Notes under the pieces: model-generated | What the model was told of the DNA's origin: nothing | The model's database searches: none | What the model saw: only the letters and a program-made list of their open reading frames with translations | NCBI RefSeq assembly: GCF_964204865.1 | Contig: NC_135258.1 | Span: forward strand, 15,553,001-15,617,000 | Direction of reading: 5' to 3' | From: Styela clava | Lineage: Eukaryota > Chordata > Ascidiacea > Stolidobranchia > Styelidae | Length of the DNA: 64,000 nucleotides | Made by a program: the position numbers and the translations under genes | Part shown: piece by piece, positions 1-64,000 of the stretch | Layout: each line of letters starts with the position of its first letter | Numbering within the stretch: position 1 is the stretch's first letter

Positions 1-1780
1 GACCTTGCCCTGACTTCGTCATCTAAAAATTACGTCAATGCGAATTCACAATAACGAAATAGAGCTTGCCTAATAATAGCGACCATAATGCAATCGTGAT
101 AAATACGTCTGTGTGTCCGCTATGGATGTAGTTTCTTACCTCAATACCTTCTAGTTAACTTAGCGTAACAATTTTTGCATATAATATTCATGACCTTCAC
201 CTGACTTCGTCATCCAAAATTTACGTCACGGCAACGTCACAATAACGAAATAGAGCTTGCTCAATAATAACGACGATTACTATTAATGCCACCTATGGAT
301 GTAGTTTCTTACCTCAATAACTTATACTTATCTTAGCGTAACAATTATTGCATATAATATTCCTGACCCTCACCTTACTTCATGTTTCAAAAATTACGTC
401 AATGCGACTTCACAATAACGAAATAGAGCTTGCCTAATAATAGCGACCATAATGCAATCGTGATATACACGTCTGTGTGTCCGCTATGGATGTAGTTTTT
501 TACCTCAATAACTTCTAGTTAACTTAGCGTAACAATTTTTTGCATATAATATTCATGACCTTCACCTGACTTCGTCATCCAAAAATTACGTCACGGCAAC
601 GTCACAATAACGAAATAGAGCTTGCTCAATAATAGCGACGATTACTATTAATGCCACCTATGGATGTAGTTTCTTACCTCAATAACTTATACTTATCTTA
701 GCGTAACAATTATTGCATATAATATTCCTGACCCTCACCTGACTTCATGTTCCATAAATTACGTCAATGCGAGTTCACAATAACGAAATAGAGCTTGCCT
801 AATAATAGCAACCATAATGCAATCGTGATAAATACGTCTGTGTGTCCGCTATGGATGTAGTTTCATACCTCAATAACTTCTAGTTAACTTGGCATAACAA
901 TTTTTGCATATGATATTCATGACCTTCACCTGACTTTGTCATTCAAAAATTACGTCACGGCAACGTCACAATAACGAAATAGAGCTTGCTCAATAATAGC
1001 GACGATTACTATTAATGCCACCTATGGATGTAGTTTCTTACCTCAATAAATTATACTTATCTTAGCGTAACAATTATTGCATATAATATTCCTGACCCTC
1101 ACCTGACTTCATGTTCCAAAAATTACGTCAATGCGACTTCACAATAACGAAATAGAGCTTGCCTAACAATAGCGACCATAATGCAATCGTGATAAATACG
1201 TCTGTGTGTCCGCTATGGATGTAGTTTCTTACCTCAATAACTTCTAGTTAACTTAGCGTAACAATTTTTGCATATAATATTCATGACCTTCACCTGACTT
1301 CGTCATCCAAAAATTACGTCACGGCAACGTCACAATAACGAAATAGAGCTTGCTCAATAATAGCGACGTTATTCGTAAAAGCACCTATGGATGTAGTTTC
1401 CTACCTCAATAACTTCTAGTTAACTTAGCGTAACAATTTTTGCATATATCATTCCTGACCCCGCCCTGACTTCGTCATCAAAGAATTACGTCAATGCGAA
1501 TTCACAATAACGAAATAGAGCTTGCTTAATAATAGCGACCATAATGCAATCGTGTTAAATACGCCTGTCTGTCCGCTATGGGTGTAGTTTCATACCTCAA
1601 TACCTTCTATTAGGCTTAGCGTAACAATTTTTGTATATATGATTCCTGACCCTCACCTGACTTCGTCATCCAAAAATTACGTCACTGCATCCTCCCAATC
1701 ACGAACTAGAGCTTGCCTAACAATAGCGACGATAATAAAGCCGTAATAATGGCGCTTGCGAGTACGCTATGAGTGTATTT
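1..1780 (+). repeat. Dimeric satellite array, forward block
   Basis: Near-identical monomers of about 180 and 185 bp alternate and form a dimer of about 364-365 bp. The phrase acaattattg recurs at 341, 706 and 1070. One monomer type carries a cacctatggatg block and the other a gtccgctatggatg block. Every monomer contains several TGACGT/ACGTCA half-sites, as in ttacgtca and gcgacgtcac. The last monomers (about 1370-1780) are more diverged, which is usual at array edges. No coding potential is seen. Confidence 0.93.
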
Positions 1781-1789
1781 TTGTACCAC

Positions 1790-2435
1790 ACAACTAAAGC
1801 CTTGTTATTTGATGTCCTGCCGTACGTCATGTATTCGTCCTACCTCTATTCATACGACGTTAAACATTTTCACTCCAAGCAAGGCTTTATACAAGCAGAA
1901 TCGGACATATATATTAATCTGATCTAACGTTATGGGTGTAGTTTCGTATCTTAATGACTTCTATTCAACTTAGCGTAACAATTTGTGCATATATCATTCC
2001 TGACCCTCACCTGACTTCGTCATCCAAAAATTACCTCACTGCGACGTCACAATAACGAAATAGAGCTGATCACCCTCAATAGCGTCGGCGATTATGTTAA
2101 CAAACTCAATGAGGCCCGCCACCTCACGACCACACACACCTAAAGATTTGGTATTTTATATCCAGCAACAGGTTATGCATTGTGCTGTTAGTTATTATTA
2201 GGGCGTTTTACGATACTACTCTATGTAAGGCTTTAGACAAGCAGAAAGAACATATTAATTCACGCAATGGTTGAAGTTGGATACCACACACATAAAGATT
2301 TGTTATTTTATGCCCAGCGATAGGTTATGTAATGTGCTACAATCTACACATAGGGCGGTATACGATATCACTCCAAGCAAGTCTTTAAACAAGCAGAAGC
2401 GGACATATTGATTTAAGTTCACGTTGTCCGTGTAG
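1790..2435 (+). repeat. Second repeat family at the edge of the satellite
   Basis: Three diverged copies of a unit of about 130-170 bp share the phrase aaggcttta.acaagcagaa followed by a cggacatatt-like motif, near 1880, 2230 and 2375. One ordinary satellite monomer (about 1930-2090) is interspersed. The same family lies on the other strand at 7106-7490, with a relic near 3895-3945. No gene is seen. Confidence 0.75.
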
Positions 2436-3890
2436 TTTCCTATGTCCATAACTTCATTTTGCCGTAAGTCGATACAATTTCGAGTTACGTTGAACACAAC
2501 TAAATTTTACTAGACAGATAAATCGTTATACGCTGAAAAGTCAACTCTTTTAATGTTCGGGAAGTAAGACAATCGTCTCGAATGTGGGACACACTGTGCA
2601 AGTGTAGGACAAGCATGTAATCACGGAGATTGATTCGGAAATTTCGAATTTTAACCCCGCCTCATTTAAAGATCCTTCCTGCATGCACTATCGCCTGCTA
2701 GTTCTCTGATACATCTCTGTTAGAGTCATTTTCTAACACGTAGTGGGATTACCGTATATTTTTTATTGTCCCAAAAACTATTTATATTTTCAAGTTGATT
2801 TCGCAATAAAAGCAATGTTGAAATCCCGTCATTCTATATTTAATTTAGCAGTCTGTATTAATAAACTGAAGAATAATACGGTAAATCAACCCAGAAAAAG
2901 TACCAATTAGGTCTGATGATCGCCAGATAGACTATATCTAAATCCATTTCTTTGATGTACCCGTTTACAACAAAAACCATCGGCTTAAGATCCTTCAAAT
3001 GTTAATACCACTACAATGTTTACAGACCTTTTTCATCTTGCGGTTCACTAACAGCGAAATATTAAGAAAAATGATTTCTGTTCTCATACCGATCTTTGAA
3101 CACTCGCTCGCTAAAATTGGTTAACAGAAATTTGACATAGTGGAGGAAGTGGTATAGTATTTGATCTCCAAGTAATTCAGGGGAAATGTGAAAAAGGATG
3201 AAAGAAGAGCATATTTATAGGCTCTTCAATTTTCTAACTGTTGAAACTTGGAATGGATTCGACTTCAAGCGCAATCGATAATTAAGCATTCGTTCACAAT
3301 CCTGAGTTAATTTCCAGGATGCATCTCTCATCTATCTGTCGTTACGTTTTAAATAGAACTTATAATCATATTGGATGATTGTAATGATCAATGAGCTCAA
3401 TAGGTAAATTATATTAGTAATTGTCAATTTCGTTTTTAATGTTTATAAAATGATCTATTCAATTTCCTCAGCACAGAAGCATCTTCTGACAAACTTCCGA
3501 AATAAGAAAACTTTAAATACAATGATAGCAACGGCTATGTATAGGAACCCAATATGTCTAAACGTTTGTCCTTCGGTAGAACGTGGGTGTTCTATAAAAT
3601 TATAGCGCTTTTCAAAATTGAAATAGGCACCAAACAAAGCCAAATTTTAATCAGAACAAGTAAAATGCCTATGTCATAGTCGCGCAGAGAAAGGGGAATA
3701 AAATGGAAATCACAAATACAGCACACATTAAAGTAGTGCATAATTATTCACACGTCTGTCTCAAATATTTTCATTGTCCTTTTTGAGAATCTGAGTACCC
3801 TGTGCCAAAAGTCTTCCGAATCCGACTATAGGGATAGAATGTCAAGATCCGTAAAATATTTGCCTTTGTATATGTGGCACTACACTCATT
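2436..3890. other. Spacer between the opposed satellite blocks, no confident gene
   Basis: This is ordinary AT-rich single-copy-looking DNA. The only item of note is a minus-strand open stretch at about 3455-3613. It ends in a hydrophobic helix, then a basic/Cys patch (FRKFVRRCFCAEEIE) and a stop. It has no ATG start, and a TAA lies just upstream of the open frame, so it could only be a last exon entered at an internal AG. I could not link it to another exon. Confidence 0.5.
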
Positions 3891-3894
3891 GGGG

Positions 3895-6800
3895 GACCGT
3901 AAATTAATATGCCTGTTTCTCATTATCCAAAGTCCATCCAAAGTCTTAGTCCGGCAGATAAGGGGACCTTTTTGGCCCAAGTTTGATTTCAGACATAAAG
4001 TTTTTTTTATTTGTGATTATTCATCTTGGGGTCATTGCCCATCATTTCTACATGGGTGTGGAGTTTGCAGCCATTACGAATATCGTCGCTATTATTGTGC
4101 AAGCCGTATTTCGTGATTGTGACGTTTCTTTGACGTACTTTTTGGATGACGAAGTCAGGTGAGGGTCAGGAATGATATATGCAAAAATAGTTACGCTAAG
4201 CCTAATAGAAGTTATTGAGGTACGAAACTACACCCATAGCGTACACACAGGCGTAATTATTACGAGTTCTTTATTGTCGCTATTATCAGGCAAGTTCTAT
4301 TTCGTTATTGTGAAGTCGCATTGACGTAATTTTTGGATGACGAAGTCAGCAAAATTGTTACGCTAAGTTAACTAGAAGTTATTGAGGTAGGAAACTACAT
4401 CCATAGGTGCCATTACGAATACCGTCGCTATTATTGGGCAAGCTCTATTTCGTTATTGTGGCGTTGCAGTGACGTAATTTTTGGATGACGAAGTCAGGTG
4501 AGGGTCAGGAATATTATATGCGAAAATTGTTACGCTAAGTTAACTATAGGTAATTGAGGTACAAAACTACATCCGTAGGTGTCATTACGAATATCGTCGC
4601 TATTATTGGGCAAGCTCTATTTCATTATTGTGAATTCGCATTGACGTAATTTTTTGATGACGAAATCAGGTGAGGGTCAGGAATATTATATGCGAAAACT
4701 GTTACGCTAAGTTAACTAGAAGTTATTGAGGTAAGAAACTACATCCATAGGTGCCATTACGAATAACGTCGCTATTATTGGGCAAGCTCTATTTCGTTAT
4801 TGTGACGTTGCAGTGACGTAATTATTGGATGACGAAGTCGGGTGAGGGTCAGGAATATTATATACAAAAATTGTTACGCTAAGCCTAATAGAAGTTATTG
4901 AGGTACGAAACTACACCCATAGCGGACAGACAGGCGTATTTATCACAATTGCATTATGGTCGCTATTATTAGGCAAGCTCTATTTCGTTATTGTGAAGTC
5001 GCAGTGACATAATTTTTGGATGACGAAGTCAGGTGAGGGTCAGGAATATTATATGCAAAAATTGTTACGCTAAGATAAGTATAAGTTGTTGAGGTAAGAA
5101 ACTACATTCATAGGTGGCATTACTAGTAATCGTCGCTATTATTGGGCAAGCGTTGTTTCGTGATTGTGACGTTGCAGTGACGTAATTTTTGGATGACGAA
5201 GTCAGGTGAGGGTCAGGAATCATATATACAAAAATTGTTACGCTAAGCCTAATAGAAGGTATTGAGGTATGAAACTACACCAATAGCGGACAGACAGGCG
5301 TATTTAACACGATTGCATTATGGTCGCTATTATTAGGCAAGCTCTATTTCGTTATTGTGAAGTCGCATTGACGTAATTTTTGGATGATGAAGTCAGGTGA
5401 GGGTCAGAAATATTATATGCAAAAATTGTTACGCTAGATAATTAAAAGTTATTGAGGTAAGAAACTACATCCATAGGTGGCATTACCAGTAATCGTCGCT
5501 ATTATTAGGCAAGCTCTATTTTGTTATTGTGACGTCGTATTGACGTAATTTTTTGATGATTAAATCAGGTGACGGTCAGGAATATTACGTGCAAAAATTG
5601 TTACGCTAAGTTAACTAGAAGTTATTGAGGTAAGAAACTACATCCATAGCGGACACACAGACGTATTTATCACGATTGCATTATGGTCGCTATTATTAGG
5701 CAAGCTCTATTTCGTTATTGTGAAGTCGCATTGACGTAATTTTTGAAACATGAAGTCAGGTGAGGGTCAGAAATATTATATGCAATAATTGTTACGCTAA
5801 GATAAGAATAAGTTATTGAGGTAAGGAACTACATCCATAGGTGGCATTAATAGTAATCGTCGCTATTATTGAGCAAGCTCTATTTCGTTATTGTGACGTT
5901 GCCGTGACGTAATTTTTGGATGACGAAGTCAGGTGAAGGTCATGAATATTATATGCAAAAATTGTTACGCTAAGTTAACTAGAAGTTATTGAGGTAAATA
6001 ACTACATCCATAGCGGACACACAGACGTATTTATCACGATTGCATTATGGTCGCTATTATTAGGCAAGCTCTATTTCGTTATTGTGAAGTCGCATTGACG
6101 TCATTTTTGGAACATGAAGTCAGGTGAGGGTCAGGAATATTATATACAATAATTGTTACGCTAAGATAAGAATAAGTTATTGAGGTAAGAAACTACATCC
6201 ATAGGTGGCATTAATAGTAATCGTCGCTATTATTGAGCAAGCTCTATTTCGTTATTGTGACGTTGCAGTGACGTAATTTTTGGATGACGAAGTCAGGTGA
6301 AGGTCATGAATATTATATGCAAAAATTGTTACGCTAAGTTAACTAGAAGTTATTGAGGTAAGAAACTACATCCATAGCGGACACACAGACGTATTTATCA
6401 CGATTGCATTATGGTCGCTATTATTAGGCAAGCTCTATTTCGTTATTGTGAAGTCGCATTGACGTAATTTTTGGAACATGAAGTCAGGTGAAGGTCATGA
6501 ATATTATATGCAATAATTGTTACGCTAAGATAAGTATAAGTTATTGAGGTAAGAAACTACATCCATAGGTGGCATTAATAGTAATCGTCGCTATTATTGA
6601 GCAAGCTCTATTTCGTTATTGTGAATTCGCATTGACGTAATTTTTAGATGACGAAGTCAGGTGAGGGTCAGGAATGATATATGCAAAAATTGTTACGCTA
6701 AGATGAGTATAAGTTATTGAGGTAAAAAACTACATCCATAGGTGTCATTACTAGTAATCGTCGCTAATATTGGGCAAGCGTTATTTCGTTATTGTGACGT

Positions 6801-7105
6801 CGTATTGACGTAATTTTTTGATGATCAAATCAGGTGAGGGTCAGGAATATTACGTGCAAAAATTGTTACGCTAAGTTAACTAGAATTTATTGAGGTACGA
6901 AACTACACCCATACCGGACACACAGGCGTATTTATCACGATTGCATTATGGTCGCTTTTATTAGGCAAGCACTATTTCGTTATTGTGAAGTCGCATTGAC
7001 GTAATTTTTGGAACATGAAGTCAGGTGAGGGTCAGGACTATTATATGCAATAATTGTTACGCTAAGATAAGTATAAGTTATTGAGGTAAGAAACTACATC
7101 CATTG
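3895..7105 (-). repeat. Dimeric satellite array, reverse block
   Basis: This is the same satellite as at 1-1780 but on the opposite strand: plus-strand text reads tgacgtaatttttggatgac and gaagtcaggtgagggtcagg. The dimer period is again 364 bp (caataatt recurs at 5783, 6147 and 6511). Monomers near 4090-4350 are the most diverged, and a relic of the second repeat family lies at about 3895-3945. The block is nearly twice as long as the forward one. Confidence 0.93.
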
Positions 7106-7800
7106 CGCTAAGGCAAATTAATATGTCGGTTTCTGCTTATCTAAAGCCGTGCATAGAGTGAAAGCGTTCCACGTCCTATTAATAAAATGTGGCACAATAC
7201 ATGATCAGTCTCTGGATATTAAATAACAAGTATTTATGTATGCGGTACCCAACCTCAATCATTGCGTGAATTAAATGTTCTTTCTGTTTGTCTAAAGCCT
7301 TGCGTAGAGCGGTATCGTATACCCCCCTATTGATAGATCGTAGCACAATACATGAGCTTTTGCTGGAGCTGGACAAAAAATAACAAGTCTTTATGTGTGT
7401 GGTACCCAACTTCAACCATAGCGTAAAATAACATGTGTTTTCTGCTTGTCTAAAGCCTTGGTTAGAGCTGTATCGTATAACGCTCTATTTCTGGACAGAA
7501 ATTGGTCAGAATGGGATATCGTGAACGTTCCTTGGCGACAATTTAGTCGCTTGTGATGCTTGTTTATTTGAGCTCTGCACAACGACCCCGATAAGAGAGA
7601 GGTCGGTGACGTATTGAGTTTGTTGACATACTCGTAGACGCCATTACGGGTGACCGTCGCTAAACTTTGGCAAGTTGTATTTCGTTATTGTGACGTAGCA
7701 GTGACGTAATTTTTGGATGACGTCATCAGGGGGGGGTCAGGAATCATATATCCAAAAATTGTTACGCCACGCCCACTAGAAGTTATTCAGGTAAGAAAGT
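7106..7800 (-). repeat. Edge repeats and terminal satellite monomer
   Basis: Three copies of the second repeat family lie at about 7110-7490 on the minus strand (plus strand: ttctg.ttgtctaaagccttg). A lone diverged satellite monomer follows at about 7620-7800. The block is AT-rich and non-coding. Together with 1790-2435 it shows that both repeat families belong to the same composite locus. Confidence 0.75.
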
Positions 7801-8497
7801 ACATGAGACCCCAAAACTGCTGTTTTGACGAATATATTCTCTACGTAACATAGTTTATTGTGAGACACGTGTAAAATAAATTATACTATGACTTCATAAG
7901 TATATAATTCACAATTACTCGTTTAATGAGCCTATAATTTAATGATAATTAGTCAAATGGCAACAAAACTCAGAAAAATGGTTGCAACCCTTAATTTTGT
8001 CCCGCGAGCGACAAAAGGTTGTCGAATGCCGACCCCTGCCATATGACATCGTGTACCTGACGTCATTTACGAGTGTTCACACGAATTAAATAAAAACATT
8101 AAAACGATATTTTGACTTGGTTTAGAAGACAATGAAAAACAAGCATGGATTCGGGTAAATGAATGCATTCGACGATTAGTATTATGGTACTTTCAGATTA
8201 GAAACCAGCACTAACCAAACATGACTCTATGGACAAAATGCTAAATATCAAAACAACTCCGTTCAAGTACCTACAGCGAGTTTCAATCTTATAATGCTGC
8301 TGACATATTATTAGAAATGAAATTACGTAATAAATTCTGATTAGCAATATCAGTTTGAAAAATTTGACAAAATATAATCTAAGACCTGAATAGCGCTTTG
8401 TATCATAATCCTAGACAAATCAAAGTTAAAGAACAAAAAGCGCCTCCTTCTGTAAAAGTTTCATGCGAAGCCATAAATGGAAAATTATGGACGAAGC
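7801..8497. other. Non-coding stretch with a transposon-end-like motif
   Basis: No gene is seen. Around 8000-8040 the text cgcgagcgacaaaaggttgt is followed by gccgacccctg. Read on the minus strand this starts CAGGGGTCGGCA, like the termini of hAT-type elements. No partner terminus was found. Confidence 0.35.
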
Positions 8498-11400
8498 CAT
8501 TTTGGCGTGATTTTAAAAAAGTAAACGGTGTAAACTATGAGGAAAAAGGCAGTTTCATTACTATTTACCTTATAATACTTTGGGCATCAGACCATATCGG
8601 CCGGAGGACGTTCGATCGAAGCAGATACCTGATGTAGGTCAGATATAATTATGCATTATATATCAGAATTTGCAGATTTTGCATTTGTGGGGTGGGATGC
8701 GAAACCGTTAATCGAAACCGGATAATCAACGAAACCGTTCTTGTTTATTTGTTTTGAACGTTAGATGACCTCAGCAAATGGGTTACGTGCACGGCAGCTG
8801 ACGACTAGCGTAATTATTGGCGTTATGCATTTTGTATGCTGACGTTTAGCAATCAAAAGACGCCGTTTCGAGTTTAGAGAGTAATCTGCATATTTTTCAG
8901 ATCTTGACTGAACGTCTCAGTATCGCAGTCAATAACGCATTGAAAACGTACATCGAAGCTATTCAGCCCACGCCATTTTGAATAATGAAAGTATGTTGTC
9001 GGTGAGGATAAAAGACGACAGAAACCTTGTTTGAGTTTTCAATTTAAATGCGGTCTAGCAAAATAAGGTATGATCGATTCATCAAATTTTTTGTATATAT
9101 GATATAGTGGTTTGCGGGAAGTCAAACACGTTAACAAATTGTTTTGGTTAACTCGTTCTACGTATGATTCATGCACCCACCCCGTAGCTGTTTTGCTACA
9201 TTTGACCAGTGTTGCTATGGCAATAAATTGGAGGTCACGCGCGATTTATAGCTAAAAATTCTCGGAATAAGTTAGACATTTTCTGGGCGAGATGGACAAA
9301 CAGCAAAATAATCCTGATGGTGTATCATAAGATCTCATCAACGCCCAGATGTCTCAGGATTAGGGCTCTCACAATTCAATTTAAACAGAACATTTTTCAG
9401 GTATATTAAATAGTATGTACGTCAGAAAAACATCATTTTTTTATTATATCGATGACTTATCAATGCTAATGCTTTTGAGTTGAATATGAAATGTGTCGCA
9501 AGTGAAATCTTGTTCTTTCACAATATGTCGCTCTATCACGCGACACGTTTTAAGCGATGAAAAAGCGCAAGGTGTCGCTATTAGAAGGATTTTACTTTGC
9601 CTGTCCTTCATATTCCAGGGATATGACCTGGATTACCCCAACCTACTAATTCGTAGATAGTCCAAAACCTAGATTGCTTGAAAAAATAATGCGGAAGGAC
9701 AACGGAAAGAATAACATAATTATAATATAAATTTATAATTATAATATCAAAATCACTCTGAATTTGAACGGTGCAAGGTATAATGTAGGCCTACAGGCTG
9801 TGAATGAATCAATCGTATGAATCTCATATTAACGATATGGACGGCAGTTTTTATTTGAATCATTATAAATTATTCAATACATATGCGTTTCATTAGAACT
9901 TTTCATTTTGGCGTGATTTCAAAAAAGTAAACGGTGTAAACTATGAGGAAAAAGGCAGTTTCATTACTATTTACTTTATAATACTTTGGGCATCAGACCA
10001 TATCGGCCGAAGGACATTCGATCGAAGCAGATACCTGATGTAGGTCAGATATAATTATGCATTATATATCAGAATTTGCAGATTTTGCATTTGTGGGGTG
10101 GGATGCAGGGGTTTCGCTCAAATTAGTTTTTGGAATACTATTGATAATCAACGAAACCGTTCTTGTTTATTTGTTTTAAACGTTAGATGACCTCAGCAAA
10201 TGGGTTACGTGCACGGCAGCTGACGACTAGCGTAATTATTGGCGTTATGCATTTTGTATGTTGACGTTTAGCAATCAAAAGACGCCGTTTCGAGTTTAGA
10301 GAGTAATCTGCATATTTTTCAGATCTTGACTGAACGTCTCAGTATCGCAGTCAATAACGCATTGAAAACGTACATCGAAGCTATTCAGCCCACGCCATTT
10401 TGAATAATGAAAGTATGTTGTCGGTGAGGATAATAGACGACAGAAACCTTGTTTGAGTTTTCAATTTAAATGCGGTCTAGCAAAATAAGGTATGATCGAT
10501 TCATCAAATTTTTTGTATATATGATATAGTGGTTTGCGGGAAGTCAAACACGTTAACAAATTGTTTTGGTTAACTCGTTCTACGTATGATTTATGCACCC
10601 ACCCCGTAGCTGTTTTGCTACATTTGACCATTGTTGCTATGGCAATAAATTGGAGGTTACGCGCGATTTATAGCTAAAAATTCTCGGAATAAGTTAGACA
10701 TATTCTGGGCGAGATGGACAAATAGCAAAATAAGCCTGATGGTGTATCGTAAGATCTCATCAACGCCCAGATGTCTCAGGATTAGGGCTCTCACAATTCA
10801 ATTTAAACAGAACATTTTTCAGGTATATTAAATAGTATGTACGTCAGAAAAACATCATTTTTTTATTATATCGATAACTTATCAATGCTAATGCTTTTGA
10901 GTTGAATATGAAATGTGTCGCAAGTGAAATCTTGTTCTTTCACAATATGTCGCTCTATCACGCGACACGTTTTAAGCGATGAAAAAGCGCAAGGTGTCGC
11001 TATTAAAAGGATTTTACTTTGCCTGTCCTTCATATTCCAGGGATATGACCTGGATTATCCCAACCTACTAATTCGTAGATAGTCCAAAACCTAGATTGCT
11101 TAGAAAAATAATGCGGAAGGACAACGGAAAGAATAACATAATTATAATATAAATTTATAATTATAATATCAAAATCACTCTGAATTTGAACGGTGCAAGG
11201 TATAATGTGGGCCTACATGCTGTGAATGAATCAATCGTATGAATCTCGTATTAACGATATGGACGGCAGTTTTTATTTGAATCATTTTAAATTATTCAAT
11301 ACATATGCGTTTCAACAGAACTTTTCATTTTGGCGTGATTTCAAAAAAGTAAACGGTGTAAACTATGAGGAAAAAGGCAGTTTCATTACTATTTACTTTA

Positions 11401-12750
11401 TAATACTTTGGGCATCAGACGATATCGGCCGGAGGACGTTCGATCGAAGCAGATACCTGATGTAGGTCAGATATAATTATGTATTATATATCAGAATTTG
11501 CAGATTTTGCATTTGTGGGGTGGGATGCAGGGGTTTCGCTCAAATTAGTTTTTGGAATACTATTGATAATCAACGAAACCGTTCTTGTTTATTTGTTTTA
11601 AACGTTAGATGACCTCAGCAAATGGGTTACGTGCACGGCAGCTGACGACTAGCGTAATTATTGGCGTTATGCATTTTGTATGTTGACGTTTAGCAATCAA
11701 GAGACACCGTTTCGAGTTTAGAGAGTAATCTGCATATTTTTCAGATCTTGACTGAACGTCTCAGTATCGCAGTCAATTACGCATTGAAAACGTACATCGA
11801 AGCTATTCAGCCCACGCCATTTTGAATAATGAAAGTATGTTGTCGGTGAGGATAATAGACGACAGAAACCTTGTTTGAGTTTTCAATTTAAATGCGGTCT
11901 AGCAAAATAAGGTATGATCGATTCATCAAATTTTTTGTATATATGATATAGTGGTTTGCGGGAAGTCAAACACGTTAACAAATTGTTTTGGTTAACTCGT
12001 TCTACGTATGATTTATGCACCCACCCCGTAGCTGTTTTGCTACATTTGACCATTGTTGCTATGGCAATAAATTGGAGGTTACGCGCGATTTATAGCTAAA
12101 AATTCTCGGAATAAGTTAGACATTTTCTGGGCGAGATGGACAAACAGCAAAAAATCCTGATGGTGTATCATAAGATCTCATCAACGCCCAGATGTCTCAG
12201 GATTAGGGCTCTCACAATTCAATCTAAACAGAACATTTTTCAGGTATATATATTAAATAGTATGTACGTCAGAAAAACATCATTTTTTTATTATATCGAT
12301 AACTTAGCAATGTTAATGCTTTTGAGTTGAATATGAAATGTGTCGCAAGTGAAATCTTGTTCTTTCACAATATGTCGCTCTATCACGCGACACGTTTTAA
12401 GCAATGAAAAAGCGCAAGGTGTCGCTATTAGAAGGATTTTACTTTGCCTGTCCTTCATATTCCAGGGATATGACCTGGATTACCCCAACCTACTAATTCG
12501 TAGATAGTCCAAAACCTAGATTGCTTGAAAAATTAATGCGGAAGGACAACGGAAAGAATAACATAATTATAATACAAATTTATAATTATAATATCAAAAT
12601 CACTCTGAATTTGAACGGTGCAAGGTATAATGTAGGCCTACAGGCTGTGAATGAATCAATCGTATGAATCTCGTATTAACGATATGGACGGCAGTTTTTA
12701 TTTAAATCATTATAAATTATTCAATACATATGCGTTTCATTAGAACTTTT
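8498..12750 (+). repeat. Three tandem 1.41-1.42-kb repeats upstream of the HSD17B8-like gene
   Basis: Units begin at 8498, 9904 and 11326, each with cattttggcgtgatttnaaa, giving lengths of about 1406, 1422 and 1425 bp. They are near-identical over their whole length. Landmarks repeated in each are the tggttacgtgcacggcagct-like block, the gagatggacaaa block, an AT-palindromic run and the gatatggacggcag block. Unit 1 differs in a short stretch near 8700-8730, where units 2 and 3 carry a caggggtttcgctcaaatta block. Unit 3 ends at cttttca, 24 bp before the ATG at 12775. Each copy has a conserved short open frame (residues FWRDFKKVNGVNY) that I do not recognise and consider probably non-coding. 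Confidence 0.93.
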
Positions 12751-12774
12751 CAGTAGCAAATAAATATTATATTA

Positions 12775-13536
12775 ATGGCTCCCGGAAGACTTACTGGAAA
12801 GGCAGCAATTGTTACCGGTGGTGGAAGCGGAATAGGTAGAGCAGTTTGTGAAGTATTTGCAAGAGAAGGGGCTAGCGTTGCCGTTCTTGATATCAACGGC
12901 CAACATGCGTCCGAGACCGTTAAACTGCTGTTAACAAACCACCAAAACACACATTGTTTTATCGAAACAGATGTGTCATCGGTTGAAAATGTTAGAGAGG
13001 CATTTTTGAAGTCACAGAAGGAATTGTCAAAAACATGCACTATTCTTATAAATTGTGCTGGAATATTACGTGGCGATTCATTCGTCAACATGAAAGATGA
13101 TGACTTTGATGATGTCATTCGGGTTAATCTGAGAGGATCATTTCTTACGTCGAGGGAATTTTTAAAATCACTGGAAAATGTGAAAGATTCAAATGGGAGC
13201 ATTGTCAATATTTCTAGCCTCGTCGGGAAAATGTCGTATTTTGGGCAAGGTAGTTATTGTGCTTCCAAACACGGTGTTCTAGGTATAACAAAAACGATCG
13301 CTGCTGAATATCCATTACATAAAATCCGGTGTAATGCTGTGCTTCCTGGGGCAATAGATACCCCGATGATTAGCTCAATCAACCCTGAATTATTGGAACA
13401 AGTGAGAAAAACAATACCTATGGGTCGAATAGGCAAACCTGAGGAAATTGCAAATGCATGTTTATTCCTGGCATCGGATGAGAGTTCATACGTTAACGGA
13501 GCTTGCCTAGAAGTAACTGGTGGAGCAGGTGTTTAA
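12775..13536 (+). CDS. HSD17B8: HSD17B8-like short-chain dehydrogenase/reductase
   Basis: A complete 253-residue classical SDR in one exon. Visible motifs are the NAD(P)-binding TGGGSGIG (residues 14-21), an Asp at the end of the third beta region, NCAG (93-96), catalytic Asn118, Ser148, and Tyr161 and Lys165 in SYCASKHG. The PG...TPM substrate-loop motif and a C-terminal EVTGG also fit. Length and motif spacing match the FabG/HSD17B8 branch. In vertebrates HSD17B8 is a mitochondrial 3-hydroxyacyl dehydrogenase that acts with CBR4 in mitochondrial fatty-acid synthesis and oxidises estradiol in vitro; the same role here is inference. The start is the first ATG after the repeat junction. The lack of introns beside multi-exon neighbours could mean a retrocopy, though no poly-A tract is evident. 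A related SDR such as CBR4 or DHRS is the alternative. Confidence 0.85.
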   Translation: MAPGRLTGKAAIVTGGGSGIGRAVCEVFAREGASVAVLDINGQHASETVKLLLTNHQNTHCFIETDVSSVENVREAFLKSQKELSKTCTILINCAGILRGDSFVNMKDDDFDDVIRVNLRGSFLTSREFLKSLENVKDSNGSIVNISSLVGKMSYFGQGSYCASKHGVLGITKTIAAEYPLHKIRCNAVLPGAIDTPMISSINPELLEQVRKTIPMGRIGKPEEIANACLFLASDESSYVNGACLEVTGGAGV

Positions 13537-13753
13537 AAGATAACTCGATAAAACGCTTTCTATGAGACACCTCCATTATTGTCTCTTGTCATTTCGAGAG
13601 CGATTGATCTCGAACCCGAAAAGATAAGCGAATTGCTGTCTCCAAAGAAGATACAACATGTCAAAAAGTTAAATGTTTAAAATCTTATTGATGTACAAAT
13701 TATCCATTGCGATATTTTCATTTAAATATAGCATGGAACCTTTTAAATTTTGG

Positions 13754-13759
13754 AATAAA
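13754..13759 (+). terminator. Candidate poly(A) signal AATAAA
   Basis: The first canonical AATAAA downstream of the HSD17B8-like stop codon, about 220 bp after it. It would give a short 3' UTR. Confidence 0.5.
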
Positions 13760-14752
13760 CAATTCTCAAGAATATAAAAAGAGCGTTTATCTAACAAAAC
13801 ATCATAAACGTAATACTATTGGCTGCTTTGTATGTCAAGATATATATTAGTAAAGTGGTAAATTTTAATTAAGATAGGATAGGTAATTATAATATTATCC
13901 GTAAACATTTTGCATAACATGCAAATACTTACATACCTATACTTATTTACTAACATATTTACTCGAAAACTTATTCAACATAATTATTTAACACACACAT
14001 TTGCCTAACTTACCTACTTCTCTATTAGGCTACCTATTGGAAAATATCATTTTCGATTTTCTTCAGTGAGTTTAGGCAAAATTTCACTTTTTTTCTAAAA
14101 AAACTCAATAATAATAATAAAAACGAGTACGAAATTTATTTGAAAATGAAATCGCGCAAATACGTTCAAAAATAGAAATCGCTTACACACACATTAAAGG
14201 AAAAAAAAACATAGAAAAAGTAGTATTAGCAGTAGACCATATAAAAATGATTCGGAAATTGTCAATATATATGTACTGGTTGGTGAATTCAATCACTATA
14301 GTTTTCCGTTAAAAGTTATTTCGAGTTCGGGGTTGACCGAAGTGGGTTTGGGAAGTTTGTACAGGAAAACTATTTTATCCCACTGATCAATTGTTTAACA
14401 GTTTGAGAAAAAGGCAATTAGGCATTGACTGGGAAGCAGAATATATTTTTTTATAATATCGATAACATAAGTACAGTAACGTGTTAAAATATCAGACACA
14501 GAATAAGATTATTGAAGTATATAATGAAATACAACATACAATGACATATCTATAAAAAAGGGTTGACAGACATTTCTGTGGATCAGATTGTAGTTTTGGG
14601 TTATTAATTATTCAAAGGTATAAAACTATTAATTTCGTTGTCTTACCAATAAAAGTAATTAGGCTTTTAGCATTCTCTTGTAGCGGAAAACGGCAAAAAA
14701 GCATCTGAATATATCCAAATTCGGATGAACTACCTGCAATTATGCAAATCCT
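13760..14752. other. Intergenic, no gene seen
   Basis: AT-rich sequence between the convergent HSD17B8-like gene and the cytokine receptor. It contains short A/T microsatellite-like runs, and I see no open frame with codon character. Confidence 0.5.
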
Positions 14753-14864
14753 GGCGCTCCCGTAGTTTGTGCACAAAGATGGCACACAACCTGATAACTC
14801 TAACCTGGTACACATACTATGTTCAGGTTGTGCGCCATCTTGGTGCACATTCTACGGGACTACC
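14753..14864. mobile_element. Short hairpin MITE, family 1
   Basis: A 112-bp near-palindrome. The left arm ggcgctcccgtag...gatgg (42 bp) pairs with the right arm at 14823-14864, and both carry the gcacaaagatggc/gcaccaagatggc core. The loop contains taacctggtacacatacta, which also occurs in the longer relatives at 23461, 41657 and 46270. It is a non-autonomous DNA-transposon relic; the superfamily is not determined. Confidence 0.7.
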
Positions 14865-15090
14865 CAAGTTCCATACACGTTCAACAAGTGAAATGATTTA
14901 TGATAACGATCTTTGCTTAGGATGCAAACGTTTCCGTTTCATCGATCTGGTAACCCACGCTAATGCAACGATAGTTAGATTGAAACGTTTTCCTATTTTT
15001 TTGTTTTAGAAACGTGAGGGCAAGTGCGCTGCTCCGGCATGCTTTGTTTTGGGTACCAGTGACCAAATAAATTGTGTCATTTAGTCAGGC

Positions 15091-15096
15091 TTTATT
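15091..15096 (-). terminator. Poly(A) signal of the cytokine receptor gene
   Basis: On the minus strand AATAAA begins two bases after the TGA stop (TGACAATAAAG). The 3' UTR is therefore probably only a few tens of bases, which is unusually short. Confidence 0.65.
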
Positions 15097-15097
15097 G

Positions 15098-18000
15098 TCA
15101 TCCTTTGCTATGTTTTTTCACATTGCCTGCCTCTTGTTTTTCTTTGTTACTTAACAAATCTTTTTCAAATTCACTCAAAATTACTGGATGCATCCATGGC
15201 TTTGCAGGTTTTGGCCCTTGTTCCCTGTGAAGGCAAATGCATTTGGTGTAAATGTATGAGAGACCCTGAGTTTGATAATAAAATTCCTAAAAAATTGTAT
15301 TATTGCCAAATATCGATAATGTGCTACACCGTGGTCAGCGTATTAAAAGTAACAAATAAGCAAACACATTACCTGCATCTATAAATTGTCCCAACTATAA
15401 TGACGATCACCATCAAAATTCCACATATGACACAGAGAATTATTAGCAGCAGAGATCCAGTCTCTTCTGAAAATAAAAACAATTACTATACAAAAGTACA
15501 ATTAATAGATAAAGGTCTCGCAAAATAAAATAACAAGAGAGCATAGCTCAACTATATGGGCTTGAAGATCTAATAACTAACTGCAGAATCGGTGGCCTAT
15601 GCGACTCAAATGGACATGTGGCTGGCTGAGCAGAGAACAGTCATGTGGCGCGATCACTAAAGCCAGGAATAAAAACAGCGTTCCTATTAATTAGAATAAA
15701 ACGGCGAAATAAGAGTTTGAGAGAAACTCGGATTAATTTTGGAAAACAGTAATACCCTTCTAGCGACTGAAAATTTGAAATTGAATAGTTTTGGACTTGG
15801 AGACAAGCGATTGCTGGATAACAACAACTATCGACCAACAACAGCAACTTTCTTTCAAAACAATTCATATGACCCATTCGTGCCCAATAAAATTTGCTAG
15901 AATGACTAGCCCACGGATTGCATTTTAATTGAATAATTAAAATCGAATATGAAGAAGAATTATTTTCCAACGTTCTAGCTTTCCCATAACTTCGTAAGGT
16001 GAGTCTATATATATAAATATACCAAGTTTGAATCTCTGTTTGTATGCGACTGTACCCAAAAGTTTCAGTAATCTAGGACGCTATGCACAAAATTCATGTT
16101 CTCTCGAGAATATGTTGTACACAAAGTAGTATAATACAAATCACATGATAAACTCACCAAACACTCCAATTTCCTTCGCATCTGACCAATCAGAACACAT
16201 TAGTCCGGTTTCATTCTCTGAAAAAGGTGAATAATATATCATTTTAATTGAATTTTGCATTTCATCAAATGTTGCAGTTAGCCCAGTAAAAAATATCTTA
16301 CTTGTACACGCTCGCACATGAATAATTCCTGCGTATCCAGTTTTGATTAGGACTGAGGTATTTGTACCATTGTAACTGCATGAAATATCGTTATCTTTTG
16401 CAATACAGTTATCATTAATATGTTGAAGTTCATCGAATGTGAGTCTGGAAAAGATTTCAATTTCCATTTTCTTAACGTTATAGGCTACATATCCATCATA
16501 TATGGCAGTTTTAAGATCGAAGAATTTTTAGGGACAGACGATTATTACAACAGTATTATTTTTTTACGTATCAATGGCCGGCCGCCTGTACAGAGCTTTG
16601 CACGGATTGGAGATGTGAAAAGAAGAAGAATCATGTCAAAAAATAGTTTTTCTGTATTGCTCTATTAAAAATGTTTACAAAACTACCTGGTTTTGATTAA
16701 AACTTTATAAACTTCAATTTCCCCATTTGGCTTTCTTGGTGGTTTCCATGAAACGTTTATATCTTCACTTGATGTCCTTGTCACAGATCGTATTTCCGGG
16801 GAATCATCAGGTGCTAAAACAATTCCACCACTCAATTGTTTGTTTAAAATACTCTCCATACATACGCCCTTACGAGTGTGTCGCAATTTATAGTTTAAAA
16901 TATATAGCTAGAACTGGTGAAAATCCAGCTAACATTGGCAATTTCTGCCACAATTTAGTTTTCATATAAAACATATAGATCTTACAAAGATTTATTGCTT
17001 CAGAATTGAGCTTTCGTAAAGCATGCAAAATATTTTAAAAACAACTACGTTATTATTTTTGTAAACTATTAGTTTTTTTGCCAAAGATTATATCATTTAA
17101 TGAATTTTCACAACTTTTGAGTCCGCTTGGGGACTTTATATTTATATGATTTTTCGTGCCAAAGCCAGCTTTGAAAAGTAACCCAATTTCTGGGGAAACA
17201 TGGAACTGATGAAGATGGAATGTGGATCCATAACATCATGCCATGGCATAAATTATGGATCGGGTATTCGCTGTTCTGATGTTTGAAAGCAACACTATTT
17301 CTTACCATCTTGAAGCGTTTTCACATATATTTCTTTTTGCATTCCAATGCCTGCCTCATTTGTCATTGCCACCTTTATAGCATATCTAGTGTTAGGAGTC
17401 AAATCAGTCAGGGATATTATTCTGCTTCTTGTGTTGAATTTTCTAACTAAAAGTAAAAAGATAGAAATCATCGTGACATACGAGACACTCAAGTCTACCA
17501 CATTGGCATAGTGGATACGGTAGCCTAACATACTTGGTTTTACCATGCATATAGTTTTACCTATTCCGTAGTCGTTAATTCGAGCCAACCTTTTCTATAT
17601 ATATAGTCTTTTTTTGCGCCTTGTATTCGAGTGTATAAACCGTCTATTTTTACTGACCGGAGATATCGAAATCTACTAATTGCAGTTGGTGTCACTCAAA
17701 CCAATACCACCGTATGGTGTGAATCATATTTTCAATTTTTCTCTACCAGTTCAAATTTTGTAATGAGTACGAGAAATCGTGTGACAGCAGGTTTACCTGT
17801 ATTTTCCCTTGGTACTTACTTTTATGCTTTTTGCTGTGGTTCAAATATTCAAGCTTCTGGTATTCGATTGTATAATATTGTATTCTTCCACAAGAAAGCT
17901 TGTCTTTAATTCCTTCATATGTCACTTGCATGGTAATACTTCTTGATGTAATTTTCTTGAACTGATATAACGGTGGTGATTTAGGAACTGTGATATGTTA

Positions 18001-21000
18001 AACAAATTGATTGTACAAAAAATACACCCGCAATGTGTAATGGCATTGGGAGCTTCGTATACGTGAAACGTAGTCCTATTAGATTCAGCCAAGGAGAGCT
18101 CATTGGCCTCATGTTGTTTACCCTATTTGGCAGATTATAAAACATGGAGACATGAAAATATCATTCTAGTGTTATATTTCATTTTGGATTTGCTACCTAA
18201 ATATACTTTGTTGGGTATTAGTTCCATCTGTCGTCATAAATCATACAAAATATTTCGAACAAATATTTACTAAGAAAACCGCATACTTTATGCAAACCTG
18301 GTCGCCATTACGCAAACAATTAACGTCAGAAGCAGATATGTTTTATAGCAGTGTAGCCAATTAAACGGGCCTATTGTTACGTTTCACATTTTGCTCATAT
18401 TTATAATTTTACACTTGTTTTATATCTTGCTATGCCCTTTACTCAAAACTAAAATTCTAGAAAATGAAAGTCAATGCTTTCAAGAATCATGCCTAGTCTT
18501 AAAATTGAGTGTTCTTTGAAAAACGCAATTCCGAAGAATTTTACTCCATATTATGAAAGCAAATCATATCACTTTAATTATGAATACTACTATTATATTA
18601 GTATTTACCTGACCCACTTGTGAAAGAACTGACAAAACAACAGCTTTGTTCAACACTATAAATTGTAGAACATACTGTGATCTTGTACAAAATACATTCC
18701 TGAACATAAATAAGCAAATGATAATATTTTGAATTTTGAGAAGTTCTGAATCCTGAAGGTGACATTGAAGATTTTCCTAACTTTTTTATTGGACACGAAA
18801 TGTAACCTATGGATCGTTATGCTTTATTGTTGTTGTTGTTCTTGCTGGTGTTATTTTGGTCATAAAGTCATTTTTTGAATTATCAGTTCTTAAAGATGGA
18901 AAATTCGCTAAAAATCTAGCTGATATTGCAATGCCCATATGTTTAAGCATGCTCTCTCGTTGAGCTGTTATGTGCGTATGTCCTGTTCTGTTAAGCACTG
19001 ATATTAATTTTGCCATAAAATCAGAATTACAAGAATATCACAAACGATAGAAAATAAATAAGGTTGCCAACGTCACCAATAACATTCACCAAGACGACTA
19101 GCAAACAAATGAAAGATAAGGTCATGGGAACGTCAATAACACTTTCATTCTCCAGAAATTGTGTAAATATATAAAAACTTTTTCATTGATATCAACAATA
19201 AAATGTATTGTTGGCCAATTGAAGTAGTATGGTCGAAATGAAGTCTCAAATAATTCTATGATTGAATGATTGGAATCTCTGTTTCTACAAGCAAACTGGT
19301 TTTCTCGTAGTAATAAAGTTCATCCCTTTTTTGATGGTCCAAATATATTGACATAATTTTCCATTTTACAATTTTGGCAAATTCTTCGTTGACGATTTGT
19401 TTCAAATTTTGAAACGACTAATGTTATTGTTTTCATTTAACTATACATATAACTGTACATATAAGTCAAATATAGTAGAACCCCGATACCAGTAGAATTT
19501 TAGTTGATCATTAAGTTTTCTGCAAAGTTCTCCGAAAAGGGGTTTTCCAATATGTTCCAATTTTGGGGTAAAATTTCGAGTTTTATAAACTCGTGGGCAA
19601 TTGAAAACACAACTAGTATGTTGACGATTTCTTCAATATATTTGCGCCAGAAATAAATTGGTGCATAAATTGCGGACAACAGCCATTTTTCCAACAACAT
19701 CCACAAACCCCCCAATAACAATAATTACCAAAATGATCCATACTTACACATCGTGCTCCTCAATAATTATTCCTATACTTTTGTGTATAATCACATTTAA
19801 ACTCGATTTAATTATAATGTCAACGACCGATACCCACTTGATGCGTCGTATCATATTTTATGACTTGAATCACATCAGAAAAATGCGTCATCGCAGTTTA
19901 AGTAAATAAAAACACGTGAATCTCTTTGTTATTTCTAAACGATAAAACGATAAATTTGATCCTACCAATAAATGGCGCAAAGATTACTACGATTTTCAAT
20001 TTATGTGTTTGGCTCAGTATTTACAAAATACTTACATGCGATTGTTTAGAGATTGTTGCGTAATATTTTTCTCTGTTTCTATATTAAAGGGGATTTGTGT
20101 TCAAGCGTCTCGTCAATACTTCCTCTTTAGGTCGCCAACGATATTTGCGTGTGGAATTTTTTAGATTGCGCTCAAATCGAAAAATAAAAACTATCACCAA
20201 AAAGGAACATAAATCTGTTTAAGATTCCGTTTTAAATAATAAAGACTATTTCAAATTTCCTTTAAATAAAAGTTTTCAAATTTGAACTTCTTGTGGCTTG
20301 GGAATGGCCCACTTCTTCCTCAATAATGAAGCCGCTGACAACACCGTATATAGTGGAATATTCACTATACGTGATAGAAGCCCATTAGTTCAAATTTGAG
20401 TATCTCTGGGCCCTCGGACTTCTTTCTAATCCACGGAGCGATTTTAGATGACTATGAGCAAAGTATTTCTCTAGTGAACATTCGGGAGAACTGCATTAAT
20501 TCAAAATAATTTACCTGTGAGTTCTTTATATCTTTGACTACATTGCATTTATTATTTGGCGCAATGTGGCGCAAAAAATAATTGATGGAAACTTGTTGAA
20601 AGCAAATAGTGCTTTTATTGAAAAGCATCTGGACACGGAGTGTTAAAAGTCTTTGAAAGTATTCATGAAAGTTTGAGATGAGAAACACCAGTTTAAACGT
20701 TAGATCAAAATAATATTCGAATCAATATATGTTTTCTACCTTGAGTCTTGTCAGGTTCAATTTCCTCGTACTTGGCTCTAAATTCTGTATTCTGTCAATG
20801 ACGTTATCATGGTGCTGTAGTTTGACGTCATAATTATACAAGTCGTCTACGTCATCAACATCCCATTGAACTTCGATCCATGATTTCCCTTCTGTAGACG
20901 AAGAGCAACGTGGCTGAGCTAGAATAATAAAACAAAATATGATAACAACTAGTTGTAATAAAGTAATTTTGCGTTTACACGAGGGGCGCGTCATGAATGG

Positions 21001-24000
21001 AGATATATAATTATGTGTTCTAAAAAATATTTCTCTTTTTTATTAGCGGGTTTCACCCCTTTACTCGGAATAAGGGAATTTTTGAACTGGGGTCGTATTG
21101 GCTATCACTACGGCCATTGGGGTTAAATAAACGCCCTATAAAAATTATGGCTCACGAAAAAAACATACAAGAAAGATACATTGAATATGGTTTGATATTT
21201 CTATATGTACCAAAGAAGATATTTTTCTTTTTTTGTGTGGGTTTTCCAAGCCTATACTCCGAATAAAAGAATTTTTGAAATGGGATGGAGGTGTCTCGGC
21301 TCTCAAAGTTGTGGCTAGTTATTGTATAGCTTTATAATCGTCCTGCTTATTGGCGATTAAAAATGCATTATAAAAATTGGAATTCACAAAAAACACTTAC
21401 AAAAAAGATACATTGAATAGAATTTTATTTAGGATTTTTTAATAGAAGAACTTGTTTTGAATGAAGAGTGTTATTAAATTTCCAGATTCAGATTCAGATA
21501 TTTTATTTCGTCATGCAAGAATCAATATGAAGCAAAAGAAAACACAGTAAATTGAAAAAACGAAAAACATTGATTCATTGCAATTGACGCGGGGTCGCGA
21601 ATAGACTCAATGAGTCATCTAGTCAGCGACACCTTGGTGCTGTATTAAAGCAGCAAATATAGCAATGAAGCATATAGAACAACAAAAAAACGAAAATTTA
21701 TCTTCAGAAATACACAAATCATTGAAATACAACAATAGATTCGAAATAAAATACACAAATCATGGAAAGACAACAGTGGATTCGACAACAAAAAAGGAAA
21801 AATTATCTTCAAAAATACAAAAATCATGGAAAGACAACAATAGATCCGAAATAAAATGCACAAATCATGGAAAGACAATAGATTCGAAATAAATTTAATT
21901 GTAAATAACCACACTACAAGAACCGCCAGTACGATTCATTCAGAAGAAGGCTCATTAGCGACATCTGGTGTTTAAGATGCGCATCGATGAATTCAAAACA
22001 TAAAATAATGCTGAGTCATACGACCCAGCACTAAAAAGGACTGAAGTAGCGTCCCAAGCAACTGGGTTGCCATTTGATAGCTATTATATGTGGAAAGTAG
22101 ACGACGACGAGTTTCCGTCACAGTAAGGTGAAGTACCGGAATGCACTATATAAATTGCACATGAGAAGTTGGCAAAAAATGACATAGTAAAACATGAAAC
22201 AGCCAGCAAAAGAGGTACAGCATTCAGCTGTCATAAAAAAAAATAATGGATACAGCTGTTCAGTAGAGGAACATGGATGGATTCCACTCCTATATTTAAT
22301 AAAAGAAACGTTAACGTGATAATAAAAAATATATATAATATCAGATTGCGATCATTACAATGAAAATATTTATGTTATTCCTACGATATTGGGTGTATTA
22401 GCTCTTATTTACAATCACGCATCTGTAAGTCAAGCTCTTTGTGAACGACTGATCGGAGAAAATCAAAACAACAGCATACAAACTATAACCTTGAAATGAT
22501 TATCAGAATCGACTGGCGTTGGAAAGGATTCCTTGTGTGCAATGCTTGGCTGATAAGAAACCAAATTTAAACAACATAAAATAAAGCAAATATATGTTTT
22601 TCTGAGTGATAACATGATAAGCCAAATACCAGGCCAAAAAGACCACGATCATGTGCCCACTGAAGGCGAGGGGTCAAAATTGGCTGATTGTGAATTTCCG
22701 GTAGGCATGGGCAATGTACATGTATTTTATAATTGTATAGGATTTAATTGTGTTTTTAGAAGAAAAAATTGAAAATTTTCACTATGTACCATATGGCGCC
22801 AGGCCGAGTGGCTTCATCATGCCCAGCGCCTTTGGTGCCTGGAAATATTGCGTATGTCAATATTATTGGAGTGAAATCGTCTCCAATAGAATAAATAATG
22901 GGATTTCATGGTAATTGATTTTGTTATCGAATTACTTTATTATGCGGAAACGCATGAAGACGGAGAATTCACATCCTGGATCTGATACGTTGAACTTGAG
23001 AATGGTACCACCCGGGTTTGATGACCAACTGGAATTGGATCAAGTAGCCAATTGGTGAAGGGATTTTGAAGGGGGGTATGAGTCCGGATATACTCCCACC
23101 CGGATATAATATATGTAATATAATGTCTGGGTTTAAATTGCACACAGCCATTAGAACGCATATATATATATAGGCGTTTTCCGGGTTCTAAAAATATGAA
23201 CAAAAACAGTAGAAATTTTTGATTAGACCATTGAGAACAAATATTTTATCTACCAATTCATTTAAAAAAAAAAATTCTCGCTATTCTTAGCTATTCGTAT
23301 AGGCTAAGTAATTCCGAGACCATGTATTTATATCACCGTGTTTGATAAGGTAAAAAAAAAACTATTGGCATTGAAAAATGTCCCAACAAAAATAATTGGC
23401 GCTTCAAAAGTGTAAGCGCCTTCGCCTTCTCCACATCAAGTTGTATAAATGGACTGAAACCTATGGGCAGTCCCCGAACTCGTAATATAACGAAAATAAG
23501 GAAAATCGAAATAAAATTATAGCCTAACCCTAACCTGGTACATATACTACGAGAGTACCAAATAATTTATTGACTGTATAACACTAGGCATCTTACGAAT
23601 ATACAATTTAAATTAATATTTGCATTCTCGCAATATGATAGGTTCAAAATATAACAATGAAATATTGTTTTATATATAATGGTCGTTCATTTTTACAGCA
23701 ATAACTCTCTTTGGCATGTGTAGTTAAGAGCAATGAGATAAGATATAGCTTTTCCGGTATTTGTAATGCTCTCCATTGGATATTCGACAAATAAAAGTTT
23801 GTGTGTAAGCTTCAGTCCTCATACTGTTAAAAGTTTCAGTATATTTAAAAAGAAACCCTACGTTTTTGTAGTTTAGATCCTATAATAGGAGTGTTCGAAA
23901 GATCTGCAGGTATGTAACCAGGTGAGCCGTAATACGCATATCTTACTCATTCAACGTATAACGCGCGTGTATAAAATTTGATAACTGTGAAATACCAGTA

Positions 24001-27000
24001 ATTTTTGTACAGCAACAATAAGTCCAATAAATATTAAAAATAATTATATTTTCGAGTGGTCATTTGTGAGACACATATGTCAGCAACGTGACTAAATAAA
24101 CTTTATGTATGAATTAAAGCTCCGAGTTGGTCTTAAGGATTTTTCTTAATTTGTTATTTCCACACCTGCGCGGTGTAAAGCGACAATTAATATAAAGGTT
24201 GAAAGGTCAAAGTGTCACTTTATACCGTTAGCAACGATGTATTTGGCCAAATATTAAATTTGATAAATAGAATAAAAATGATTAAAAAGGTAACAAATGA
24301 ATTCAAAATATTTCGCGCTGAAGATAAATAGGTTCGAGTTATTGAAATTGTGAAACCCAAATCGATTGCACACTAAAATGAATGCGAACAAATCTCATAG
24401 AATATCGCAAGTTAAGTATATTACGAGTAGGTTGCTTGGGTATCTCGAATAAATTTTAGTCTTCTGTGACTCGTTTTCAATAGAACCGTAATAAGTTTGT
24501 TGTCGCGACAGGGTGGTATGAAAGGACGAAGGGTTTTACCGATAGTTATTTTGCAAATCTTGTTAACAAAATATAGATTATATGTTTATGAACTTGCCAC
24601 TAAAAACGTGTGTGGGTCGAGCTATCACACGTCCCTTTTTTTGATAAATTGGCCTTAATTAGGGATACTCTGTTATTGCCTCACGCTCCCATCACTCATT
24701 TCTTTTCTATTTTCTTCGATTATGCTTATCTTAGGATAAGTTCAAATAAGCTAGGGCAGGCAGTTTCCCCTTACTTGTTCCAACTTATTCTGAAATACAA
24801 GTAATCAAATGAAGGAGACCAGAGAACTAGTGTAGAAAAAATGGTCCTGATTGCTATAAATTTATGTTGTTTAATACTTTAGTTCATTTCATTAAGGTGG
24901 TAGGGGAGTGACCGGATAGTTTCTTTGGTTGTTACAAAGGCTGCAGTAATTCACTATGAACTATGGTATGTATATTTGTCCATATCTAAGCCATACTATA
25001 CTAGTAACAACTTTCGCCGCCAGCGTATGGTAACAAAACTAATTTCACCCGCGCGATGGGTGAGGTCATTGGGCTCCTCCCACATTTTTGTCCACATTCC
25101 ATTGGAAAATTTAGTATCTAGTAGAATTCAAACGTTGTGTACATTGCCCACCATAGATTATCATATGTATGACATCTTTACGATAAATTATAACGACGAA
25201 TGTAAACACTTGTTACATATGTATGTCAATACGTTTATTCTTTAATTTAAAATATTGTGAATAATATGGCAGCATGTATTTGGATCGAATTGTTAAATTG
25301 ACATCAATGATTTTTACTCATGTAGATAAATTGCAATAAAATTTATCGGATAAAAATTTTACCACCTGTGAAATTCTGCAATTTATAATGAAATCAGCAT
25401 ATTGCATTTGAAGTGGATTTTGAGTAGAATATGAATTGGAACATTTAGATATACATTTGGATTGAGAAAATTTTGAGAAAGTTTGACCAATGCAGTAGGT
25501 CACGCGCACTCATCTAGAAGTAAGGAAGACTCATCCCTCAGCAAAGTTACGGGCGACCCTAAACTGGTGCATTACGCGCCAGAATATGATAATTGACACA
25601 AGACTCGAAAAAATGAAATGTATATCTACAGTTTCATGATATTTAAATTGAGAAATGTCACTAAATTGTTTTTACATTATTTCCCTTTGCATGATTTGCA
25701 GTCGCAAATTGGGTCGTAAACCAAAATCCGCTTTGCGAATAGATCGTTGGTCAGCAAGACATCTTTATTGTAAATTACATATATATACCATACCCGGAAT
25801 TATTCGGCGACGATAACAGTAACAAGAATATTGTAAAAAAATATGCGGCCATCTGCCGCCATCTGTTACAATTGACATTTGCAAGTTAAACAAATAAGAA
25901 TGCAGGAGGGGATCTGACCTGGCGGTTTACATTTTTCCTTTTCGAAGTGAAATCTTGCCGCCTGTGACACTCCACCGCTGTTGTGAGCCGTTATTTCTAT
26001 ATAATATTTCTTCGTTGGTTGAAGGGACTGAATGTGCACATTGTGATGTGAATTTCCTCGTTTCGGAATGATTGTTTTATTCGTGATAAATTTTTCTTTG
26101 TGTTCATCAAACATTTTCATTTCAAAGTAGTCAATGATGCCCATTTTCTAGAAGAAGAACGGAGTTCCATATATTTATAATCGCGGATTCGTTTGTGATT
26201 TGGAAATATGTAAATTAATACAAAACAGAATTGCACTAGAATCATAATAAAAAGACTACGAAATTTCTCTCAAGGGTTTTTAGGAAATTTTGTTATACCT
26301 GATGAGCTATTTCCAAAACAACATTGACTTGACTGACCTGAGTTATTTGTTAAGCAATATTCCATGGCTTTTTGTTGAATAATAAATATGTTGTAGTGTT
26401 TCTTGATTAACAATGGTAGCATGCCAAGAAATTTAATTAACATACCGTTAAGCAAGACAAAAGTCATAAAACGTCAATAAAGGGTTTTCGCTCAAAATAA
26501 TATGATCTCCTCATATTTATAAAATAAATTATGGATTAGGAATTCAAGAATAGCTGTTAGGTACATCATTCTCGACCCTAACCAGAATTCCATCTTACAA
26601 TGAGCTATATGGTTAAATTAGCAAAACGATAATTTATTTGACAATAAGTGCGGTGACATTTCACAACGATATTTTAAGGAACAAGTAAAATGTTTCAAAG
26701 GAAAATTCACTCTACTGACCTTCCATGATATGGAGACATTCATACTATTCCCATCTCTATGATATTTGGAACAGCTGAACCGAAGACTTTTCTTGTCTAA
26801 AGCTTTGCGTGGTTCTGTGAAAAATAATCAGATAAACCCGATGTCAGATTTTGCTTTCTTCAAACTAATACATAAATCCTAATAACGTTGAATAAAAATG
26901 TAAAATTGATTGTACTCACTTGTCACGTGATGAACGCTTACAGGAGAACTGAAGACCTTTTCTGAATGTGTAGTTGCACGTACGGTGATGTTGTATTCTG

Positions 27001-30000
27001 TTGCCTCTCTTCCCAATATTTCCGGTTTCTTTTCTAGAACAGAAATTGTCTTCGTTCCGTTTCTTATCTGCAATATCGTTAAGGATATTTTCATTTCCAA
27101 ATAGATAAGTAACCTACATGCATTCAAGAATGTATCACGGGGGTATTATATGTCTTATTCGTACAGAATTCTTTCTCTATTTCTTTAACTCTGACTTGGG
27201 CACTGAAAGAAGATAGAGATTTCTAGTTGTGCTAATGATATGATCCGTATTTATATTTCTAATTCTTCGTCCGTATAGCATAAAATTCAAGATATTTCAA
27301 AAAGACGAAGAACTTTTGAAAATCAAGCTAACAATACTCGATACAACTCGAGCAAATTCATCAGTACAAAGGAATAGAAACTGCTGATTGCAATTACAAA
27401 TTTGCAAATTTACTCATTAGCATGATAAGTATTTTTGTAATATAAACAGCCACGACAAAAGATCCGAATATTAATAATTTCGCATTGGAGATGTGCCAAT
27501 ATCACTTTTTTGTCGATACCGATTACTACCCAATACCAGCGAGAAAGTGCCGCCCGATACCGATACGCAGATTTCATATTGCCGATATTGCGATACCGAT
27601 ATTTTAATAATATGCAATTAACATCAATGTATAATACCAATGTTCAATATGTGACAATAAAAATATTTTCAGTTGCCAATATCCGTATACCAACATATAC
27701 AACATATTCCAGATCTTATTAATTAATTAAGCTCAAAATATCGGTCTATTTTTATAGCCTATAGCGTTAAAATTACCATTATTGCGAATGCGGCTCATAT
27801 TGTCATTACGAATACATCAGTAAAATTCTATTCAGGATACCAATAGCATGATAAACGGTCAAAATTAGGAGATGTGGTCGCTTTTGAATCGAAGTCTGGA
27901 TCTGATGCTAAATCATGACCTCTGAGATTGATTCATCGGATTAATTGTTAACCAGTCTGCAATTGCTTGCGACACCCAACCAATCATAGCAAGCATCGAC
28001 ACGTTTTATGCATTTACACTTGTAAAAATCTGTTCCTATGCTGTAAATAGAATCTGAACCTTTCTGACCTTCCGATTTATAACCACAATTGTTTGGAAAA
28101 CAGTAATTCCATACCTTTAGCAAATACGTTAAAGATGAGTTTTTATTAACACAGGGCCATGGATGATAGATAGCCTTGAATAGCGGATTTGCCGCCAATA
28201 CCACGTATAAACCAAACTTGAAAGTTGACAAAATGATATCAGGTTTATGATTGCTCGTTTAACGTGTATGTATATCAAAGAGCAGATTGTCTTGAAATAA
28301 AGTGTCAGATTGGCTCTTTAAATTCATCCGCATACGATACCATGCCGAGCTATTTTCCTTCTTCGTTTTTATAAATGGAATTAGGTACATTGCAGCACAT
28401 GGTTTTTATTTATTAAATGAAAGTGCCATAGCCCATAATTATCTTCGATGCCGCATAACATTTATTAGAATTTTAAAAAATCCAATGCTACATTCAATAT
28501 TCCGGCTTAATCTAACTCAGTGATCTTTGTTTATTAAGTTTGCAAAAAGTGTGCTATCCTATTCATTCAATAATATTTTCAACCAGGAGTTCTTATTCAT
28601 CACATTCGACCTGATTTGAATAGTAAGCGGTTCCGGAACAATCAGGAATTTTAGCAAAAAGCAATCGCACGCGGTATTTGCGACTTTTTCAGTTTTCAAA
28701 AAATTTGAAAGAAGGGGGATGATTGACTGCACACGCTTATATACACCGATTTTGAGTACAGATTTCGGCCTCCTGTCGATTGTAGTTAAATACTGCATGT
28801 TTTTTCAATGAATTTGTCGATTTGTTATTTTTTGTTCAATTGTAGAATGTTTGTCGCATTACGAAACCAAATATTTGAATATGGCTCAAATCGCTTGGCG
28901 TGCCATGAGAAATCCTCTCGCGTGCCACAATTGGCACGCGTGCCAGGGGTTGCCGACTCCTGTCCTATGTCATAGTTCAACTACAGCCAAATACAGCTAT
29001 AATTACCATTGTTTTTTATGTCAAAAAAGTTTTGGTGCTCGAACAAATCGGTATTCGAACACCAATCCAGAACGAAATATGTTCGACTACCGGAGTATCA
29101 CTGTATATGCCTACTTTTTCTATATTTCCGACATGCTATTTAATTAAAATAAAAAGACCTTTTCGTAACCTATTTACTTGAATTTCAAATAAATTATTCA
29201 AGTAAACTTCTTGGTTTTTCTAAAAACTTCCAATAAACAAGACTATCACTGAGTAATAAAAAAAAAATTTATTTGAAAAGAATAAAAAAAGGTTCAAACT
29301 TGCCCCATTAGTCCAAGTATATTGGAATTCATATTTCAGCCGATATGTCGCACAAGATGGTTTTTCAATTTCGATATTCAACTTGGAAGAATTGCTCCAA
29401 CTGATCCCAGTTATTTTGATTGGGTCTGGCTTTGCTGTATGGGAAAAGTAGGATATATTGCTTAATGATACCCGTGCAGATTTCAATTACCTCATTCACT
29501 AAAAAGTTTGGTTAAAATCAAGAGGACCTATTAAATGAATAAATGTCAAATTAGACCCGACATTTCGAAAAAAAATATACCTAAATTTATGAAACAATAT
29601 CAATGAAATTTGTCCAATATCTTATTACAAATCATATACCCACCATAATTACATATTTGAAAGGAAAATATGTTTTCACAATTGTGTACTTTGCCATCAT
29701 TTAATCTTAGCCATGCGCTTATAGAATCTGTATGAGATGTGGAGTCGTCAGAGCAATCCACCATATGGAATGTTAAAACACAGGAGCCAGTTTTTTCGTC
29801 GCACTTTGAAACCGATGGTTTGCTGCATGACGTAAATGATTTCGTATTATTTTGATAAGTTCATATAGAAAAGTGAATTTACAATGTGAAGGTACTACAA
29901 CTTTAATATATATATATATATCATATTGAATGCACGTTCTTAGGATTTTTAAAATAAAATATGGTAGAAATTGTGGTAATGAAGGCATCACGAGATATAT

Positions 30001-31614
30001 AGGCACCCACATGAATCAATGAATCCAGTAAGTAATGTTACGGGTCCAATCAACAATTTCCCATTACTTGACGAGTATTTTTGAATGCAGACGTACCGGA
30101 ACGAAATACGTTTTGTATGTTTTTAAAAATGTGGTATAGATACCAAGGCGATAGCTCATTCAGTGCAATTTTTTGAAATGTATACCCATTCCAATCTAAA
30201 GTCTGTTATAAAATATTTCGAAAAAATATAAAATATTTTTTTCAGAAGTGTGGTAATTCCATAAGAATACCAAAATTTATTCGTTCAATGACAAGAGAGC
30301 AATGGCCCTAGAGCAGCGAGTTTGCACCGAGACAAGTATGACGGTGGGAGTCAAGCGTAGCAAAATATGAAAGTGTTCCCCATTGATTGAACATTAAAAT
30401 TTTGGATGAAATTCGGGTCCCATAACACATAAGTTAAAAGAAGAAATTCAAAAAATAATGATTAACGTATATTTTCAAGTACTAAAAATGTGGAATCGAT
30501 TGGTCCATTAGTAGCGGAAGAAGGCGATTTTTACTTAAACCACAACAACAACAACAACAACAACAACAACGAGAATTTACTAAAACGATCCATATGTGCA
30601 CTTTATATCCAATAGTATTAGTAGACTTACCATTGTTTTCTGTCTTGACGACTCAAAACCAAGGTATAGTTGTACTTATGCAGCATCGCTGGTGATTCAA
30701 AAGTCCAAGAACATTTCACAAAGGCGGTTACAGATGGCTTGTAACCACAATTTCCCAATGCACACGAAGTCCAGCATTTTAGATCGTTTGTGCAGGATGG
30801 CTTTCCGAATCCATCTGAAAATTTACCATTATAAAATGAAATATCATTTATATAATATATATATATAGTTATTAGAAAAATAGATTGAAGGTTCTCCAGA
30901 GAATAGATTTATATTTACATAACTATGACTGGTCAGCAAGCAGCGAGAAGTCAAACATGACGTAACAATTGGAATTTGATAAGCCCTTATGTCAGACAAG
31001 TTTTCACTCGCCTAGATTTCAAGGTACGTCAACAATTCTTTTTATAGTTTTAGATTTCATGATGAATTTTTCAGATATGTTCCTAGCATTCGGTAAGATT
31101 AAATACCTCAGATTATACATTTTTAGGTGTTTACTTCGAATACACTGACTGAAAGGTTTCGGAAAACCTGGAACTAGCCTGAAATCAGGGATTAGAAATT
31201 TTCAATTACAGCCCAATCTTCACAACCAAAATATGTAAGGTTGAAATATGTGAATATGTGAGGGCAAAGTTTTAGAGACATTATTGTTTTTGTGGGTATT
31301 TTTTCATCAGTATTTCGAATAAGTCACTAACTCTGATTATATATTGTTTGTTCAGAAAAATAATATCCGAAAATACCCGAAATAAAAAATAAAATATCCG
31401 AAAGGCCTACTGCAGTAAGAAACCTACTCCGTCATAGTGACACCTCATCATTTTTACCACTGCTGATATTTCCAAAAGTGAGTTCTGACGATCTTACAGA
31501 TAAGTATTTGAGTGAACAAACAATCTCAAGACAATATGTTTACTTACCTGACAGTGACGTCATGCACGCGATGAATAATACGGGGGAAATTGTCCTTATA
31601 GTAGCACAAGTCAT
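15098..31614 (-). CDS. Class I cytokine receptor, gp130-like ectodomain with short tail
   Basis: An 18-exon model with consistent phase, 771 residues. Exons: 31614-31548, 30814-30631, 29822-29644, 29434-29304, 27067-26920, 26814-26720, 26337-26299, 26147-25919, 20918-20740, 20628-20515, 18699-18609, 17987-17820, 17446-17306, 16813-16687, 16444-16302, 16217-16158, 15466-15373, 15224-15098. Residues 1-22 form a signal peptide. D1 (23-143) is Cys-rich, with the class I C-x-W motif (Cys57-Ser-Trp59). D2 (144-236) opens with KPDPIKITGI, and FN3-like D3-D6 follow (237-698). Each domain is bounded by phase-1 introns. D6 ends in MCSDWSDA, a WSxWS box whose first Trp is Cys (686-690). A helix at 703-726 leads to a 45-residue tail with a Box1-like proline/Trp motif (PKPAKPWMHP) and no tyrosine beyond Tyr727. 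Ligand binding at the cell surface is family knowledge. With no STAT-docking tyrosine in the tail, I infer a signalling-limited, decoy or partner-dependent chain, or a short isoform. Confidence 0.85.
21484..21530 (-). mobile_element. Possible non-LTR retrotransposon 3' tail
   Basis: The run cagattcagattcagatatt followed by ttatttcgtc is, on the minus strand, an AAATA(TCTGAATCTGAATCTG)-like tail of the sort ending CR1/L2-type LINEs. No reverse transcriptase remnant is visible next to it. Confidence 0.3.
21665..21895 (+). repeat. Irregular 41-bp minisatellite
   Basis: Four diverged copies carry the core acaaatcatggaaagacaac followed by agattcgaaataaaat. They are spaced about 41 bp apart, with one longer interval. 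The open frames across it on both strands follow from the A-rich repeat. Confidence 0.7.
23461..23560 (+). mobile_element. MITE fragment, family 1
   Basis: It shares cagtccccgaactcgtaata, ctaaccctaacctggtaca and a gagagtacc end with the copy at 46270-46439. It lacks the left arm and most of the right arm. Confidence 0.65.
27490..27615 (-). mobile_element. Fragment of a CGATACC-rich element
   Basis: Repeated cgataccgat/gccgatattgcgatacc strings match the interior and ends of the complete element at 50891-52157. The sequence agatgtgccaatatcac near 27487 corresponds to its terminus agatgtaccgataccac. No target duplication was recovered here. It lies within the intron between receptor exons 4 and 5. 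Confidence 0.55.
28868..28970. mobile_element. DNA-transposon end with palindrome
   Basis: The segment has the palindrome tggcacgcgtgcca and then ggggttgccgactcctg. On the minus strand the latter starts CAGGAGTCGGCAACCCC, a hAT-terminus-like string. It is intronic and only one end is recognisable. Confidence 0.4.
30541..30570 (+). repeat. (CAA)n microsatellite
   Basis: A perfect run of about ten CAA/AAC units just outside receptor exon 2, in the intron. Confidence 0.95.
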
Positions 31615-32390
31615 TTTGTTTGTCGATACCTCACACCTGTGACACTGTGAAAACAGTGTACTGTAGTATTAGCTATTTAATTTTTGGTTTAAAACTTATT
31701 GCACTCTAAAAGTTGAACTACGAAAGCAAGAGACAAAATAAGAGTGATAAACCAAATAATGTGGTAAGATACAATTGGCAACACCATCGCAGCTTGACTA
31801 CGGTAAGTAAGTCTGACAACTGGCAAGTCTTAATAATCTAGAGACCAGACTGTGATACCTCTACTAACTGTGAAACATTTTGAGACAATCCCGTGATTTT
31901 CGATCCGCTATAGGTTTATCATCAAAACACAGGTTAATTTAACTAATAAAGCAGTTTGACGGAATATAAATTCAGAGACTTCTCTTGGCTTTAACTAGCT
32001 GTTGTAAAACGTTCTTGCTACTAGCCTTGAATGAATCCAATTTCACATCTGACTGCCAAATGAAGGTAGGTTGGTTTATATAAGCATTTTACGAGAATAG
32101 TTAATCATTTACCAGCCTTTCACGGAAATCCAGTTTGAATAAATCCACAAGTTATATTTGGAGGTATTTGGTTAGTGGAATAATTTTGTTTTGTGTTTAA
32201 ATCAAAAAAAAAACAGATAAGATTTTTATATCGTTTTTAAATGTGACCAAATTCTTTAAATTTGATATGATTATTGGTCTTAGATTGTAAGAATCAATTT
32301 TAATCAAGAAGAGTTCACTGTTTTGCTTTAGGCATAAAGTCATTCTGCCCACAATGAGTACTCGGATTTTGTTCTGCTCGTTTCCCGAGC
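31615..32390. other. Receptor upstream region, no gene seen
   Basis: About 0.8 kb of AT-rich DNA between the receptor start codon and the hAT insertion. It should contain the receptor promoter, but no confident TATA box or initiator is visible. Confidence 0.45.
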
Positions 32391-32398
32391 ATCGATTT

Positions 32399-34438
32399 CA
32401 GTAGCGTAGCCAGCCCCAATTTTTTTTTTTTTGGGGGGGGGGCAAATTTGAAAATTTTAGAAATTATATTGGGTTTAAGAACCCCTTCTTCAAGCGCGAA
32501 ACAACAACAGTTTATCAATAAGCAAACTGATTCAAAAACTCAGCTGGCTTTTTGTGGATACAAAAACCATTTTAATAAACAACTTTTTAGTTGAAACAAC
32601 AAATATTAACAACGCAATTTGAATAAGTAAAATACATCGCCCCGATTAAAAGTCCATCCTTCGCTTCCCGCCAACTATGCTCGACACAACTCGGATAATT
32701 TTCTCCTCGGTGACAGTGAAGCACAGACAAATCAGAAAGGCGATTGGACGTCATTGATGAGCGCAGCCATGTCTATACCCGCTTCATTCATGAGAAAGAC
32801 CGCTCAGCCTCACAGGTGGCTGCTAGTAGCGTCATAACGATCTGAATTGCCGTGTGCACGCTTGGATAATTTCGAGCGCTCAGAAGAAGCCCCTCCAAAC
32901 ATTCGTCTTTAACGTCGGAACTTAAAGAAGTTCTCCACAGTCTCACTTCATTCTGGAGGTTATCCAATAAATACAGACGCTCTACCTCATCCACGTGATT
33001 TGGTTTGTTCGGTGGAAGAATTGATAGCAATGAAAAAAATGAAGGGTTATCAATAAACGTATACCGAATAGAGCAGCTCAAGCCGTCGACGTATGGGAGA
33101 TATACGGAACGTTTAAAATACTGGGATGCTGAATCAGCACAGACATTATCGCGATAAACTTGTACTTCGACAACTCTGGGTATTGTCAACTCTTTCAAGC
33201 CAGCTATTTCACAAGCTTCTTTGTAAATATTCAATGCAATTTCCGAGTCATTGCGTTCCTCAGCGATAACGCTCTGAAGAGAGGATGTGAGGTTCTTTAC
33301 TGACGGCACACTGACTCCGACCGCCTGAAGTGCGCGCTAGTGGCTCCATCAGTGCCGAATATCGACCAATCAAACATACGGCGTAGATAACGGAAGATTT
33401 TTCCCAGAGCAGATTTCAGAGAGAAAGCTTTCGCCCGCGTCTCACTGTTAGCATCTCTCGCCAAAGAATCAAGAGCCTCAAGTACTCGTTTGAAGTTGCA
33501 TTTGAAGATTCGGATGCTCTTGTACTTCTCAGACCATCTGGTGGGGCAGAACAAAGGGATGTTAATTCCTGAACACGCGCGCCTTTTAGGGCTCTCCCTG
33601 AAAAAACGAATAGTCTCCCGAATGATATCACAGGTGCTTCTGATGATTGCAATTTTACCTTGGTCATTTATGACCAAATTCAAACAATGAGAAGCGTAGT
33701 GCACAAATATTGCGCGCGGGTATTTATCACAAATGCGTTTTTGCACACCGCTGACGTGACCTACCATTGTCGTTGCACCATCATAGCCTTGCCCCACAAA
33801 ATTTTGCAAATTCACTCCTATACCAGAGAGGTGGGTCAAAATATTTGAGGAAATTGACTCGGCAGAAACGGAATCCATTTCCACTAATCATGTGAAGCGC
33901 TCGCACACTCTACCACCTTTAACGTACCTCAAAACGATGCTTAGTTGTTCTTTCCCAGAAATATCACATTATTCGTCGGCTATTACGGACACAAACGATT
34001 TATTAGCCTCCATAACGATATCTTGCACTATCATGTTGCTTGCTACCTTGAGAATTTCATTCTGTATCATCGGGCTTCCTTTCTGTATACTTGGCGTTTC
34101 CGACCATTCGAGCGAAACGCCTTTTCAAATCTTCATCCCCTGCGTCGATATGAAATAGAAGAAGGTTCACAAAATTCCCACTATTCCCGGAATGTCCACG
34201 CAAGGGTATGTTAGCCGAAGCACAGAACATGACAGTTTGACAAATTTTTCGCAGCTATAGTTGATTCTCGGTGGGGTACAGTATTTTCCATAAGAGCCAA
34301 CGGTCAAGTCTTTGTGACGTAACAATGACAATCAGCAAGCGTGACGAGACAAGATTGCCACAAAACTGGTGGATTAATTAAGAATGGATTCTCGAAAAAA
34401 AAAATTTTTTTTGGGGGGGGGGGGGGGGGGGGGGGGTG
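32399..34438 (-). mobile_element. Decayed autonomous hAT transposon with 8-bp target duplication
   Basis: The element is flanked by a perfect 8-bp duplication, atcgattt, at 32391-32398 and 34439-34446; 8 bp is the hAT hallmark. Its left end cagtagcgtagccagcccc is a typical hAT terminus. It encloses a degenerate hAT transposase on the minus strand. The left end continues into T13-G10, and the right end has A/T runs and a run of 24 G. The T-then-G runs are in the same orientation at both ends, and the expected inverted copy of the gcgtagcc end is missing on the right. Confidence 0.85.
32640..34270 (-). pseudogene. hAT transposase pseudogene (ZMYM/DUF4371 type)
   Basis: Recognisable in pieces. 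An N-terminal DUF4371-like part (GDEDLKRRF, LRYV...VCERF) occupies about 34220-33890 in two frames. A central RNase H-like part (33884-33297) has FVGQGYDGATTM, HCLNLV and CPTRW. The C-terminal dimerisation part (33309-32788 and beyond) has the hallmark CEAERSFS. Breaks include frame changes near 34100 and 33310, in-frame TAA and TGA before 33884, and a TGA directly after the ERSFS motif followed by a TAG, with hAT-like sequence (TWLRSSMTSNRLS) continuing past them. The family transposase cuts and pastes its own element; this copy cannot be functional. Confidence 0.85.
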
Positions 34439-34726
34439 ATCGATTTCCTTGTTTATTTCCGTAACAATTACAAATCAGCAATAAGTTAACAATGACGTAA
34501 CAATTGAAGTTTATGCCGCGGCTCAGACACTTCTTTCGCTCAGGCAGATAATCAAGCGTGGTTGTAAACGTTGTCCCATTTTTGTAGTTCTGCGTGTTAT
34601 TTTTCAGTTGTGTTTCGAAAAATAAATATGGATAAAAAAAATTAATTGTTATTGTGTCTCCCGAGGATCTTTACTTTAGTTACGATAATCAAAAATGGAT
34701 ACCGCAAACGCTGCGATAGACTAGCC

Positions 34727-35046
34727 CAGGGGTTCCCAAGCTTTTTTATCTTAATTTCCCACTTACGATTTAGGATGAGTTAATATTTCCCACTACATAT
34801 TGACTCCCTTAACAAGGATAATTTTTTGGTTAAATTGGTAAGACTTCCTGTAAAAAAGGCTTTGCAACTGGTGCAGAAGTTGAAACCCTGCGAGCATCTA
34901 GCATCTCGAGATAGTGACGATCCGTGTAAAGAAACTAGTGTTCTTCATCGAATAGAGCAATTCAACGCACAAGATTGTGCGTATATTTTTAGAGGGGCAT
35001 TCTATTTCCCACCAGCAACTCCCAAATTTCCCACTAGTGGGAACCA
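34727..35046. mobile_element. Short hAT-like non-autonomous element
   Basis: The left end caggggttcccaagc and the right end gtgggaaccacta form inverted termini around GGTTCCCA. The flanks share ACTAGCC (cgatagactagcc before, ccactagcc after), consistent with a mutated 8-bp duplication. It is about 320 bp with no transposase. Confidence 0.65.
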
Positions 35047-35050
35047 CTAG

Positions 35051-36619
35051 CCTAAAATCAGCTATCTGTAGTATAAGCGGTGTTTAATTGTTTTGAATAA
35101 TAATATTATCTTTGAACATGTGAGCCAGTTTGTAAGCGCCAACACTCCAAAACACTCTCTAAATCAACGGTGAAAACTTTGCAATGATAACATATAGAGA
35201 GAACTTTCAGGGATCAAGCGTCGAGGAAACGTCCAATATTAGAAATATAGTAAGGTATCATCACAGATTTTACATAACTAGTAGTATATAGCAGTATAAA
35301 TGTTGAGGCATGCACAAAAAAGGGATCAAGCAATACCTCACTCACAAAGACTGAGCATGGAACGCATTCTTTTTTGACATATTGAAGATGAAATATCGAC
35401 AGCAGTCTCTGTAAACAAAAATTGGAGACAAGTCAATAACTGCTTGCATCAATTTTTCCATTTTCCTCAAAACTTACACTAGTGAAAAACAACATTTTTC
35501 GGTTTAGTATTGAAAACTGTATTTTTTCATTAGAATTTGGAATATATTTATAAAACATTTTATCAGTACAATACACATGCATCGACCGTCAATTATTGTA
35601 CATATATATATCTTAAAATGTTTGACAATGTCATTCTATTTTTCTTACCCCAAGTATTGTTCAATCTCACCAATTTCTAACAGCAAAAAGGATACAAATA
35701 CAACTTTACACCTGTTCTGAATATATCCGATGTTCAGTTTCCCCATTGTTATTAGAAAAACTGCACATGCAGACTAACTGCACAGCAGCGTGTTGAACAG
35801 TTATTCTGGTTCACTAAAACTGAATGATGAATATCTGCAAACCAACTACATTACCTATTTGTAAACCAGCTGCGTTTTAACATTCTAACATACCGTATGG
35901 AGTAATTTAATGTCCTGGTGCAACTGGATATGAATACCGAATGAGCAAACTATATGATTTAAAACACCGATAACTAAATTAATTTTGAAGCAAAACTTCG
36001 TACGGAGAACGAATTGATCGCAGTTGTCTTGCTAATTTGGTCCAAAGCTGTTTCTGGCATAGGTCCGTTGGTACCGGTACAGTGCCTCACCATTTAATAA
36101 GGCTTGATGATATTTTGAACAGATGCTTTTCGTGTGATGATCTTCCAGTATATCCTACCATTAACGCCTTTCTTTACCACTTCCCACAGACTGTTCTCTA
36201 TTATTACAAAGATTCTTTAAGGTTTCCTAAAACGCCACCCCACCCGCGTTCCGCTGCAAAAAAGTTGTACAAACGACGGTAAGTAGCAAACTACCACTAG
36301 ATGTCAGATAGTGACCAACAGATTCACGTTAAATTATAAAAAATAAACAAAGGCAACTTGACGTCTTGTTGTTATGCATTGTCTCTGGTATCATCGTTGG
36401 TAACATTCCTTTTTGTTCTAACCAGAAGCACAGGAAAATGTAACTGGGAGCACAAATATTACCACAGAAAGTCCAGCCGCAGTAAAATACAACGGGAGTG
36501 AACCAAAACATTAGTTAAACCTCTTTAGACTGCCCAAAAATATACTCCAAACATCGTTCCATTTCATGTTTGTTATAATTTTTATTCTGGAATTTTTGTT
36601 TGTCACGTAGGATACTACA
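35051..36619. other. Intergenic, no gene seen
   Basis: AT-rich sequence without an open frame of coding character and without a repeat that I can place. Confidence 0.45.
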
Positions 36620-36621
36620 TA

Positions 36622-37311
36622 CAGGGAGTCCTCGGGTTACGACGGTCGCGACTTACGATGTTTCGAGGTTACAAACGCGCACTCCATAACGCTGTTTCGA
36701 GGTTACGAACGCACTTTACGAACATATACAGATATAAAAGATAATACTGTACTGTAATATTTAAGCCTATAAACTGGATCATTGTGATCAAGAAAATCAG
36801 TAATCTGGGCTCATTGGTTTTCGTTATTTACATCGTAAATGACGTGACCAATTGCGAACTATTACGATTATGAACGTATAATCACTAAGCTTCAGTCACA
36901 TGGTACAGTACTGTACGTACACAGTTCCAGTGATACAGTACTGTACACAGTTCCAGGTACTGTACGTCATTTTGGTTGTTTAAGCCGGTTTTTTCGTAAC
37001 TTTTTTGATCGTTTTTTTTTTACTTTTGCCCTTTGTTATGGACTCAACACAAAAAAAGATGTTAAGATACTGTACAGTGTTTGCTTTCATTACGTGTTGT
37101 GGAATTTTTTATCTGTTTTTCTGATAAAATTCTTATTTGCATTATTTGTACATTTTATTAGTGTACAGTACCATACTTTACAATACAGTACGATGTGTAT
37201 AGAGTAATTCATGCACTGTACCACTGTACAGTATAATGTTCCGACTTACACTGAAATTCGGGTTACACAGAGTCTCAGAAACGGAACTGCGTCGTAGTCG
37301 AGGACTCCCTG
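36622..37311. mobile_element. Non-autonomous mariner/pogo-like element
   Basis: Perfect inverted termini cagggagtcctcg at both ends, flanked by TA on each side (36620-36621 and 37312-37313), the target used by Tc1/mariner/pogo elements. The termini extend imperfectly (ggttacgac against actacgac). The 690-bp interior has palindromic tacagtactgta strings but no transposase. Confidence 0.85.
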
Positions 37312-37540
37312 TATTATTGATATAACTGGCAACCGTATTTTTGATATTCAATTTAATGATATTCCATTCAAAATGTGATGTCATAATAAGCAAAGTAAGA
37401 TCACCGGGTAATTTCCCAAAAAGGCCCAGGATGACTTGCGCTTGCGCAGCCTCGTGCAATTTGTGACAGCAAAAGTTGTTTGAAAATCATAGTAATCTTC
37501 GACATATGCTGAATTGTTTAAGAGTACTGCTTCGAAGCCA

Positions 37541-40500
37541 ATGAGGAAAATGCAACTTCAAGCTCTATCAAAAGCGTTTATTTTTTCGATTTTATTTTGC
37601 GTTGCCGAAAACGCAGACGCCGATGCCAGTAAATTTGGAAATGAAATTATAACCATTACAAATAAGATTCTGGGAGCAACAGCTTTTAAAAATCACTTAG
37701 CTGAGGATGAAAAATTCGGAAATGAACAATTGAAGGGTGATTCCATTGTGAAAGAGCTTGCAAATAACATCGAAAATAAGATTTCGTCGAGAGAGAAAGC
37801 TATAAAACATCTCAAAGACGCGGTCATAGATTCTTACAATAAATCGTCTTGGGGACAGTACACTGAATGTTGCCAATATAGCGATTTTGATTTGAATTTG
37901 GCGTACGATGGGAGATTTCTTGGAAAGGTGAGTGATATGTGATAACGTTGCCTGTATTTCAGATCACTAGAACAGGATATCTATGAGTATGTAACTTACT
38001 GAACTGAAACACTAAAAAAGTTAATTGTAACACTGTAAGACGATGGGAATTATTATACCGGTACTTATATCGGACTTCAAATACCGCTAAAACTCAGCAC
38101 GGATTTTGTCAAAATTTTCATTGTTTATATTTGCAACTGTAAATTTCAACCAATATATTGTATCCATGGTAATCAAATGAAGTGTGACTAGCCAAAATAT
38201 ACGCTTTGGTGAATCCTAGCTTATGCGATTTTTGAGTTTCAACAACTGAATCGCTGTTTATAATGCTCAAATTTCATATATTCCTATGCGATCTTATAGG
38301 TTGATACAAACTCCTTGTGTACGATGAAATCTTCAATTGTAACAAAAATTCACGAAGTTCCTGATGACGATTTCCTAAAATCTTCCTTGGAAAATCTAGA
38401 AAATTATCCAGGAATCAAATCGCAATATTTCGGCAGTGACAGTGGAACATTGCTGAATTTCCCAGCGTCTTCAGTACCGAATTGTGGATCGTACGATAAC
38501 AGGTTTAGACCGTGGTGAGTGAACAAAATGAGGCGATTTATATTTCGTAATCATCACAGCAAATCAGCACCTTAAGCACAGAAAGTCGCTTGCTTTTAAC
38601 AATTGAGTTCAAGTCTAAGTGAGTCTGGTAGTGCGAAGTGTAATAATAATAGTAACTTGGTGTCTTAGGTTAAGGCAGTGGTTCCCAAACTGTGGGTGAA
38701 GGTTTTCCAGGGTCGCCTAATTTCTTTCAAACATGGCGCCAAAATTGCTCGGTAAAACTTTCATGCTGCGAGAAATTATGTTGGGTTGTGATTTTGTACA
38801 AGTGTAGCCGCTTGGTTATCGAAAATACAAAGTAAATTGCTTTATTCGGCGATTGGACCTTTATCAGGTGTTTGACAAGTGACAAGCGGGTCTTGACCGA
38901 GTAATTATTAATCTTTAGGTTTCGATCATTTGCGAGAGCGCTTTGTTAATTCGCGCACGAGTCTAAAATCTAGGTTGTGTATTTTGTCCACCCCGCCTCC
39001 ACATAAAAGTAAACATTTTCGTATCGCAATATTACGTATTTAGATGTTTCATACAAAATTTCAAAGCGTTCCGAGCAGTCAAACACAAAACCACAACAAG
39101 TTCTAGCATAATAAAGGCACTTTGAAGATGTGATTCCGTACACTCCTTTTTTTTATTTTACATTCATGCTCTGTTTTGCTTTCGAATTAATAAATGAGCA
39201 ATCTGTAATATGTTAATATAGAACTAAAAATAATAAAGACGTTGTTGGAATATACAAAATAAGATTTTGAGTTAATGTATATTTAAAAACAATCTTACTA
39301 TTTCCAAATATCGTACGCGTCCTTACAATCTACCACGTTTTATTAAGTACTTCTATGTTTCGCCAAAGAATTGTTATAATTCTGATCTAAGAGATTATTA
39401 CACCGTGGTTTTCAAACGATTCCATGTGTTATCAAATCTTCTGAGGTTTCCCCGTTTTTCCGGCGCATTGCCGGAATCGTTCATATATTTTTTGGGCCAA
39501 TGTTCACCGTCAACGTCTACTAGTAGTTGATATACAGATATAATATATTAGATATTAATTTTGGAAGTTGCTGAACATTTCCAGTTGTGGGGTCGCGAGT
39601 ATCTGTAGGGTTTGATTTTATGAAAATTGGGGTCGCGAATATAAAAGTTTGGGAACCACTGTGTTAAAGTATAAATTAACGTGTTTTACCTGGTTGATAA
39701 AGCACAGTGCTATGTCTATTTCACTCGGCATTTTCCTTCCGTTCAGTACTTACAAAGGTTCTATTTTCAATAATTGCTCATTCAATTTGCTGAATAGACC
39801 CATTTTTGATGGCTATATATTTCCTTCTGATTATGATATAGGTATGTTCAAGCAAGCGCTCCAATTCCAAAAGACACCGTGATACTGATTGACATGTCTG
39901 GTTCAATGGAGAAAGAAAATCGTATGATTGCTGCAATACATGCAGCTAACACTATACTATCGAGTCTCACACCCGATGATAGAGTGGCAGTAATTGGATT
40001 CTCCGATTATGCTTACGCCGTTGGGTCAGATATTGCAGGAGAGGCAATTTCACACAAAAATTACAACGGGTATCAAAAGAAGTAAGATTTATTTTCAGAA
40101 ACATTTAAAGTAAATAAACTGCTTATAACATGATAATTTCGGACCAGGATTTTTCGAGAAAAAATTTACAAATTAAACATATAGAATACAAATTTTTTAA
40201 ACAACTTACTGTGCTGACTGTTCGTTCCCTTTTTCAACTAGTTGTATTACCAATATCATAACATTCACAAGTTAATACAAATAATAATATAACTATATCT
40301 ACATAATAATATAACTTGTTTAGATAATTCAGTGTTTGATTTTTTAACTTGTGATTGATCAAATAATTTCATTAGCTTGATTAGATCAGAAAGAATCAAA
40401 ACTATATTTTTCCCTTGCGTGACCCAATAAAATAAGAAATATGGTTGCTTTAAATGCGGTTATAGGTAAAAGATTGTCTGAGTCCATAGCTTTGAAACAT

Positions 40501-43500
40501 TCGTGGAAAATAATATTTATAAGAATATTACATAATCTCATACGTTTTTATATGAAGACAAGGTACCCCGACATGCTACGATAATACCATGATGGATGCT
40601 ACACCAAGAAATATACATCATTTAACAAAGGCTGTGTCTGGAATGGTGTCACATGGTGGTACGAATTATACAACAGGCCTTATAATGGCTTTCAAGTTCC
40701 TATACAGTGCACTGGAAAGTGACGTCACGTCGTCTTGTGGTGTTGGGTATGTTCGGTTAGTATGTTTCAGTCTTTCGTCGAATAGGAACTGTTCAATGCC
40801 ACTTTGTGTTTATAGGTAAATTGTAACGATGGGCGCTCATTGGTTAGATTGCTGAGTCTAACAAACTGAGCATCACGGGTTATCGGTTTCAAACTTCACG
40901 TAAAAGGAAGGGTACATGGTATTGAGTAGGAAATGCGTAACCGAAAAGTATCCGGAATCTTCCAAAATAGCAACTTGTACATAGCATTGTATGCAATGAA
41001 GGCGTGAGGACTACTCATGTTAGAGTTGTAGATAAAAGATTTCGAATGACTCTGTTCATTTTCAGCCTAATTTTTGAACATTCATAGTAGCTGGAATATT
41101 ATTCAACTTTAACTTTTCTACGAAAATACTGAACCAGTCGATTCCTGGACCTAAAAAGGAAGAAGTGGCTAGAAAGCTTTTACTTTTATGTATTTTTCTC
41201 GTTGTCCATCGCAGCAAATTTTGCTCGTTTTTTATATCACACGGGCACACATGACATTCGTTAAAATCCATAAACCTGGAGCATAACATCGAACAAAATT
41301 TTACTGACACTGCGGTTGACATTGAGCATTACTCTCTCTCATTATACTGAAGAGCTTCTCAGTCTAATGCGATAATTGACTTTCTTCTAGAAAATCGACA
41401 CCAAGGGAAATTGCATATTCACGGCATCGAAGTATTATTTTTCTTTCGGACGGTAAGCCAAGCGATCGTCCTATCGGGATATTAGATCTCATTCACAAAC
41501 GAAATAGAGATATGCATAACAGCGTTGTTCTTCTATGTTATGCACTTGGTAAAGGAACATTCGGTCATTTTATCGAAACAATGTCTCGGCAAGATCACGT
41601 GCCACGTGACGTAGAAAAGTGTAAAGAGGTGAGATATTAAATTTGAGAAACATAAAAGGGGCTCCCGAAGTATGCGAACCAAGATGGCGGACATCGGAAT
41701 GTAATATGTGTACTAGGTTAGGGTTAGGCCATAATTTTAGGTATAAATACTACGGGAGGCTCTTGGCTAGTCTTCGAACTGATAATAGGACTAAAATAAG
41801 GAAAATTGGAAAAAAAGTATCGCCTAACCCTAACCTGTTACCCATGTTACGTTCCGATGTCCGCCATCTTGGTTCGCATACTTCGGAAGCACCAGTTTTT
41901 TGTTATCATTCCAGTCAAGTACAATATAATATACTTTTGTGAAAAACTGACCATAACTAATAATAGTAAATAAAGAAAAATATTACTTTACAATGCCATG
42001 TCTATGTTTCAGTCTGAAGATGTAGCATTGTGTCATCCTAGTGGTGCGAAGTCATGTGACCTGCCGTCACCACGTAAAGGTTTATTTCGACAAGTAACTG
42101 ACAGTCAATATCTAAGATCTGAGATGGGATCTTACTACAACTATTTTGCTACTGTATCAAACAAGGTGAAATATTTCATTTTTTATTGTGATTGTTTTTC
42201 TACATAGTGAAAAATTTGATCTTCATCGTTGTCACGTGGCCTATTTGTCGTTAGAGCGTTAGACTTAAGGATATTGGCACGGTGTAAAGATCTCGGGTAA
42301 AGATCTCGGTTTCAAACCTAGGCCCACCAATTCGCCCATAGTGTAATAAATTGGTTAAATGGACAACCGGACAGCAACGTATAAGTACCTGCTTTTACAT
42401 AGCATTGATCCAAGTGAGGACATGAAACGTAGTATGAAAAATTGCTATGGTTGTGGAGAATTTGGTCGAAACATTTTTGATTATCGAAGTTCCGTCGTTC
42501 TAACATCCTGAGTGTATTTTTAGCCTCCAGAATAATTTTTTGCGATATTTCAGAATTCGAACGATGTAATATGGAGCGTTCCATACTATGATGCTGGTGG
42601 AATGGGAATGATTGTTACTGCAGCATCTTCAATTGTAATGGGAGGTCAGGAAAGTTATTTTTATTTCGAGAGCCCCGTTTTAAATTAAATTTATGTATTT
42701 CTATTCCACGCGTTCTAATCGATTTAATAAAGCTATGGATAAAGTTGAAAACATACTTCTCATTTTATTCTCGGTATATCCGTGGATGATAAATATCTGT
42801 CACTCAATTTTCAATCGTGATCATTCAATTTGGGCTGAATAATTATATTTCCTCTTTTCGGTTGCATAATAAAGTAGACATTTACTATAACGTTACATGT
42901 GCTCGTTAGAATAAGAATGATCGCAACCGATTGAAGTCCGTGGCATTGACCGATAAATAGCTTATGTGATACCTCAGCCTATAGTCACACGTATTCGAAA
43001 ATCCCAACAAATTAGTTGATGTGATGTTCAATAACTAAATCCAGCTTTTTCAGTGGTGTTTACATTTACTCACGGACGATATAACTATAGTCATCTGATA
43101 CAAGGATCCGGAGATAAAAATGCTCATTGCGTCATTACTTATAAATCTGACTCCTTAGTGAAATGTGATACAGCACTACCCCAACAAAATTTAATGCATA
43201 GTTACATAGGGGTCACAAAGGGCTCGATGTCAAGCGCTAATCACATAAAGAACGTATCAATAATTTAAATAAAATAAAAATGCCGATGTAGATGCGCTTG
43301 GAGTACATATCAATGTTTGAAAACTTTAAAATACATAATAACATTTAAGCGTTCCCTTTCGGAAAACGTTTTCAAAATTCTTCCATGAAAAAAACAAATT
43401 TAGTGAATTTACAGATAGACTGGTTGGGGTCGTCGGAACTGATTTATCTATGAGAGAAATGATGGCTGAAGTGACGTATTTTCACGCTGGTGGTCAAGCA

Positions 43501-46500
43501 AGCTATGCCTTTGTGATGGACAAAACTGGACGTGTACTGCTCCATCCACATTTGCCCTCACCATCGAGTGTAAAAGATGACCCAGTTTTGACTGAAATTG
43601 GCGCTTTCGAAAGAACCAAAGAAGTGAAACAGTTTTTGGAATCCGTATTAGATGATGAGAATGAGAAAGATTTGCCAGTTGATGAAGCTAAGATATATAG
43701 AAAGTCAGTCAACACGAAAAGGGTGATACCGCAGGTAATTTTTAGATTTGTGTAGAAATGTGCATTTCTAAATAGCGAAGTTTAGAAATAGTTATATAGT
43801 CATTTTTAAGATAAAAAAAAACGATATCTGTTAGATTTTGAGCTGCAGAATGCAAAAAAAATCAATTTTAAAGGTCTGTGTTATCAAACTAGATTATTTC
43901 CATGATCAAATCGCTTGATTTAATTTTTTGAACAGCCCTTATTTTTACTGTATGACGTTTAATAAATATACTGTTAAAAATATGGTTAATTGAACTCGAA
44001 AATCTCTGTAAATAAAGGTAAAAGAAGACTATTGTTCTCAACGTACATTCACCGCTCTGTCGGATTTGAAATTCTTGTTTTCCCCTTATTTAGTATAAAA
44101 CTCAGTTTTAATTTTCGTTTAATCTTCAATATGCCATAAGATAGTAATATTCACAGCTCGCATGCTGCGTTTTTTAAGATTTGAATGGTTTGTATTGTGC
44201 AGATCAATATTCATTGCAATAATACGAAATAAGTAATACTACTCACACATTGAAATCATAGTTTCTCTCACTAACAAAATAAAAGTTCTTGGGGATGAAT
44301 ACCTTCCCGGTTGAAATCGCTGCATTAGTGCTATGTTATCTAGGATTGTGATCTGAAAGTTGGCTTGTAGTTATACATATGATATAACAGTCAAAAACGT
44401 ATCTTATTTTAGGAGCACAGAAATGTCGAGACTCGAGATGCTTACTTGAGTTATTCTTGTATGAAAATTCGTCATCTTATTGTGTGTGTCGTCATAGAAG
44501 ATGATGTTGCGTCACAATTAAAATTTACTCCACAAGATTTACCTCCAGATTTCGAGTTTCTATATCACAGGTACACTATGGGATCGGGTATATATTTTTG
44601 TCTAGTGAATAAGACGTTCTTATATATCAATAACTGATTATACGAAGCCTTGTTCAGTGACAAACGTGATATAAAAATTCATGTAAAATTAACTATTTCT
44701 ATTCAAAAATGTGAAGCAAACTAACTTTATATTATAGACTGTTATTAATGTACGCTGAAACTCGAAGTCTGCTATTCAGAACGTGCATCCATTCCAATCT
44801 TTTTGTCCGAAACTGTTTTCTCGTATTGTGACGTCATTTGATCACGAGGAACTGAGAAATGTCAGATATCATTGGTATTTATCGGTGCTGCCGTTCCTAA
44901 TACAATAATGAGATATTTATCTAAAAATATATTTTTTTGATTTCTTACAAAACTTACGCCCAATGAACGTTTTTATCAAATATTATTCCGCTGTAGGTTT
45001 GAAAATCCTGAACACAATTTGAATTGACTCGAATTTTGTCATTTGCGGACTTAATTTATATATTATCTTTATCTTTCAGATCAATGATACATTACTATTA
45101 GTTGGAGTTACGCGACTATTTGCGCGGGAGATATTTATCTCATGTTCTTTAGATTTGTGCCTGTGTATCCGTATGCGTATAACTCTTGAATGACTTCGAA
45201 TATACCTCTTAATTTATTCTACATCATTCTTACATTCAAGTCCTTGAAGCCGAATGCATGTTTTCAATGGAGTCGAATCCGGAGTCTTGCTTTTAAACTC
45301 GCCGAAGTTGAAAATCATATTTGCAGACTCTCAATAGTGGTAAAACAGAGTTGAAATCTTCCGTAAAAACTCAACAACTTTAAAGTTTAGTCATCGTTAT
45401 TAACAGTCTGATAAAGAAGACTTGTATATTCCACGTTTTTGTTGTTGTTTGTTATTAAAAATGATTTCCTCGGAGTTCGGAACAAGTCGGAGACAACCTG
45501 GACAGGAGTTGGAGTCTAATTTTACTTTTTCAATCCGGATTGACGATTCGGAATCAATTGTAAATTCAACCTGGTTAGGAGTTGGAGTCAAATTTTACCT
45601 TTCCTTTTTCAATCCGGATTCACGATTCGGCATCAATTGTAAATTCAACCTGATTAGGAGTTGGAGTCAAATTTTACCTTTCCTTTTTCAATCCGGATTC
45701 ACGATTCGGAATCATTTGTAAATTCAACCTGATTAGAAGTTGGAGTCAAATTTTACCTTTCCTTTTTCAATCCGGATTGACGATTCGGAATCAATTGTAA
45801 ATTCAACCTGATTAGGAGTTGGAGTCAAATTTTACCTTTCTTTTTTCAATCCGGATTCACGATTCGGAATTAATTGTAAATTTTTCCCGACTCCCTCCCA
45901 CCTTATACAGATCCATTACACAGACACTTGAATCACATACCTAATGTTGATGCATTATACTATAAAGTAAAATTGAATATTATAGGTTCGACGTTTCTCC
46001 ACCTGCTCAGTTGTGCCAGTATCACGGTGGCTTATCAAGTGGTGCAAAGTCAACGGTGTTTCTTGCGCCATCTTCATTCGTAAATATTGGGAAACATCTC
46101 GGACAACCTGAAACATCAGAATGGGTTTCTGAATTAAAGGCGTACATGTACGATGCTAAAAAAATTAACTTGGGGCGGACGCCTGAAGAGATTGCCGCTC
46201 AAGTTAACCTGAAGCTAGGTATAAGAGATGCTGTCAGAGTCACTGCAAAGTAAGTTTTTCGTGTTTTTAAGGCCACAATTTTAGGTACAAATACTACGGG
46301 AATCACTTGGCTATAGTCCCCGAACTCGTAATACAGGTACAATAAGGAGAAATGGAATAAAATTATAGCCGAACCCTAACCTGGTACACATACTACGTTC
46401 CGGTGTCCGCCATCTTGGTTCATATACTTCGGGAGTACCCAAAAATTAGCTCACTTTTTTTTCTCAAGTTATTTTCCAACACTCCTTGTGGTATTTACGT

Positions 46501-49500
46501 TCAGGCTGGACAAGATATGGAAAGATCAATTAGGCAATACAACAAAACAAGCAGGAGACGAGTCATCGGATAATGATTTACGTCGAAGCGTTATTTATCG
46601 ATATTTTTCTTCTGAAAATGGAATGTTTCGCATCTTTCCAGGAACTCAGATGCCTAAAACATACAATCCTATCCATAGGCCTTGGTATCAACAAGCTAAA
46701 GCCTTGCTAACAGGAGAATATATTATGGGAAAGGCATGAAATTTTTGTGACATATTTTCAAAGCCCGCTAATAGAGGTTCTGTGCTAGAATACGTTATCA
46801 AAATTTTTTTTTGTTATTTTCTTACTTCTGGCGGCATTGGATGAAATGTATTTCAGGTATCATGAAAACCAATATCTAATTATTAATAGCATTCTCATAT
46901 TAAGGACTCACCCAATGTTAGCTTACGACTGGTTCTATCAATACTCATTACGTAATTCAGGTCTCGAAACGTTTGAGAAAAGCAACACACATTGCTCAAA
47001 GTCATTTTTCATAAATTCAGAAATGTGAATCTTCAAATAGTGGTGACAATTGTGGTGACGCCGCTGCGGTGTCACCTCCATATTTGGACGTCTCAGGTGC
47101 CGGTGTAGTGGTAACGATCACGCAACCTATTGTGGTATCGGCAACAAAAGATACGGATAAGGTATCTAAGCAAGTTGTTGGTGTCATGGGAGGTGACATG
47201 CGGATCCGGTTTCTTGAAAGTATCCTGAGATCAACAGTTAAAGATTGCAAAAGAGACTCCGGTTTTGAGTGCATTTTGATAGATTTGGCAGGTAAGGTTA
47301 TGTTTAAAAAATGACTTAACGGTACAGATTTACATTCATGTTAACGTGCGGCAAGACTCTTGAATCCAATAAAAATAGTCATTTAAATCCTGGCTACAGC
47401 ATCCTTGCATCATACGCATACCTATACAACGACACAAAGGCATAGAAAAATATTAGGTAGTTGGTTTGGTGTAATCCTAACTGAAACCGATAATCAAACG
47501 AATTAACAAGGTTGAAATATATGGTTACGAAGATAAAATGTTGAAAAGTGTTCCCATGAATTAAAACAGAACGGTTAAATGATGGTGGGTAAAATATCAA
47601 GCGCCATGCTTATCGAAAGAACTAAAAAAACTATTATCTTCCTAGTGGCTTCAACCATCTTTACGTACTAAAAATTTATAATCGACTGGTCAAGTAGTTG
47701 CCGAAAATAAAAAAAAATCTCACAACAACCCCTAGCCACACCACAAGACAATTAAGAACAACAATTCATATGTACATTTCGTGTCCAATAAAAGACATAT
47801 TGGCGTCGACATATTATTTGTATGTATTTTGTTATTTTAATACGATATTTTTTAGTAATCAATAAATAATTTTTCCCGACCTTTTTTGCAGGCTATGTTA
47901 TATTCGACAACGCTCTTGCTGGAATGGATGATGCAGCCATTGAACAAATTGTAAAAACCAATTATCACGTGACTTCTGCACATAGAGTTATAGCAGACGA
48001 ACTTGTCCGTTTAGGTATTCTGGTGAGACAACAATGTGTAGATGTATCACAGGTTGGTGGTAATATTTCTTTGTTTGAAGAATGAGCCAAGTTTTCTAAA
48101 TTATCGTCGCTGCCGTTCCTTACCCTGTGTTTTTCTCAATTTATTTCTTACTCTGGATTGGTTAGACTAAACGTGGACTAAATTCCCGAATTTACCAACT
48201 CATAAATGCAGATGAAAGGTAGATGTCAATACCACAAAAAATGATATATATTCAATTCACTAATAAATAACGTATAATATGATCAGTATAAATGTTTTAA
48301 ATAATATTCTATGTACTTCTTTCCTCATAAAAAGGTTTTATCGAGGTGCGCGATTGACTATCATTATTAGGTAACTGTGAAAAACTTTCTCTTCGGAATT
48401 TGTATACTTTCTTTATTATTTTATAATTCATTCTTCATATTTTTAAACTTCAATTTGGACGATCGTTTGGACAAATTGTAGCTGTTCTGGTTGGGTTGCG
48501 CTCATGGTTTGTTGCTTTCGCTTCTTTCGCAATTGATTTCGAATTTATCAGTACTAATAGATGGAGAAGTACCTTATTATATATTTTTAATTTTTCCTGA
48601 GTCCTATTGGTCCCGGTATTCCACTCCCAAATTTACTTCAAGGGAACCTTGTTATATGACATCTGGCACGCGTTTCCATATGACATTCGGTCAAATTCTT
48701 TTACTTCATTTACTCATCGTGCCCATATATTTGAGCATTCCTCTCTCTTGTACAGTTGAAGGAAAATAAAAGTTGAACTTCGTTTTTAAATATTTTACAC
48801 ATTTGAAACTTTTTCTTGATGTGATCAAAATAGTAAAATTACGTTCGCTTACGATTTAGGTCGCGTATCTAGAAGAATATCAGGTTGATTTGAAAAAGTT
48901 GGCGAAAAGTATGGATGGATTATTGTTTCGAGCATCTCATGTAAACAAAACTAATACTATTTTGCTTATTATATCAACGGATTTCTGGGTGCCACAGTAT
49001 TTAAATCAAAGTAAGTAGTTAATGTATTTTTTCATTCATACATATATTCATATACGTACATTTTATACGGTTTTCACTCTGAGCTAGGTTTTGTTCAAGC
49101 CACCAATAGGCAAAAATGTTTGCTGATTTTACGTTAAGAATAAAATGAATTCTCCCATCCCCACATCGGTAACTACGATAAGTAGATTTCTAGAAAAGTA
49201 TTGTTAACAAAATTGACTCAGTGATTGGCGCATCGTGGTAAGCGTTAGGAATACACTTGCCATCACACTTCTGATAAACCTGCGTGGGTTATCAGGTTCG
49301 AATGCCGAGGAAGATAATTAGGTGCGAGAGGATTGCGATGGTCGGTTTCGGCTTCTTTCACCCTAAAGTCCATGCATCTAAACCAAATTACTAGATAACT
49401 AATCTCCTGGACTGGCAACCAAAAGAGAGGCCACGGTACTCTATTCTATATGATTATGTCGTATTTTCGGCTTTCCTCTCCCCGGGATATGTATATAAAA

Positions 49501-50003
49501 ATCCTATCCTATAATAACTTTAAAACCCTATTCATCTGTAACCTATATTCAAATATCATGTTTAGACTTGTTTTTTTAGCTAAGTTTTAATTTTGTTAAT
49601 TTTTATAGAGCACTGCATTGAGCACAACATGAACACTGCTATATGTGAACGTCCTATTTTATCTACGCAATGTGAATCCCCGTGCGTCAACGTCAAAGAA
49701 GCAATACGTGATTACGGAAAATGTACAAACAGCTTCAACTATACGTGGGAACGTCACCCTTCCTCATGTATTCCAGACAAATTCGTTGATGAACGTTTAG
49801 CAATCGTTGTAGAACAAGATGGCGGCTCGGGAGTACAGAACTTCGAAATTGCTTCGTTGAGTCCTTGTTTTGCCTACGACCAATACTCTTCATACAGATT
49901 CCATACCGCGTCTGTACACTTGGGTGCAATCTTTGTGACTGCTATTTTAATTTCAATAGCAAATTGGATTCTGCGATTGCTGAACATGAATGGTGTCAGA
50001 TAA
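37541..50003 (+). CDS. CACHD1: VWFA and cache domain protein 1 (CACHD1)-like
   Basis: 15 exons, 1153 residues, phase-consistent: 37541-37927, 38300-38514, 39842-40081, 40558-40746, 41391-41628, 42013-42165, 42554-42644, 43415-43734, 44413-44570, 45986-46249, 46505-46733, 47021-47291, 47892-48052, 48860-49010, 49609-50003. A signal peptide starts at ATG 37541. Order: alpha2delta-type N-terminal region; RPWYVQAS leading into a VWA domain with a complete MIDAS (Asp218, Ser220, Ser222, Thr316, Asp364); a first cache region about 430-640; a second about 770-940 (MFRIFPG, YLDVSGAG); a Cys-rich stretch; a terminal hydrophobic segment 1127-1144 with a 9-residue tail. Known CACHD1 modulates Cav3 channels and is an alpha2delta relative. 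The order of VWA, cache and a GGTNYTTG loop fits CACHD1 better than alpha2delta, but the short end is alpha2delta-like. The intron after 46733 starts with GC. Confidence 0.9.
38676..39661. mobile_element. hAT-type non-autonomous element in CACHD1-like intron 2
   Basis: The left terminus cagtggttcccaaactgtgg and the right terminus agtttgggaaccactg are inverted repeats of the classic hAT CAGTGGTTCCCAAAC type. Flanking 8-mers ggttaagg and tgttaaag match at 6 of 8 positions, a decayed target duplication. It is 986 bp with no transposase frame. Confidence 0.8.
40838..40910 (+). mobile_element. tRNA-like SINE remnant
   Basis: An A-box-like ttggttagattgctgagtct and a B-box-like ggtttcaaact are spaced as in a tRNA, but the flanks cannot form a cloverleaf. 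It lies in CACHD1-like intron 4. Confidence 0.35.
41657..41893. mobile_element. MITE family 1, complete copy
   Basis: A 237-bp element with about 44-bp inverted ends. The left arm starts ggggctcccgaagtatgcg, and the right arm ends cgcatacttcggaagcacc. Both contain aaccaagatggcggacatcgg or its complement. The interior has gttagggttaggcc and, in inverted form, cctaaccctaacc. It is intronic (intron 5). Confidence 0.85.
42231..42345 (+). mobile_element. tRNA-like SINE remnant
   Basis: Promoter-like boxes cgttagagcgttagac and ggtttcaaacct are spaced as in tRNA-derived SINEs, with a local duplication of aaagatctcggg. No tail is clear. Intronic (intron 6). Confidence 0.4.
45490..45890 (+). repeat. 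79-bp minisatellite, about five units
   Basis: The phrase ggagttggagtcaaatttta recurs at 45578, 45657, 45736 and 45815, exactly 79 bp apart, preceded by a first variant copy near 45500. Each unit also contains caatccggatt(c/g)acgattc. It lies in CACHD1-like intron 9, about 100 bp before exon 10. Confidence 0.95.
46270..46439 (+). mobile_element. MITE family 1, 5'-truncated copy
   Basis: The interior and right arm match the complete copy at 41657-41893: acaaatactacggg, ccctaacctgg and ccgccatcttggttcatata. The left arm is missing. Intron 10 of the CACHD1-like gene. Confidence 0.75.
49223..49510 (+). mobile_element. tRNA-derived SINE
   Basis: An A-box region gcatcgtggtaagcgttagg and a strong B box, ggttcgaatgcc, are tRNA-like. 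About 170 bp of tRNA-unrelated body follows, then an aaaatcctatcctata tail. It inserted in the last CACHD1-like intron, on the gene's sense strand. Confidence 0.65.
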
Positions 50004-50281
50004 CGATTACGTATATCAAAAACGTTTTCTTGTTTTGTTTATTTTGTTGGTTAATGTTTCAGTAAAGAGAGAATAATTCATTTATTAAATCGTTCAGAAG
50101 TCGTATTGTCATCGAGTCTTAGAAATGGGAATTATTGCATCGCCAGGTCGTCGATACAATATTGACATTTTCATCGGCGTTTTGTGATTAGTATCGTCCT
50201 CGCAATCGTCATATTTCAGTATATTTTTTCATTGCCCATTTTGAGAATTATTAGATAGTTTGAACTTCGCAGAACTTAATT

Positions 50282-53200
50282 TTAATGAATTGTACGCCTG
50301 TATCTTTCACAAAATTTGGAGCATCTAAAAAAAGTAATAAGATTAGCCAACAACAATAATATGATAAAAAAAGAGTAATTGTTAATAGGTTGGCTGCCGT
50401 CTTGTTGAAAAATTAGAAAACGTTACGATTCGCGGTAATGAGTTTATATGCAGTTGACCACATATGTGCCATTACAGCATTTACAACTACCGGTATATAT
50501 ATCTCCATAGCCTGAAGGAAGTCAGATTTAAACTCTAAGAATATACAACAGAAAACTATTTTTGATACGTGATGCTGTCCTTATTCTGAAAATTGTTATT
50601 GCAAGCGGGAAATATATTTCAAAACTGAAATACACAGTGGTAACTTTAGTATTTTTTTTTGCAATTTACAGGATTAACGCTTGACAATCACTGAATAAAA
50701 GAGAAACTTACTACATACTAAATGTTGCTGGTTTTAATCTCTGCCCTCCACACGCATCAAATGTTATATGGCGATTTTAATATTGTTAATAATACTTACA
50801 GCAAGATAGCGATGAAAATCAATGAGAATAACAAGGTTGCACCTAAAATAATTGTTGCAATCTGAAAGTGTGTAATCGGCGTACCTAAACTAGAGATGTA
50901 CCGATACCACTTTTGTCGCCGATACCGATCCGATACCAGCTAAAACGCCGATACCGATACGCCGATACTATAAGAAGGCCGATATTCCGATACCGATACT
51001 ATGTAATTATTACTTAATTAGGGGTGCTGTGTAGGGCAGACGGGTTAAAACAATGGTCTTTGAGCGTTGTTCATAGTACACATTATTTCAGATCGAAAAA
51101 AAAAGATATATATGTCGCATAATATGAAATTAATGTTTGGAGTTTGCTTTAACTGATTAAGATACGTTGTACAGTAACGCTCGTAATCTCGGTGTTCAAT
51201 TAGAAAACTCATAAGCCGGGGTGTCAAATTTGAATTTAATGTTAATATCGCGACCTTCGAATATCGTTATTCGTGTTTAAAAGAATATCGAATATCACGC
51301 ACATATTCTAGCGCCGCCGTCCTACGTTCAAATTAAAAGCATTTTACAAATATTGTATTTCGTGGCTATTCGTAATCGTCGACGCAATAAGTCAAAGGCA
51401 ACATGAATAAAGAATATCAATCAGCACCAACAAAAGGAAGGCCTACCTATAACCGTCGAGGAGTTTTTTTTAGTAAAAATAACATGATCTCTTCCAACGA
51501 AATAGATTTTATAATATTTTACAATTGCAATCATATATTTTGAGACAGTCTAGGGCTAGGCGGTCATGTCAATATATCTATAAAATAGTTGTGTAGTTAA
51601 ACAAAATTAAAATTAATACCTGCGTAGAGAGATAATTGTGTCGGAATTTAGTTTATCGATGTCGACGGATTAAATGGCACTCGTACTTGACGACAAACAG
51701 TCAGAATTTATACCCGTGCCAAAAGTCTATGTGCCGTTAATAAGGACCCCAATTCCACTGTATGATTTAAAACCGGGCGCCTGATTGCTTTTTGTTATGT
51801 GCTGTGTTGATATATTTCTTCATAATTACTATGTAATATTAAAAATGTCAATATAAAAATTTGACAGCGAAAATATCTAAATTAGTTGAGCTAGTTTGGC
51901 TGATAAATAGCTAAAACACGTGAATATTCTCTCACGGGGGTGGGAACATGTATGGCTCATAGCTCACAATCTCTCCAGAAAAAAAATAAATTAAAAAGTA
52001 GTATTCCAACTAATCTTTTAAAACATTTTGAACCATATCAAAAAGGTAAATATATCGGAAATATCGGCCTTAATCTAACCGATACCGATACATGGCCGAT
52101 ACGGAAAAAATGGCCGATATTGCCGATACCCGATACCGATACATCGGTACATCTCTAACCTAAACATGACATAAAAAAGTCAATTTTCAACTGAATTAAC
52201 TGTATTACCTTAACATGATTTTTTTTACGAAGAACAGAACAGCAGTAATAAGGATTTGAACGAAAATATATTGGAGGGCGGTATGTATAAATTGGCATCT
52301 TATTTGATCTAATAAGAAGTCTAGATTATTTGAAGTTATATTTTTTCCTGAACATTCTGATAAAGAGAAATAGTTGTAATTTGACAGACTAGTCAAAAGC
52401 AAAATCTGCAATAGCTTACCTTACGGTACCAGTAGTTATGCATTGATATATACTTACTTTCTGCAGTGCAGGACATAAATGTATATCCAATTTCGAAGAA
52501 TATATTTGCTGATGGTAAATATGCTGCTTTAGGCCTTGAGAGATAAAGCGCAGGAAAATACGGCGTTTCTTCAAATGTCCAGTATTGTTTGCTGCATTTT
52601 TTAAGTTCTTGCTTCATTGATTCACATAGCTGATTTTCACGCTGGATCACGTAACACGCACCGGGAGGAGATAAACACAGGTTATGGCCTGAAGAACAAA
52701 AATTGAGTTTTATTTAATTTGGCAATATATGTTACAATTTGCAATCGTCCCATGCTCAAACATAAACTAACGATTTGAATATTCACCTTTCAAGAGTCGG
52801 GATTTTATAACCAAATTTTGGCGGACAAGAACTTTTCGGTTCTCCGATTTTTGAATAGCTCAAAGTTATAGTGAGTTGAAACTTTGTCCGTCCCTAGTGT
52901 AAAAAATGTTCCCTCATTATAACTATGGACACTAGGTTGTAGTCTCCAAATTACATGGCTACTCAACTATTTTTACCGAAGATCCGCATACGAAACTTCA
53001 AAAATATTTGGGTCTGGTTTTTTCAGAAATTATATTTCGGCATCCTTAAACACGCACTTCCTCGTCGACTAATGATTATTAGACAATCAAGATTGTTTAT
53101 TATGGCGTTATAGTTCTTTTCATATGTATATAAATCTATAAAAGTGATTTGATAAAAGGATACTTCAAAAGTGGTGCTAATGATTCAAAATAAAGAATAA

Positions 53201-54815
53201 GGCGCGGTCCGAATCGAATACCCGAAAGGTCCGGATCCGGACCGCGGTCCGCCAGTTGAGTAGCCATTCTTTCGCAATATATATGTATTTTCCATAGTCG
53301 TGCCAGTCTAGTGAAATCATTTAATTTTATAAACGCAGTGGATTCGTATTTGAGTAAATGTACTGATGTCTTATCTAGAATTTGATACAAATAATTAATT
53401 GCATGTATTATTCCCTTAATTTATAAAACACGCGAGTCCTAAATATATTTAATTGAGCCTACTTGGTTGTCTGTTGTCTACTAATGATCTGGCATCGGTG
53501 AGTTCTCCCGCAGGTCGCTTTCTTTTTTTTGTGTTTTTAGTGAGCGCACCTTTGTCATTAGGCTTTGGAATTTTGATATTTGTAAGTTCTGATTTCATGT
53601 TTGCTTTTATTTATTTAGGTAATAATATTCATTTAGTTAAGTAATAATATGTGGAGTGATATCATTGGTCATATTAATAAATTAAATTGTGTGTAACTAC
53701 CGGAATAAACTGACTCACTGATGTCCATTACTGCAATTAAGTCAATGCAACAAACTACAAAGGTCTATTTGGCATCGGGCTTTTCAAGTGTTTCTAGTGT
53801 TGCCGCACATTGAATCACTCCATATCATAGTTAGGTGATAGCATCAGTTATATATTACCTAAACCTAGATTCCAGGTTACAGCGGTTCATCAACTCACCA
53901 TAAAGCCATAAATTTCTTTGACAAGGAATATGTACATTTCGCCGACTTTTCAGGCTAACACGCTTTACATATAACAGAAGTGTATGTTTTTCGGTGCCAA
54001 AATCGTGAGGCATTTCAATTCTGCATCCAGATTGCACGCTCATATACATATTCCTAGAGTCTAAATATCCTTTAGGTCCTTTTAGCACAAGCGATGTGGG
54101 AGATCTGCCATCTGCGCTTCGACCTTGAAAAACACAAAACTTTCATAAAATTGCTTGTCTCGAGCTGATGTGATGAATTCGAAACTTCACATACTGGACC
54201 TGAAGATGTTGGCATCCAAAACGAAATGATATCGAGTTCATTATTTCATTCATTCCTTTTGGTTCTTATGAAAACGCTACTCATGTTAGAGAAAATTACC
54301 ATAGCCTATACGCTATACCTATATCGTACAGAGAAAACACTTCACCTCATAGAAATACAATCATTTTCTAAATATATAATTTGATGATTATGGTAAGAAA
54401 TTGGTTAGTACATAACTGACCGGATTTGGCTATCACACAAACTAGAAGAACCCAACTTATGAACGGCAAGATCAAAAGTAAAAAATATAGAGTACGAAAT
54501 CTATAATATTTCTGTGCAAGTACCCCAAAATAACGTTTTGGCCTGTTCTGAATTTATCATCGATATTACACAGGCTTACCCCAGAAAACAGATCTAGGAT
54601 TAATTGAGATAACTTCTGTGCGAAGCGCCAAAAGAATGTAATGAATTGTATTATGAATTGAATTTTCAAGAAGCCATACCAGTGAACTAATATTACTAAA
54701 AATATGATCAACTAAAAAAATATTTACCTTGACATGGTGGGTATGGTTCCGTAGACTGATTTTGTGAGCCATAAAGAATTGTTGCCAGAAAAATTATTAT
54801 GTACGTCAACGACAT
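50282..54815 (-). CDS. Unrecognised short-tailed membrane protein with CUB-like ectodomain
   Basis: Exons: 54815-54728 (signal peptide MSLTYIIIFLATILYG), 54123-53899, 52688-52458, 52356-52209, 50861-50800, 50324-50282. Exons 1-3 all end in phase 1. Exons 2-3 encode about 150 extracellular residues with evenly placed Cys and a CUB-like course (GYLDSRNMY, GCRIEMP, a LLLYVKRVSL strand, PSANIFFEIGYTF). Exon 4 has NIT glycosylation and a hydrophobic helix ending FFVKKIMLR. Its donor leaves phase 2, so exon 5 reads LQQLF and stops (50843), giving 236 residues. In phase 0, exon 5 is itself a perfect helix (IATIILGATLLFSLIFIAIL) joining exon 6 in frame (CSKFCERYRRTIH, stop); this would need the weak donor TTC|GTTCAA inside exon 4 or an unseen exon. 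No orthologue recognised; CUB is inferred from pattern only. Confidence 0.65.
50891..52157. mobile_element. Intact-ended non-autonomous hAT-like element
   Basis: A perfect 8-bp target duplication acctaaac (50883-50890 and 52158-52165) flanks inverted termini tagagatgtaccgat (15 bp exact). Subterminal regions are dense in cgatacc/ggtatcg repeats at both ends. The 1267-bp interior lacks a transposase. It sits in the intron just upstream of exon 5 of the CUB-like gene; the sharp ends suggest a young insertion. Confidence 0.92.
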
Positions 54816-56888
54816 AAGGTCAATTGATTTTGATGAGTCAGTCGATAATTTTGTAATATTGTTTAAACTGATAATGAATCGTTTCTACACATTTGAATAT
54901 TTTGATAAAATTGGGGTCGTCTCGGCTTTTCTGTCCAGGGTTTGATATTGTATCTACAATCTTGCGACTTTCACTTCTGTATCTAAATTGATTCTTTTTG
55001 GCTTAAAATGAAACCAATTTTCGTTAGGTTTTGACAACCACAAATATGTCAGATTGTGCTCGAAATCGTCGCTGTGAAACGAGCTCAATAAAAGGTTTTA
55101 AATAAAAAAGCTTTTTTGTACGGTACATTCGATATATATATCATCCCAGCAGTTTCTATTTTTTGCTATATTACGCCAACACGTGGAATCTCGCATGACT
55201 GGTCAGCTGTGATCAGATAAGATATGTAAATGCATGTGGCTCATTATATAGCATAGCCCTCACAATAATTCCTAATATTGGGGTTCACAATTAGTAATAA
55301 ATAGATAGATGGTTGTCTGATGAGTCATATATTAGGTTTGTATTCGTAAAAGAAAATGACTAGTTATTAGTGGTTACAAGTTTGCATGTACATCCGCCGT
55401 GAGTTGAAAATATTTAATATTTGAATCTTTCTAAGCGAAATATATATATATTATATTTATTGAGCAAAACAGGCATTATATTCTGGTAAACAGCGGCAGG
55501 GTACTCGACGCATACCTAGTGACGGAGAGTGGTCTCTTGAAGCCCCTTTTTAATTAAGTGGAAAACACTTTCAGTAGCATAGTCAAATTTAATGCGGGAG
55601 ACGAGCATCACAGACGAGCAATATTTGTTTGCAAAAAAATGTATGCATCTACACTGCTGTAGTAGTGAAAAATCCACTTTGGCTAAGCTTCATCATATAT
55701 TTTAAGATGATTTTTCATGCAAACAAATCTTCAATTACGCTGTCTTTCAAGACCATAGCGTGATTAGAAAGATAATTATGAGATTTTGCATCCAAAGCCA
55801 GTTAGTGACGGCGTGTAAGACGTTTGCCAAAAGTCTCCAAGAATAGGATGTTGCTTGGTTAAATCTTGTGAGATATCTTTATCAAAAATTCCAACCGAGG
55901 GATGAATGAAACCTTCTGCGCAACTTCCATATCTACCTCACGTTAAAAGCCATCGCGCTCTTATATTCACCTCATTTTTCGAATATTCGAAGATGAATGT
56001 TACCACTTAAGTATTTTCAACTATCTTTCTATCCACTTAGCATCTACAATCCCAATTTTGAAAGTTTATTTTCATAAAAAGTAGTCATCAATTAACAATA
56101 TTATGAGTTTTTTAAAACGATTATTGCATACCTCAAAATAACAAAAATGACAGAAGAATATGCAAAAAGGGAACTGGTGTAAACAGTTGTTATATTCGAT
56201 CGAATGCATGAATGACACTTTTTTACGAACCCATTTTTATTTCTTTTAAATAAAAATTATTGTTGCTCACTTTTCACAGCATTAGGCTTCGAACCGACAA
56301 AAAGTTTTTTATACTTATTAATATTTAGAAATACTAGGTCGAAGACTGCCTTGCGATTGGTGTAATATATTTCCGTTTATGATAGGTTAATGGATATGCC
56401 TACAACTCGTCATAGCCAATTATTTATCATCGGACACAAAGTGGATTATTTTGCAAAATTATTTTCGTTGGGGTTGCTTTTGTTGAGAATAAAAACTTTT
56501 TCCGCAATTACTGGACCAATCGATTTCAAATTTTCAGTATTTCAGGAAAGATTTTACTTCTTCCAAACATTATGTGATTCTTGATATTCCACACAAAATT
56601 TGTTATATTGCGCGATCACGTGGGAAATGCCAGGCTAATCTTTTCTGCAAATTCGGTGCTCAGATAGACCTATTGGTACCGATTTAATTTTTACGACGGT
56701 GCTACTAAATTTGCAATTTTCAGTTGAATTATTTTCACGATCAGATTTTTGTGTGGCCGTTAGGCTACTGAAGTTAATCATGGGATCTCTGATTTGTTCG
56801 TGAAAATTTCGTTCCGACTTTGTATGTTCCAACTTTCAATGAAGAAAATTCCCGAGTCGAATGTCAGTACAGTATTTTAGTCCCTCAA
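54816..56888. other. Intergenic, no gene seen
   Basis: AT-rich sequence between two genes on the same strand. It holds the promoter of the CUB-like gene and the 3' region of the PPxY gene. I see no further open frame or repeat that I can name. Confidence 0.45.
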
Positions 56889-57719
56889 TTAAACTTGAAC
56901 TTGGATTGTTATAAACACAGAATTATTTCCAGGATGGGATTCTTCTTCTTCAGTATTTTCCATAGTTCTATCACCAATTGTCGAATTGTAATAGCAAACC
57001 AGGTTTGAGATTGACCGACTAGAAAAATCTTGTCTCTGGGGTATCCTTGTAGGAGTTGATTGAATGTGTGATGTGAGCGTCACATAATTAACTGGGATGG
57101 GAATTTGTAAATTTCCACGGTGGTTTTTATGGCCTTGGTAGCTCTCTTCCATTGTTTTTGTTTTGTTCAGGTTTGCTCTGTCGAGATGAGTCGCTGTTAT
57201 ACTTGACTGTGAGGTAGTTGAAATAGTAGTTGTTTTGTATACAGATGGCGGTGGCACCAAACTATCATAAGTGGGTGGGGGAGGTAACAAAATTCCATCT
57301 TCGAGCCGAGAACCTAACCTTTCACGATCTTCTAATGTCAAATGTGATTGCGTGAAATCATCACATGGTTGAAATAGAGTATGGATGTTGTATGGAGGAG
57401 GAAGAGCAGGGCTCTGAGATGCACATTCATTGTCGTGCATTGGATAATTATTCCTTGTATTGTTTACGTCATTACTGTCTATTGCAGATTGGTTAACGAT
57501 ATTCCTAGAAGTCCGGCGTAATTTTCGTTTTATTTTCATTTTTCTGCGGATTTCATGAATGAGCCATATAATATAGAACACTAAACCCAAAGATCCGAGT
57601 ACTAAGAACAAGAGTCCGATCACAACAGAACCAACAACATCAAGGCAAATTACACCAATAGTGATACCTATAATGCTGCATGCTAAGCCAGATAGGGTGC
57701 GATGATACTTGCAAGTCAT
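56889..57719 (-). CDS. Two-helix membrane protein with PPxY motifs
   Basis: 276 residues from ATG 57719. Two adjacent hydrophobic helices (about 9-29 and 32-54) are followed by a strongly basic stretch (RRKMKIKRKLRR, about 58-69). The remaining 200 residues are polar and low-complexity, with PPPY (107-110) and PPTY (148-151). These fit NEDD4-family WW-domain ligands on the cytosolic side, so a membrane adaptor for ubiquitin ligases is inferred. The layout recalls vertebrate TMEM171/TMEM255-type proteins, but I cannot assign orthology. The frame is open upstream to 57908 but only from a GTG. Splicing of the intron-like 57720-57769 would join ATG to ATG, so the start could be one codon longer. 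Confidence 0.6.
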   Translation of the reverse strand: MTCKYHRTLSGLACSIIGITIGVICLDVVGSVVIGLLFLVLGSLGLVFYIIWLIHEIRRKMKIKRKLRRTSRNIVNQSAIDSNDVNNTRNNYPMHDNECASQSPALPPPYNIHTLFQPCDDFTQSHLTLEDRERLGSRLEDGILLPPPPTYDSLVPPPSVYKTTTISTTSQSSITATHLDRANLNKTKTMEESYQGHKNHRGNLQIPIPVNYVTLTSHIQSTPTRIPQRQDFSSRSISNLVCYYNSTIGDRTMENTEEEESHPGNNSVFITIQVQV

Positions 57720-57908
57720 CTGAAGTTTTAGAAAATAGGGTGTAGAAAAGAAGAAAAAGATTTGTTTACCATTTTTTATCCCTACTACGTCTTCATTGGT
57801 CACGTCCACTTTTGTGCAATCTACTTTTATACGTATGAAATACTGAACAGTAAAGCTATTTTTATACTTAGCTGGTATTGCTAACAAATATTTTTTTCGA
57901 CCTTCCAC
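57720..57908 (-). other. Probable 5' UTR exon and 50-bp intron of the PPxY gene
   Basis: An acceptor-like attatag precedes 57908, and a donor (AAAATG|GTAAAC) follows the segment at 57770. The next 50 bp are pyrimidine-rich and end in acttcag. Removing them shifts the upstream frame against the downstream one, because 50 is not a multiple of three, so this part is more likely leader than coding. If unspliced, the segment would add about 63 residues. Confidence 0.4.
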
Positions 57909-59543
57909 CTATAATTATCTCAAATCATCTATTAAGTTTCTCTGAATGTTGCTACATATTTCACTTTGCGAATTTTGCTTTGATTACTTGATATTGACCG
58001 GCCACAACACTGAACTAATTTGGTATTCGAATGAAAATGCAATTTGTAATGTAGAATGGAACTTTTGTGTTTACGCACACTCGCACAGTACTACGCCTGA
58101 GGCCCCTTTGTGATATAAAGATTTCAATCGTTTGTTTCGAAACGAGAATTTTTTTGTAGCATAGCTTAAACAATTCTTATGATTGATTTCACTTTTTTTT
58201 TTATGTTTTTTTATTATTTATCATTGTGATGTCGTAGTGTTTTGACATAATATTGCAACAACGATCCAAATATTTTTTGTTGTGGTCACTGGTCAGTGCT
58301 ATAAAGTTGAAGAAACTTCGAAATTAACTCCCCGACTCTTGACTCCAAGTAGTTCAGAATTCTGACTGCAACTTCGAGGAGTTTAAAATTGCAATTCCGT
58401 CTTCGAATTCAATAAAAGCGTGCACAACTCCGACTTCACAGCCATGGGTGGGGACAAAGATGTTCAAGTATTCAACTACGGATCCGTTAGGTGGCACTGC
58501 GGAGTAAAAATTTTGATTATCAATACTCGCCCTAATCATAATGATATCCAACTTTGATAGAGAGGAGTCAACTAATTAGCCGTGACGGGATGACATGACA
58601 TGTACAGTGAAATGGGTTGTTTATCTTGGATTACCTTTCCTGTATGTTACATGCGAATATCGACACTATCCAGTCGCGACTCAAGTTACCTAGATCTACT
58701 TCCATGAGACTGGATATAGAAAAACCTGATACCATGAATTGTCATCACCAAATAGGCAACAGTTTATTATCCCTCTGAAATGAAACCAGACGCGGTGGTA
58801 CAGAGTGACAGTAACAATCAGAAAGAATTCTGGCCAAATTTGTTCTAGATTCGATCATGAAACAATTCGGCCGTAGGCCGTAGCTCTAAATACAAACAAA
58901 TTCAATTTCATTCGGTGAGACTTTCGGCCCCTTTTGTGAACAATAATAAATTGACGTTTCGTACAGTGCTTTAATAGATTAACAAGAAAAATAGAAAAAT
59001 AATTGATTACAGAATTGAAACTTGGCATAGTAAATTATAGTACGGTTAGAAAAAAAACATTAAATGCATCAGCGATTATTGAGCTAAGAAAAACGTTTGA
59101 AATTGTACCATTTATCTAGGCTTGAGGGAATCCTTCGCGTTGTTGATTTTATCTAGAATTGATGCGGAATTAACCAATGTACATATCGGAGGATAAACTG
59201 CATCCAAATAATAGCATAAAACAGAACTTTTGTTCGCGGATTAATAATATATTTTACTGATAGTCAACACAGAACGTACTGAATTATTAATTTTTAGAAG
59301 GTAACGTTTGACTATCAATCTCAAACAAGTCGCATATTAAATCTGACAAATTCACAGCTGTACCTGACTGAAAGATCAACATAGCATAGAATGTATATTC
59401 GTAAACTTAGATACTGTGGATGACAATACATAGTTTTTACTAGTAAAGCACTCGCCACTGGAACAAATGTTTGCATCAAAATACGCACTAATTTAAAGAA
59501 CGTATTTACGGTATACGTGTTTTGATAGTTTCACATTACTTGA
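57909..59543. other. FoxA 3' region and intergenic, no gene seen
   Basis: A minus-strand AATAAA at 58763-58768 could end the FoxA mRNA about 780 bases after the stop. No other feature is recognised. Confidence 0.4.
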
Positions 59544-61079
59544 TCAAGGCACGTTGCCAGTTGTTTCTGGAATATGCGAGGGCATCGATGTGACGGGAAC
59601 AGGATAGTATGTTTCACCCGCTGCTGCAATGCCCGCTAAGTTTTGCCTTTCGTTCATAGTTGCCAGATTGACTGTTTCAAGTTGAGTTGTCATCGCCGAT
59701 TGATTGTGCTGAGCTGTAGACGATGATGGAGAATGTTGTTGAGAAGTTGCATTCGGAGTTTGATATCCGGAATTCGGTACTGACACATGAGGTAAAGCCG
59801 CCTGAACAGGATAGTACATAGCTTCGTGATACGCTCTGAAATCTCGTCCTTGCTGGTCCCCTACTAAACTGTTTATAGAAAATGGATGAGCGAATGACTG
59901 AGGATCCGGTTTTACAGCAGTTGCTGCTGACATTTGAGCATATTGACCTCCAAATCCTTGTTCTGCTGTCATAAAACCATGTTGTGGAAGAAAATGGTGA
60001 TGTGCTCCAAGTGGTGCCGGATACGTTTGATACGTAGGCATTATTGGAGGTAGGGGTAAGTTGATTTCAGAAGCTCCTGGGATTTGAATATGTCCGTGAC
60101 GTGGCGTCAAATCTCGAGGTGGCACACTCCCGTCTGCTTCTTTATGATTTTCAGATGCCACGGATGTTATTGCTGATCCCGAACTGGGAGGATGCAGCGT
60201 TTCAAACGATGGCTTCGTGTCAATGTTTTCAACTCCGTTAACCATTTCTAACTGACCTTGTGAATGAACTTCAGATAAAATTTGCTCTTTCGATCCATCC
60301 ATCATTGGTACTTGTACATCGTCATCATCGATTGAACCTTCACCTTTACGTTGTGTTGCTTTTATTAAAGCTTTCTTTTCGCATTTAAATCTCTTTTGGC
60401 GTCGCAAATAACATCCATTCTCAAACATATTTCCTGCTTCTGGATGTAGCGACCAGTAGGAACCTTTACCCGGTTTATCGGGAGAACGAGGAACTTTTAC
60501 AAAACAATCATTGAATGACAGACTGTGCCTTATAGAATTTTGCCACCTCTGTTGATTTTGTCTGTAGAAAGGAAACAGTTCCATGATCCAACTGTATATT
60601 TCGCTTAACGTCATCATTTTGCTTTCGCATGATTGGATAGCCATGGTGATAAGTGAGATGTAGCTGTAAGGTGGCTTCGCGTGCGTGTAATTTCGCCTGT
60701 AGTTCTTATCCTGTCTGTTGACATGCATTGAACCAGGCACCATATTCGGACTGATGGCTATGTTTGGAGCCATTTGCGCCATTGACGGGTACTGATGGGG
60801 GGATATCCCCGAAGCCATTGCTGTTGAAATTTGAGGCATCACTGTCCCAGAATGTGGGATTCCCGGATGACCAACATAGTTGAGTCCTGCACCTGAGGCA
60901 AAACCTTGGTTGATTGGAGAAGACAGTGCGGCTGCTGCTGTATGATTTGTATAAACAGGAAGCTGCATTGCGGCACTCGCTGCTCCGCTAGCGTAAGATC
61001 CAGAGATACTTGTCGCTGCGTATCCAGCTGCTTGATATGAAGGATATCTCGCACTTATATCACTTGGTGTACTGAACAT
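59544..61079 (-). CDS. FOXA: Forkhead transcription factor FoxA
   Basis: A complete 511-residue protein in one exon. The forkhead domain spans about residues 131-227, starting [19 protein letters not shown], with the recognition helix [16 protein letters not shown] (181-196) and the FoxA-type wing [18 protein letters not shown]. The C-terminal half has [10 protein letters not shown] (398-407), the FoxA conserved region II, and a YQTP patch like region III. The N-terminus is rich in Ala, Ser, Tyr and Met, as in transactivation regions of the family. FoxA proteins are pioneer factors for endoderm, notochord and floor-plate-like tissue in chordates; expression here is inference. The ATG is the first after the TATA box, and the leader of about 120 bases appears unspliced. 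Differences from the vertebrate domain ([19 protein letters not shown]) suggest a diverged lineage. Confidence 0.95.
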
Positions 61080-61230
61080 TTTCTATATTTTTTGTCACCT
61101 CCTACTTCAAAATTTCAGATAAGATCTTCGATTTCTTTTCACCAATTCTTTCTTGCTTACCGCTCAATTTGCAATGAAAGTCTTACTTGATGGCAAACGA
61201 AGTAATGTCTTTTTCTTATCAGGTTAGGCA

Positions 61231-61236
61231 TTTATA
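61231..61236 (-). promoter_or_regulatory. FoxA TATA box
   Basis: On the minus strand TATAAATGC lies about 150 bases upstream of the FoxA ATG, in a locally GC-rich setting (gggcgtataaa). A GATA-type site (CCTGATAAG) lies just downstream at about 61216-61224. Transcription would start near 61205. Confidence 0.65.
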
Positions 61237-64000
61237 CGCCCGTGTTCGAATTCGCTAGTTATTCTCCTTTCCCCGCTACGCGCCGTAAACCTTATTGGTC
61301 GTTTTAATGTTTAACTACGCCGCTGTGAGAAAAAAATGTCCCGATTTCACTTATGTCCACATAGAGCCACTCGTCTCTGTCGAAATGAACATAAAAAAAG
61401 CACTTGGCCAGGTATGACACTCATGCAATCGAATGACTTATCCATTCTTGATCTTGTTTGCGCAAAGGCTGTACATGTAAGAATTACAATTTAGACTTCG
61501 CAGCGAAGTAGATTTTATGACTAAAAACATTCGAAAAATGAATGTAGCCTAAGTATTTTTCAAATAAAAAGTGTCAGTTAAAAGCTGTATATAATTTTTT
61601 TTAAATAAACATAATATTGCAAAATATCAAAAAATTATCTATTCGTGTTCGATTTCATCCTTATGTTCCCATATCTACATACATTTACCAGAGAAGTATA
61701 GAGAAAACTGCAATATTTGAACGCCTGTGGTGCAGTGAAAACTAAGGGCCATTTTGGTGATTGAAAACATATTTCTCAAGATTCTTGTTAAGGTATATGA
61801 CCTTTGAGAGTTACATTTTACTTGAAAACATGACCTTTTTAAAAATATGTAAAATACTAAAAGATATCTTGTCATGTCTAGATGATTTCCACAAAAAATA
61901 ATATTGAGGACAGTCAAATTTCACAAGGATATGACCAATTTAGTCAAATTAAATGACGGAATGATTTTATCACAACGAGCCCTAATATTGATGTGATGCC
62001 AGATTCGTCTTCCTAAAGTACACTGACAATATGTACCCTGGAATTATTACTTCTTGTTCATATATATTCATATGATTACTGGTGTCTGTGTTTACATGGT
62101 ATCGTGGAGTATTTTTGTGTCAACAATTTTCTAAAAGCGTTTCTGCCATGCCTTGTGTTGCAAGTAAACAGGAATCATTGATACAGGAAATTTCATTGAA
62201 AGTCAGTCAATATTTTCCCTCAAATATGTTGTTAAATACGATTCACAATCGAATAAATGTTGACCCAAATTGTTTTCTCTGGTTTTCATGCGCTTTTTTG
62301 AACTTAATTTACTTACCTAAGGTAAACTGAGATCCAGACGTATTTACTAAGGGTCTGTAGCTACTGTACAGCGCAATTTACCATGGAGGGCACTTCCATT
62401 TCATCTGTAAATACTCCAAAGCGTTTGTGTTTTCCCAATTTACATTTATATTGGAATTTACTCGATGTAAACAAAAGAAAATAGTGAATATGTATATTTG
62501 TATATCTAGTATATAAGCATCAAATCAAAGTTAGTGCATATTTACCATTTCGTCGATATGTCATCACATAAAGTGGAATAGTACACTTTACGTTTTGTAT
62601 TTGACCAACAAGCCAGATATTTATGTACAACTATTTACCCAAAAACATTTACTAGAGTCTATAAGTCAGAATACACACAAAATTTGTTTGCCTCAAATAT
62701 TAACGTTACTACTTTTCCTGCGTTGTAAGTAATGCCGTTTATCAGTTTCATAGACGAGTGGGATGTTGGGAAGTAATAATACGTAGGAACAATTTAAAAG
62801 TATTAATTATTATATTCTGAGGCTAAGAAAGAATGGATATAATTATTGAAATATAGATCAATCTTTTGTTTCACTTCGTTGCAATATAATTTGGTAGTCA
62901 TTTTGTAGAATCATCTCAAATTGGGGAAACATACCCCAAAAGTAGAGTGCAGTTTTGTCAACACTTCTTGATACTCTAAAAGGGATGCATTGTTTTAATT
63001 CTTACTTTTCTCCCCCCTCGTTGACAATAGTTTGAAATTTAAATCGTCGCTGACCATTTTCAATGCATTTTGCCCATGTGAAAGGAAAATGGTAAAATTG
63101 GTACAGTTTTAGAAAGCGTTGAGAAGAAATTTTGGTTGTTTTTCAAAAATATTCATAGAATATCTTAGATAATGTATATCATCCAGGGAACATTTTTGAA
63201 TGAAGATGTCAATTAGATCGATAAAAACTGTTATTCGTTCGTCCGGTAATTTATCTACAGGAACATAAAGCGACTTTCAAACGGACGTATTTAATGATTA
63301 ATCTTCGGTAAATATTTGCAAGACCTACGTACCAGTACCGGAGCAAACAAGACGCGGGCGATGGTAAAATAGGTGAATCTTCTTCTGCGAGAGGTCGTTA
63401 GTCTTTGAAAAACATTAACTGTGTTATTGAAAATATAAAGCAAATTTATACGAATTTTCATGTGATGTATTTGACGTACAAATGGCACACACAGCGGAAA
63501 ACAATGGAATTAAATAAAAGTACATTTAAAATGAAACTACTCTTTTTATAATATTTAAGCAGGGAACAATTTCTCATCTAAAGCCCTATCTAGGTATATT
63601 TATTCACTAGCAAAAAAAACTATTTTTTTGTACATTTTTCACGATGTTTGATAAAATTTGTCGTGTCAGAGCTCGTTTCATGATGAACACATGCCAAATG
63701 TTTGCACAAGATATATACAAAGGACAAAATGCGTTATCGAAGCTCGCAATTAAACGCGAAAATGGTTAATAAATTACAGCGAAGGCTAACAAAGAGATGA
63801 TCCCGCGTTCCTCTTTTTGTGAGAGTGTGTACCACACCCGTACCCAGTACTGAGGAACAAAAACCTCTTTATATTCTTACACAATAGACTCTTGCTGTAA
63901 ATATCTTAAAAATATTATTAAAGCTGAAACATTGTTCATTTCCAAACCCCTTTGGCCGACTTACGAGCAAAAATCCAGTCTAACGTGTTATTCATTTTTC
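61237..64000. other. FoxA upstream region, no gene seen
   Basis: No coding frame or repeat is recognised. As the 5' flank of a developmental regulator it is a plausible enhancer region, but single-sequence reading cannot locate elements. Confidence 0.4.

Follow-up and report, generated by a model that had tools for sequence, protein, structure and literature searches.

Vertebrate class I cytokine receptors include short-tailed chains, such as IL-6R alpha and IL-13R alpha 2, whose ectodomains bind ligand and have kept the WSxWS motif. For tunicates, the accessible text of two papers reports only one gp130-type chain plus CLF-3 in Ciona and infers a homodimeric mode of signalling (PMC1963337, PMC9857879). 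The Ciona chain, cigp130-like (BN000969), is described in the available part of the first of these as Ig-CHD-FBN-TM-box 1 (CHD, cytokine-receptor homology domain), with a CHD splice structure resembling that of GP130 (PMC1963337). Three further papers, in the portions accessible, treat gp130 or CRLF3 generally and name no Styela receptor (PMC8226699, PMC5509957, PMC5852440), and a search of the open-licence literature found no Styela receptor of the gp130 kind in print.

Here we describe a gene from a 64,000-nucleotide stretch of Styela clava DNA (the window; NC_135258.1, 15,553,001 to 15,617,000). We consider it reasonably probable that its product is a divergent short-tailed chain, kin of or derived from class I cytokine receptors, which binds ligand without signalling of its own. 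Like IL-6R alpha and IL-13R alpha 2, in which the ectodomain is ligand-binding, it sets an ectodomain on a short tail; unlike them, it carries four FN3-size modules behind D1-D2 and has neither an Ig domain nor WSxWS in D2. It comes from a tunicate, as does cigp130-like, but differs from that chain in layout, the comparison being with the published description alone.

Exon chain and modules of the window gene

The gene lies on the minus strand, running from 31614 to 15098, and its 16 exons form an in-frame chain encoding 720 amino acids. Database searches with this protein returned only P0001, a Styela clava protein named "PTPRQ-like", which is also 720 residues long and differs by 14 substitutions, free of indels, so that all 15 junctions agree; the chain is therefore a gene and not a chance assembly. 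The initial annotation had counted 18 exons, but because P0001 supports each splice choice in our model, 16 exons stand and the two in excess are dropped. It had also proposed an invertebrate chordate as the source, correctly: the DNA belongs to Tunicata, Styelidae. A FoxA-like gene lies at 59544-61082. The return of P0001 alone does not amount to an absence of relatives, because the same search with C14a, a gp130-like gene of the same genome, gave just its own two isoforms and no other species.

Exon chain, module count, intron phases and motifs were established directly. Exon 1 (31548..31614, phase 0 to 1) holds the start codon and a hydrophobic, signal-peptide-like N-terminus; it joins D1 directly, as in P0001, and an N-terminal Ig domain is thus absent. 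D1 is split between exon 2 (30631..30814, phase 1 to 2), which carries the C-x-W motif as C57-S-W59, and exon 3 (29644..29822, phase 2 to 1). D2 opens in exon 4 (29304..29434, phase 1 to 0) with the linker AKPDPIKI; the donor of this exon, at the D2-internal intron, is GC. The second half of D2, in exon 5 (26920..27067, phase 0 to 1), ends in SEKVFSSPVSV, and WSxWS was not found in D2. D3, an FN3 module, is encoded by exons 6 (26720..26814, phase 1 to 0) and 7 (25919..26147, phase 0 to 1), and D4 by exons 8 (20740..20918, phase 1 to 0) and 9 (18609..18699, phase 0 to 1). The FN3 modules D5 and D6 follow, D5 in exons 10 (17820..17987) and 11 (17306..17446), both phase 1 to 1, and D6 in exons 12 (16687..16813, phase 1 to 2), 13 (16302..16444, phase 2 to 1) and 14 (16158..16217, phase 1 to 1), the last a small extra exon of 60 nt that closes D6 and encodes C-S-D-W-S.

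Exon 15 (15373..15466, phase 1 to 2) encodes the TM helix, with a peak 19-residue hydropathy of 3.68 at 654, and carries Y676, the sole inner tyrosine, at the membrane edge. Exon 16 (15098..15224) supplies the stop codon and the last 42 residues, the first codon of which is split; they include no tyrosine. Box 1 is searched for with the pattern [WFLI]PxxPxP, which was found neither here nor anywhere else in the protein. A signal-peptide-like N-terminus, the D1 with C-x-W, the D2 opening KPDPIKI, the four further modules, the helix and the short tail that had been read from the DNA are thus all present, as are the phase-1 module borders, in 7/7 cases (signal/D1, five between modules, D6/TM).

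Two gp130-like genes of the same genome

Styela has two other genes, both on contig C14, that are gp130-like in plan. C14a (C14:7847783 to about 7858076) is LOC120347278 (P0002, 'uncharacterized protein') and comprises Ig-like exons, a CHD in which C-x-W reads CCW and D2 has SSEWS, four FN3-like modules, TM, box 1 (IWPSVPRP) and a long tail. C14b (about C14:19787000-19802000), of which the four CHD exons were spliced and the rest read from open frames, comprises an Ig-like frame, a CHD with WSSWS, four FN3-size modules, TM and box 1 (FWPTIPEP). The genome also contains a JAK pair, two adjacent genes whose open frames contain no introns and for which we claim no novelty, and STAT matches at two loci.

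In structure the window gene resembles both. The CHD intron phases 1-2-1-0-1 are common to the three genes; in 3/3 the D1/D2 intron splits the codon right before K-P after its first base (G); and four FN3-size modules stand behind the CHD in each, in C14b as judged from open frames only. With C14a the window gene further shares the phases of D3 (1-0-1) and of the TM exon (1 to 2). The D2-internal donor is GC in the window gene and C14b and GT in C14a; the available part of PMC2760879 gives 556 GC-AG introns among 113,879 in Ciona. These coincidences of phase, split codon and donor were noticed post hoc. Together with the module count they would be unexpected in an ordinary FN3-repeat surface protein, of adhesion or guidance type and distantly LAR-type, DSCAM- or DCC-like, with a cysteine-rich N-terminal module and a CHD likeness owed to the FN3 fold and chance. 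We hold that alternative to be possible but unlikely. The phase-1 module borders accord with it, as FN3 modules are generally flanked by phase-1 introns; the lack of a phosphatase domain (Pfam), kinase or long tail in the window protein argues against it.

Pairwise comparison of D1 with the D1 of C14a and C14b gave no similarity (z 0.9 and 0.2), which favours the FN3 alternative. Global CHD alignment reached z 2.9 with C14a and z 2.4 with C14b (6/500 shuffles), both weak and with C-x-W misaligned, and MAFFT likewise misplaced the C-x-W of the window row. Collinear module order ranked 10/720 for the window protein against C14a, 50/720 against C14b and 9/720 against both, compared with rank 1/720 for C14a against C14b. 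When the genome was searched with P0001, with P0002 and with the C14b CHD, no link emerged between the window gene and the C14 genes.

The CHD cysteine pattern C-X9-10-C-X-W-X26-32-C-X10-15-C, given for class I receptors in the accessible text of PMC1963337, is matched in its strict form by 0/3 Styela genes; since C14a and C14b fail it too, we dropped it as a discriminator. A relaxed form is matched by 3/3, and also by 3.9% of shuffles of the window D1. The linker expression [VIA][KQ]PxP fits the window D2 and neither C14 gene, and hence does not tie D2 to them.

Profile, family and structure-database searches

For the CHD profiles we used human sequences, with C14a and C14b added where stated. 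Against a HMMER profile of eight human sequences plus C14a and C14b, with filters off, D1-D2 scored 24.6 bits as one collinear match in which C-x-W aligns on C-x-W and KPDP on KPDPP; 0/2000 sequences with D1 shuffled and D2 kept reached this score. D5-D6 scored higher on the same profile (30.2 bits), but as two separate matches. With the human profile and default filters D1-D2 went unreported and the other four pairs were reported, D1-D2 scoring 24.3 with filters off. D1 alone was weak against D1 profiles (7.4 and 7.6 bits, reached by 3/2000 and 8/3000 shuffles), and the window D3 and D6 scored above it on the D1 profile. On the D2 profile (hmmsearch) D3, D5 and D6 scored 17.7, 17.2 and 16.7 against 14.1 for D2, an ordering that favours the plain FN3 protein.

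In profile-profile comparison by hhalign against six human sequences plus C14a and C14b, D1-D2 reached a probability of 69.5% (P 4.3e-5) and D5-D6 15.7%. With eight human sequences plus C14a and C14b, the values were 80.7% for D1-D2, 9.0 to 41.9% for the protein's other four pairs, at most 1.0% for three pairs from C14a D3-D6, and at most 0.5% for six pairs assembled from other FN3 domains of Styela, the last result speaking against an FN3 fold plus chance. Among single modules D2 was best (37.2%) and D1 gave 0.9%; 4/200 D1 shuffles reached the D1-D2 score, and the alignment begins at residue 112, so that D2 carries most of the score. D1-D2 is the most CHD-like pair of the protein by profile-profile comparison, though not in every test.

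Family searches brought out the FN3 character of the protein. Pfam fn3 matched four stretches of the whole protein (89 bits, above cut-off), and DSCAM fn3 matched as well; taken singly, D3, D5 and D6 were above the fn3 cut-off and D1, D2 and D4 had no fn3 match. Even at E up to 10, neither D1 nor D2, nor D1-D2 as a pair, matched a Pfam cytokine-receptor family (IL6Ra-bind, EpoR_lig-bind and the like), and D5 scored 20.6 bits, just under the cut-off of 21, with the class II receptor model Interfer-bind. The corresponding matches of C14a (Ig, fn3 for D6 only, and IL6Ra-bind at 14.8 bits against 24.3) all lay under cut-off.

In the PDB, D1-D2 matched no cytokine receptor at E up to 10, whereas the CHD plus D3 of C14a matched gp130 at 6.7e-7. 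The best matches of D5-D6 were generic FN3 proteins, among them LAR/RPTP FN3 chains (best E 9.7e-15), with no cytokine receptor among the matches listed (60 of 73). These matches, the fn3 and DSCAM fn3 results, the name of P0001 and a D1 without a clear match all favour the FN3 alternative. However, C14a D3-D6 also match DCC, integrin beta-4 and RPTP chains weakly (best E 0.007), and such PDB matches therefore cannot separate the receptor from the FN3 reading. The window protein is like LAR-type receptor phosphatases and PTPRQ in its FN3 modules D5-D6, and unlike them in having no phosphatase domain and in its CHD-like intron phases; the automatic name PTPRQ-like, which hides the gene from surveys, is corrected here.

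Receptor class and proposed role

The designation as a class I cytokine receptor holds in part: the CHD intron phases, the K-P split codon, the GC-AG intron and the D1-D2 profile scores speak for it, and the Pfam and PDB sequence searches of D1-D2 against. The further designation as gp130-like does not stand as it was worded, given the missing Ig domain, D2 WSxWS and box 1 and the very short tail; C14a and C14b fit gp130 better, and the window gene is not to be filed as gp130. That it might still be a true signalling gp130 orthologue, acting through its own tail via JAK and STAT, is very improbable: the layout of CHD-like pair, FN3 stalk and single TM helix agrees, but the tail largely refutes it, and the role is filled by C14a and C14b. 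Scarcely credible, too, is a decaying or fast-drifting relic whose D1 no longer folds: D2 indeed has no WSxWS and D1 is barely recognisable, but 15/15 junctions and the entire frame are intact in two sequences differing at 14 residues.

Under the preferred reading, that of a divergent ligand-binding chain, the protein would be a single-pass surface chain related to this animal's gp130/Domeless-type class I receptors, either as their descendant or through a common ancestor. Relative to C14a and C14b, it has no N-terminal Ig domain, no WSxWS in D2 and no signalling tail. D1-D2 most likely still forms a cytokine-binding elbow, with a predicted CHD fold in D1 and putative ligand binding, and D3-D6 would serve as a stalk. 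The very short tail probably precludes conventional recruitment of JAK or STAT; because of it we propose a putative ligand-binding (alpha-type) or decoy role, with the two gp130-like chains as candidate partners.

With two gp130-type genes, the divergent window gene as a third, two adjacent JAK genes and STAT matches at two loci, this genome makes the existence of receptor heteromers outside vertebrates directly testable, and cytokine signalling in sea squirts may be more elaborate than has been supposed. A bolder proposal, which we regard as rather improbable, is that styelids independently evolved a multi-chain class I system. It would combine a duplicated JAK with two gp130-type chains that signal and one divergent, short-tailed chain that binds ligand or acts as a decoy, and in which the membrane-proximal D6 has taken over the role of WSxWS from D2. 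If this were true, hetero-oligomeric cytokine receptors would have arisen outside vertebrates.

Two candidate signals were set aside. The C-S-D-W-S of D6 is not decisive for class I, because xSxWS arises in 513/5000 whole-protein shuffles, a frequency in keeping with the FN3 alternative. An IL6Ra-bind match at C14:13962899 (E 9.1, the second of two sub-threshold matches) is attributed to chance, with no receptor-like exon in the surrounding frames of at least 40 aa. Exon 14 itself is symmetric, and its skipping would preserve the reading frame.

The window gene and its product

The gene in the window is a chain of 16 exons on the minus strand (31614 to 15098) that reads in frame through 720 codons and a stop, and all splice sites at its 15 junctions are consensus, with one GC donor. 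The frame and span proposed in the initial annotation held, and P0001, the corresponding Styela clava database protein (720 aa), is the same chain with 14 substitutions and no indels; the proposed count of 18 exons did not hold. In the 376.6-Mb genome, where the window is C10:15553001-15617000, a search with P0001 gave 32 matches, 16 of which are the window exons, all in place, and 16 weak (best E 8e-6, 34%). The source species is a stolidobranch sea squirt, so the supposition of an invertebrate chordate was right, as was the predicted layout: the 16-exon model has a signal-peptide-like N-terminus, six modules (D1–D6), a single transmembrane helix and a very short tail. D1 (residues 23-143) contains eleven cysteines and the expected C-x-W (C57-S-W59), D2 (residues 144-236) begins AKPDPIKI, and a separate 60-nt exon carrying C-S-D-W-S closes D6. 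The last 42 residues contain no tyrosine and the protein has no box 1; one tyrosine, Y676, lies at the membrane edge. Between exons 7 and 8 (21685-21881), the intron holds two direct 92-nt repeat copies, 90% alike and 105 apart.

Profile comparison with FN3 (fibronectin-type) and cytokine-receptor families, the check that had been suggested, gave a divided result. The window protein passed the Pfam cut-off for fn3, for DSCAM fn3 and for Pur_ac_phosph_N, which is the N-terminal part of purple acid phosphatases and not their catalytic domain. Singly, D3, D5 and D6 matched fn3, but D1, D2 and D4 did not, and the genome's better match to IL6Ra-bind, below threshold, lay on another contig, C14. Against PDB sequences the whole protein matched FN3 chains of LAR-type phosphatases through D5-D6, and D1-D2 alone did not find a cytokine receptor. 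The database name of P0001, 'phosphatidylinositol phosphatase PTPRQ-like isoform X1', is not apt, as none of the ten Pfam families listed (E up to 10) is a phosphatase catalytic domain.

Two gp130-like genes on contig C14

Scanning the genome for IL6Ra-bind returned two sub-threshold matches, the better of which (19.6 bits) lies in DNA encoding a receptor, C14a, from C14:7847783 onward (our exon model runs to 7856997, the last exon of its isoform P0002 to 7858076). This is NCBI LOC120347278, an 'uncharacterized protein' of 1087 aa, with Ig-like exons, a cytokine-receptor homology domain (CHD, the D1-D2 pair), four FN3-size modules, a transmembrane helix, box 1 (IWPSVPRP) and a long tail. Its Pfam matches to Ig, fn3 and IL6Ra-bind are all below cut-off, and its CHD plus D3 matched human gp130 in the PDB (E 6.7e-7). 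Our model misplaced one junction before D6; P0002 has it right. Comparison of P0002 with P0003 showed that isoform X2 lacks the single-exon membrane-proximal module. Between the box 1 and tail exons, at C14:7855794-7855943, a further open stretch contains the string PPVPK, which resembles box 1; it is present in neither isoform and may be an alternative exon or a duplicate.

Searching the genome with P0002 led to a second gene, C14b, ~12 Mb away (within C14:19780001-19810000), with an Ig-like frame, a CHD bearing WSSWS, four FN3-size modules, a transmembrane helix and box 1 (FWPTIPEP); splicing was worked out for the CHD only, the other parts being unspliced frames. A GC-AG intron lies inside its D2. 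Compared module by module, C14a and C14b give a diagonal sum of 50.3 with the collinear order ranking 1 of 720, and are clear paralogues. Against the genome, the C14b CHD found itself, the first CHD exon of C14a (E 0.106) and five weaker matches.

Since one gp130-like chain and CLF-3 are reported for Ciona (in PMC1963337), such receptors of sea squirts are already known in kind, and a homodimeric mode is inferred for tunicates in PMC1963337 and PMC9857879. As far as searches of open-licence literature show, two things are new: C14b as a second gene of this kind, and the window's divergent chain with its short tail.

Proposed kinship of the window gene

All three genes share D1-D2 intron phases 1-2-1-0-1, a D1/D2 intron splitting the codon just before K-P after G, and four FN3-size modules behind the CHD (in C14b from unspliced frames); the window gene and C14a also share D3 phases 1-0-1 and a transmembrane exon of phases 1 to 2. 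The intron inside D2 has a GC donor in the window gene and C14b, but GT in C14a; GC-AG introns are rare, at 556 of 113,879 in Ciona (PMC2760879). The shared structure gives strong hints that the window gene is related to the C14 genes. These coincidences were spotted post hoc and phase-1 borders are common around FN3 modules, so they count as hints and carry no calculated probability.

Profile tests were mixed. Against a CHD profile of eight human receptors with C14a and C14b, D1-D2 scored 24.6 bits in a single collinear hit, and when D1 was shuffled and D2 left as it was, none of 2000 sequences did so; D5-D6 reached 30.2 bits in hmmsearch, but as two separate hits. A human-only profile (eight segments) gave D1-D2 24.3 bits with filters off, against at most 11.3 for shuffles (987 of 1000 reported); under default filters it reported the other four module pairs but not D1-D2. 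With hhalign, a first profile (six human sequences, C14a and C14b) gave 69.5% for D1-D2 (P 4.3e-5) and 15.7% for D5-D6. A ten-sequence profile put D1-D2 at 80.7% and the four remaining pairs of the window protein between 9.0 and 41.9%; pairs from D3-D6 of C14a did not exceed 1.0%, and six pairs joined from other FN3 domains of Styela did not exceed 0.5%. The hhalign score for D1-D2 was reached by 4 of 200 D1 shuffles. D1 alone scored weakly against D1 profiles (7.4 and 7.6 bits, reached by 3/2000 and 8/3000 shuffles), was outscored there by window D3 and D6, and showed no pairwise similarity to D1 of the C14 genes (z 0.9 and 0.2). With the D2 profile, D3, D5 and D6 scored above D2 in hmmsearch; hhalign ranked D2 first among single modules. 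The collinear order of window modules ranked 10 (C14a), 50 (C14b) and 9 (combined) of 720. The case for kinship therefore leans on gene structure and on D1-D2 taken together, and its weakest point is D1.

Class membership, signalling and neighbouring features

The reading as a gp130-like class I receptor survives in part: the CHD phases, the split K-P codon and the D1-D2 profile scores speak for it, but the window gene has no WSxWS in D2, no Ig and no box 1, and for that reason we do not file it as gp130 or as full class I. Judged from gene structure and the hhalign results, it probably derives from the class I receptor plan and probably still serves as its ligand-binding part; the default-filter miss of D1-D2 and the hmmsearch ranking of D2 count slightly against this. 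Class I receptor tails without box 1 or tyrosine offer no usual JAK or STAT docking. A CHD in D1-D2 would let the chain bind ligand and then either pass it to a gp130-like chain or trap it; we infer both ligand binding and partnership with gp130-like chains.

The signalling machinery is present in the genome. STAT_alpha matched two loci, on contigs C3 and C6. Two adjacent JAK genes lie on the minus strand within C13:10388001-10398000 (1358-4696 and 6049-9384), each a single open frame, of 1112 and 1111 aa. They are 64% identical, and both pass the cut-off for FERM_F2 and have two kinase stretches; copy 1 matched a JAK chain in the PDB (2.3e-98). One JAK is reported for Ciona (in PMC3296744). 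Retrocopying followed by tandem duplication would explain the pair.

Elsewhere in the window, a FoxA-like forkhead gene (59544-61082, minus) has HNF3-type N- and C-terminal matches in one 512-aa open stretch, its HNF_C match just below cut-off, and a short-chain dehydrogenase/reductase occupies one 259-aa open frame (12757-13536, plus). Candidate exons of a Cache/VWA_N protein of alpha-2-delta-like type lie at 43342-46739 (plus); their matches to dCache_1 (20.8 bits) and to VWA_N (14.8 bits) fall short of the cut-offs. Directly upstream of the receptor gene, broken transposase-like frames (32788-33887, minus) match DUF659 weakly; we take them to be hAT-like.
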